Virus record (IMG/VR): IMGVR_UViG_3300005530_000048
Span: 1 to 41,911 of that record
DNA: 41,911 nucleotides
Reading direction: 5' to 3' (one strand)
From: a virus
Shown here: piece after piece, positions 1 to 41,911 of the stretch
Layout of the letters: each line of letters opens with the position of its first letter
How positions within the stretch are numbered: position 1 is the first letter of the stretch
Position numbers and translations under genes: made by a program
The notes under the pieces: model-generated
Database searches by the model: none
What the model saw: only the letters and a program-made list of their open reading frames with translations
Told to the model about the DNA's origin: nothing

Positions 1-3000
1 GCTCGCAAGGGCCGCGACGCGCGCGAAGTTGGTGATGAAGTGCATGCCGTTGTAGCGGAACAGCGCTTGGTTGATCTTGTAGCTGAGCGACCCCGGCGTA
101 CCGGTTGCGCCGTACGACATACTGAGTGCTTCGCTCAACGCATGTCGTTCGACGACGCCCAGCGCTTCGGCCTGCGCGCGCAGGTACGTCGGATTCGATT
201 TCCCCCACGCCGCCTTCAGGCCGGCGCGATAGCCCGCTAGCGCGGTGCTGAAGCTGGAGCTACGCGTCCACGGACCGAGACCGTCGATCAGGTTGCCCAG
301 TGCGCCGAGACCGAGCACGCGGATATTCTGGTAGGTCACCATCGCGTTGCTGATGTGCTCCCAGGCGCGCGAGTCCGGTCCGGCGAGCTTCGTGCCGAAC
401 AGGCTGTCCATGCCGGCGAACATCTTCTTGATGATTGGAGGTCCTTCTGGATCGCCGTAGACGCCGAGCGATGCATCCACGTAGTCGCGCGCACGCTGGA
501 TGTCCTCGTTCTTCGCGCCCTGCTTTTTCGCCTTGGTGAGCAGCTCGTCGACCAGGCTGTACCGCTCGATCTTGCCGTCCTCCCCCTTGCGCGCGCGGAT
601 GAAGCGACGGTAGTACTCCGCGCGCTTTACGCCCGAGCGCAGCATCGGCAGGTAGGTGTTGTAGAGGTCGGGGTTCTGGAACTTCGCCATGCGGTCGATC
701 AGGTCCTGGCGGCCAGCTTGCCGCAGGAAGTGCATGACGCGCGGGCGGAACGACGGGCTCGTGGGTGCTGCGGTGCCGCGCATCAACGGGTCGCCCGCTT
801 CGGGGGAGTTCCGCCGCAACGCCGGGTCGCTGGACGCCATGTGGTAGAACGCATCGATCATCTCGTCCGGCGTCATCGCACCGACGGCTTTCTCGGCCTC
901 CTCCTTGCTCTTGCCCTGGCGCATCTCCTGGTTGCGGAAATAGTCGCGCGCCGCGGCTTCGAGCTTCGGATCGGTCTTGATCGAGGAGAGGATGTCGCGG
1001 AACTCGCCCTCGTTGTCGCGTACCAGCGTGTGCATGATACGGTACGGGGCGAACTGGTCGATGTGGCCCATCTTCCCCTGGCCTTCCTTCAGGCCGCCGC
1101 GCACGTAGCTCTCGAACCGCGCGGCGAAGTTGAGCAGCTCCTTGCGCTTGACTTCGAGCGCCGGATTGCCTTCGATCGGCTTGCCGGTGAAGAGCGCCGC
1201 AGCCAGTGCGTCGTGGTCGCCCTTGGCTACCGGGTCAACGACCGTCGCAAGCGCGTTCGCCCACGTGCCGAACTCGCGATGGAACGCGTTGTTGAAGGAT
1301 TCCTCGTCGCCGACCTCACCGGTCATGCGGTTCATCTTGGCGAGCAGCTGCCTGATCGCCGGGATGTTGGTCCGCCGCAGCTGGTCGTCCAGGCCGCGCA
1401 GCATCTTGTTCACCAGCGGCTCGATGACGTGGTCGCGGACGTGCAGCGCGTAGTTGATGGAACGACGCAGGCCGATCCGCGCTTTGAGTGTCACGGCTTC
1501 GGCGTCTTTCGCTTTCGTCTGGCGCTGGCGGAGATCGGCCAGGTAGTCCGCCCGCTGGCGAGCGCGCACGTCGTTCGAAGCGGCGTAGCGGTCGCGACGC
1601 AGCTCGTCGAAAATGCGTTCGCCGAGCTCCGCGCCGGACTTGAGGCCGAACACGTTCTGGATGTTCTCGCCGAACCGGCGCATCGCGCCGGCGTAACCGG
1701 TGCCTTGGCCTTCGCCCGAGAGCTTCAGCTCGCCCTTGGACCACAGCGCGTACGCCGCGTTGACCGCGGTGTCCATCTGGGTATCGAACGCCATCAGGCG
1801 GTCGCGCAGCTGCGGGAACGACTTCAGGATCTTCTCGAACACGTCGCGGCGAGTCACCAGGCGCTCGATGAGCCCGCGATCGCGCGCGTTGAGGGTGTGT
1901 GATATGTCCGACGGTCGGCTGCCGTCGCTGCCGGACGGACGGTTAGGGTCTTGCCCTGGCGGCGGGTTTTCGCCTGCGCCCGTCGTACCGGGGCTGGTCG
2001 GAGCGTCGGAGGCAGCGGCGAGCGCTTCCTCGCGCGGCATTTTGCCGCCGATCGCGTTGGCCGCTTCGTAGCTGGCGCGCGCCACGTCTTCGGGCGCCTC
2101 GGCCGAACCGTGTTCGAACGCGTTCTGGACGAAGTCCTTGAACGATTGCGGCGCCTCGCCCATCTTGGCGTGCTTGCTGCCGGTCAGCATGTCGTGCACG
2201 AGCTGCATGGCATGAGCGACCTTGGCGAAGAAACGCCCTACGGCTTTCTGCACGAACGCGTGCCCCTGCAAGGCGCGCGCGGTCGAGTCCGCGAAATACT
2301 CGTTGAAGTGCAGCAGGTAGTCGCGGTCAGCTTTCGACGCCATGTCGAGCGGCTTGCCTTCAGCTCCCAGCCGCACGTCGGCCAGCGTGCCGAGGAACGG
2401 CGCCCGCGAGCTCCTGATCGAGCGGGCTGTCTCATTGGATGAGACACGCTCCTTCAGCCAGCGATCGAAGTCGGCTTTGATCGCCTGCTTGGTCGGATCG
2501 CTGTCGGGCAGCTTGTCGTACAGCTCACGCATCATGTGGTGGCCGTACTCATGCATCAGCGTCGAAATCATTTCGTGCGGCGCGAGGTCGGACCGGATGT
2601 GGATGATCGGGGTCTTGCCACCCGTCTGGTAGGCGCCGATCCCGAGCTCGTGGTTCTCGCCGTTGACCTGCACGACGTTGTCACCACGGTCGAACAGGCG
2701 CACGCTCGGTGCTTCGATGCCGAAACGCTTGGACAGCTGCTTCACCACCGCGTTGAGCTTCGACTCGGTCTGCCGCGGGTTGTCCTTGGTCGCGGCGGCC
2801 TCGTCCAGCGCCTTCTGCACTTCCTTGAACGCGGGCGACTGCTTTACGGCTTCGACGGTTTGCTTGACCGAACGCGGTTCGTCGTCGGCGCGCTGGAAGT
2901 CGTCGCTTTCGACCTTCGAGTGTTCGATGTCACTTCGGGCGTTCGGCTTCTGCGCCGTGTTCTTCAATTCGAGCGGCCCAGCTTTCGCAGCCTTCTCACT

Positions 3001-6000
3001 GTTCGTCATGCCCACCCGTTCCTTCGGATGCTTCACGCCGTCGACCTTGTCGAGCTGCTCGGTCAGCCGATCGTTGCCGTCGGCGACGCGCCGGATGGAC
3101 GTCAGCAGCCCGCGCTGGTCTTCGCTGGTGGGGAGCCGCTTCGCAGCCTTGTAGCTCGCCGTCAGCCGGCCTACGTCGTCGCGCGCTGGCGGTTTGGTGC
3201 CCGATCCGCGCGCAGCAGACGAAACCCGGCCGCGGTCGACTTTCAGCCGTCCGGCCAACCGGTCTACATCATCCAATGTTGCTTCGTATTCCTTCGACCC
3301 TCTACCTGCGACCGGGTTCTCGGCTGCGCCGCGCTCCTTGACGCGCACGTCGGTCTGTCCCGCTTCGCGGAACTGATCCATGATCGCCGCACGTCGTTCG
3401 GCGTGCTTCGTACGCAGCGCCTGCGCTTGTTCTGCAGCGTCCTTCATGTTCGCAACCGCGCGGCTGTGCGCAGGCTGGTCGCCGCGCGCCTTGGCAGTTT
3501 CGGCCATCTTCTTTGCCGCGCCGTACTGGCGCTTGAGCGTGGCGACTGCACCTTCGTGACGCTGATCGCCGGCGATGATCCGGTTTGCGAGCGACCGACT
3601 GCGCGCGGCACCGGCATCGCCCTTCATCACCTGCGTATCGCCCGTACCCACGCCGGGGTACGTGCGCGGTGCGAAGATGCGCTCGTCAGCACCCGGGTCG
3701 TTGAAGTCGCCTTCGCCGGCGGTGCGCTCCGGAGATTCAGGGTCGATGATCGACTGTTTCGACTCGCCGCGCGTCTGACGTTCGTTCTCGGCAGCCACGC
3801 CTACTTCGACGCTACGTGCTGGTTTGGCTTCTGCATCGCGCTGCATCTCTGCGCGGGCGTCCGCCGAACGCTGGCGCGACAACAGCGTGCCCTGGCTGGC
3901 GACGCGTCGACGGATCTCAGCGACGTCCGAAGCAGTCAGCACGCCCGACTCTTCACCGTCGTCGGGAAAGACGTGCATGCCCTCGCGGATCGAGCGCGGG
4001 CTGATCGTCTCGCCGCGCGTCGCGGCTTCGCCGATGACGCCGAGCACGGCGCCGACTTTCCGGTTGGGCTCGCCTTCGAGCAGCGCACGACCGGCTTCGG
4101 TCTTGGTCAGCCCGCTCGCGGCCATGCGCAAATTGAGCGCCTGCGTGGTCGTCCCCGTGCCACTCTTCTTCGGCACCTCGACCGCAACCTGCTCCTCGCG
4201 CGGCATCGTCGACTTCGAGATGTCGCCTGAGAAGTGCGCGGCGGTCCAGGTACGATCGGGCACCGTACCGAGTTCTTCGTTGGGCAGCGCGTCGCGCTCG
4301 GTCAACTTGCCCTCAAGTCCGCCCGTGCCTTCGCCGCCCTCAGTGCCGATCGCCGCACGCCCTTCTTCGTTCGCACCGATCGACGCGGCATCCGGCGCGA
4401 CTTTGCTCGCCGCGTCCTTGGACGGCGCGAGCGTCAACCGCGCGCGCTGGCCGTCGTTCAACGCACCGACGGTGAGCAGCAGCCGCTTGAAGGGCGTCTG
4501 GGTCGTGTCAGGCAGGGAGTTGAGGTACCGACCGACATTGGTCTGGTCGGACTTGTCGAGCGAATCGAAGCCGTTGCGGATCGCCTTCGCCGTGGCCTTG
4601 ACGGCGTCCGTCGTGCTGGGTACGGCGTGCTGCGCGGGCGGCAATAGTGACGCGACGGTCGCCTCCAGTTTGTCGGGGTACGTCTCGGCCATCTGCTTGA
4701 CCGCGACCGGATCGAAGAGCTTCGCACCCGGCACGTTGTCGGTGGTGCCGATCGTGACCGCGCCGGTGTGGTCTTCGTTGAGGTCGTAGGGCTTGAGGTC
4801 GCCGAACGTGTCCTGCTCGAACTGGCTGCGGGCACGCTGAATCTGGTCGAGCCGCTGGTTGAAGATCGCACCGGCGTCGCCGGTCTTGGCGGTACCGTCG
4901 AGGTTGACCTCTTCGCCGGGCTTGGGCGCGGCGTTCTCTTGTGCTTTGCCGATGCGTTGCGACAGGCGCCAGAGCTTGCCCTTCGCGCCGAACGACGGCA
5001 GCTTGATGTCGCTGAACCGCGCACCGGCCGGCGCACCCAGTACGGCGCCCGCGACCGCGCCGCTGGCGGCGCTGTTGAGATACTCGGACAGTGCGTCGGG
5101 CGACACCAAGCCGTCGGTGAGACCCTTGCCGGTGATCCAGTTGTGCACGACGTGGTTGGCCGCGACCGTTGCCGGCGCGATCAACCCGCCGATCGCCGCC
5201 TGCTCGCCGCCTTCCTGCAGCATGCGCCGCCACAACGGCTTGGACATTTTCTCGGCCAGGGCCTTCTCCGCCGCCGCGCCGACGCCGTAGCGTCGCATCA
5301 GCGCGAGCCCCGGCACCGCCATCAGCGCGCCTTCGCCAACCGCGCCGGCCAACGCCTGCCGGGACTGCGTCTGGAGATCGGCGTCCGACGCGTTCGGATC
5401 GACGTTCGATGCCGCCGGTGCGCCCGCGAGATAGGTACCGCCCGCCACGGCGCCTGCCTGCTGGCCGATTTCGGCGGGCGGCGTGCTTGCCGGCGACACC
5501 TTGTTCGCGATCTGCTGCAAGCGCGGCAGTTGCTGCTGTGCGACGGCATCCGTCGCCATGCTGGCGGCTTCCTCGGGCGTCGCGCTCTCGGCGATGTTGG
5601 TGCCCGCGCGTGCCGCGACGTTGCGCGCGGCTTGGCCGGCTGCCGCGTCCGCGCCGAGCGCAGTGCCTTCGCGCGCGATCGCCGCCTCGCCGGCCTCGCG
5701 GGCCAATCCTGCGAGCGCCGCGCGGCGCAGTCCACCACTTACAAGGCCGCCAACGCCACCCGTCGCGATGGCGGGGAGCACGGTCGCCGCGATACCAGGG
5801 ATCGCAGCGCCCAGCTGGTGTTCGGCCCAGGTGAACGCGTCGCCCACGCCGTTGATCTTGTGCAAACTGTCGGGACTGCCGGAGTCGTAGTCCGCTGCCT
5901 GTGCCTGGTCGGTCTGCATCGCCTGCAGGCTCGCGCGCTCGCCGGCTGTGTCGCCAACAGCGCCTTTTGCGAGCCCGGCGATGCCGTGGCCACTGGCCTT

Positions 6001-6267
6001 CAGTCCTTGCCAGCCGGAAGCGAGGCCCGAGAGGAAAGGATGATCCTGGCCGTACTCTTGCCGCGCGGCCTGTTGCTGCGCTGCTTGCACAGCGGCCTGA
6101 TCCAGGTCAGCGTCGGCCTGCGGAGGTACCGGAGGCGGACTCAGCCGGCGCAGCGTGTCCGGAGGCGGCTGCAAGAGCGCCGGGGACTGCGGCAACGGCA
6201 CGAGCCCTGGACGACGTAGGCCCGGCGGTGCCAGCAGCAGGTTCGGGTCATCCGGTGAATAAGCCAT
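1..6267 (-). CDS. Giant phage polyvalent protein with zinc metallopeptidase motif (3' end outside window)
   Basis: The frame is open for 2089 codons from an ATG at 6267 and runs off the left edge, so the C-terminus is missing. Seen: a Gly/Ala-rich hydrophobic stretch near residues 145-180 that could be membrane-active; a long low-complexity charged middle; HEYGH at residues 1239-1243 followed by NEYFAD at 1322-1327. HExxH with a downstream Glu is the zinc-binding pattern of gluzincin-type peptidases (H1239, E1240, H1243, E1323). The last visible 600 residues are helical and resemble the C-terminal parts of phage large polyvalent proteins (LPD38-like, from memory). Known of such proteins: they are often virion-packaged and enter the host with the DNA. 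Its place as last gene of the late module fits an ejected internal protein. An AGGAG lies unusually close (1 nt) to the ATG. The peptidase motif is clear; substrate and true role are not. Confidence 0.85.
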   Translation of the reverse strand, partial: MAYSPDDPNLLLAPPGLRRPGLVPLPQSPALLQPPPDTLRRLSPPPVPPQADADLDQAAVQAAQQQAARQEYGQDHPFLSGLASGWQGLKASGHGIAGLAKGAVGDTAGERASLQAMQTDQAQAADYDSGSPDSLHKINGVGDAFTWAEHQLGAAIPGIAATVLPAIATGGVGGLVSGGLRRAALAGLAREAGEAAIAREGTALGADAAAGQAARNVAARAGTNIAESATPEEAASMATDAVAQQQLPRLQQIANKVSPASTPPAEIGQQAGAVAGGTYLAGAPAASNVDPNASDADLQTQSRQALAGAVGEGALMAVPGLALMRRYGVGAAAEKALAEKMSKPLWRRMLQEGGEQAAIGGLIAPATVAANHVVHNWITGKGLTDGLVSPDALSEYLNSAASGAVAGAVLGAPAGARFSDIKLPSFGAKGKLWRLSQRIGKAQENAAPKPGEEVNLDGTAKTGDAGAIFNQRLDQIQRARSQFEQDTFGDLKPYDLNEDHTGAVTIGTTDNVPGAKLFDPVAVKQMAETYPDKLEATVASLLPPAQHAVPSTTDAVKATAKAIRNGFDSLDKSDQTNVGRYLNSLPDTTQTPFKRLLLTVGALNDGQRARLTLAPSKDAASKVAPDAASIGANEEGRAAIGTEGGEGTGGLEGKLTERDALPNEELGTVPDRTWTAAHFSGDISKSTMPREEQVAVEVPKKSGTGTTTQALNLRMAASGLTKTEAGRALLEGEPNRKVGAVLGVIGEAATRGETISPRSIREGMHVFPDDGEESGVLTASDVAEIRRRVASQGTLLSRQRSADARAEMQRDAEAKPARSVEVGVAAENERQTRGESKQSIIDPESPERTAGEGDFNDPGADERIFAPRTYPGVGTGDTQVMKGDAGAARSRSLANRIIAGDQRHEGAVATLKRQYGAAKKMAETAKARGDQPAHSRAVANMKDAAEQAQALRTKHAERRAAIMDQFREAGQTDVRVKERGAAENPVAGRGSKEYEATLDDVDRLAGRLKVDRGRVSSAARGSGTKPPARDDVGRLTASYKAAKRLPTSEDQRGLLTSIRRVADGNDRLTEQLDKVDGVKHPKERVGMTNSEKAAKAGPLELKNTAQKPNARSDIEHSKVESDDFQRADDEPRSVKQTVEAVKQSPAFKEVQKALDEAAATKDNPRQTESKLNAVVKQLSKRFGIEAPSVRLFDRGDNVVQVNGENHELGIGAYQTGGKTPIIHIRSDLAPHEMISTLMHEYGHHMMRELYDKLPDSDPTKQAIKADFDRWLKERVSSNETARSIRSSRAPFLGTLADVRLGAEGKPLDMASKADRDYLLHFNEYFADSTARALQGHAFVQKAVGRFFAKVAHAMQLVHDMLTGSKHAKMGEAPQSFKDFVQNAFEHGSAEAPEDVARASYEAANAIGGKMPREEALAAASDAPTSPGTTGAGENPPPGQDPNRPSGSDGSRPSDISHTLNARDRGLIERLVTRRDVFEKILKSFPQLRDRLMAFDTQMDTAVNAAYALWSKGELKLSGEGQGTGYAGAMRRFGENIQNVFGLKSGAELGERIFDELRRDRYAASNDVRARQRADYLADLRQRQTKAKDAEAVTLKARIGLRRSINYALHVRDHVIEPLVNKMLRGLDDQLRRTNIPAIRQLLAKMNRMTGEVGDEESFNNAFHREFGTWANALATVVDPVAKGDHDALAAALFTGKPIEGNPALEVKRKELLNFAARFESYVRGGLKEGQGKMGHIDQFAPYRIMHTLVRDNEGEFRDILSSIKTDPKLEAAARDYFRNQEMRQGKSKEEAEKAVGAMTPDEMIDAFYHMASSDPALRRNSPEAGDPLMRGTAAPTSPSFRPRVMHFLRQAGRQDLIDRMAKFQNPDLYNTYLPMLRSGVKRAEYYRRFIRARKGEDGKIERYSLVDELLTKAKKQGAKNEDIQRARDYVDASLGVYGDPEGPPIIKKMFAGMDSLFGTKLAGPDSRAWEHISNAMVTYQNIRVLGLGALGNLIDGLGPWTRSSSFSTALAGYRAGLKAAWGKSNPTYLRAQAEALGVVERHALSEALSMSYGATGTPGSLSYKINQALFRYNGMHFITNFARVAALAS

Positions 6268-6312
6268 GCTCCTTTCGTGCTACAGTCCGCACGTCGTGTG
6301 GGAGGGAGTGCC

Positions 6313-6723
6313 ATGACGCATAAGTCTTACTACGAAGCGGCTGCAGCCGAGGTGACCGCGGGCCACTTGGACAGCGCCCTGTGGATCAAAGTCAACGCCG
6401 ACATGCCTAACGCCGACAACGGCGCACGACAGGCGAAGTACATCGCACTACGTGCGCAGGAGCTAGCGGCAGAGAACACGGAGCAGTCAATCCGCCGATG
6501 GATACCCCGGTCAAGGATTGCGCAGCTGCTCGCGACCGTTGTTATCGCAGTAGTCGTGTCCGCCGGTCTCGGAAGCGTTGGCGGCCTGGATGCGACACCT
6601 GTACCCATAATTGTGTTCGCTGCGATCGTCATCGGCGGCCTCTTCTGGACTATCCGCCGGACGCGGGCTGCGAGCGGTGCAAGCCGATCTGCTGCAGCAC
6701 CTTCCAGTACGCAGGCGAGATAG
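6313..6723 (+). CDS. Small two-TM membrane protein, moron-like
   Basis: The product is 136 aa. The ATG at 6313 is chosen because a GGAGGGAG ribosome site lies just upstream. Residues 1-55 are soluble and helical, with a SYYEAAAAEV...LDSALWIK pattern that recurs, from memory, at the start of many small proteobacterial membrane proteins. Two hydrophobic segments follow (about residues 70-92 and 96-113), then a short basic Ser/Ala tail. It is the only plus-strand gene inside the leftward late module, its start faces the start of the giant gene, and its 3' end overlaps the 3' end of the 6650-8164 gene by 74 nt. That placement is typical of a moron, a gene expressed independently of the late operon, often from the prophage. 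No convincing -35/-10 pair was found in the 45-nt gap. Function unknown. Confidence 0.7.
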   Translation: MTHKSYYEAAAAEVTAGHLDSALWIKVNADMPNADNGARQAKYIALRAQELAAENTEQSIRRWIPRSRIAQLLATVVIAVVVSAGLGSVGGLDATPVPIIVFAAIVIGGLFWTIRRTRAASGASRSAAAPSSTQAR

Positions 6724-8164
6724 TACGAAGAAGCGCTTCGTTGTAGTTCGGCGACCCCCACAAACCACTGCGCCTCGGGTACTCGTTAGTCGGGGCATCG
6801 CTGTTGTCGTAGAAACCAGCGAAGTCGCCGTTCTTGTCGAGCTTCATGTTGCCGAAGTTGACGTTGCTCGCCAAGTTCGCCTTGTCCCCCCACTCTATCG
6901 GAATGTCGAACGGTGTTTTGAGCGACTGTGCGGCACCGCGCTGCATGGATTGCTTCAACGCTGTGCTCCACGCCTGCCCTGCCGGGTTCGTAGTGACCCA
7001 TTTCTTGAACTCGTCGGGTGACAGTCCTTGGGGCGTCGTTTGCGCGATAAGGGAATCTCCACTACCGGGCAGCTTGTTCTCGGCGTTCTGGTAGTTCGTC
7101 ATGAAGTACTGCGCGCCTTGCCGTGCTTCTGCGCGATCAGCACGATCAGCCATCTGCTCCCGGTATTGATCGGTGGCTTGGTCGCGTTGCGTACGTTCCG
7201 CAAGGTTCGCGTTGCGGTATCGATTCATGAGCACGTCTTTGAGGCCGATACCGCGACCGCCTGCTGCACCGGTACCTCCGACACCTCCCATCGCGCCGTA
7301 CATGCTGCCGTTACCGCCAAAGTACTGCTGGCGGACGTCCTGTTCGTTACCTTGCAGCTGCGCGAGCGCTGCACGGTTTGCCGCCTGCACTTCGGGGTTC
7401 GTCGAATTCGGATCGTTGTTCATCGCCGCGATCAGTTGGCGCTTCGCGTCTTGAGCCGCCTCGGGATTGATGCCCGCTGCGGTGATCATGTCGGCAGGGT
7501 TCATCCGCAGGCTGTTCTGCGCGTAGGTGAACCCCGCGTGTGGACCGCTCGCAGCACCCAGCAGCGAACCTGCGCCGCTCGCGTCGACGACGCCGGCATT
7601 GGGATCGTACGCGCCGCCTTGTGCGCCCGGCGCCATGGTGTAGCCCTCGGCGTCGGTGATCGCCATGCGGGGGTCGTAGGACGTGCCCCCTGGACGCCGC
7701 AGGCTCTTGACGCCGGCAGCTGCCGCGTTCGCCGCCGCGCCGCCGCCAAAATCCGGCGCGCCCGCAGCGCCCATGACGTTCGACGCCATGAACGATCCGT
7801 CCTTGCCGCGCGCGATGTAAACGCCAGGGATCGAGCTGCGAACGACGCCTTGGGGTAGCGCTTTCAAGCCGTTACCCTGGATCTCACCGTGCGGATATCC
7901 GGCGTCTGAAGGATCGAGCTCGACCTGGCTGTTTGGAGCGGGCGCCGCGACGGTTGCCGCTGGTTTCGACGTCGCACCCGTAGCCGCGAAATTAGCTACG
8001 GCTTGGGGGCCAAACTGCGACGCTGAAGCTGCCGACTCACCAGGCGGCGCATTCTTGTTGATCATCGAACCAGCCCAGTTATTGAAACTGTCGTACAAGC
8101 TCGGCGCCGGGCGGTTCTTCAACCCCCGCTTCGTATCGTTCGGCAAGTTCGGATCAAAGGCCAT
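6650..8164 (-). CDS. Gly/Ala-rich virion or internal protein, unknown function
   Basis: The product is 504 aa from the ATG at 8164, which lies 9 nt after GGAG; two upstream in-frame ATGs at 8173 and 8170 are too close to that site. The N-terminal 100 residues are Asn/Ala/Pro-rich and the middle is Gly/Ala-rich with many short YDPN and GAQGG-like runs. Residues about 300-380 look helical and charged. The C-terminus contains a SPAYWKVLQQIGL segment. No catalytic motif or membrane segment was recognised. It overlaps the upstream 124-aa gene by 11 nt and lies just before the giant polyvalent gene, the position where short-tailed phages usually keep internal ejection proteins. That role is inferred from context only. 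Confidence 0.7.
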   Translation of the reverse strand: MAFDPNLPNDTKRGLKNRPAPSLYDSFNNWAGSMINKNAPPGESAASASQFGPQAVANFAATGATSKPAATVAAPAPNSQVELDPSDAGYPHGEIQGNGLKALPQGVVRSSIPGVYIARGKDGSFMASNVMGAAGAPDFGGGAAANAAAAGVKSLRRPGGTSYDPRMAITDAEGYTMAPGAQGGAYDPNAGVVDASGAGSLLGAASGPHAGFTYAQNSLRMNPADMITAAGINPEAAQDAKRQLIAAMNNDPNSTNPEVQAANRAALAQLQGNEQDVRQQYFGGNGSMYGAMGGVGGTGAAGGRGIGLKDVLMNRYRNANLAERTQRDQATDQYREQMADRADRAEARQGAQYFMTNYQNAENKLPGSGDSLIAQTTPQGLSPDEFKKWVTTNPAGQAWSTALKQSMQRGAAQSLKTPFDIPIEWGDKANLASNVNFGNMKLDKNGDFAGFYDNSDAPTNEYPRRSGLWGSPNYNEALLRTISPAYWKVLQQIGLHRSQPASGG

Positions 8165-8528
8165 CGTCATCATCTCCGTCGTCGAACACCGACGACATGA
8201 AGTTGTAGTTGGGCGTTCCGCCGTTCTGCATCGCCATACGGCGTTTCATCGCGTCCAGTTGCAGGCTCACCGCGGCTTTCTGCTGCAGATGCTGTTGGAA
8301 CTGCTGCTGCTTGAGCTGCTGCTGGTATTCGGGATTCGAGAGCCCTTGCGGCCCGAACACGCCCGGCATGTCGCGGCTTTCGACGGACCCATAGTTGTTC
8401 GGGTTCCACTGCTGCGCGAGCGAACCGTAAGGCGCGTTCTGCGCAGCCTGTACGCGGCGCAGCCCCGCCTGCACTACCTGTGTCTGTTGCTGGCGCTGGA
8501 TAGGCGCCCACCAGGATTCCCAGTTCAT
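8154..8528 (-). CDS. Gln-rich small virion-associated protein
   Basis: The product is 124 aa and very rich in Gln, with a central run of QQQLKQQQFQQHLQQK that should form a helix or coiled coil. It ends in an acidic DDGDDDD tail. The ATG at 8526-8528 shares one base with the stop of the upstream gene (TGATG), and a GGAGG sits 7 nt before it, so translation is coupled. The family was not recognised. Its small size, low complexity and place between two structural-type genes suggest a minor internal virion protein or a chaperone for its neighbours. Confidence 0.65.
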   Translation of the reverse strand: MNWESWWAPIQRQQQTQVVQAGLRRVQAAQNAPYGSLAQQWNPNNYGSVESRDMPGVFGPQGLSNPEYQQQLKQQQFQQHLQQKAAVSLQLDAMKRRMAMQNGGTPNYNFMSSVFDDGDDDDGL

Positions 8529-10414
8529 CAGAAGTCCTCCCCGGATTCGCTGATACTGACACCAGTGCTCCAGCTGACCGACTGGCTGCCCGAGCTGCTG
8601 GCCGTGGCGCCGATGTGCACCGCGTTCATCGCGGACGCGGCGAGTTGCGACTGCACGAGGGCGAGGGTCTTCTTGATCTCGATCATCACGGTTGTGATGT
8701 AGCGCAGTTGTTCGAACGACGCTTCCGAGCGCTTGAGCGAGGTTTCAACGATGGCCTGCTCCTGCGCCAGATTGAGTTGGAAACGGCGATTGTCGTACTC
8801 GCCCGCGGCGACAGCCGTGCCGACTTGGCCCTTGTAAACCTCGACCTGCGCTTGCAGTGCGTCTTTCACCGCACCGACGCGCGCCATCTCGGCTTTGAGT
8901 TGCTCTTCGAACAGTTGGACCTTCCCGCGCCATGCGTCGAGCGCCATCTTGTTCTGTTCGATCTTGAGCTGTGCCGCGTGCACTTTGGTCTCTTCACCCA
9001 TCGACCACGCTTGCACGCGCGAGCCGAAAGCACGGGCCGAGGTGTCGTAGAACTGCACGACGCCAAGTTGCGCGTCGGTCTGCGCCTTGTAACCCTGCCA
9101 CTGAGAAGTCTGCGCTTCGATCTGCGCGCGAAACGCACCAACCTCAGCACTATAGGCTTCCACCTTCGATACGTTGATGCGACTGATCGATTCAGTCGCC
9201 GCGACCTGTGCGCGATAGACCTCGACCATCGTATTGATGCCCTGCAGCTGCGCGGTGTAGAGCTGAACCTTCTGCATGTTCAACTCGCCGCGGATGCGCA
9301 GCGCTTCGATCTCGATGCGATATACCTCGGCCTGTGCAAGCGCGGCCTGGATGCGGTCGCGGAACACCGCGGCCTTGACTCCGTACGCCTGCACCTCGGC
9401 GTTGTATTCGGCAAGCCGGGTTTGGAAGATCTGCACCGCGACGTCGAGCGCGAACTTGGCCGCGTTGAACTGCATTTCCGTTTCGGAGACATGCAGCTGG
9501 ATCAACTGACCTTCGAGCTGGATGCCGCCGGAGACGGCGGCGCGCAGGTTCTCAATTGCGACCTGCTGATCCTGCACGTACACGTCGCGGTTCGTGCCCG
9601 CGCGCGTCAGTTGCGCCTTGTCGTGCGCGATGGCGATCCGATCGATCAGCAAGCCAGGCGGCTCGTCGAAACCACGGGAGCCGAACTCCGCGTAAGTCTG
9701 GTCGACGGCCCGGGCCTCTTCGCGGTTGGCCGCTTCAAACGCACGGTTGCGCAGGGCAGTTGCCACGGCCTGCGGCAGCACGAAGTCGCCATCCATCATG
9801 GCCGACAGCGTGGACTTCGTCTTGTCGAGCAGGCTGTCGACATACGGTTCGGGGGCGAACGAGAAATTCTCGTCCGGCGCGACCGCGCTGAACACTGGAG
9901 CCAGTTCGTCGAACGTCGGAATGTCCAACGTCGGCATGTCCGGAACCGGCAACGCATCCAGTGCGGGGATCTCAGGCAGTACGTAGTCGGGCGCTACCGG
10001 AAGCGTCGGGTCTACCAACGTCGGCGCAGCACCTGGAGCGGTAAGCGTCGCGAGCTGCGGCACCGCTGGCGGCATGTAGACGGGCGCTGCGACATCAAAC
10101 GTAGGTGCCGCAGTCGTCGAGATAGCAGGAGCGTCGAGCGAAGGCGGCTGCACGGGCAGCGGCGGCGAGTTGAACTGGAGCGCAGCCGTCGGTACTTGCG
10201 GCGCTGTGGGTGCGACGAATCCGGGGAGCGCGAGCTGCGGGTCGAATGTGGCGTCGAACGTGACGGGCGTAATCGGTACGTCCGTCAGTGTGCCCACCAA
10301 CTGCTGCGCCTGCGCAAACGCCTGCAGGGCGATCTGCGACCACTTGCCGTACGCGTTGTTGACGATGCCGAACGCGTCCTCGGTGCCAAGCGGATAGACG
10401 AGCGGTGCGGTCAT
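8528..10414 (-). CDS. Long helical/coiled-coil structural protein
   Basis: The product is 628 aa. Residues about 40-180 are Pro/Ala/Thr-rich and apparently unstructured (many APxxxPP units). Residues about 190-600 are almost wholly helical, rich in Ala, Gln and Glu with heptad-like spacing, and likely form a long coiled coil. The C-terminus is Ser/Gly-rich and ends in SESGEDF. The ATG at 10414 overlaps the upstream stop by one base and follows GGAGAG. No enzyme motif is seen. A Pro-rich head plus a long coiled coil suits an elongated tail, needle or ejection component, but the exact part cannot be told from sequence. Confidence 0.7.
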   Translation of the reverse strand: MTAPLVYPLGTEDAFGIVNNAYGKWSQIALQAFAQAQQLVGTLTDVPITPVTFDATFDPQLALPGFVAPTAPQVPTAALQFNSPPLPVQPPSLDAPAISTTAAPTFDVAAPVYMPPAVPQLATLTAPGAAPTLVDPTLPVAPDYVLPEIPALDALPVPDMPTLDIPTFDELAPVFSAVAPDENFSFAPEPYVDSLLDKTKSTLSAMMDGDFVLPQAVATALRNRAFEAANREEARAVDQTYAEFGSRGFDEPPGLLIDRIAIAHDKAQLTRAGTNRDVYVQDQQVAIENLRAAVSGGIQLEGQLIQLHVSETEMQFNAAKFALDVAVQIFQTRLAEYNAEVQAYGVKAAVFRDRIQAALAQAEVYRIEIEALRIRGELNMQKVQLYTAQLQGINTMVEVYRAQVAATESISRINVSKVEAYSAEVGAFRAQIEAQTSQWQGYKAQTDAQLGVVQFYDTSARAFGSRVQAWSMGEETKVHAAQLKIEQNKMALDAWRGKVQLFEEQLKAEMARVGAVKDALQAQVEVYKGQVGTAVAAGEYDNRRFQLNLAQEQAIVETSLKRSEASFEQLRYITTVMIEIKKTLALVQSQLAASAMNAVHIGATASSSGSQSVSWSTGVSISESGEDF

Positions 10415-11538
10415 CAGACTCTCCGGCTAAGCAGCATGGGCAACACGACGACGTCGTGCAGTTCGAAACGGCTGGCGTCCGCGCTGTTGTCCAGCTCGAA
10501 CTGCCAGTAAACAGCCTGGGTGCCACGGCCGATCTGCACGCGGTTCTCGCGCGGCGCACTGGCCGGCTTGGCAACCATCTTGTAGCTGTACTCGACTTTG
10601 GCGCCCTCTGGTGACGTCGTGCAGACGCGCAGGCACAACGTGCCATCCGAGGTGTAGCCGAGATAAGCGCGGTCCATGCGCTTCAGTTGGCGCGCGCCAA
10701 AGTCCAACAACCCTGTGCGGACCTTGGCATAAATCGCGCTGCCGGCGTCCGTGTCCCCTTCGAGGATGTACACGCCGGCGGGACCCGCCCCATACAACGA
10801 TTCGTTGATCTGGGCGAAGCTGTTGAATGCGTAATCTACATACTGGCTTACGGCGCGCGTCTGCGTCGTCATCACGAACGCCGACCACGTGTCCTGGTCC
10901 GAGTATATGGTTACGCCGAGCTGCATGCCATCGGCGATCGCCTGCCGGATCTGCGCCGTGAAAGACACCGTATCGGCGAGTGCCACCCCGTCGCTGACGA
11001 AGCCGAACAACAACGCGCGTGGAGTCGTCACGTCCGTCACGGACCAACTGTCGAACAGCTCGGCGATATGCAGCGCCGTTGCTTCGATCGCAGCCGCGAT
11101 GTCCATGCTGGAAGTGATGGTGCCTCGTTGCGCTGCAACGATCGCGTCGTGGATAGCAAGCGCCATCGTGATGGCGACGCGCGAATCCACAGTCTGCGAA
11201 AACGCACCATGGAGTTTTAGCGCGTCGATGACGGTGCGGGCGTACTGCGCAGCTCCGCTTGGGGCGCCGCTCAGTGAGAATGTGTCGCTGATCAGCGCGC
11301 GGTACAGCGCCAAAGTGGCGTCCGCGAACGCCAGTTCGTCGTTGATCGTTTGCAGCGCCCGCAGAAGCGCAGATACCCCATCACCCGTCTCCAGCGCGTC
11401 CGCCAGGACATGCGTCCAGGTAGCTTCCTGCGACGTTGCCACCTGCAAGCCGTCGGTAACGCTCCCAAGGATCGGCCCCTGGCTGGAGCCAGTGACCAAC
11501 GGGATCGTGCCGCTGCCGGTAGCAGTTATGGCTGCCAT
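10414..11538 (-). CDS. Phage tail-region structural protein
   Basis: The product is 374 aa. The N-terminal two thirds hold loosely repeated units of about 40 residues, each with a (V/I)xDxLxLxG-like core, ending near residue 230. The C-terminal 120 residues are beta-rich and end with IGRGTQAVYWQFEL and a final LLSRRV. This ending, GRG...YWQFEL...D...VLP, is familiar from structural proteins of many podo- and siphophages, from memory. The ATG at 11538 overlaps the previous stop (TAATG). The protein probably belongs to the tail or adhesion apparatus; it has no visible enzyme signature. Confidence 0.65.
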   Translation of the reverse strand: MAAITATGSGTIPLVTGSSQGPILGSVTDGLQVATSQEATWTHVLADALETGDGVSALLRALQTINDELAFADATLALYRALISDTFSLSGAPSGAAQYARTVIDALKLHGAFSQTVDSRVAITMALAIHDAIVAAQRGTITSSMDIAAAIEATALHIAELFDSWSVTDVTTPRALLFGFVSDGVALADTVSFTAQIRQAIADGMQLGVTIYSDQDTWSAFVMTTQTRAVSQYVDYAFNSFAQINESLYGAGPAGVYILEGDTDAGSAIYAKVRTGLLDFGARQLKRMDRAYLGYTSDGTLCLRVCTTSPEGAKVEYSYKMVAKPASAPRENRVQIGRGTQAVYWQFELDNSADASRFELHDVVVLPMLLSRRV

Positions 11539-11981
11539 TACTGACCGATCGCCAACTGGTAGGAATTGATGGAGAACGTGTCGCCGCTGACGAGCGCAGT
11601 ATTACTTGCTGTCAGATCGAACGTGGCGTCGATGCCCACGGTGCCCTGCACCCTGTAATTGCCTGTCGCCGATACCGCTTGCCCCGTATCTGATCCTACG
11701 CAGAGACGATAGAACGTCGCGGTGCCGCTGGCGACCGCCGTACCGCTCCAGGTCTCGGAGGTATTTTTCTGCAGCACGCCGTTGACAACTGTAGTGTCGA
11801 ACGACACGCCGGTACTTCCGTTCTTGACGGTCACCAATGAGACACAGGTACCGTCTATGGCAGCATCCGCGTCCGCGGGCACTGGTCCTGAAAACACGTA
11901 GATCGTGGCCAGGTTCAATAGATTCAGCAGGCGGTCGTTGACCAGCCATGCGTTCTTGAGATACACACTGAAATGGATCAT
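11538..11981 (-). CDS. Small beta-rich virion protein
   Basis: The product is 147 aa. It is Thr/Ser/Val-rich, lacks charged helices, and is predicted to be mostly beta strand after a short N-terminal segment containing LLNLLNLATIYVFSG. There is no signal peptide. The ATG at 11981 lies one base after the stop of the 916-aa gene, with AAGGTGG upstream. Small beta-sandwich proteins in this position are commonly tail or decoration components, but the family was not recognised and no more specific role is supported. Confidence 0.65.
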   Translation of the reverse strand: MIHFSVYLKNAWLVNDRLLNLLNLATIYVFSGPVPADADAAIDGTCVSLVTVKNGSTGVSFDTTVVNGVLQKNTSETWSGTAVASGTATFYRLCVGSDTGQAVSATGNYRVQGTVGIDATFDLTASNTALVSGDTFSINSYQLAIGQ

Positions 11982-11982
11982 T

Positions 11983-14733
11983 TCATGCCACCTTCGCGAA
12001 CATCATCCAATCGCCGTCGGGCAGCGACACGCTCGAAAACGCTTTGCCGCCGCGGGGAAGCAACTGCGCGGCCGTACCGCTGGTACTGCTACCGATATCG
12101 CTCAACTTGCTCTCGCAGCCGCAATCCGTATCGGAAGGCTCGGCCGAGAAGTAAAAGGTGGCTTCTGGCTGCGGCGACACTTGGTAGCCGAACACGTGCT
12201 CGCCGAAACGCTCGGCGAACATTCCTTGCACCTGAGCGCTCGCCGCGAGCGGCAAGTACGCAAACGCGAGAGTCGAACCGCCTGCCAGTCCGCAGGGATA
12301 ATCCAGGTACCAGATAGCGCCGTCCGGATTCGGATACCACTCCGTGGATTGCACGACACCTTCGCGCATCAGCATCACGCCGCACACATCGTTGGTCGTG
12401 AAGTTCTGGCACGGAAAACCGGCCGCCAACGACACGGTCGTACTACCGTCATTCGAGGGCGCGGAAAACCGCGGACGAAACAGCTTGACTGCGAAGGTCG
12501 CGCTCAAAACGTCCAGGACCAACGCCTGGTCTGGGCGTTGATTCAGGCTTCCCGTCTGCAGTTCGCACCCAACCAATACCCGGTTCGCGAGGTCCGACAG
12601 ATGCGCGACCGTTGCATCGCCGGTACCGAAATAGGTGTAATTGGCATACGTCGAATAGTACCTGTACGCGCCGTTCGCGACGGTTGTAGACGCGTAGAAC
12701 ACCACGCCTTGGCCCACCGTCGCGTCGGCGCCGTACGCGTAGATCAGCCGATTCTGATCGTCATAGTCGACCGCCAGCGGCGATGCGAAGGTTTCTTGAA
12801 ATGGGTAGGCCCAAACGTCGTTCGAATCCGGGACCGACGTACCGATCGCCTTGACATCAGCGGTCGCCCCCGCGGTGTAGTCGTGGAAGGTGGTTTGCGT
12901 TTCCAGTGCAGGGGGCGCGCCGTCGGACGCCTGGCCGATCGAGAACACCAACTCCACGGCCCGCGACACGTGCCCCGTCAGGGTGATGAACAACATGCCG
13001 TTGAGGTACGTGGAATAGTCGACCTGCGAGCCGTAATCCCGCAGGCAAACGGCACGCGAGCCGTCCCGGCTGAATCGCCATACCGAGTTGTACTTCAGCG
13101 AATTGGCGCTGGCTGAGCCCGACGTCCAACCCGCGCTCGGCGCCGGCATCGATCCAAGATCGATCTGATCGCCCCCTCGCCATGCCCATGTGTCCGTGGT
13201 ATCGGTACCACAGATCGTGTTCTCGGGCGCCAAACGCAACCCGCGCTTGCGGGGCACGTCGCACCACCATACGCGCAGGTAACGCGTAAACCCCTCGGTC
13301 TGCGTATCGGTGGGTTGATCTTCTGGATGGTGTACCAGCGTGATCAGGCGGTCGATGGACCGATCGTTCTGGTCCTTGTATGTGTGAACGCACGCACCCC
13401 ATACGAGGCCGCCGTTGGGCGCCAGCGCAATGGATCGTCCGCGGCAGTAAATGTGTCGCCCCATCGCAAGGTCGTACAGCGCAGGATCACTGGTCGTATT
13501 GCGCCGATACTTCAACCAGCAGTCCCCGTTCGTAGCCGTGAAAGTCCCCGTGGGCAACAGCGGGAGCGTCGCCTGATTGGCATAGTCCCACTGGCACGGG
13601 AATGTTTCCCATGCCAAGTTCAGGCTGGCGAAGTTGTGCCAGCTTATCGGTGGCAGATCCGCATCCTTGCCCTGCCAGTTCGCGTTGCCCGCCTCGATCC
13701 AACGATCGCGCGCCGTAAAGGTGGCGACCATGAATCCGCCACGATAGCCCGTGTCAAGCAGAGCGCACTTACCGGAAAAGGTAGTAACCGGATTACCGTC
13801 AGTCTGAGTCCACGCCTGCACGAACTGGGTGGCTGTAGTGCCAATCGAGCGGCCTTCTACCGTCTGAAACATCGCGGTGCGATCAAAAGCCGGAAACGTT
13901 GCACCTGCGAAGTCACTCGCGTAGCCCTCCTTGCTTGTTCGCTCGGCCGCCGTACGGTAGGTCGTTGGGTACAAGGAGCTGCTGTCCTGCACGGTACCGG
14001 CAGTGAAAAAAATCGTGGTCGCAATCTCAGCCACGCGCGCATAGCCGCGGAGTCCTTGCACGAACTTGCTGGCGCCGTCTGGACGTGCATCGTTCACTGC
14101 GTCCAGAAGTGCCAGTTCAACTTCGGCGCTATCCTGCGAGTAGTGATGCACAAACGGAGTCAGTTCCAGCCGCCATGCGCCCCACGTCTTCGGAGCGCGC
14201 GAGTCCGGGTTGGCCTGCGTGTCCAGCAGCGTGGGACCGCCTTTGACTTCGAACATCAAAGGCGTCGGGATCTCCGTCTCGCGCGGGTACCCCGCGTTCT
14301 CGTCCGGGCTCAACAGCACTTCGCCACATGGCCCCCCCGCGGTCCAGCGCTTGCGCGCAAGCCCCGGTGACAGATTGGTCTTGGCCTGTGGATCGTCGCC
14401 GTCGGCGACAATGGGCAAGCCGACCCCGAACGTCGCGTCCGTCCAGGCTGGATACACCACGAACCCACGCGGTACCCACAAGTCGGCAAGCAGTTGCGGC
14501 GTCTCGGGCGGCGCAGCCTTGGGTACGTCGACAACTACGCGCTTCGTGCCGTTGTTGATTTGCGCTTCGATGGTCGTGCCATCCGCCATCTTGCGCCGCA
14601 TCTTGTACGTCTTGAGTCCCGCGAACGCCGCGGCTTCCTCTACTGTCGACAGCAACCTCCGCGCAGTCGCCAGATGCCACGAAGTCGCGCCATCTGAAGC
14701 GATTACCTGGCTGTCGCCGGGACCGTTCGCCAT
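11983..14733 (-). CDS. Large beta-rich tail protein
   Basis: The product is 916 aa. Residues 1-60 are helical and contain a MRRKMADGTTIEAQ strand pair; most of the rest is beta-rich, with many Trp and Tyr residues and repeated short Gly turns. This suits a large surface or tail protein. No Asp-box, lyase or peptidase signature was found. The ATG at 14733 follows the upstream stop after one base. It lies among the tail genes, downstream of the connectors and nozzle, so a role in the tail hub or attachment is likely. A specific homolog was not recognised. Confidence 0.7.
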   Translation of the reverse strand: MANGPGDSQVIASDGATSWHLATARRLLSTVEEAAAFAGLKTYKMRRKMADGTTIEAQINNGTKRVVVDVPKAAPPETPQLLADLWVPRGFVVYPAWTDATFGVGLPIVADGDDPQAKTNLSPGLARKRWTAGGPCGEVLLSPDENAGYPRETEIPTPLMFEVKGGPTLLDTQANPDSRAPKTWGAWRLELTPFVHHYSQDSAEVELALLDAVNDARPDGASKFVQGLRGYARVAEIATTIFFTAGTVQDSSSLYPTTYRTAAERTSKEGYASDFAGATFPAFDRTAMFQTVEGRSIGTTATQFVQAWTQTDGNPVTTFSGKCALLDTGYRGGFMVATFTARDRWIEAGNANWQGKDADLPPISWHNFASLNLAWETFPCQWDYANQATLPLLPTGTFTATNGDCWLKYRRNTTSDPALYDLAMGRHIYCRGRSIALAPNGGLVWGACVHTYKDQNDRSIDRLITLVHHPEDQPTDTQTEGFTRYLRVWWCDVPRKRGLRLAPENTICGTDTTDTWAWRGGDQIDLGSMPAPSAGWTSGSASANSLKYNSVWRFSRDGSRAVCLRDYGSQVDYSTYLNGMLFITLTGHVSRAVELVFSIGQASDGAPPALETQTTFHDYTAGATADVKAIGTSVPDSNDVWAYPFQETFASPLAVDYDDQNRLIYAYGADATVGQGVVFYASTTVANGAYRYYSTYANYTYFGTGDATVAHLSDLANRVLVGCELQTGSLNQRPDQALVLDVLSATFAVKLFRPRFSAPSNDGSTTVSLAAGFPCQNFTTNDVCGVMLMREGVVQSTEWYPNPDGAIWYLDYPCGLAGGSTLAFAYLPLAASAQVQGMFAERFGEHVFGYQVSPQPEATFYFSAEPSDTDCGCESKLSDIGSSTSGTAAQLLPRGGKAFSSVSLPDGDWMMFAKVA

Positions 14734-14734
14734 G

Positions 14735-15313
14735 TCACGCCGCGGACACTGTCAGTACGTACTCGACAGTTATCTTGCTGCCGACGTTGAGCGTGTTGCT
14801 CACACCGAACAGCCCTGCGGCGCCGAGCGATCCCGTGGTGGCGCCTTTGGCAGATGCTGTCAAAAGCCCGGCGCCGAGGAGCGTGGCGGGCGAACCGGCG
14901 ACGGTAAACACGGCGGGCGCGACGACGTTTTGCACGACCTGAGCCGTCGGAGACGCGTCGGGCGTCCATACCTGCCGGGCGGATTCGCTGTAGCCGGTGT
15001 ATTCGCCCTGTACGGATGCGAACGTCGCTGCGGTCAGCGTACTGGTCGGCGTCACGTTGTTCGTGAACGGTGCGAGGTACCACGGGGTCGGCTGCGCGCC
15101 TTGCACGAATGCAGCGGCCAACATCAAGTTGATGCCTTCGTTGGCAGCGGCGTTGTCGCCCCAGTGCATCGGGCCGTCGTCGACCTTGATGCCGAATACG
15201 CCGCCGACAGTTACGTTGGCGCCGGGAAGATACACACCTTGGGGCGACAGCTCGTACTTGAAGGTATCGAGCGCCTGGGCCAGCTCCTTGCGGAGGATCG
15301 CGGAAAGTTGCAT
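14735..15313 (-). CDS. Structural protein of the head-tail region
   Basis: The product is 192 aa from the ATG at 15313 (MQLSAILRK). An in-frame ATG at 15325 would add four residues and overlap the zinc-ribbon stop; neither start has a clear Shine-Dalgarno, so coupling to the upstream gene is likely. The pattern VTPT..LTAA.FA....E..GY......W at residues about 75-110 and the GAGLLTASAKGATTG segment near 160 recur, from memory, in phage structural proteins of unassigned location. The fold appears beta-rich. Function is otherwise unknown. Confidence 0.65.
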   Translation of the reverse strand: MQLSAILRKELAQALDTFKYELSPQGVYLPGANVTVGGVFGIKVDDGPMHWGDNAAANEGINLMLAAAFVQGAQPTPWYLAPFTNNVTPTSTLTAATFASVQGEYTGYSESARQVWTPDASPTAQVVQNVVAPAVFTVAGSPATLLGAGLLTASAKGATTGSLGAAGLFGVSNTLNVGSKITVEYVLTVSAA

Positions 15314-15318
15314 GTCAG

Positions 15319-15486
15319 TCACCATTTGTTTTTCGGACAGTGCCCGCGGGTGGAACGAACCTTGCTCTTGATGGGGCACCCGCACTCCCCGCAGATTTCT
15401 ACACGTACCAACGGCAGCACTTTCTTGTACTCGCAAGTACTACAAACGTCGTAACGCCGGCGCTCTTCTCCCTGTTCCTGACTCAC
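15319..15486 (-). CDS. 55-aa zinc-ribbon protein
   Basis: This short gene fills the gap between two structural genes. The GTG at 15484-15486 overlaps the upstream stop (ATGTGA) and has GGAGG six bases before it. The stop at 15319-15321 lies just before the next gene. The product has CSTC at residues 15-18, CGECGC at 32-37 and HC at 49-50, a treble of cysteine pairs expected to bind one or two zinc ions, with a basic C-terminus. Similar tiny zinc ribbons sit among the late genes of many phages, from memory, and their function is unresolved; a structural or assembly role is possible. The cysteine spacing, start signal and tight packing make it a convincing real gene. Confidence 0.8.
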   Translation of the reverse strand: MSQEQGEERRRYDVCSTCEYKKVLPLVRVEICGECGCPIKSKVRSTRGHCPKNKW

Positions 15487-16754
15487 ATCGTGCCTCCGCC
15501 CGCGTCTATGACTTTGGCAGTGACGTAATCACCTACGGTCAAGACCGACGGCCGGCTGCCGCGGCCCGCCGCGATGTACCGGCTATCGCCGTCTTTCTGG
15601 AAGAACGTCGCCGCCATCGCGGCGAATTGCGGATACGCGAATTTGGTATGCAGCGGCACAGCCGTTCCTTGCACGCCTGCTGTAGGAACACCCGTTTTGT
15701 CGACCCAAACGGGTGACCACGTCGTGACGCCTTCGATCGCCAGCGCGTCTGGAGACACCATCGCCATCGATCCCGGCACGACTCCGATGTGCGCGAGCAC
15801 CGTCAACGTCGCTTGTTCCAACGACTCGCCTTCGAATTTGTACGCACGCGCATCCGTACCGATGTACATCAAAAATGCCGTCGCGTCCGCAGCCGCGACC
15901 ATCGTGATCGTTGCTGGCAGCGACGCAAAATTCGTCGCGTACCGGTACAGACCGTACCGCATGGGCTCAGACCATACGAGCCGGCGGTCGACTGCGCCGA
16001 TGAGCCGTCCGTGCTTTAGCTGCGGATAGCGCATCGGTGGCACCGGTCGCATGAAATTGGTATCCAGGCGACGCCCGCGTGGCGTCGCCACCACCATGTA
16101 CGTCGAGCCCGGAACAACTGACCCCGCGTATTGCAGCTCCTGGCCGTTGGCGGTCGTCACATACACGCGCACTTCGGTAACGTTGAAGTCGACAGCGGTA
16201 GGTACGCTGACCGTAATGCCGCCGCCGGCCAAGACGTCCACTGACTTGAGCGCCGTGGCGCCCCCCTCTTCGCCGTCAGAATTAACGAACGTCGCGGAGA
16301 CCGAGTATGCCCCTGCATCCATGCCGCCCGCGGACAGCGCCGCAACTGCGATATTGGACGGGGTTTCAACCCCCCACGCGCGCGCGTCGCCGGCGAGCGT
16401 GACTTTTCCGCACACGTTGCCGTCGGACCAATAAACGCCGATCGGCGTCATGCAGTAATGCACGTCGCCTCCGGAGAGCCCGCTGGCCGCCTGCTCCAGA
16501 ACGCCCTCCGCAGTCAAGCTGTAGAGCTTGTCGCCCGCGGCGACAAGCGCGTACATAAAGCCCGGATGCGACCACAACGAATGGGCTCCGGGGAGCGCCG
16601 CGAACAGCGTGTACCCTTCGCGCCGTGAGACGACACCGTCATTTGAGATGTCGACGTTTACCGCCGCGCGCGCGTAGCCGGGCGGCAGCTTGGTTTCAGC
16701 CTGCCGGTTTGCGAGGCCCTTCGCGAAGCTGATCGGAACGGTCTTGTCCGCCAT
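15483..16754 (-). CDS. Tail nozzle / packaged-DNA stabilisation-like protein
   Basis: The product is 423 aa. The N-terminus (LANRQAETKLPPGYARAAVNVDI then a Gly-Val and RREGY) matches the opening of phage beta-propeller proteins that plug or extend the short tail, such as those acting like P22 gp10 or T7 gp12. This is family knowledge applied from the pattern, not from a search. The rest is beta-rich with repeated short blades and a central Ser/Val/Thr region near residues 160-220. It follows directly after the connector gene (5-nt gap), the usual position for a nozzle protein. Confidence 0.65.
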   Translation of the reverse strand: MADKTVPISFAKGLANRQAETKLPPGYARAAVNVDISNDGVVSRREGYTLFAALPGAHSLWSHPGFMYALVAAGDKLYSLTAEGVLEQAASGLSGGDVHYCMTPIGVYWSDGNVCGKVTLAGDARAWGVETPSNIAVAALSAGGMDAGAYSVSATFVNSDGEEGGATALKSVDVLAGGGITVSVPTAVDFNVTEVRVYVTTANGQELQYAGSVVPGSTYMVVATPRGRRLDTNFMRPVPPMRYPQLKHGRLIGAVDRRLVWSEPMRYGLYRYATNFASLPATITMVAAADATAFLMYIGTDARAYKFEGESLEQATLTVLAHIGVVPGSMAMVSPDALAIEGVTTWSPVWVDKTGVPTAGVQGTAVPLHTKFAYPQFAAMAATFFQKDGDSRYIAAGRGSRPSVLTVGDYVTAKVIDAGGGTM

Positions 16755-16758
16755 GGCG

Positions 16759-17460
16759 TCACCAAGAGAACTGCGCAGGCTGAACCGAACGCCGCATCCG
16801 CTTCGCTTCGTACTTCCGGTCCTCGGCGAGTCGGTAAAACTCGGACTCGAACTGCTCAGACCGCTTCGAATCGTAGGTATCGGAATCGTGCTTGGCGTAC
16901 GCCAGCTTCTTCATCCACAGAACGACAAGGTGCTTGTCCTCGCGCGTCGTGAACGGCAACGGCGAACCTGGCGCGAACGCGGGGATCGTGCTCGCGGTGA
17001 GGGTCAGGGTGTCGTTCGCCACCGGGATTGGCACCAGCCGCAGGTTGCCCGGCTTGTAATCGCGCAGATAGAACCGCGGCGAGCCCGTCTGTTGTTCCCA
17101 CTTGGTGCTGAACAGGATGAACGGCGAGTTGTAGTCGTCGTGGTAACTGAAGCCGCCGTCTGTGTTGCGCGGCTGCAGATAGCGGTTTGCGCCCTGCAGG
17201 TACGCATGCTCAATGTCCAGCACCGTCGTAGACCCCTGCAGCGGCACCAGGGGCTGGTTTGCCGTAACGGGCAGCTCAAACGTCTGGAATTGCACCAGCG
17301 TTTTTCGCGCAACGTATTCGACCGCGTCGGCGAGGTAATCATTGACCTCATCGATCTTCCACAATGCATCCGCGTCCGGCGTGTCGACCGGGCCGCGCAG
17401 CGGATCGTCTACATCGCTGCGGAACCGGTTGGTGACATCGTCGGACGTGATGAGGGCCAT
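16759..17460 (-). CDS. Head-to-tail connector/adaptor protein
   Basis: The product is 233 aa. The N-terminal 60 residues are helical (VTNRFRSDVDD, then WKIDEVNDYLADAVEYVARKT). A beta-rich middle contains FYLRDYKPGNLRLVPIP, and the C-terminus is helical (SKRSEQFESEFYRLAEDRKYEAKRM cut to its pattern: long charged helix). This helix-beta-helix plan is typical of ring-forming adaptor proteins that bind below the portal in podoviruses. The next gene downstream is the nozzle candidate. Family assignment is by pattern and position. Confidence 0.65.
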   Translation of the reverse strand: MALITSDDVTNRFRSDVDDPLRGPVDTPDADALWKIDEVNDYLADAVEYVARKTLVQFQTFELPVTANQPLVPLQGSTTVLDIEHAYLQGANRYLQPRNTDGGFSYHDDYNSPFILFSTKWEQQTGSPRFYLRDYKPGNLRLVPIPVANDTLTLTASTIPAFAPGSPLPFTTREDKHLVVLWMKKLAYAKHDSDTYDSKRSEQFESEFYRLAEDRKYEAKRMRRSVQPAQFSW

Positions 17461-17467
17461 CGGACCG

Positions 17468-18034
17468 TCAGGCGCTCTTGATGGCGGCGTTCAGAAGTGT
17501 CTGCTTCTGGGCCGCGAGGGAACGGCCGAGGATCGCGTCCGGGGCGACGCCCAGCGCTTCGGCATATTCCTTGACGCCGCTTGGCGTATTGAGCGACTGG
17601 ACTTCCAACACCGTTGCGAGCGCCTTGTGCGCAGGAAGTTGCTCTCCCTCGCTCTTGATCTGGCGGTACCGGTCCCAGTAGGTGTTGCGTTCGCTGGAGG
17701 TCAGCGACAGCCCAGTCGCCGCGTTGATCGCGGCTACCTTTGGCCGGCCGCCGCCGTCGAACTGCTCGACATCATTCATCTTCACGATGTCGTCGATGCA
17801 GCGCAACGCCAAGGCGTCGCGCAAGATCCCCGTCACGACGACCTTCTGCGGTGAAGCGTCGTTAGCCTCGTTGACCATGCCATCCTGTCCGTCAAGCGGC
17901 AGGATGTTGAACCCCATAGCCTCGGATACGACCTCGTCCGGCACCGAAACCGGCGTGTCCGGCGTGAACCGGATGCAATGACCCTGCTTCGTTCGCAGAG
18001 TGAAGTGACGCGAGCATTTCATCAGTACAGGCAT
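17468..18034 (-). CDS. Head-completion or minor virion protein, unknown
   Basis: The product is 188 aa from the ATG at 18034, which follows AGAGGAC; the longer open frame upstream crosses the terminator hairpin and is not supported. The N-terminus carries a basic beta segment with LMKCSRHFTLRTKQGH and then VSVPDEVVSEAMG. The C-terminal 100 residues are helical. Its place between the capsid genes and the connector suggests head completion. No family was recognised. It is the first gene after the hairpin at 18081-18107, so its expression may differ from that of the capsid genes. Confidence 0.65.
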   Translation of the reverse strand: MPVLMKCSRHFTLRTKQGHCIRFTPDTPVSVPDEVVSEAMGFNILPLDGQDGMVNEANDASPQKVVVTGILRDALALRCIDDIVKMNDVEQFDGGGRPKVAAINAATGLSLTSSERNTYWDRYRQIKSEGEQLPAHKALATVLEVQSLNTPSGVKEYAEALGVAPDAILGRSLAAQKQTLLNAAIKSA

Positions 18035-18074
18035 ATCGTCCTCTCGTGGCTGCTGTGAAAAGACGCGGCCATCA

Positions 18075-18107
18075 AAACAAGGGGGTGGAGATCGCTCCCA
18101 CACCCCC
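18075..18107 (-). terminator. Intrinsic terminator after capsid genes
   Basis: Read on the minus strand, GGGGGTG pairs with CACCCCC, with an inner GAG/CTC and a TGG bulge, and the hairpin is followed by TTGTTTT. It lies 27 nt after the stop of the 127-aa virion gene and 40 nt before the next ATG. It probably lets only part of the capsid transcript continue into the tail genes. Confidence 0.65.
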
Positions 18108-18133
18108 TCGCCCGGCAGCCACGCCAGGGACAA

Positions 18134-18517
18134 TCAGTTGCCGTACGTCTCGTTGGTACGTCCGACAACCACGTAACGCAGGTCAAACACGGCCTCGCCC
18201 TGTGTGGGCGCGCCGCTTACTGCAAAAGTCACCGTGCCGCCCTGCGGGTAATACGTGCCCGCGCCGGCGGCAATGCCGGTGTGGCCGAGGGCCGTCGCTG
18301 CGACACTGCCGAAAATGGAGATCGGCGTGCCGCTGCTGTCGACGGCGGTGAGTACCGGGGTGGTGCCGTTGAACACAGTGGTGATGGCCAGATCGCCGCC
18401 GAGGAGCATCGCCCCTGGCTGCAGCGCCATCTGCACACCATTGGCGATGTCCGCAGCGGTGAAATGCACCGTCGCATGCAAGCCCCACTGCCGGCTGTCT
18501 TCGATTCGAGCAGTCAT
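18134..18517 (-). CDS. Small head protein, decoration-like
   Basis: The product is 127 aa and beta-rich, with Gly/Thr/Val runs (TPVLTAVDSSGTPISIFG) and a C-terminal AVFDLRYVVVGRT strand. It directly follows the major capsid gene (12-nt gap) and precedes a terminator, so it would be made at a level close to that of the capsid. Size, composition and position suit a capsid decoration protein, but no specific family was recognised and another minor virion role is possible. Confidence 0.6.
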   Translation of the reverse strand: MTARIEDSRQWGLHATVHFTAADIANGVQMALQPGAMLLGGDLAITTVFNGTTPVLTAVDSSGTPISIFGSVAATALGHTGIAAGAGTYYPQGGTVTFAVSGAPTQGEAVFDLRYVVVGRTNETYGN

Positions 18518-18529
18518 GGTTCAGTCCTC

Positions 18530-19651
18530 TTAGATCGCGGTGTCGACGCTGATCACACCGAAATCCTCGGTGGTGCCGGTGTAGATCGACGGAAACACTG
18601 GCTTCTTGAACCCGATGATCTTCGCGGCGGAGATGCCGGGGCTGTTGTCGTAGTCGAAGTCTTTCTCGACCCACATCGGCAAGCCGATGTCGGCGAAACC
18701 GAGCGCCTGCGCACCGCACAGCAGCACGCGCTGGCCGTCGGTGGTACCGGAGCTACCCCACTTCGAACCCGAGGCCGCGCCCGTCGTGTTGAAGACGTGC
18801 CGGTACTCCAGGATGTTCATGCCGTCGATGTAGATGCCGTCGGTGCCGCCGAGGTTGGTACCCTTGAACAACGGGTTGGAACCACCGCGCTGCATCGCCA
18901 ACTTCCAGACCTCCATGAAGTCCGGGTCCTGCTTCAGCGCCGCGATGCCCTGCGGGGACATGAAGACGTTGTAGCCCTGGACACCGTTCTCGCCGCGCAG
19001 CGGCTTCACGTAGGTGCTGACGGCCTTTGCCTTCAGCTGTACCAGCATCTTCCAGCTCGGGGTATCGGCAGCCGCGATGCTGGTCGTGTTGGCCGCAGCG
19101 AGTACCTTGTTGGTTCCGTCCCAGCGGAAATGCCGGTTGGCAGTCGGCGCCGAAATGTCCGCGGCGAAGTCAAGCTGCGGCCATTGCGAGCCGATGCGCG
19201 GCGCGCCGTTGGAGTGCTGGGCGTATGCGACACCCGACAACGTCAGGAACCCCAACTCGTCCATGCTGTTGGCGAGCCAGTACTGCAGGGCGTTCTTGGA
19301 GTTGTTGCGGAAGGTCACGACCGAACGTTGGTCGGCCATGCGCCCTTCGAGACGATTGGCGTGGCGGATCTGGTCGATGTTGATGACCTGGTCAGCCGAG
19401 TTCATCGCCTCTTCGTTGCCTTCGAGCTGGTTGTCGCCGACAACACCGTCACCTTGCAGGTCTTGGACCAGGGTGATAACGGCACGGGCACCTTTGTTGC
19501 CCTTCTTCAACTCGGTGATACGTTGCACCATCGCGCCGGGGCCGCTGCCCGCGAACGCGTTGAGGAACGAAACGTTGCGAGCGGCGTGCCACAGGTCACG
19601 AGACCAGAGGGTCAGCTGCTCAGTGGTGAGCTTGGAAAAATTGGTAAGCAT
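18530..19651 (-). CDS. Major capsid protein, N4 gp56-like
   Basis: The product is 373 aa from the ATG at 19651, which lies 7 nt after AGGAA. Recognised by the N-terminal LTTEQLTLWSRDLWHAAR, the GKGARA-like turn followed by LVQDLQGDGVVGDNQLEGNEE, and the ADQRSVVTFRNNSKNALQYW block. Together these fit the N4-gp56/DUF4043 family of HK97-fold capsid proteins. Near residues 230-250 is a VFMSPQGIAALKQD segment common to this family. It builds the icosahedral shell. It follows the scaffold candidate and portal, in the canonical order. The 5' leader of 233 nt holds a long hairpin and repeats, unlike the tight junctions elsewhere. Confidence 0.85.
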   Translation of the reverse strand: MLTNFSKLTTEQLTLWSRDLWHAARNVSFLNAFAGSGPGAMVQRITELKKGNKGARAVITLVQDLQGDGVVGDNQLEGNEEAMNSADQVINIDQIRHANRLEGRMADQRSVVTFRNNSKNALQYWLANSMDELGFLTLSGVAYAQHSNGAPRIGSQWPQLDFAADISAPTANRHFRWDGTNKVLAAANTTSIAAADTPSWKMLVQLKAKAVSTYVKPLRGENGVQGYNVFMSPQGIAALKQDPDFMEVWKLAMQRGGSNPLFKGTNLGGTDGIYIDGMNILEYRHVFNTTGAASGSKWGSSGTTDGQRVLLCGAQALGFADIGLPMWVEKDFDYDNSPGISAAKIIGFKKPVFPSIYTGTTEDFGVISVDTAI

Positions 19652-19835
19652 TGCCGATTCCTGCCCTTGAGCGGGCAAACTGAGGTCGCCCCACGTTGAC
19701 GCTCTGGGACTTCAGCGGAATCGGCATTGATGGCGCCGAGGGCCAGCTGCTTGCTTTACGCCCAACAGCGCGGGCGAGATGACCGTGACGTGATCAGAAC
19801 GATCGTCGTTTTACGCCCGACGATGCGGCGAAATC

Positions 19836-19876
19836 GCAAACACGACTCGAACTTATGCAATTCGAGTCGTGTTTGC
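19836..19876. repeat. 16-bp inverted repeat in the capsid leader
   Basis: GCAAACACGACTCGAA at 19836-19851 is followed after 9 bases by its perfect reverse complement at 19861-19876. It lies 8 nt past the scaffold stop and 185 nt before the capsid ATG. The outer AAAC/GTTT arms give an A-rich/T-rich border like a bidirectional terminator, but no extended U tract follows. It could be an attenuator, an RNA-processing site or an mRNA-stabilising 5' end for the capsid message. Confidence 0.7.
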
Positions 19877-19884
19877 AAGGGGGG

Positions 19885-20820
19885 TCAGCCGACAAAATCT
19901 CCGCGGAGCCGCTTCTTGGTCGCCTCCGGCAATTTGTCGAACTCCTCGTCGCTCAACTTGGATACATCGATCGAGAGCGCTTTTTCCGTGGGCGCCGACT
20001 TGTCGGTGTCCGGCGGTTGCTTCTTCGCCGCCTCGACGTTGGCCTTCACGTCGGTCTTGCGTTTCTCGGGGATCGACTCACGACGCATGCTCTTCTCGTC
20101 GAAAATGTCACGGCCGAGTACGTACTTGAGGGCGCGCTTCAACGCCGCGGCCGGAGCCACGCCTCGCGCCTCGTAACCGTCGCGGATCGCGGACACGTCC
20201 GCCAGCAGGTCGTCGCTGAACTCCTCGTGCTTGGGGTTCAGTTCGGGCACCAACAACTCGACTTGGTCCACAACGGCTTCGTAGGCAGCCAGGTGTTGCG
20301 CCTGTACCGCACGCTGCTGCGCGATGTACTCCGTCTGCGCCTTGTTGGAACTATCGCGCATCTGATCCAGCTCGCGCTGGAGCTTGGCAGCTTTCTTGTA
20401 TTCGCCCTCGGCGCGCGCGACTTCGACGTCCTCGTACAGCTTGTCAACTTTTTCGGTGAACTCCTTGAACGCCTTGCCGTGGCCGCCTTGGTCGCGCAGT
20501 TCCCGCAGCTCCTCTTCGAGGGCGACGGCACGCGCTTCGGCTTCCTTGCGCTTGCGCTGCGACTCCGTGAGTCGCGCGCGCGGCACCATGGGGTTGGGGA
20601 CGTCCTTCTCTACTTCATCCTTCCCTTTTTCGTCGGCGGTCTTTTCGTCGGCGCCTTCTTTGCCTTTTTCATCGCTGGTTTCCTCGTCTTTCTTCGCCCC
20701 TGCCTCGGGTGTGGCACCCTCATCGCCGGTTTCCTCTACGACCAGCTCGTCGCCACGGTCAGTCAGGTTCTCGCCTGCATCGTGATCGAGTACGTCGTCA
20801 ACTACTGCCTCCTTTGCCAT
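19885..20820 (-). CDS. Scaffolding protein candidate
   Basis: The product is 311 aa. Residues 1-75 are strongly acidic and low in complexity (Glu/Asp/Lys repeats). Residues about 80-165 form a coiled coil (SQRKRKEAEARAVALEEE onward), and the C-terminus is charged and helical, ending in KKRLRGDFVG. An acidic, helical, low-cysteine protein between portal and major capsid genes is the usual signature of a capsid scaffold. No protease motif is seen, so the scaffold would be removed or retained by an unknown route. Role inferred from composition and position. Confidence 0.75.
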   Translation of the reverse strand: MAKEAVVDDVLDHDAGENLTDRGDELVVEETGDEGATPEAGAKKDEETSDEKGKEGADEKTADEKGKDEVEKDVPNPMVPRARLTESQRKRKEAEARAVALEEELRELRDQGGHGKAFKEFTEKVDKLYEDVEVARAEGEYKKAAKLQRELDQMRDSSNKAQTEYIAQQRAVQAQHLAAYEAVVDQVELLVPELNPKHEEFSDDLLADVSAIRDGYEARGVAPAAALKRALKYVLGRDIFDEKSMRRESIPEKRKTDVKANVEAAKKQPPDTDKSAPTEKALSIDVSKLSDEEFDKLPEATKKRLRGDFVG

Positions 20821-20828
20821 GACTACCT

Positions 20829-22898
20829 CTACGTGGCTGCTTCGTCGGGTTGTGCGCTCGCCTCTTGCTGCATCTTCGCCATCTCACGGCGATGCTGCAG
20901 CTCCATATCCGTCAAGGACAGCGCGGTATCCTTGTCGGACTTTTGCCTATCGTGCGCGATGCGCGTCATGTCGCGGGCGTGTTCCAGTAGTAGTCGATTC
21001 TGGTCCAGCGCGATGCGTTGACCGGCCGGATCGTTGCGTGCATCGGCGAGCGCCTTGGCGGCGCGTGCGTGCGCGAGATCCGCCTGCGCGGCAGAGTTGA
21101 CACTGGACGCCTGCTTCGCGGCCAGCTCGGCCTGCATGAGCGCCTGCTGCAGCGCCTGCTGCTGTTGCTGCGCGTTCTGGTCGCCCTGCGCTTCCTTCAC
21201 GGCCTGGATCACCGCGGACTTCTGCGGGATCGAGCTGTACTGCAGCAGCACTTCGTCCGGGATCATCATGCCAAGGTCTTGGCGCATTTCCTTGAGCTGC
21301 GCGAAGGTTGTCTGTTGCACCGTGTCGCGCGATGGCGCCGGCACAACGGTCGCGTCGTACTTCCCTGTCGTGACGTCATTCAGCATTCGGCCTTCCGGCG
21401 TCGGCTGATTGATCGTCATGACGCCGGATTCGTTCGTGACACCGTTGGTATACCGCAGCAGGCGCGTCTCGGTGTAGAACGTTTGCGCCAAATCGCGTAT
21501 GTGTTCGGCGATCAGCGTCTTGGTGAAGTACAGCGCCTTGTAAGCCGTCGCCAGGTTCACCGAGCCGCGCGCGGCGCGGAAGTCCAGGGCTTTGCCCGTC
21601 GCCTCGGTGGACGCCGCGCCCTGCATGGCCTCGGTGTACCCGGAGATCTGGTGGAATTTCCCGTCGATGGTCTGCGCGAGATGGTCGTGACCGGAGGGCA
21701 GCTCCCCAGGCTCGATACGCTGCAGATGCTCCACGTCGTCAAGCACGGCCACGATTCCGGTCTTCGCACCACGTTGCTCCAGCTCCTCCTCGGTCATGTT
21801 CTTCAGGGAGTTTTGCTGGACTTTCCAGCCGCTGTTGGCAGCGGAATTGAGGATGTGGAGCTCCTGTGAATACAGCTTGTTGGTGAAGCGCTGCAAGTCG
21901 ACCAATTGATCACCGAGCCCCATCGTGTAGCCGTCGATGAAGTACGGAAAAAACGGCACGACTGTGAAGTGCTTGTATGGACTGTCCTCATCGTGCAGAA
22001 GGAATCGGTCGCAACTCACGGTCCAGCGAATCGTCTGCGTGCGCCGTTTGATGACGTTCACGCCTGTCAGCTGCACGAGCCGCCCTACGCGTTCGCGATC
22101 CCAGTTCTCCGGAACCTCGCTCATGTCGCCGGTGCTGGTGTCGACGAAGAAATCCTTGTACTTGAGTGTCCGATATTCGCGCTCGATCAGACGCCGGCAG
22201 CGCAGCAGTCGTGGATCGCCGTTCGAAGGGTCGTAGAAAGTGCCGCCATTGAGCCGCTGCGACAATTCGCGCTCCGCCACGGAGTCGTAGGGTGAGAGCC
22301 AGTCGGCCTGCGGCGTGCCTTCGATCTCCTTGGCCGCGGCATCACCGTATGTCAGCGCGATCATGTCCATATTGACGAAGCGCGTCGTGAACACTTCGGG
22401 CCACGTGTCGGGGTCAGGATCGTCGATCTCGGGATTCAATACGACGTTCTGCGGACGCGGGGCGGAGAGCTTGATCTGCCCCATCATCTGGTCGTCGAAC
22501 TCCACGCGGGTGCGGAAATAGCCGCGCCCCGACAGCATCCCCATGAACAGGACGCGTGGCTCGATGTACTCCAACTTGTTCTGCGCGGTGATCGAGCAGT
22601 ACAACTTGTCAAGCACGTCGCTGATGTCCTCGTCGCCTGCGTCCGACGGCGAAAACCGCACGTCGCCGGTCGAGTAGACCATTTCGCCGACGATGGAGTC
22701 CATGTCGCGGAAAAACTGATTGATCGTCAGTGCCGGCCGGTTGGACTCGCGCATCTCCGCCAGCTCTTCCATCGACCATTGCTGGCCGACGAAGAAATTG
22801 AGTCCCGTCTCCGTTCGCAACAAGTACGGATCGTGCCCATTGGCGCGGCAGTACTCGTAATAGCGATAGTTGTCGTATGCCTTGTCTTCGTCGCTCAT
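20829..22898 (-). CDS. Portal protein
   Basis: The product is 689 aa. Seen: the N-terminal YYEYCRANGHDPYLL, FFVGQQW and RPALTINQF elements, a mid-protein PFFPYFIDGYTMGLGDQL block, then LILN-type helices, a QISGYTEAMQGA segment, and a long Gln/Ala-rich helical C-terminus (QQQQQALQQALMQAELAAK) like a barrel helix. This order matches the P22-like podoviral portal family. The ring sits at the capsid vertex through which DNA passes. Its ATG overlaps the terminase stop by four bases (ATGA). Confidence 0.85.
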   Translation of the reverse strand: MSDEDKAYDNYRYYEYCRANGHDPYLLRTETGLNFFVGQQWSMEELAEMRESNRPALTINQFFRDMDSIVGEMVYSTGDVRFSPSDAGDEDISDVLDKLYCSITAQNKLEYIEPRVLFMGMLSGRGYFRTRVEFDDQMMGQIKLSAPRPQNVVLNPEIDDPDPDTWPEVFTTRFVNMDMIALTYGDAAAKEIEGTPQADWLSPYDSVAERELSQRLNGGTFYDPSNGDPRLLRCRRLIEREYRTLKYKDFFVDTSTGDMSEVPENWDRERVGRLVQLTGVNVIKRRTQTIRWTVSCDRFLLHDEDSPYKHFTVVPFFPYFIDGYTMGLGDQLVDLQRFTNKLYSQELHILNSAANSGWKVQQNSLKNMTEEELEQRGAKTGIVAVLDDVEHLQRIEPGELPSGHDHLAQTIDGKFHQISGYTEAMQGAASTEATGKALDFRAARGSVNLATAYKALYFTKTLIAEHIRDLAQTFYTETRLLRYTNGVTNESGVMTINQPTPEGRMLNDVTTGKYDATVVPAPSRDTVQQTTFAQLKEMRQDLGMMIPDEVLLQYSSIPQKSAVIQAVKEAQGDQNAQQQQQALQQALMQAELAAKQASSVNSAAQADLAHARAAKALADARNDPAGQRIALDQNRLLLEHARDMTRIAHDRQKSDKDTALSLTDMELQHRREMAKMQQEASAQPDEAAT

Positions 22899-24730
22899 GC
22901 CGTCATGAAACTATCGCTTGGGGGGGTTTGGGTGTACTTGTGCAACTCCTTCCGCCAACTCTTCGTGGCGCGTTTTTTGCGGCGTATTCTGGATGCGGGT
23001 GGCGAAAGCCGGAGGGCCATGCGCGCCAACCACGCCAATGCGTCGACGATATCATCATGGGTGCCGTTGGGGAACCGCAGCAGTTCCTGCTGCACCTTGG
23101 CCGCCCAGGGTTGGCCAGACGGCAAGTAGATCTGCCCCATCTGCATGCGTTGCTGCAACGGTCGCGCCCGCAACAACTTGTCCGTCACAGGCTTCAGTTC
23201 GTGGTCGAACGAGAAGGTGGACTTGGCGTCCGTCATCGCAACCTGCAGGAGCGGCAGCAACGTCTTTTTGATCTGGCCGTCTTCGATACCCATCACCTGC
23301 ATGTCGGGCCACTTCTTGCCCATGCTCACCATGGATTCGACGATGGGATACGTGCTCATGCGCGCCCGCACCATATCGACGACGTACAGCGCGCCATTCG
23401 CGCCTAGGGCGCCCACGACTCCGACCGTCCAGTCGTTCTGGGTCTTGAGCCCGATCGCCAAGTCCCAGGCTGAGAAAAAGGTGTACTCGTCATGCGTACC
23501 AGGCATAGCCGAGTAGAACCGGAACATGTCGCTGGTGAAGTACTCGCCGTCGTCGGGCACCGGGTTTTGCTGGTAGAGCGCGTTCCACTGCTGCGACGGC
23601 ATCGTGTTGCGGATGGTCCGGAGCGCTTTGGCCGAATAACGCTCGGGGTGCAACGCGTCACCCTCGTGCCGCAGCAATCGCGCACCTTCGGGGACTTCAC
23701 CTGGCCCAACCTGAATTAACCCGTCGGGGAACAAGTACTCGTCGGCCTCCGCCAGCGCCGGATAACTCACGACTTCCCACTGGTCAATTTCGTCCTCGGG
23801 TACGCCGGCCTCGACGAGCGCCTCGTGATCGCTCAAAAGGCGCCCCGCAAGATCTCCGTCATGCCACCGCGTCTGCGTGATCAGTACGCCGGCGCCTGGA
23901 GCGAGTCGTGTGCGCGCCGTGGTGGTATACCAGTTGTAGGCGTTCTCGCGTACGACGTCAGATTGTGCCTCTTGGTAGTCCTTGATCGGATCGTCGATAT
24001 TGAGGATGTGGCAGCCGGTACCTGTAATACCGCCCTCCACGCCGGCCGCGCGGAATCGGCCGCCTTCCGTCGTCAACCACTCTTCCACGCCGCGCGAATC
24101 GGAGCGAACCTTCGCCTTGGGGAACACAGCCTGGTACGCCTTGTCATCGAGGCGGTCGCGGATGCGCCGGCTAAAGCCGATCGGCAACGAAACGGCGTAC
24201 GACGCCGAGATGATCTCCCAGGAGGGGTAGTGGCCGAGCACCCAAGAGGGAAGCTCGTCGGACACCAGCGTGCTTTTGCCCGTTCGCGGCGGCAAGAACA
24301 TCATGAGCCTCGGCGATTCTTTGCGCGCGACGCGCCTGACGAAGTTTTCTAGGCGCCGCGCCATGTCGTGATGCACCCACCCCGCCAGATAGTCGGGACG
24401 GAACTGCGTGACGTAGTAAATAAGTCGCCGGCGCATCAGCTCCCGCCGGGCCATCTCTTTTTCAGCGACCTGGAGAGCCGACTGCTCCTCTTCCTCGATT
24501 TGCGACGCGTACGTTCCGTCCTCGCGGACGAGTGAGCGGGCCTCCAGCGAAATGATTGGCGCGAAATTAGGCTCGGAATAGAGCTTCAGGACACCGTATT
24601 GGGTCTCGCAACCGCGGCAAAAATCGCAGTACAGGAGCGGCGCATCGCGCAGCCGACGAAAACCCGTTACGAGCTGCTCCTGACCGCAAGCGGGGCAGTA
24701 AATGAGCGGCTTGAAGAGCTCAGCGCCCAT
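22895..24730 (-). CDS. terL: Terminase large subunit
   Basis: The product is 611 aa from the ATG at 24730; a longer frame begins only with TTG. Residues 12-41 have CPAC and CDFC pairs (C12, C15, C35, C38), an N-terminal zinc ribbon. The ATPase domain has the Walker A PRTGKST at 148-154 and Walker B LNIDD at 243-247. The nuclease domain has WDLA (D423), GIED (E483) and HDDIVDALAW at 558-567. These are the catalytic residues of the packaging motor and headful nuclease. The gene overlaps the small subunit by 11 nt and the portal by 4 nt. The clear motifs make this the most secure assignment in the window. Confidence 0.95.
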   Translation of the reverse strand: MGAELFKPLIYCPACGQEQLVTGFRRLRDAPLLYCDFCRGCETQYGVLKLYSEPNFAPIISLEARSLVREDGTYASQIEEEEQSALQVAEKEMARRELMRRRLIYYVTQFRPDYLAGWVHHDMARRLENFVRRVARKESPRLMMFLPPRTGKSTLVSDELPSWVLGHYPSWEIISASYAVSLPIGFSRRIRDRLDDKAYQAVFPKAKVRSDSRGVEEWLTTEGGRFRAAGVEGGITGTGCHILNIDDPIKDYQEAQSDVVRENAYNWYTTTARTRLAPGAGVLITQTRWHDGDLAGRLLSDHEALVEAGVPEDEIDQWEVVSYPALAEADEYLFPDGLIQVGPGEVPEGARLLRHEGDALHPERYSAKALRTIRNTMPSQQWNALYQQNPVPDDGEYFTSDMFRFYSAMPGTHDEYTFFSAWDLAIGLKTQNDWTVGVVGALGANGALYVVDMVRARMSTYPIVESMVSMGKKWPDMQVMGIEDGQIKKTLLPLLQVAMTDAKSTFSFDHELKPVTDKLLRARPLQQRMQMGQIYLPSGQPWAAKVQQELLRFPNGTHDDIVDALAWLARMALRLSPPASRIRRKKRATKSWRKELHKYTQTPPSDSFMTA

Positions 24731-25181
24731 TGAGTTCGTAGAAATCCGCGTCGATGATGTCTTCCGCGCCAAGAAGGTCGATCAGTTCGCTGTCGTCCAG
24801 CTGCGCGATCTGGCGCCGACGCGTATTGGCCTCGCTGGATATCGTTACGCGAACCTCGCGAGGGGCGTCATAACCGAGCATCTTCGCAATTTCGCGCCAC
24901 CCCGCGATCTGCGCCATCGGATCAGCCAGGAGATCAGCCTGATCGACGGCTTTCTTGATCCCCGCGACCACATCATCCTTGGTGATTTCGGCGCGCTGTT
25001 GCATCGCTGCGCGCAACTTCTCGCGCGCATCTATGACTTCCGGCCGACGCAGAACCGGCTGCGGATGAGCGATACCGGCGAGCTCGGCCGCGCGCGATTG
25101 CGACATGCCGAGCACTTCGATGTTGTAGACGAGCTTCTGCTCAGCTTCGCTCAGCCCGACTGTGGCGATGTCTTTTTGCAT
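24720..25181 (-). CDS. terS: Terminase small subunit candidate
   Basis: The product is 153 aa from the ATG at 25181; a GTG at 25214 would give 164 aa. Neither has a good ribosome site, so the start is uncertain. The N-terminus holds a helix-turn-helix pattern (SEAEQKLVYNIEVLGMSQSRAAELAGI), the DNA-recognition unit typical of small terminase subunits. A helical middle and an acidic C-terminus follow. It lies directly upstream of and overlaps the large subunit, and its 5' end overlaps the o-spanin gene. It should bind packaging sites and regulate the large subunit. Confidence 0.75.
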   Translation of the reverse strand: MQKDIATVGLSEAEQKLVYNIEVLGMSQSRAAELAGIAHPQPVLRRPEVIDAREKLRAAMQQRAEITKDDVVAGIKKAVDQADLLADPMAQIAGWREIAKMLGYDAPREVRVTISSEANTRRRQIAQLDDSELIDLLGAEDIIDADFYELNGR

Positions 25182-25432
25182 GCTTTGGGGTTCGGTTTTG
25201 GTTTTTGCCAGCACTTCTCGGCGACGCCGTACTCGTCATGGTTCTTGATCTGCAGCGCCGTCGAGTTCGTCAGCACGTCATCGCATGACGTAAAGACCGG
25301 CTTCCACCCAGTGCAGTGATCGGAGATCGGCTTAGTGCGTCCACCCATCGTCCCGCAGCTCGCCAGCAGCGGTATCAGGAGCAGCGTCAGCCACCTTTTG
25401 CGCCGGAGCATCCGGCAATTTTGCGTTGTCAT
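25151..25432 (-). CDS. o-spanin, Rz1-like outer-membrane lipoprotein
   Basis: The product is 93 aa. A basic start (RRKRW), a hydrophobic segment and the lipobox LASC (Cys about residue 26) mark a lipoprotein signal. The mature part has the DHC, TSCDDVLT, TAxQI-type and EKCWQKPK pattern of Rz1-class proteins. Its first third lies out of frame within the end of the i-spanin gene, the classic Rz/Rz1 overlap. With the i-spanin it would span the periplasm and fuse the membranes at lysis. Its 3' end overlaps the terminase small subunit start. Confidence 0.8.
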   Translation of the reverse strand: MTTQNCRMLRRKRWLTLLLIPLLASCGTMGGRTKPISDHCTGWKPVFTSCDDVLTNSTALQIKNHDEYGVAEKCWQKPKPNPKACKKTSPQSG

Positions 25433-25649
25433 TCTCGACCTCCGTTCGATCGTTACTCGCTTTCACGACTTGCTCAGCCGCATCCGCCAACGACTGCGAG
25501 TCCTTGGCCTGATCGACGTCTGCCTGGTGTTCCTTACCCTTGACGAACGCGACGAATAGTGCGGCAGCCAGTGCGGCCAGCATTACGACAATGCCGACGA
25601 TCCAGCGTCCAATCTTCGTGCTGACGAACCAACCCCAGAGCGCGGTCAT
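25332..25649 (-). CDS. i-spanin, Rz-like inner-membrane protein
   Basis: The product is 105 aa. A transmembrane segment lies at about residues 14-35 (IVGIVVMLAALAAALFV), followed by a helical, charged periplasmic part (EHQADVDQAKDSQ...) and a Pro/Ala-rich tail. The overlap of its last 100 nt with the o-spanin gene in another frame identifies the pair. The ATG at 25649 overlaps the upstream stop (ATGA). Partner of the lipoprotein at 25151-25432. Confidence 0.8.
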   Translation of the reverse strand: MTALWGWFVSTKIGRWIVGIVVMLAALAAALFVAFVKGKEHQADVDQAKDSQSLADAAEQVVKASNDRTEVENDNAKLPDAPAQKVADAAPDTAAGELRDDGWTH

Positions 25650-25828
25650 TTTGGTGTCGCCCCGCCATCGACCTCAGCGCGCAGCTTGTCGATTTCGTAC
25701 CCGAGCGTTTCGCGAACCACGTCCAATTCCGCGCCGGTCGTGCGGCCAGAAAAGTGCGCAGCCGCCAGCACAATCAGACCGAGGAAAAACACCACGTCGA
25801 TCGCGGTTTGAATGATGTTGAAGATCAT
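25646..25828 (-). CDS. 60-aa single-TM protein of the lysis cassette
   Basis: The product is 60 aa from the ATG at 25828, which overlaps the lipoprotein stop (ATGA); an open frame further upstream is not needed. Residues about 8-28 are a transmembrane helix (VVFFLGLIVLAAAHF) and the rest is a charged amphipathic helix (VRETLGYEIDKLRAEV). The architecture, membrane anchor plus short coiled coil, is small for a spanin and could be an antiholin, a pinholin-type protein or a regulator of lysis. No family was recognised. Confidence 0.65.
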   Translation of the reverse strand: MIFNIIQTAIDVVFFLGLIVLAAAHFSGRTTGAELDVVRETLGYEIDKLRAEVDGGATPK

Positions 25829-26058
25829 GGCTGCTTGTCCTCGTTTTCGTGGGGAATGCCGAGCTGCGTTTCCAACTTCTCGGCGTAGGCTTTCCACTTG
25901 TCCGCGCGCGCTTTCTCGGCGTCGGCATCGGAGTGGTCACACACTGCGGGCGCCGTCTTGTTGCCAAGGATCACGACGGCTTTCGGCGGCAATGGTTGGG
26001 CGACATGCGCAGCGCAGCCGTACAGCGCCAACACTACGATGACAGCGAGCGCCTTCAA
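25825..26058 (-). CDS. Second small lipoprotein of the lysis cassette
   Basis: The product is 77 aa from a TTG start at 26058, supported because residues 1-15 form a signal (KALAVIVVLALYGC) with lipobox LYGC (Cys 15) and AAGG lies 8 nt before it. The mature part is Pro/Val-rich, then charged and helical (DADAEKARADKWKAYAEKLE). The TTG overlaps the upstream stop. Lipidation with a helical mature part, next to a TM/coiled-coil gene, resembles an outer-membrane spanin; but a proper o-spanin is already present at 25151-25432. Function uncertain. Confidence 0.65.
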   Translation of the reverse strand: MKALAVIVVLALYGCAAHVAQPLPPKAVVILGNKTAPAVCDHSDADAEKARADKWKAYAEKLETQLGIPHENEDKQP

Positions 26059-26435
26059 TGCGACGGCCTTGTGCGCTGGATGATGCTGTTGATCGCTTCG
26101 GTGTGCGAGTCCTGCCGGTCACTGATATGCGCGACCTGCAAGGTGAGCGCCGAAACGTTGGCGGTCAACGTCGTCATGGCCGCTTGTATCGATGCCTGAT
26201 TCGAGATCGTAAGGCTGATCTTGGCATCTTGTTGCAAGTTGTACTCGTGCTCAGCTTGCGCAATGTTGGTGGCCCTGAGGGCATTCGCATTGGCCGTGCT
26301 TGCAGTGCTCAACAACAGCGTCAACAACACGGAACCCACAGCCCCAAGGATCGAAACCAGCACTCCAATGACGAGCATGGCAATGCGCCACTTGGCGATG
26401 CCCGTATCGGAGCCCATCGCAGTAATGGCATTCAT
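26055..26435 (-). CDS. TM/coiled-coil membrane protein of the lysis cassette
   Basis: The product is 126 aa from the ATG at 26435, which has AGGA 8 nt upstream. Residues about 17-42 are a transmembrane segment (IAMLVIGVLVSILGAV). From residue 50 to the end is a likely coiled coil. It is placed between the holin candidate and the lipoprotein. The plan resembles an i-spanin, but no Rz family signature was recognised. Coiled-coil inner-membrane proteins of this size are common beside holins, from memory. Confidence 0.65.
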   Translation of the reverse strand: MNAITAMGSDTGIAKWRIAMLVIGVLVSILGAVGSVLLTLLLSTASTANANALRATNIAQAEHEYNLQQDAKISLTISNQASIQAAMTTLTANVSALTLQVAHISDRQDSHTEAINSIIQRTRPSH

Positions 26436-26436
26436 G

Positions 26437-26700
26437 TCAGGCGTCCTCTCCACCGTCAGCCCTCCCCGTGAGGCTTGGTTGTGCGAACAGGTGTGAAGCG
26501 TTGGCGCCCAGCGCGAGCGCCAGCGCAATGCCCATCACCACGTACTTACCCCACTCGGGCAATACGGGATGCCAGTCGGCGGGCGTCATGTTCCACGCGC
26601 CGACAGCGATCACCGTGATCGTGGTCAGGCTAGAAAACCGGTATGACCAGCGTCGCCGATTGCGAGCGCGGTCGTCGGGCGGCAGCAGTTGCGGGATCAT
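26437..26700 (-). CDS. Holin candidate (DUF7940-like)
   Basis: The product is 87 aa. It has a basic N-terminus (DDRARNRRRWSYRF), a hydrophobic segment (residues about 22-40), then LPEWGKYVVMGIALALALGA as a second, and a polar tail. The RRWSYRF...W...P.W...P......A...R/Q pattern is like small two-TM holins placed beside endolysins. It lies 4 nt after the 40-aa gene and is followed by the TM/coiled-coil gene. It probably makes the hole that releases the endolysin and triggers spanins. Family match is by pattern only. Confidence 0.65.
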   Translation of the reverse strand: MIPQLLPPDDRARNRRRWSYRFSSLTTITVIAVGAWNMTPADWHPVLPEWGKYVVMGIALALALGANASHLFAQPSLTGRADGGEDA

Positions 26701-26704
26701 GCGT

Positions 26705-26827
26705 TCATTCCCATGGGTTGTCGCCGCTGGTTATCTGCACCATCAGGGCAACGACAAACAGGCCAAAAAGGCCACCGCCCAAGACCAGAACCACACAGCC
26801 CACGATCTTCAGTATTTCCCAGATCAT
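26705..26827 (-). CDS. 40-aa small membrane protein
   Basis: This short gene occupies the gap between endolysin and holin. Its ATG at 26825-26827 overlaps the endolysin stop (ATGA), and GGGGGA lies upstream. The product is mostly one hydrophobic stretch: MIWEILKIVGCVVLVLGG followed by more hydrophobic residues, then a polar tail ending in DNPWE. A tiny single-span protein next to a holin is a plausible antiholin or accessory holin. No family was recognised. Confidence 0.65.
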   Translation of the reverse strand: MIWEILKIVGCVVLVLGGGLFGLFVVALMVQITSGDNPWE

Positions 26828-27342
26828 ATGTCCCCCATGTTTTCAGGCAGCCATCCCTTGGCCAGTTTTTCGCGCACACGTTCGACGGCTTCGGCTTTGG
26901 TGATCTCACCGTCGCTGTTCGCGTCCAGCCCGGCGTTCTGGCGATAGGCGCGGCCACCAGCAAACAACACCGAATCGTCGGGCTGACCGACGTACTTCGG
27001 CAACAGGATCGCCATGTACATATCGGCGAGCGACCGCACCCGGCTCGCGTAGGGGCGGAAATACTTCTCGACGTAATCAAGCTGGTCGATTGCGCTCATG
27101 CCTGCAAGCACGCCGGTGGTCGTGCGCAGCCCTTGCGCTGTCGTGGGCATGAACTGGATCAGGCCGACAGCCCCGCTGCCCGCTTGGTTCGGGACATCCG
27201 CGCTGAACGTTTCGCCGCTCTCAAACGCGATGCACGCCATCAGCCACGAGCAGTAGTCGTTGGGCCAGCCGAGATTGCCGCAGCGATGCAGCGCCTCGCG
27301 CGCGAAGTCGAGCCCGGCATGCTTGGCCCAGGCGATCAACAT
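26824..27342 (-). CDS. Endolysin, lytic transglycosylase-like with EF-hand
   Basis: The product is 172 aa from the ATG at 27342, one base overlapping the spike stop (TGATG), after GAGG. Residue E41 in MACIAFESGETF, followed by GAVGLIQFMPTTA at 57-69, is the catalytic Glu and Gly-Leu-Ile-Gln-Phe motif of the SLT-type lysozyme/transglycosylase fold. Near the C-terminus is a DxNxDGExTxxE EF-hand loop (residues 140-151), so calcium may stabilise it. No signal sequence is seen, so it needs the holin. It degrades peptidoglycan at the end of infection. Confidence 0.85.
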   Translation of the reverse strand: MLIAWAKHAGLDFAREALHRCGNLGWPNDYCSWLMACIAFESGETFSADVPNQAGSGAVGLIQFMPTTAQGLRTTTGVLAGMSAIDQLDYVEKYFRPYASRVRSLADMYMAILLPKYVGQPDDSVLFAGGRAYRQNAGLDANSDGEITKAEAVERVREKLAKGWLPENMGDI

Positions 27343-29429
27343 CACGCAGGCCTCGGCACGATGTTGAACCCCCAACCCTTGTTGAAGTCCGGTTTCGTCG
27401 GCACGGATTCGCATATCGCCCATGCAGCAGCCGCGCCATCAACACCGGCATTCACCGCACATGCACAGGCTGCACGCATCTCGGCCGAATAGTTGTCGGG
27501 CTGTGCCACGTAGGCGTTGAGGAAATCCCCAGCCTTGGCGTTCGGGTTGTATTTGGCGATGATCGCTGTGACCTGATCTTGCGTGACACCCGGCGCGGTG
27601 GCAGCGGCGGCATCTTCGGCCGACCAATGCGCGTTGCTCAGCGAGTCCACCAAGGATGCGCGCAGCATCGCGGGATAATCGGCCAGGTACGCGCCGCCCT
27701 CGGCTTCCAGCACGCTCAGGACGTAGATGGTCGAAAGTTGCCAGTACCCTGCGTTCATCGCAATCGGGATGAAGCTCGCCAGGTACTGGTTGAACGGCAT
27801 CCATTGCGGCAGCTTGTGCGCGATCGGATCAAGCACGATGCGGTCGTAGTTTTCTTGCCAGACGGCGATGCCGGTATGCAAACCCGCATCCGTGGGGCGC
27901 ATGTAGGTGCCGAGAATCCCACAAGGATTTTTCGGCAGGGCATCGGCAATCGCGCGGTTGATTTCCAGTTGCGCCGCGAAGTATTCCGGCATGCAACTGA
28001 CTTGCGAACCAAGGAACAGGCTGCGCAATGCCCAAGCGGTTGCCCGTTCGGCCAGTGTCATTACGCCACTGCGCTGTCGCACGTCGGGATTGCCAGCGGT
28101 CAGCGCGTAATTCGCCCACACTGCCGCGTGGAACTTGTCGTGCGCGGTTCCGGTGGCCGCTGCGGCGACGAACGCATACCCCGTCTGGTGCGATAGCTCC
28201 GGCTTGCATTTCGATCCGGAGATGGCCTGCGCCTTCGGATCGTTGTTGTAGATCGCCAGTGGGTTGGCTGTGATGCCGCCCTGCTGATACGGCGGCAACA
28301 GGTTCACGTCCGGGTATTGCGTTACGTCGAACGGCAAGCCGGTGTTGTCATCGAGGCAATACAGCGGCCACGCGCCGCAATGATCCGCTGCCGCGCGAAC
28401 GACCACAAAGGTATCGCCGGATGGCGCCACGACGAACGGAACGTCCCATTCCGGGACATACGCGATATCGGGCCGCGCGCCACCCGAGCCCATGCCAAAA
28501 AGCGATGCCACACCAAGGCCGTTGTAACTGAGATCGTATTGGCTGATATCCCATACGTTCGGCGTCCCTGCGGCCCAGTTGGGGAACAGGGTCTTGTCCA
28601 CCGGATGCCACGCGGCTTGCTTTCCATAGCGAATCGTCTTGTTGAAAACGTCGTGCGGAAACTGCACGGCTTCCGGGCCGAACACCACCGCACCGTCATA
28701 CGTGACTGTGAGCGTTCCGGCGTAGTCGAACGCATCGCGACCATTCACCGCGCCCACGTCGCAACAGTCAGCATAGGCGCGCATGCGCAGGCCCGGATGC
28801 AGGTTGCCGTCCGCATCGGCAAGCGATAGATACACGCCGTCAATGGTCGCGTCGTCGCACACCTTGGCGGTCGCGGTCCAGGTCTTGCCAGCGGCATCCG
28901 TGACGATCGCGGCGGCTACATGCGTGGCGCTCGGCTGTGCGCCTTGCGAGGGTGGCGGCGTGCTGGTGGCCGGGGGTGTGGTGACAGGTGGTGACGTCGT
29001 CACTGGCGGTGGCGGCGGAGGCGGACTGACGGGTGTAGGCGTAGTGTCCGCTGGCGGCGTGATCTGGCCTGGATAGACCGGGTGCTTGTTGGTCACGCTG
29101 GTGCCGTCGGCGCGTGTGAGGGTCTGCGTCACCATGTACTGCGAGGCGTTCGGGTAGGTATGGCTCACCGAGCCGCCAATGGGGCACTCGGTCGGCTTGC
29201 CATTCGACCACGAAATCACCATCTCATCCGTGGGCAACGTGCCGGTCGAGGTGTCCTGAATCGTCACCACGTACCCGGCCGCAACCGTCGCGACAAACTT
29301 CACCGCGAAGGGCACGAAGTCATCCAGTGTGTACGTACCAGCTGGCGTGTCGCTGTCGAGCGTGATGCTGCCCGCCGGCACGGGATAGTTGCCTGCCGTC
29401 ATGTCGGATTCGAGAGTGATCTTGCTCAT
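27342..29429 (-). CDS. Tailspike-like protein, modular, possible surface-polysaccharide enzyme
   Basis: The product is 695 aa. Residues about 1-30 hold two similar short segments (ITLESDMTAGNYPVPAGS and ITLDSDTPAGTYTL). Residues 35-118 form an Ig/PKD-like domain. Then comes a Pro/Thr linker (PPPPPPP about residues 135-142). The rest contains a beta domain to about residue 290 and a larger mixed helical domain with many Trp, His and Tyr residues. The latter looks like an alpha/alpha-barrel carbohydrate-active enzyme, but catalytic residues cannot be fixed. Located between the fibre and endolysin genes. Cell-surface binding or depolymerisation is an inference. Confidence 0.6.
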   Translation of the reverse strand: MSKITLESDMTAGNYPVPAGSITLDSDTPAGTYTLDDFVPFAVKFVATVAAGYVVTIQDTSTGTLPTDEMVISWSNGKPTECPIGGSVSHTYPNASQYMVTQTLTRADGTSVTNKHPVYPGQITPPADTTPTPVSPPPPPPPVTTSPPVTTPPATSTPPPSQGAQPSATHVAAAIVTDAAGKTWTATAKVCDDATIDGVYLSLADADGNLHPGLRMRAYADCCDVGAVNGRDAFDYAGTLTVTYDGAVVFGPEAVQFPHDVFNKTIRYGKQAAWHPVDKTLFPNWAAGTPNVWDISQYDLSYNGLGVASLFGMGSGGARPDIAYVPEWDVPFVVAPSGDTFVVVRAAADHCGAWPLYCLDDNTGLPFDVTQYPDVNLLPPYQQGGITANPLAIYNNDPKAQAISGSKCKPELSHQTGYAFVAAAATGTAHDKFHAAVWANYALTAGNPDVRQRSGVMTLAERATAWALRSLFLGSQVSCMPEYFAAQLEINRAIADALPKNPCGILGTYMRPTDAGLHTGIAVWQENYDRIVLDPIAHKLPQWMPFNQYLASFIPIAMNAGYWQLSTIYVLSVLEAEGGAYLADYPAMLRASLVDSLSNAHWSAEDAAAATAPGVTQDQVTAIIAKYNPNAKAGDFLNAYVAQPDNYSAEMRAACACAVNAGVDGAAAAWAICESVPTKPDFNKGWGFNIVPRPA

Positions 29430-29439
29430 GCTGCAATCC

Positions 29440-32400
29440 TCAAGGCTTGACCGCGATCAGGGCCGCGGCGCTTGCGCCCGACGCACTGTTGTTGAAAATG
29501 GCCGTTACGCTCCCCGTCGCCCCGTGCGCGCCCTGTGCAAGGTAGGCCGCGCCGCCGTGGTAAGTACCGTCATTCATGCTCTGCGCGACGGTGAATCCAG
29601 CGACTCCGAGCGTGCCCGTCGTACTCGTTCCGGACATCACGTCGATGAGCAAGAGCAACGCGCCGTCCACCGTCGTGGTGATGGACCCCACGGTTACGCT
29701 CGACGGGGTAGTGGCGGCCGCGATAGCCGTGTTGCTGACATCGACGGGGTTCGTGGCCTGCGAACTGCGAGCCACGATCAACTGCGAGCGGCCGGCATTC
29801 GTTGTGATCGCGACGTAGCCGTTCGTGATGTCGGTTGCCGTCAGCTTGTAGGCCCACACCGCAAGGTGCCGGTTATTGCCGGATGGCGTGTAGTTGAAGT
29901 CGCCTATAACAGGGATGGCATACGGCGAGGCCGGCGCCGAAAGCGTCACGACCGCATTCGTCGTCGGCGCGATAAACAGCCAGTCGCCCGATTGGCCTCC
30001 CGGCGGGAGCGGGGCATTGCCTGAAGTGCTCTTGAAGGTATTGGCGCCGACGAAGGTGGCGGAGGTTGCAGCCGCCGCCACATTGAACGTATGCGCCAGC
30101 GGTGTCGCATTCGGTGAGCCGCCCGTCGTGCCAAAAGTGCTCGTGATGCCCTGCGCGGTGGTCAGCGTGCCCGAGACGGTCGCCTTGTAGTGCGTCGCAT
30201 CCACCATCGAGGTGCTGCCGAGGCTCAAGCCCGCAGGCAGTTGATCCACGGTGATCGTGGGCGTGCCGGTCGCGCCGAATACGAGCGTCGCGGTCACGTC
30301 GAAATTCACCGAATCGCCGACGTGCGGCGAGCTGGGGAACGTGGCGGCGAGCGCGATGGCGGGCGACGCTACGATGTTCTCGTCAAGCGCCGCACCTGTG
30401 AACGCGAGCGCACCAGCGCCGATCGACGTTGCGGCGCTTCCCGCTACCGAGAACTCGTGCACCACCGTCGCGCTCTGCGTGCCATTCGACGCTGTAAACG
30501 TGCTGCTGACGGTCTGCGCGGACGCAGGTGTACCGGTGATCGTCGCGATGTATGGGCCAGCCCCCGTGCCAGTCGTAGCACCGAGCGCCAAGCCATCAGG
30601 CAGCGCATCCACGCTTATCGTGATCTCACCATCCGCGCCGCCAACATTGTTCGCAGTCACAGACCCGGAGTACGCAGTTCCGGCGGACGCGCTCGTCGGA
30701 AGCCCATGGTCGTACATCCTCACGGAAGGGACCGCTGGATCGAGCCACAGGCAGGCCCACGCGCTGCTGCTTCCCTCGCCTCCAAAGGACGAAATCTCGA
30801 CCCCCGTACTCACTGAACCACTAACGGCGCTGTTCGGCGCGGGGCGATAGAAGGCCGCCGTGCCGGGCACCCTATCCATCTGCCCCGACCAGGGGCTGGC
30901 AGGAGTCCAGATCGCATTCGCGTCGTTGAACGGTGTGTAGAGGAACACCAAGGGCACGGAGTCGGCCGTGCCGGGGGCGTCAGTCGGTCCCCATGTGATG
31001 ACCGACGTACCACCGCCGACGCTGGGGGACGTTAGGTCTTTCGTAGGCGCAGCCGGGCCTGGCATTGCGCCCGCCCACTCAAATACGCGCGCCGCGGGCT
31101 CGACGCTCGCCCCGTTAAAGGAGACGCCCGCTTCCGTACCGTCACTGATTCTGAACGCCATGGCGCCGTAAATGCCAAGGTCAAACAGAGGCGTCCAGCC
31201 TGGCGTGGTAACAGCTTCTGAGCGCTGTCCCGCGGCGACGTAAGCCACCAGGAGATTGCCCAGCGTTGCGGTCTTTGAAAACGTCACCGAAACGCCGTTA
31301 CTCGCGAACTTACCAAAAATGTCGGCGCTCGCCGTCTGCACCACGGAGATGCCAGCCGGCGCCACGATGAAACTGCGCGTCAGGGTGTTGCCCTGCGTAC
31401 CGTTGGTCGCAGTGAAATGACTGTCAAGGGTCTGTACGGTCGTCGGCGTGCCGGTGATCGCACCGCTGGCAGTGTCGAGCGCGAGGCCGTCCGGCAATAC
31501 ATCGACGCTGTAAGTAATGGTGCCAGTCGCGCCGTTGATGTTGGTACCGGTAACGCTGCCGGTATACGGCTTGCCCACGGTCGGCATCGGGAAGCTGCCC
31601 GACAGGGTCACATCCGGAGCCGTGGCGATCGTGATCGATTGCGCATCGGTCGCCGTTCGCGCGGTAGGCGTCGTGGAGTCCGTGATCCGCGGCGTGAAGG
31701 CATACGTGGCCGCGGTGTGCGGCATGCCGCTATAGGTCACGGTCTTGGCCGTGGTATCGACCACCACGGAGTCGATCCATGCCGGCAGCGTCCCCACCGA
31801 CACGTCCGCGGTAACCGGCGCGGTGAAGCCCCCCTCAATATCGAGCACGCCCGTCCAGGCAACACCCATCGGACCATTGGGCAACGTGCCGGTCAGGGAC
31901 ATCGCAGCTGCGATATCGAACTCGTGCGCCAACGTTCCGGTCTGCGTTCCATTGGTCGCGTTGAACGTACTGTTTACGGTCTGCGCCGTGGTCAGCGTCC
32001 CCGTGACAGGCGACGTGAAGGTACCGTCGCCGTTGTCGACTCGGGTGCCGAGCGCGAGTCCCGCCGGCAGCTGGTCTACCGTGATCGTGATGCTCCCCGT
32101 AGCGCCTGCGACATTGGCCGCCGTGACCGACCCGGTGTAGGTATCCCCGACATCGGCCGCCGGCAAGCTCGTCGTCACGCGCACGCCAAGTGTGGGCGGG
32201 AACAACGACGTCGTGATGTAGCTCGTCCCGTTGCGCGCCCCCGCGACGCCGTGGGTCGCGTCGAAAGCGATGACGCATTCAAGCGGCCCGGCGGCCAGAT
32301 CCGTCATCCGGAACCACGTCGCACCCGCGTCATAGGTCATGTAATTGGCGGCGTTGAATCCCACTACGACGCCAACAGTCGCGCCGAAATTAGCCGCGTC

Positions 32401-33861
32401 CTCCAAAGTCTCGTTGGTCGGCAACGACGCAACCGCGACCCAGGTCGCGCCGGCGTCGGTAGTGCGATAGCTCGTGCCGTTGGACGCCAGCGCCACCGCA
32501 GTCGTAGCGCTGAAACGTATAACGCATAGATACGCGCCCGCCGGCAAGCTCGATGCCGCCCATGAAGACCCGGCGTCGGTCGTGTTGAAACTGGTGCTGA
32601 CGTCGCCAATGACCACGCCGTTCGTCGACGTAAAAGCCACGCCAGCGACGAACGTGCCGCTCAATGTCGAATTGAGCCATGACGCGCCAGAGTCGAGCGT
32701 GCGGTAATTCTGTGTGCCGTTGGCGAACACCGTCGCGTGGTTCGCGTCAAATACGATGCCGCCGTTCCACGTGCCCGTCACCAGGGCGTTGAGCTGCGTC
32801 CATGTATCGCCGCCGTCCGTGGTGAGGAAGCTATGACTGTTGTTGTATGCCAATGCGATACCGCGGGTCGCACTGAATACAAGGCCCCCCGCGTACAGCT
32901 GGGTCTGGGGCAACGTAGCCGTAGTCCAGGTCTGCCCCGCGTCGCTCGTGGTGTAAGCGAAGACCGTACCGGCATTGGAGAACGTTACGGCGCGGGTCGC
33001 GCTGAACACCATCTTCTTCTGGAATCCGGCGCTGTCGAACGTCAACGGCTCCCAGCTGCTGGTCGGAGCACTCGGGAGTACGAGCGCAGCACCCTGCACG
33101 GCGACCGCTCCTGCGCCGATGGACACCGCGAGGCCCGTCGGCGGTTCGAGCACCGCGCCTTGGAAGCCGAGCGCCGATCGCCCCATCGCGGGGGTCACGC
33201 CAGAACTGGATTCGAGCGGAGCGCCTGAGAGCGCGAGTACGCTCGGCGTCAGCTGCAGCGCCACGCCGCTCGTCGTGCTGGGCAACAGCGCGGCGCCGGA
33301 AAATGCGACGGCGCCGACACCTACGCTCGTCTGGGCAGCAGCGCCCGTCGTCGCGGAGAGCGTCGCAGGTGCGAGGCTGATCGCGCCTGCAGGCACTTGG
33401 ATGAGGCGTGACACACCGGCTCCGAAATCGAGCGGCATGGGAAATAGTGCGAGCGCCGAGGCGCCGAAACTGAGCGCGGAGCCGTAGCTAGAGGCGATCT
33501 GCGCAGCCGTGAAACCCAGTGCGCCGGCGCCGAGGTGTAGTTGCGCACCAGCGGAGGTCGCAGGTTGGTGCGGCGCGATGGAGAGGCTGCCGGGCAGGAG
33601 GTCCGCCGCCGCGGCGGTCGACGATGCGAAGGACAACGCGCGACCCGCGAAGTCGAGACTGGACGGGTTGATGCGGATGGTGTTGCCCGTCTCGGCGAGC
33701 AGCCCTACGGATGCGAACCTGAAAGTACCGTGCGAGACCGTGAACTCGCCCGGCTGCGGTGGCGGCCACATCTTGTTCAGGCCCTTATAGACGCCCGTCG
33801 CCATCCGTGTGCGAACGTAGACGCCCGTGATCGGGCCTGAACCTTTGGTGATGCCGACCAT
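29440..33861 (-). CDS. Giant modular tail fibre: Gly-rich repeats, Asp-box propeller, Ig-like repeats
   Basis: The product is 1473 aa. Residues 1-45 are a short N-terminal segment. Residues about 45-265 are tandem units of roughly 30-35 residues with a GAGAxxFxGAAL-like core. Residues about 270-557 hold six visible Asp-boxes (TSDAGQTW, TTDGGDTW, TLDSGASW, TTDAGSSW, TTDAGATW, TYDAGATW), each before a blade of about 40 residues, predicting a seven-bladed beta-propeller whose last blade lost its box. Then come about five Ig-like repeats (YTGSVTxxNxxGATGxIT, LPxGLAL, SxFxATNGTQ) and two copies of a GNLLV/GDWLF-type beta-sandwich (about residues 845-1040 and 1265-1473). It probably forms the long host-binding fibre; enzyme activity of the propeller is not shown. 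Confidence 0.8.
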   Translation of the reverse strand: MVGITKGSGPITGVYVRTRMATGVYKGLNKMWPPPQPGEFTVSHGTFRFASVGLLAETGNTIRINPSSLDFAGRALSFASSTAAAADLLPGSLSIAPHQPATSAGAQLHLGAGALGFTAAQIASSYGSALSFGASALALFPMPLDFGAGVSRLIQVPAGAISLAPATLSATTGAAAQTSVGVGAVAFSGAALLPSTTSGVALQLTPSVLALSGAPLESSSGVTPAMGRSALGFQGAVLEPPTGLAVSIGAGAVAVQGAALVLPSAPTSSWEPLTFDSAGFQKKMVFSATRAVTFSNAGTVFAYTTSDAGQTWTTATLPQTQLYAGGLVFSATRGIALAYNNSHSFLTTDGGDTWTQLNALVTGTWNGGIVFDANHATVFANGTQNYRTLDSGASWLNSTLSGTFVAGVAFTSTNGVVIGDVSTSFNTTDAGSSWAASSLPAGAYLCVIRFSATTAVALASNGTSYRTTDAGATWVAVASLPTNETLEDAANFGATVGVVVGFNAANYMTYDAGATWFRMTDLAAGPLECVIAFDATHGVAGARNGTSYITTSLFPPTLGVRVTTSLPAADVGDTYTGSVTAANVAGATGSITITVDQLPAGLALGTRVDNGDGTFTSPVTGTLTTAQTVNSTFNATNGTQTGTLAHEFDIAAAMSLTGTLPNGPMGVAWTGVLDIEGGFTAPVTADVSVGTLPAWIDSVVVDTTAKTVTYSGMPHTAATYAFTPRITDSTTPTARTATDAQSITIATAPDVTLSGSFPMPTVGKPYTGSVTGTNINGATGTITYSVDVLPDGLALDTASGAITGTPTTVQTLDSHFTATNGTQGNTLTRSFIVAPAGISVVQTASADIFGKFASNGVSVTFSKTATLGNLLVAYVAAGQRSEAVTTPGWTPLFDLGIYGAMAFRISDGTEAGVSFNGASVEPAARVFEWAGAMPGPAAPTKDLTSPSVGGGTSVITWGPTDAPGTADSVPLVFLYTPFNDANAIWTPASPWSGQMDRVPGTAAFYRPAPNSAVSGSVSTGVEISSFGGEGSSSAWACLWLDPAVPSVRMYDHGLPTSASAGTAYSGSVTANNVGGADGEITISVDALPDGLALGATTGTGAGPYIATITGTPASAQTVSSTFTASNGTQSATVVHEFSVAGSAATSIGAGALAFTGAALDENIVASPAIALAATFPSSPHVGDSVNFDVTATLVFGATGTPTITVDQLPAGLSLGSTSMVDATHYKATVSGTLTTAQGITSTFGTTGGSPNATPLAHTFNVAAAATSATFVGANTFKSTSGNAPLPPGGQSGDWLFIAPTTNAVVTLSAPASPYAIPVIGDFNYTPSGNNRHLAVWAYKLTATDITNGYVAITTNAGRSQLIVARSSQATNPVDVSNTAIAAATTPSSVTVGSITTTVDGALLLLIDVMSGTSTTGTLGVAGFTVAQSMNDGTYHGGAAYLAQGAHGATGSVTAIFNNSASGASAAALIAVKP

Positions 33862-33864
33862 GGA

Positions 33865-34299
33865 TCAGGCTGCCGTGAACAACCCGTTCGGCGTGTTGAC
33901 GCTGAAGGCGCCGGCGCTACTCGACACGGTGCCGCCGCCACTGTTCAGATCGCAGTAGCCGATCAGCTTGTCGGTGGACGACCGCGACCCCGCGGTCCCC
34001 AGTACCAGCGCCAGGTATTTGGCGGTAAGCGTCACGCTGGTGCCGAACGAGATGTCCGCGGAATCGACAGTGACGGTGCCGCTCGCCAACGTAACGGTCT
34101 GTCCCGAGACCGCCTGTTCGACGTAGCCCGAGTCCGCGATCTCGTTCGCTGAAACGTCAGCCCAGGTGGAATGCGACGCCGCGGGTGTGTAGCCTGCTCC
34201 CAGCAGCACCGCGGTGATGGTGGCGGACGCCATGTTAAGACTGCCGTTCAAGAGCAGTAGCTTGGCGTTGTCGTACAGGGTGAAGTTGCCAGCAGCCAT
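33865..34299 (-). CDS. Small virion protein upstream of the fibre
   Basis: The product is 144 aa from the ATG at 34299; the longer frame upstream lacks support. The start MAAGNFTLYDNAKLLLLNG, followed by ATITAVLLGAGYTP, DVSANEI and SGYV, is a pattern seen, from memory, in small phage structural proteins next to fibre genes. It is beta-rich with many Ser/Thr/Gly. It precedes the fibre by 3 nt. It may be a fibre-attachment or decoration protein; the sequence does not say which. Confidence 0.65.
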   Translation of the reverse strand: MAAGNFTLYDNAKLLLLNGSLNMASATITAVLLGAGYTPAASHSTWADVSANEIADSGYVEQAVSGQTVTLASGTVTVDSADISFGTSVTLTAKYLALVLGTAGSRSSTDKLIGYCDLNSGGGTVSSSAGAFSVNTPNGLFTAA

Positions 34300-34309
34300 G
34301 GGCAAGTAC

Positions 34310-34750
34310 CTATTGGGTGGTGATGTAGATGACGTTGGGGTCAGGTGTGGTAGGAAGCGTCGCGACGACCCGGATCTGCGTCGCACCGGACAGGAACCAC
34401 GTCATCGCGGCCGGTGCATCGACCGGTGCGACCGTGGCAAGGTTGATGGGGTCGGAGCCCGTCGGTACCTGGATGAAATAGCGCCGCTCTTCGCTGTCGA
34501 CCATCTCGTGGACTTCCCACGCCCAGTCCGTCGGACTGATCGCGGGATCGTCAGTGGCCTGGAGGTTTACGGCGACGTGGCCGTTCGCGTCGATCCTGAC
34601 CTCGACGGGCTCGGGGATCACGATGCTGTCGCCGGCGCGCACGAGCTGCGCGGCTGAAAAGCACACGCTTCCCATCGCCGGAGAACCGTCGCTACGGCGG
34701 AAGTAGTCGCCGAATACGGATACCGTAGACCATGTGTACGGTGGTGCCAT
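34310..34750 (-). CDS. Unknown accessory virion protein, first gene of late module
   Basis: The product is 146 aa from the ATG at 34750. A GTG at 34825 is only a few bases from the terminator T-tract and is rejected. The start APPYTWSTVSVFGDYF is unusual; the middle is a beta-rich domain (EPVEVRIDANGHVAVNLQ) and the end carries TTPDPNVIYITTQ, a segment typical of proteins that join fibre or tail modules. The gene follows the terminator at 34831-34859, so the late promoter must lie between about 34751 and 34830, although no consensus sites could be picked there. Confidence 0.6.
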   Translation of the reverse strand: MAPPYTWSTVSVFGDYFRRSDGSPAMGSVCFSAAQLVRAGDSIVIPEPVEVRIDANGHVAVNLQATDDPAISPTDWAWEVHEMVDSEERRYFIQVPTGSDPINLATVAPVDAPAAMTWFLSGATQIRVVATLPTTPDPNVIYITTQ

Positions 34751-34830
34751 GCCGTCGACCCGCTCAAAGGTAGGAGCGGCGTGGCTGCCGGGCGGCTTGG
34801 ACAGAACATATCCCAAGCGCCGCACAATAA

Positions 34831-34859
34831 AAAGCCCCGTCGATGGGCGACGGGGCTTT
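34831..34859 (-). terminator. Strong intrinsic terminator separating transcripts
   Basis: AAAGCCCCGTCG at 34831-34842, loop ATGGG, then CGACGGGGCTTT at 34848-34859. On the minus strand the stem ends in GGGGCTTTTTATT, a good terminator after the 34925-35608 gene. On the plus strand the U run is shorter. It marks the boundary between the accessory pair and the late module. Confidence 0.85.
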
Positions 34860-34924
34860 CGGTGCCTGCACTCGAACGGCGAGCCGGGAGTGAGGCGGCG
34901 TGGCCGTGCAGGGCTGGTTACAAC

Positions 34925-35608
34925 TTATGCGGCGGGGGTGGAGGTGTCAAGCGCGAGCATCCCCCGCACGATCGGATCGGCGTTGCTCGTGCCAAGCGCG
35001 ACGTACTTCGAACGGGGCATGCGCAGCTCGACGAAACCGCCCATGCATCCGTGCGGGAGTGCCGCGGCATGGGGTGTCTTTTCCCACGCTTCGACAGCCT
35101 TCATGGCGTCGCCGAGCGTGTCACACCAGAACGTACGGCCGTCCGGAAAGCAGCAGCAATAGGCGTCGATGATTTCGTCGGTCATGCGTGTGGTGTGAAC
35201 GGCGGTCGTGGGCTGCGCGCGCGTCCTATCGGACTTCGTCACATAGCCCGTCGTGTCAGTGATCGGATGCCATTCGAGCGGTTCGATGCCGAACGAAGCG
35301 GACGTCGTGTTGATCTGCGGCTTCTGCAAACGATCTTCGACGAGCTTAGCGTAGCCCGCGATGTCGTGCCAGTTGTCGACGTACTCGGGATCGCCGTTCA
35401 AGATGCGCGCAATCTTGTCGGCAATGACGGTGAGGGCCTGCTTCTGTACGTCGGACAGACGGTTCCATTCGTCGGAGGTAACGTCGCTGCCAAATGGGTT
35501 GGCCGCGCTGCGCATCACGCCTTGGAGGGCCTGCGCAATACGTGCATGGCTAGTGAAATCGCCGTACCGGGAACCACGTTCGGCGAGGGTTTGTTCGAGG
35601 GTGGGCAT
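34925..35608 (-). CDS. Phage DUF6378-like protein with C-terminal extension
   Basis: The product is 227 aa from the ATG at 35608, which has GGAG 8 nt upstream; a GTG at 35617 overlaps the previous stop but lacks a site. Residues about 1-95 carry the RGSRYGDF...A...Q, VQKQALTVIADKIARIL and NGDPEYVDNWHDIAGYA pattern of DUF6378, a small helical domain found in many phages. Residues about 130-225 are a second, unrecognised domain with Cys residues (DAYCCCFPDG). It is an early-type accessory gene, separated from the late module by a terminator. Function unknown. Confidence 0.75.
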   Translation of the reverse strand: MPTLEQTLAERGSRYGDFTSHARIAQALQGVMRSAANPFGSDVTSDEWNRLSDVQKQALTVIADKIARILNGDPEYVDNWHDIAGYAKLVEDRLQKPQINTTSASFGIEPLEWHPITDTTGYVTKSDRTRAQPTTAVHTTRMTDEIIDAYCCCFPDGRTFWCDTLGDAMKAVEAWEKTPHAAALPHGCMGGFVELRMPRSKYVALGTSNADPIVRGMLALDTSTPAA

Positions 35609-35613
35609 GTCGG

Positions 35614-35844
35614 TCACTCCGCCGGCGTGATGTCGAAGTAGTACTGCTTGCCGAGTTCGAATGGCGCAGTCGCGTGCGGGTTATTGCACAGCATTTCGAA
35701 ATGGCCACTTGGCGTCGCGTCAAAGAAACGCTGATCCTCAGGGATGGACTCATCGTACTGAGCGTCGAACCGTAGGGTCTGCGCACTTGGATGCCAAGAA
35801 TGACGGCGGATCTCGGTAAGTTTGAACTTCGCACGTACTGACAT
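35614..35844 (-). CDS. Small conserved phage protein
   Basis: The product is 76 aa from the ATG at 35844, preceded by AGGTGA at 7 nt. The pattern VRAKFKLTE, TLRFDAQYD, EDQRFFDATPSGHFEM and ELGKQYYFDITPAE is familiar from small proteins in many temperate phages, from memory, whose function is unknown. It is predicted as a beta-rich single domain. It is the first gene of the short leftward transcript that ends at 34831. Confidence 0.7.
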   Translation of the reverse strand: MSVRAKFKLTEIRRHSWHPSAQTLRFDAQYDESIPEDQRFFDATPSGHFEMLCNNPHATAPFELGKQYYFDITPAE

Positions 35845-36109
35845 GGACGGATCACCTCGTGGCTGCGGGACTTTCTGCATATCACAAAGTTCGGCGTACG
35901 AGGTACTTCGTACTTTCGGCGGCGAAACTGCGAAATAAGTGCGACGTAGCGCGCCCCCGGCTACCTACCCCTTAAGCCACCGCACCACGGTTCCATCGAC
36001 CCAATCGGCTTCGCCGAACCCCAAAAGGAACTCCATACCCCCCGGGGGTACCTGCGAGCTTCGCTCGCAGCCGGTCCATTGCACGGCGATCCAACCACAG
36101 AAGATCGCC
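35845..36109. promoter_or_regulatory. Divergent intergenic region
   Basis: This 265-nt region lies between a leftward and a rightward gene start, so promoters for both should be here. Seen: GTACGA (35896-35901) and TCGTAC (35908-35913) as a short inverted repeat, and CTGCGAGC/GCTCGCAG at 36052-36070 with a 3-base loop, but no T run. No convincing -35/-10 pair can be named. A repressor or Cro binding here is possible but unsupported. Confidence 0.4.
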
Positions 36110-36343
36110 ATGCGTATTACCAATGTTGAACTCGCCGAGCGCGTCACAAGGCTCGAAGACCTGATCAAGCAGCAGGATCAGGTGATCACCAAGCTCGTCG
36201 CACGTACTGCGACGCAAGGGCAAGTGCGCGCGGCGTTCGCCGCCGTGCGTGACATCGAGCGTGTCTCGGCGCGCGCGGCAGCGATGCAGGCTGCACGTGA
36301 CGAAGCCATCCGCACGGGCAAGCCCGTGAAGGTGGTGTTCTGA
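36110..36343 (+). CDS. Small helical protein
   Basis: The product is 77 aa from the ATG at 36110. The start ITNVELAERVTRLEDLIKQQ is a coiled coil, continuing to about residue 30, followed by a second helix rich in Ala/Arg (VRDIERVSARAAAMQAARDEA). No family was recognised. Its stop overlaps the next ATG by one base (TGATG), so it opens a translationally coupled small-gene cluster. Function unknown. Confidence 0.65.
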   Translation: MRITNVELAERVTRLEDLIKQQDQVITKLVARTATQGQVRAAFAAVRDIERVSARAAAMQAARDEAIRTGKPVKVVF

Positions 36344-36510
36344 TGCGCCACGACGACTACCTCGCGCATTACGCGACGCTGGCCAAGCAGCGCAAGTACA
36401 GGCCCGTCAAGCCACGTGATCCTGACCACGTGCTGACGCGACCGGTGCTGGTCACGCTCGGCATCGCAGCCTTGCTGCTGATCATGGCGAACGCCTTCGG
36501 CGTTCTTTGA
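36343..36510 (+). CDS. 55-aa C-terminal single-TM protein
   Basis: The ATG at 36343 shares one base with the preceding stop. Residues 1-32 are polar and basic; residues about 33-53 are hydrophobic (PVLVTLGIAALLLIMANAF), so it should be a tail-anchored membrane protein. It is too small for a family call. The next gene begins after a 43-nt gap with its own ribosome site. Confidence 0.65.
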   Translation: MRHDDYLAHYATLAKQRKYRPVKPRDPDHVLTRPVLVTLGIAALLLIMANAFGVL

Positions 36511-36553
36511 TCCCTTCAACGTTGTTCAACCAAACCACACAGGAGCCCACACC

Positions 36554-36772
36554 ATGCGTCTTTCCAATCTGGTTCGTCACATCGAGAACAAGTCCATCGA
36601 CACCAGCCGCAAGCTCGGCGCGGCTGCAGCCGAATTCAACCACGCCGTCAAGACCGAGTACGTGCGCCGGCGCGAGCAACGCCTCATCGAACAGGTCGAG
36701 ATCATGGCGCGTGCGCAGATGATCGTGGCCAAGAAGATGATGGCCGAGCTCGAAGCGGAAGATGCGCCATGA
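36554..36772 (+). CDS. Small helical protein
   Basis: The product is 72 aa. It is charged and helical along its length (SIDTSRKLGAAAAEFNHAVK, then RRREQRLIEQVEIMARAQM). The ATG follows AGGAG at 9 nt. It is coupled to the next gene by an ATGA overlap. No family was recognised; a structural or regulatory partner of the adjacent membrane protein is possible. Confidence 0.65.
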   Translation: MRLSNLVRHIENKSIDTSRKLGAAAAEFNHAVKTEYVRRREQRLIEQVEIMARAQMIVAKKMMAELEAEDAP

Positions 36773-37056
36773 TCTTCGTCGCGGCGCTGGTCAGTTTCGC
36801 GTCGTTCTGGCTGCTGCTCTCGCACCTGTCGCCGCGTAGCATGCGGCGACTGGTCGGGTACAAGGGCGTGTTTGATCTCGTCCTGCACTCGTCCGTCCTG
36901 TTCCTGTTCTTCGGAACCTCGACGGACGGTCTGCTGCAGGCCGAGGCCGCGGCGATCATGTTGTCGATCGCCATCCGCCTGTACCGTTGGGCTTACGGCT
37001 ACGAACGCTTCCAGAAATTCCGTTGGACACGCTATGCGGGGCATTGCCGGGTGTAA
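36769..37056 (+). CDS. Small membrane protein conserved in phages
   Basis: The product is 95 aa with two or three hydrophobic segments (residues about 2-20, 38-55 and 58-72), between which lies SPRSMRRLVGYKGVFDLVLH. The LVGYKGxFDxxxH...GTSTxGLLQAE...YRWAYGYER pattern recurs in small membrane proteins of many phages, from memory, with unknown function. The ATG overlaps the upstream stop (ATGA). Its stop codon lies in the loop of a 13-bp hairpin. Confidence 0.75.
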   Translation: MIFVAALVSFASFWLLLSHLSPRSMRRLVGYKGVFDLVLHSSVLFLFFGTSTDGLLQAEAAAIMLSIAIRLYRWAYGYERFQKFRWTRYAGHCRV

Positions 37057-37069
37057 CCCGGCAATGCCC
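37039..37069 (+). other. 13-bp RNA hairpin at a stop codon
   Basis: GGGCATTGCCGGG at 37039-37051 pairs perfectly with CCCGGCAATGCCC at 37057-37069; the loop TGTAA contains the stop codon of the membrane gene. No U run follows, and a strong AGGAGG lies 5 nt later. It is more likely an RNA-processing, stability or translation-coupling element than a terminator. Confidence 0.65.
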
Positions 37070-37084
37070 GCCAAGGAGGATGCT

Positions 37085-37252
37085 ATGTGTGGTGGAGTAC
37101 GACGACACGTAACCCAAAGCTGGCTGGAGCGCGCGCAGCGCGCGATGCACGGCGTACGCAGTACGGCGCACGAAGCACGCCGTCGCGAGGAGCTGCGCGA
37201 AGAGCAGCGCCGCATCGAGTGGTTGGATAAGCACCTCGGTACGAAGAAGTAG
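37085..37252 (+). CDS. 55-aa basic helical protein
   Basis: The ATG at 37085 has AAGGAGG at 5-6 nt upstream, one of the best ribosome sites in the window. The product is rich in Arg, Glu and His, with an extended charged helix (HEARRREELREEQRRIEWLD). No family was recognised. A DNA- or RNA-binding role would suit the charge but is speculative. A copy of the 11-mer CGTACGCAGTA lies in the gene (37153-37163). Confidence 0.65.
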   Translation: MCGGVRRHVTQSWLERAQRAMHGVRSTAHEARRREELREEQRRIEWLDKHLGTKK

Positions 37253-37290
37253 TTCGCCGCTTCGCGGCTCACCGATCCATTGAACAATAG

Positions 37291-37340
37291 CAGTTCGATC
37301 GAACTGCATCGAACTGCGTACGCCGCGCGCCGTACGCAGT
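37291..37340. repeat. Double palindrome upstream of 37383 gene
   Basis: CAGTTCGATCGAACTG at 37291-37306 is a perfect 16-bp palindrome. Directly after it, ACTGCGTACG (37313-37322) is repeated inverted as CGTACGCAGT (37331-37340) after 8 bases. They share the ACTGCG motif, and the 11-mer CGTACGCAGTA is also at 37153. The two lie 43-92 nt before the ATG at 37383. Tandem dyads suit an operator for a dimeric regulator. Confidence 0.6.
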
Positions 37341-37382
37341 AATCCACCGTGCGCGCATACATGCAAACAGGAGTGACGTGAA

Positions 37383-38273
37383 ATGGCTACCAAGAAGAAA
37401 ATCTTGAACCGGACGTTGGACATGATCCTCGGCCCCGGCGAAGACACCACGGATGTGACCGAACAGGTGCGCGAGCACGAAGCGCTCGGTGAGGAAATCA
37501 CCAAGCTCGAAGGCGTCGTGGCGCGGGATCTCGCGAACGAGACCGACGCCGAGCGGCTGACGCGCGAGTTCGGCGAGTTCAAGCTGACCCCGCTCGCCAA
37601 GGCGTTGCTGGCCCGCGCGTGCGAGAACGTGGCTTCGAACATGGGCTCGAACACCATGGACGACTCCACGCAGAAGCAGATTCAGGAACGTGCAGCGTTG
37701 TTCGCCGCGTGCGACAACAACCTCGCCTCGGTCGTCGATGCGATCTGCGACGGATTGGCGGCCGAAGATCCGCGGGAGTGCAGCTCGGTGATCTACTCGA
37801 CGTGCTTCGCGGTGCAGAAGGCTGCGAACTTCATCGCGAACCTCTGGTATCGCCGTGCGCTCGATCCGGTGCAGGACGAAGACCTCGCAAGTGGTGGCAG
37901 CGTGCGTCGCGACGACGGCGCATCGTTCCCGGCCGATCAGCGCGAAGAACTGCGTGATCCGATCATCGGACTCGGTCCGGAGAACGTCGATACCGATCCA
38001 GTGCAGGACGCCGTGGATGCGTACGAAGAAGTCCACACGTACCTGCAGCTCATGACCGAAGTGTTCGGCTGGGACCCGGATCGCTCGATGCCCTACTGCT
38101 TCGTGACCGAGGACAATGGTGCGACGTTCACGCCGATCACCGATGCCATGCAGGGACTGGACATCAGCGAAGTGAAGTCGCGCCAAGCACGCAAGCGTCG
38201 TGAGGTGCGGCAGACCCAAGCACTGGCCGCGGCGCTCGCAGCTCGCCGTAAGTTGTTAAAAGCAGCAGCGTAA
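37383..38273 (+). CDS. Unknown 296-aa acidic protein
   Basis: The product is 296 aa, mostly helical and acidic. The start MATKKKILNRTLDMILGPGED is basic, then the acidic part (TEQVREHEALGEEITKLE) begins. Two Cys residues fall in a RECSSVIYSTCFAV segment near residues 132-145. The end is a basic helix (SRQARKRREVRQTQALAAALAARR). AGGAG lies 10 nt upstream of the ATG. The family was not recognised. It is the last and largest gene of this rightward cluster, closed by the terminator at 38283. Confidence 0.7.
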   Translation: MATKKKILNRTLDMILGPGEDTTDVTEQVREHEALGEEITKLEGVVARDLANETDAERLTREFGEFKLTPLAKALLARACENVASNMGSNTMDDSTQKQIQERAALFAACDNNLASVVDAICDGLAAEDPRECSSVIYSTCFAVQKAANFIANLWYRRALDPVQDEDLASGGSVRRDDGASFPADQREELRDPIIGLGPENVDTDPVQDAVDAYEEVHTYLQLMTEVFGWDPDRSMPYCFVTEDNGATFTPITDAMQGLDISEVKSRQARKRREVRQTQALAAALAARRKLLKAAA

Positions 38274-38282
38274 TTGGTACTA

Positions 38283-38315
38283 AGGGCTCCTGACACGACG
38301 TCAGGAGCCCTTTTT
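38283..38315 (+). terminator. Intrinsic terminator of the rightward cluster
   Basis: AGGGCTCCTGAC at 38283-38294, loop ACGAC, then GTCAGGAGCCCT at 38300-38311, followed by TTTTT. It lies 9 nt past the stop of the 296-aa gene. On the minus strand the U run is short, so it acts mainly rightward. Confidence 0.9.
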
Positions 38316-38440
38316 CATGCCCGGTTACAAAATTCCGTAACTTTGTAACCAAGTTGTAACCCAACAAGTCATTGAAAACAATCAAGAATCGGCAAAAAGT
38401 TACAAAATTCGCCGTTTTTTCCATATTCCCCCAGATTTTT

Positions 38441-38470
38441 TACTACTACTACTACTACTACTACTACTAT
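38441..38470. repeat. TAC trinucleotide microsatellite
   Basis: TAC repeated nine times then TAT, following a T run. It lies between GTTACA motifs in the AT-rich region. It could vary in length by slippage and change spacing between sites. Confidence 0.95.
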
Positions 38471-38721
38471 ATTAGAGATGTAACTTGTAACTATGTAACT
38501 ACTTATTATTTTTCAATGACTTACACAGTTACAAACTACCCTTCAAGTTACACTTTCCTGTAACTTTTCGACCCTCGTCGCTCGACGTTCGCTGAACGAA
38601 CCGCGTTTTTCATGACAAAAACGTCCTATTTTCTTGAGTACAATCAAACACATTACAACCATACTTGATACTTTAGGTGCGATACTTTTTTAAAAGTTAA
38701 ATCGACGTTAAATTACACCCC

Positions 38722-38744
38722 TTGTTGAGAGCAATTCTCAACAA
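38722..38744. promoter_or_regulatory. Inverted repeat, possible operator
   Basis: TTGTTGAGA at 38722-38730 and TCTCAACAA at 38736-38744, separated by GCAAT. It lies 25 nt before the ATG of the 117-aa gene, where it could act as a repressor operator or as an mRNA hairpin. A TTGATA (38665-38670) upstream could be a -35 box but the -10 is poor. Confidence 0.45.
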
Positions 38745-38768
38745 CTAGCCTTTTCCGAGGTCCAAACC

Positions 38769-39122
38769 ATGCCCAAACTGCTCCTGGTCAGCCTTCCGCC
38801 CTCGCATTTACTCCGCAGGTTGCCTCTGCCCGAGCTGTTGAAGGCGTACCCGGACGCAAAAACCGTGAACGACCTGCTCACATTGGATGTGTCGCGCGAC
38901 TTGCCGCCTCGCGAAGTACCGATCACGGGACTGCTCGGAACCTTGCCGCCGAAGGACGAGCTGCGCAACACACCCTTGAAAGACCTGCGCACATACTATT
39001 GTGATCCCCGTGCGCCAACTTGGGCGCGCCTGCGCCACAACGACAGCCGCGGCGCGCTCACCTACAACCAGCTACCACCCCTGCAGCGCTACCGATTCGC
39101 CTGGAAGGTCGTATCGGCATGA
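38769..39122 (+). CDS. Unknown Leu/Pro-rich protein
   Basis: The product is 117 aa. The ATG follows GAGG at 8 nt. It has loosely repeated units of about 20 residues with a L..LP...LL core (HLLRRLPLPELL, TGLLGTLPP, NTPLKDLR). No catalytic or DNA-binding motif was recognised, although the basic C-terminus (RLRHNDSRG...RYRFAWKVV) could contact nucleic acid. It is the first gene after the AT-rich region and the nearest to the integrase, where a phage would often keep an excisionase; this is not supported by its sequence. Confidence 0.6.
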   Translation: MPKLLLVSLPPSHLLRRLPLPELLKAYPDAKTVNDLLTLDVSRDLPPREVPITGLLGTLPPKDELRNTPLKDLRTYYCDPRAPTWARLRHNDSRGALTYNQLPPLQRYRFAWKVVSA

Positions 39123-39209
39123 TACGTGCATGCAGACGTCGAGTTGGGGAGTTCATCAGGGGACAACGTGCCAGGTTTTTTACTGGTCCAGGGGGCAAAG
39201 GAGTTGCCC

Positions 39210-40142
39210 ATGGGACGGCCGCGCACCACGGATACGTGGCTTCCGCCCCACGTCGTTCGACGCCACGGCGCTTTCTACTGGATCGATCCGAAGACCAACC
39301 GCTGGAAGAAGTTGTCCGAAGAGGACGACATCCCCAAGATGTATCGCGTGCTCGGAGACGTCCTGGACGGACAAACTTCGGCCTTCAACGCCCTGATCGA
39401 TCTCTACGCGATGAAGGCGCTCCCGAAGAAAGCAGCGTCCACGCGCCGCTACCAGGAGCCGCAGCTCGAAGTCCTGCGTGCGTGGCTCGGAACACGCGAA
39501 CCCGACTCGGTCAAGCCGCCCGAGATCGCCGCGTTCCTCGACGACCATCCCAAACCCACCACGGCGAACCGGATCGTGGCGCTATTGAGCCACATCTACA
39601 CGTTCGCGATCCGGCGTGGCACCGCCACATTCAACCCCTGCCACGGCGTACGTCGCAACAAGGAGCAGCCTCGCCGGATCTATGTGACCAACGAGATGCT
39701 GGCGCAGGCAATCAAGGACGCGCCACCACGCATTGCCCTCGCACTTGAGCTCGCCTATGTGACCGGGCAGCGCATGGCTGATGTACTCGGACTCAAATGG
39801 AGCGATGTGCGCGACGATGGCGTGTACTTCAAGCAGCGCAAGACCGGCAAGGAGCTCCTGATGCAATACACCGACCGGTTGGATAAAGTCCTGCTGCGCT
39901 GCTCCACGTACTCGCATGGCAAGACGCACGTGCTGGTCAACAGCCGTGGCGAACCATGGACACGCGACGGCTTCAAAACGTCATGGCAGAAATTCATCCG
40001 GACCAAGCCCTACCGGTTCCAGTTCAGGGACATCCGGAAGAAATCGGGCAACGACGCACAAAGTCCGTTGCACCTCGGCAACGACGCCAAGACGTTCGAC
40101 AAATGGTATCGACTGAAACCCATAGAGGTCACAGGGCTATGA
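39210..40142 (+). CDS. int: Tyrosine integrase
   Basis: The product is 310 aa from the ATG at 39210, which has AGGAG at 6 nt; upstream GTG starts lack a site. Residues 1-40 are an arm-site-like N-terminal domain (WLPPHVVRRHGAFYWID). A core-binding domain spans about 50-150. The catalytic domain has R188 (TGQRMADVLGL), K211 (RKTGKE), R276 (RDIR) and Y300 (DKWYR). Box II begins with R273 where many integrases have His, and LGN replaces the usual LGH. These substitutions occur in some phage integrases, so activity remains likely. It recombines attP with the tRNA site and ends with an ATGA overlap to the next gene. Confidence 0.9.
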   Translation: MGRPRTTDTWLPPHVVRRHGAFYWIDPKTNRWKKLSEEDDIPKMYRVLGDVLDGQTSAFNALIDLYAMKALPKKAASTRRYQEPQLEVLRAWLGTREPDSVKPPEIAAFLDDHPKPTTANRIVALLSHIYTFAIRRGTATFNPCHGVRRNKEQPRRIYVTNEMLAQAIKDAPPRIALALELAYVTGQRMADVLGLKWSDVRDDGVYFKQRKTGKELLMQYTDRLDKVLLRCSTYSHGKTHVLVNSRGEPWTRDGFKTSWQKFIRTKPYRFQFRDIRKKSGNDAQSPLHLGNDAKTFDKWYRLKPIEVTGL

Positions 40143-40531
40143 AAAAGATCGTCATCAACACCCGCTACGGCGGCTTCGGTTTGTCCGACGCCGCTTACGA
40201 GCATCTGGCCACGCAATACAGAATCCCCGTTGTCGCCTACGACGAAAAGGTGCTGGACGGTCCGCGCGAAGTGATCTACGACCGATCACTGACCAACGGC
40301 CTGTTCGACGACGAGGAGCACGTCAAGGTGTACGGTCGCTACTGGGACGCGTGGACCAACAGCAAACGCGACGACCCGCGGCTCGTCGCAGCGGTCGAAG
40401 CTCTTGGCGCAAGGGCCAATGGTCGTTGTGCGGCCCTCGCCGTCATCGAAATCCCCGACAACATCGATTGGAAGATCGAAGAGTACGACGGGCTCGAACA
40501 CATCGCTGAGGCGCATAGGACGTGGTCATGA
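40139..40531 (+). CDS. Conserved phage protein, unknown function
   Basis: The product is 130 aa. The ATG overlaps the integrase stop (ATGA). The start KKIVINTRYGGFGLSDAA, the RDDPRLVAAVEALG segment and the end IPDNIDWKIEEYDGLEHIAE form a pattern seen, from memory, in small proteins of many temperate phages and prophages whose function is unknown. It appears mixed alpha/beta with no catalytic motif. It is the first of the four coupled genes after int. Confidence 0.8.
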   Translation: MKKIVINTRYGGFGLSDAAYEHLATQYRIPVVAYDEKVLDGPREVIYDRSLTNGLFDDEEHVKVYGRYWDAWTNSKRDDPRLVAAVEALGARANGRCAALAVIEIPDNIDWKIEEYDGLEHIAEAHRTWS

Positions 40532-40845
40532 ACATCGTCGACGCACTACGTACTGCGTGGGATCGGGGCTTCGAGGAAGGACACGACTATATTGAGCGCG
40601 ACGAGTCCGTCCGCAACGGCGACTGCGACTATATCCTTCGTAAATCGCTCAACGTCCTGAGTATTGAGCTGCCGGTCATCAAGGAGTGGCAACCCATCGA
40701 CACGGCGCCAAAGGACGGATCGCTTGTACTGTTGTACAAGCCCGGCGAACCCGTGTTTGTAAGCTCCTGGGCTGACGGTAGCTGGCGACTTAGTGTCAAC
40801 GACGTGCCCGAACTGTGGGCGCCAATACCAGAGCTACCGACATGA
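40528..40845 (+). CDS. DUF551-like phage protein
   Basis: The product is 105 aa from the ATG at 40528, overlapping the previous stop (ATGA). The C-terminal half has the EWQPIDTAPKDG...VLL, W.DGSW and ELWAPIPELP pattern of DUF551, a short domain common in phage accessory genes. The N-terminal half is helical and charged (DALRTAWDRGFEEGHDYIE). Function is unknown. It is translationally coupled to both neighbours. Confidence 0.75.
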   Translation: MNIVDALRTAWDRGFEEGHDYIERDESVRNGDCDYILRKSLNVLSIELPVIKEWQPIDTAPKDGSLVLLYKPGEPVFVSSWADGSWRLSVNDVPELWAPIPELPT

Positions 40846-41264
40846 GCAAGATGACGATGGAACAGGTGCGCAACATATGCAGGAAACGATCGCAACAATA
40901 TGGATATTGGACGATCCAAAAGGAATACGAGCAAATGGCCGACGCCATCGACGCCGAAATCAAGGTGCGCGGGAGGCCGGTTATGACGGTCAATCACGTC
41001 TCGTCTGCGGAACACGATTTGCTCATCGGCATGAAGCTATTTGCCGCACCACCCGCGCCGAAGATCGAGGTCACGGATGCGATGGTGGAACGCGGCTGTC
41101 GTGGACTGTGTGTGCGCAACAGATGAAACCCGGACGAGCCGGTTACCTACAGTGGCACAAAAACCAAATGCAAAAACCCCGATGGCTCCATTGTCTTGCA
41201 GTGGCAGATGCATGTTCACGGCGTACACGCAGCCCTCGAAACCGCGCTGAAGGATAGCCCATGA
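40842..41264 (+). pseudogene. Small phage gene apparently split by an in-frame TGA
   Basis: The ATG at 40842 overlaps the previous stop (ATGA). The frame gives 94 aa to a TGA at 41124-41126. The same frame then stays open for 45 more codons (from NPDEPVTYSG to ETALKDSP) and stops at 41262-41264, overlapping the next ATG in the ATGA pattern used at every other junction of this operon. The second part reads like the normal end of such proteins (HGVHAALETAL). Therefore the original gene likely spanned both, and the TGA is a nonsense mutation, a sequencing error or a readthrough site. An alternative is a separate 44-aa ORF (41123-41257). Confidence 0.6.
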
Positions 41265-41737
41265 ACGCTGACGAGCTCACGCAGAGAATCGTTCTCGCGG
41301 ACGGCAAATACAGGATTGACCGGTTCAAAAATGGCCAGATGATAGCGTTTCGTCATGGCGATTGCTGGCGAGACTTGACTGGCGACAACCTGATTCTCGC
41401 GCTGTTGCAGAAGATCGAGGAGCATGACGCTCAGCTCACGCAGGCAGCGCAGCCCGATAAGCGATGGCCGTTCGTAGAGTCGCCCGGCGAGTTCACCGAT
41501 CGCTTGCAGGTGGCAATGCAGGACTGCCCACTGATTGGCGCAGTCCGTCATGTGCTGATCGAGAACCCGCCGGAGCTTGTGAAAGCAGCGCAGCCGGTGG
41601 GCGTGCCGGATAACTGGACTGACCGCCATTCCAACGCCAACGCCAACGCAGATCAACCTGTGGCCTGCGCCGCGCTGCCACCCTCCAAACGTGCTGATTC
41701 TCCACGCTTCCCATCATGCAGGCGCGACGATGCTTGA
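41261..41737 (+). CDS. Unknown small phage protein, last gene before attachment site
   Basis: The product is 158 aa. AAGGAT lies 5 nt before the ATG. Residues 1-60 are a mixed domain (RIVLADGKYRIDRFKNGQM, ALLQKIEEHD) followed by a helical middle. The last 35 residues (NANANADQPVACAALPPSK...) are low in complexity and may be a prophage-end extension. It lies 71 nt before the tRNA gene. No family was recognised. Confidence 0.65.
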   Translation: MNADELTQRIVLADGKYRIDRFKNGQMIAFRHGDCWRDLTGDNLILALLQKIEEHDAQLTQAAQPDKRWPFVESPGEFTDRLQVAMQDCPLIGAVRHVLIENPPELVKAAQPVGVPDNWTDRHSNANANADQPVACAALPPSKRADSPRFPSCRRDDA

Positions 41738-41772
41738 CACCCGCTGAACAAGGTGCCAAGCTGTTTTGGACG

Positions 41773-41800
41773 CCGTTCTGGACACATCGAACGGCGTTCC
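41773..41800. repeat. 9-bp inverted repeat between last gene and tRNA
   Basis: ACGCCGTTC and GAACGGCGT flank TGGACACATC in the gap after the last phage gene. No T run follows on either strand, so terminator function is weak. It could be part of the attachment region. Confidence 0.5.
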
Positions 41801-41808
41801 CTCTGGAT

Positions 41809-41851
41809 TGGCGCCCGAAGTTGGACTCGAACCAACGACCCCCAGATTAAC
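41809..41851. other. Putative attachment core (3' half of tRNA-Asn)
   Basis: Inferred, not seen: tyrosine integrases of this type commonly use the stretch from the anticodon loop to the 3' end of a tRNA as the core. Phage genes lie on the 3' side (left) and the integrase is about 1.7 kb away. The matching copy should be at the left prophage end, outside this window; no second copy was noticed inside it. Confidence 0.45.
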
Positions 41852-41885
41852 AGTCTAGTGCTCTAACCAGCTGAGCTATTCGGGC
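41809..41885 (-). tRNA. tRNA-Asn (anticodon GTT)
   Basis: Read from 41885 the acceptor stem GCCCGAA pairs with TTCGGGC, the D arm has AGCTCAG and TGGTTAGAGC, and the anticodon stem CTAGA/TCTGG encloses loop CTGTTAA with anticodon GTT at 41849-41851. The T arm is GTTGG TTCGAGT CCAAC. Discriminator G and encoded CCA (41809-41811) follow. It looks intact and functional, as expected if the phage carries a copy of the 3' part that rebuilds it on insertion. It reads leftward into the prophage. Confidence 0.95.
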
Positions 41886-41911
41886 AAGTTTTCACGAGCC
41901 GCACATTATCG

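Follow-up and report, generated by a model that had tools for sequence, protein, structure and literature searches.

Why would a phage place a zinc-peptidase motif inside an enormous protein encoded among its late genes, and where during infection would such a peptidase act? The question is raised by the window, which is the whole 41,911-nucleotide stretch of IMG/VR record IMGVR_UViG_3300005530_000048, a virus record of 41.9 kb in its own right. The role of zincin domains in packaged phage proteins has been a standing question since such domains were noticed in the virion RNA polymerase (vRNAP) of coliphage N4 and in the polyvalent proteins.

The giant gene and its neighbourhood

The minus-strand ORF at positions 1-6267 of the window opens with an ATG at 6267 and runs for 2,089 codons with no stop before base 1. 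The truncated part found in the window had no tblastn matches among phage records. A search of viral contigs retrieved IMGVR_UViG_3300025912_000017, a 60.5-kb contig with 99.93% identity to the window across the 16.3 kb shared, which is a longer contig of the same virus. The full gene on this contig encodes 2,338 aa followed by a stop. Hence, the size given in the preliminary description (more than 2,089 aa) was correct, and the contig extension that it proposed has supplied the C-terminus, through which alone the protein could be linked to named phages. The matches of the giant protein to globin and to GEM-interacting protein were dismissed as chance. The gene and its neighbours are as follows.

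1..6267, minus strand: predicted giant ejection-protein gene, residues 1-2089 of 2338; the remaining 249 residues are on the longer contig (L001:10001-17017)
6269..6275, minus strand: ribosome-binding site AAAGGAG, directly ahead of the ATG (sequence)
6650..8173, minus strand: preceding late gene, 507 aa, in the second-ejection-protein position; gp15-like by synteny only, with no clear family
8154..8528, minus strand: late gene, 124 aa, gp14-like by synteny only
15483..24772, minus strand: virion gene block (PHROGs)
15483-16754, minus strand: head closure (PHROGs)
18530-19678, minus strand: major head protein (PHROGs)
20829-22898, minus strand: portal (PHROGs)
22895-24772, minus strand: terminase large subunit (PHROGs)

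The same-strand genes ahead of the giant gene thus include those for terminase, portal, major head protein and head closure, so that the giant gene is the last of the virion block and its assignment to a late-gene position stands.

Relationship to gp16-type ejection proteins

The identity of the protein is best explained by its C-terminal region, and its probable topology by the hydrophobic segments on either side of the peptidase.

1..690, minus strand: start of the gp16-like C-terminal region, from residue 1860, continuing beyond the window on L001
Beyond the window, on L001: C-terminal signature DEAVVRPHAGQRPLWHADP (sequence comparison)
Beyond the window, on L001: predicted C-terminal membrane helix, residues 2195-2213 (hydropathy)
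5740..5796, minus strand: hydrophobic Gly/Ala segment 1, residues 158-176, candidate N-terminal membrane module (hydropathy)
5296..5352, minus strand: hydrophobic Gly/Ala-rich segment 2, residues 306-324 (hydropathy)

Residues 1860-2314 match a protein of Pseudomonas phages KPP25, phiR18, and CRPAP1904 (E=1e-36) and of Aeromonas phage phiA008 (E=5e-25), in each case the last giant structural protein; the KPP25 homologue carries the database annotation ‘structural protein.’ Among the PHROGs, the C-terminal region matches PHROG_30152 (virion structural protein, 6e-35) and PHROG_342 (internal virion protein with endolysin domain, 8.6e-9), the members of which include T7 gp16 (E=0) and gp38 of the epsilon15-like phage TL-2011b (5e-210). 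Likewise, an HMM of the family C-terminus matches TL-2011b gp38 at 6.5e-18. The family core HMM had no direct match to T7 gp16, and the hhalign comparison with the single T7 sequence was weak; the link to T7 therefore runs via PHROG_342 and the epsilon15-like proteins. The family signature, FVDESILRPNAAxRPxWASDPRFMLxxxLKSFxYSF, is recognisable in T7 gp16 at residues 1077-1130 (ADEAMLRPHKVS...MVMQFKSFTIKSL), just ahead of the second membrane region of gp16, the common elements being DEA(V/M)(V/L)RPH...(Q)...SF.

Structure prediction points in the same direction. An AlphaFold2 model of residues 1150-2338 (mean pLDDT 74) found 58 matches in BFVD at E<=1e-3, of which the top match was the KPP25 structural protein (3.6e-25). 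Below it came ‘large polyvalent protein associated’ proteins, together with numerous T7-like and phiKMV-like phage proteins annotated as internal core or internal virion D. The protein had been described as mostly helical, and this holds for residues 1150-2338, the part covered by the model. The PHROG_342 link, the signature and the structure-search matches, together with the gene position, group the giant protein with the gp16-type (internal virion protein D) ejection proteins. The suggestion that the protein is packaged and injected thereby gains support from homology to T7 gp16 in addition to gene position. A paper on phage tf assigned virion bands by size only and was therefore not counted as proof of packaging.

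The preliminary description also mentioned a hydrophobic Gly/Ala segment, and hydropathy analysis found two such stretches. Hydrophobic segments ahead of the peptidase domain are seen in 27 of 42 relatives, and a C-terminal hydrophobic helix in 36 of 42 at a stricter cut-off. In the giant protein the zincin domain is positioned between the N-terminal segments (158, 306) and the C-terminal helix (2195).

The predicted zinc site, its conservation and its loss

The predicted peptidase occupies the middle of the protein.

2071..2811, minus strand: predicted zincin-like metallopeptidase (MPTase) domain, about residues 1153-1399 (HMM envelope; Pfam M78; AlphaFold2; Foldseek)
2539..2553, minus strand: HEYGH, residues 1239-1243, with two predicted zinc ligands and the catalytic Glu (invariant in 49 sequences)
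2287..2304, minus strand: NEYFAD, residues 1322-1327, with E1323 as the predicted third zinc ligand (invariant Glu)

Both motifs are present as first noticed, with a spacing of 83 from the start of HEYGH (1239) to the start of NEYFAD (1322). Among 49 aligned divergent MPTase domains with a mean column identity of 16%, the only invariant columns are H1239, E1240, H1243, and E1323. The initial prediction of a gluzincin-type peptidase is thereby well supported, with a predicted zinc site made up of the His pair, the catalytic Glu and the NEYFAD Glu. Such a pattern is expected under selection for catalysis, and speaks for a catalytic role in most lineages. Searched by itself, the domain matches Pfam M78 (IrrE/ImmA) at 22.7 bits (cut-off 22), a match which covers only positions 25-70 of 123; in the whole-protein scan M78 fell below the cut-off and no Pfam peptidase passed. 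The AlphaFold2 model of the domain (core pLDDT 85-93) has strands, then the HExxH helix, then a later Glu-bearing helix, so that both elements lie in helices (fragment 102-122 and 193-205). Searched against the PDB with Foldseek, its best ranks were mostly zincins (lethal factor, ACE, HtpX, and MMP-11), none of them significant, and no significant match was found for the model of the C-terminal half either. The structure models are of moderate confidence, with mean pLDDT of 72-74.

The relatives were retrieved with the C-terminal region only, the MPTase domain not being used; they are the best 80 of 254 matches, the query was built from domain-bearing members, and the near-universality of the domain applies to this surveyed subfamily only. 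In this sample, HExxH occurs in 75 of 81 full-length giants (0.9% in shuffled sequences), almost always in the form HExGH and at a distance of 600-1000 residues ahead of the C-terminal signature. That HExxH arose by chance in a protein so large and helical could be argued from the whole-protein Pfam scan, in which no peptidase exceeded the cut-off. However, a protein of this composition is expected to hold only 0.045 occurrences by chance, and dozens of relatives found without the domain have the same motif and the same third ligand at the same place. The chance reading is thus refuted and keeps next to no probability.

The exceptions are informative as well. Among the six giants without HExxH, one reads HEAIAH and five carry a degenerate domain that still matches the MPTase HMM (E 5e-28 to 8e-21). 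In these five, KELGN replaces HELGH and Asn replaces the third-ligand Glu (K/N/N). They form one clade with full support and their proteins are 2,356-2,719 aa long. Since this clade keeps full-length proteins, catalysis is dispensable within it, which shows that the fold alone is sufficient in some lineages. The clade is a natural control in which the domain is kept and the zinc ligands are lost. The LUZ24-like phages have a C-terminus in common with the giant family and lack the MPTase domain. A Pfam scan of the N-terminal halves of 42 relatives found almost nothing except SNase in two.

Proposed site of action and comparison with known systems

The capsid core of T7 holds gp16, which leaves before the DNA. 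The N-terminus of gp16 is periplasmic, while two regions, TMH I and TMH II, span the inner membrane and the stretch that links them is assigned to the host cytoplasm (PMC8954989); this review of ejection proteins does not mention a peptidase. By analogy, the giant protein would be packaged in the capsid core and would precede the DNA into the host. It would insert in the inner membrane by its Gly/Ala segments at the N-terminal end and by the hydrophobic helix near the C-terminus, and the peptidase-bearing stretch enclosed by them would reach the host cytoplasm. Once refolded, the enzyme would cut at one or a few sites shortly after ejection. Its substrate would be the giant protein itself, parts of which would thereby be freed, or else a host protein, and the two are about equally likely. 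An action of the predicted peptidase in the host early in infection, as first proposed, may thus be envisaged. In this reading, which is held to be slightly more likely than not, a temperate short-tailed phage has a gp16-type ejection protein that has grown to 2,338 residues and contains an embedded gluzincin acting in the host cytoplasm after ejection.

The main alternatives differ in when the peptidase acts, on what, and whether it needs to act at all. It may cut before ejection, during assembly or inside the capsid, and mature the giant or neighbouring internal proteins as has been proposed for P1 DdrB. For many polyvalent MPTases, autoprocessing is the function favoured by Iyer et al., who point to the processing of DdrB to about 76 kDa ahead of packaging (PMC5512222). 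However, N4 vRNAP has an MPTase and is packaged uncleaved (PMC5512222), which argues against an obligatory maturation cleavage, and the ORFs of the ligand-less clade keep their 2,356-2,719 aa, so that cutting would not be needed for packaging unless another protease takes over. It is on these two observations that action after ejection is favoured, and cutting before ejection is held to be unlikely. The domain may instead be mainly architectural, serving as a fold required for packaging, or for the protein to unfold and refold as it is ejected, while catalysis is of secondary importance. Its retention in one clade after the loss of all zinc ligands agrees with this, as does the requirement of the N4 MPTase region for encapsidation of a protein that is left uncleaved (PMC5512222). 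Against it, the catalytic Glu and three ligands are the sole invariant residues in all other lineages despite a mean identity so low, and a chiefly architectural role is the less probable of these two explanations.

The peptidase could also be purely a host-targeting effector that the ejection protein carries in, with a defence protein or a regulator as examples of a target. Other cargo is found in the same proteins, such as the SNase of phiA008, the ADP-ribosyltransferase-like domain of CRP-810 gp35, and the glucosaminidase of P26059B, and such cargo fits the early-effector theme of the polyvalent proteins (PMC5512222). However, effectors are usually variable and patchy, whereas the MPTase domain is near-universal in the surveyed subfamily; a pure effector is therefore given the same low likelihood as cutting before ejection. 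In comparison with these alternatives, a gluzincin acting in the host cytoplasm after ejection is the preferred reading.

Polyvalent proteins with an MPTase and gp16-type ejection proteins are both already known. What is added here, as judged from sequence comparison, is that in a broad subfamily the two kinds are one protein, that the domain is nearly universal in it, and that isolated phages exist for testing. These cultivable models are the Pseudomonas KPP25-like phages, Aeromonas phiA008, and Curvibacter P26059B, and the T7 counterpart has a structure and an ejection model. A literature search, with subscription papers mostly outside its reach, found no paper joining MPTase polyvalent proteins with gp16-type ejection proteins. 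A wider proposal, tentative and on the doubtful side, is that, in a large group of short-tailed phages, most of them uncultivated, the gp16-type ejection protein may as a rule bring an obligatory zincin into the host cytoplasm as the genome enters, with N4 vRNAP as a specialised branch and with the clade without zinc site implying that the fold would also serve the ejection machine.

MPTase domains have been described in packaged polyvalent proteins, N4 vRNAP included, and self-processing before or after injection or an attack on host proteins has been proposed for them (Iyer et al., 2017; PMC5512222). Like those proteins, the giant protein is a very large multidomain late-gene product with HExxH and a Glu on a later helix, its relatives are fused to ADP-ribosyltransferase-like and nuclease domains, and its database relatives are named ‘large polyvalent protein associated domain-containing.’ It differs in that its C-terminal scaffold is that of a T7-gp16-type ejection protein, and the curated Pfam LPD and MPTase-PolyVal models had no match in it. 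The C1-C2 part of N4 vRNAP (PMC12633501) similarly has HELVH, then NEFMAW about 84 residues on, then a large helical C-terminal part, and is packaged and ejected, the same plan as that suggested for the giant protein. N4 vRNAP differs by its own T7-like RNA polymerase domain, for which the giant protein gave no Pfam or PHROG match and no match to N4. The MPTase link to N4 is weak (hhalign E=8e-4 at 25% probability) and the C-terminal parts are not alignable by profile; homology to N4 C2 is hence not claimed. By eye only, the N4 C-terminal NYDRLPGR...FYNFKIRS resembles the family signature. A relationship in plan to N4 vRNAP, judged by layout, is nevertheless attractive.

The closest counterparts are the giants of KPP25 and CRPAP1904 (Kochitakasuvirus) and of phiA008, which share the C-terminal region (28-31% identity) and the central MPTase (HMM 3e-23 and 3e-36). 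The KPP25 type differs in its HESMH...EERIAY, and the phiA008 giant in an N-terminal SNase domain of its own. In Roseobacter phage CRP-810, the plan is split over two genes, gp35 with two zincin domains and the ADP-ribosyltransferase-like domain and gp34 with the C-terminal region. With T7 gp16 (internal virion protein D), the giant protein has in common the C-terminal homology, the place as last internal-protein gene and hydrophobic segments near both ends, but it is almost twice as long and has the added zincin domain. An N-terminal transglycosylase or peptidoglycan hydrolase gave no Pfam or PHROG match in the giant protein; this hydrolase is not general, being absent in P22-like members. 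A bridge between the two is found in gp06 of Curvibacter phage P26059B (Autographiviridae). By sequence comparison, this gp16 orthologue (PHROG_342 2e-158) holds both an N-terminal glucosaminidase and the same zincin (MPTase HMM 6.7e-14), which aligns after the TMH I region.

Integrase and tRNA-Asn at the window end

The end of the window carries an integrase gene that adjoins a complete tRNA gene, and part of the latter is found in a second, longer contig from this virus (IMGVR_UViG_3300025912_000017):

39126-40142, integrase gene
41809-41885, complete tRNA-Asn
L145, about 6181-6232, part of tRNA-Asn in the longer contig

The match of the longer contig to the window runs up to base 41860, and in that contig only the 3' 48 nt of the tRNA-Asn are present, followed by phage DNA. 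The window end looks like the end of an integrated prophage and the longer contig like its attP form, with tRNA-Asn as the apparent integration site.

A large late gene

29440-33861, late gene, 1,473 aa, repeated sensor-like and Ig-like segments

No PHROG match was found for this product, which is probably a tail fibre or another adhesin.

Domains of the giant proteins

L023:2-11047, giant relative, at least 3,682 aa
L006:4988-11137, giant structural protein of Aeromonas phage phiA008
L028:5291-10021, gp06 of Curvibacter phage P26059B, T7-type gp16 orthologue

One clade of giant ejection proteins (L075, L079, L086, L089, L096) has lost all three zinc ligands, reading KELGN with Asn in place of the third, and retains the peptidase domain. 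The L023 relative has three HExxH motifs, of which the first matches Pfam Peptidase_M48 (4.6e-5) and the last belongs to the family's zincin domain. The phiA008 protein starts with a staphylococcal-nuclease-like domain (7.9e-7), possibly an ejected nuclease; SNase is also seen in two IMG/VR relatives. P26059B gp06, annotated solely as an internal virion protein with endolysin domain, combines an N-terminal glucosaminidase with the zincin domain shared with the window's giant protein.
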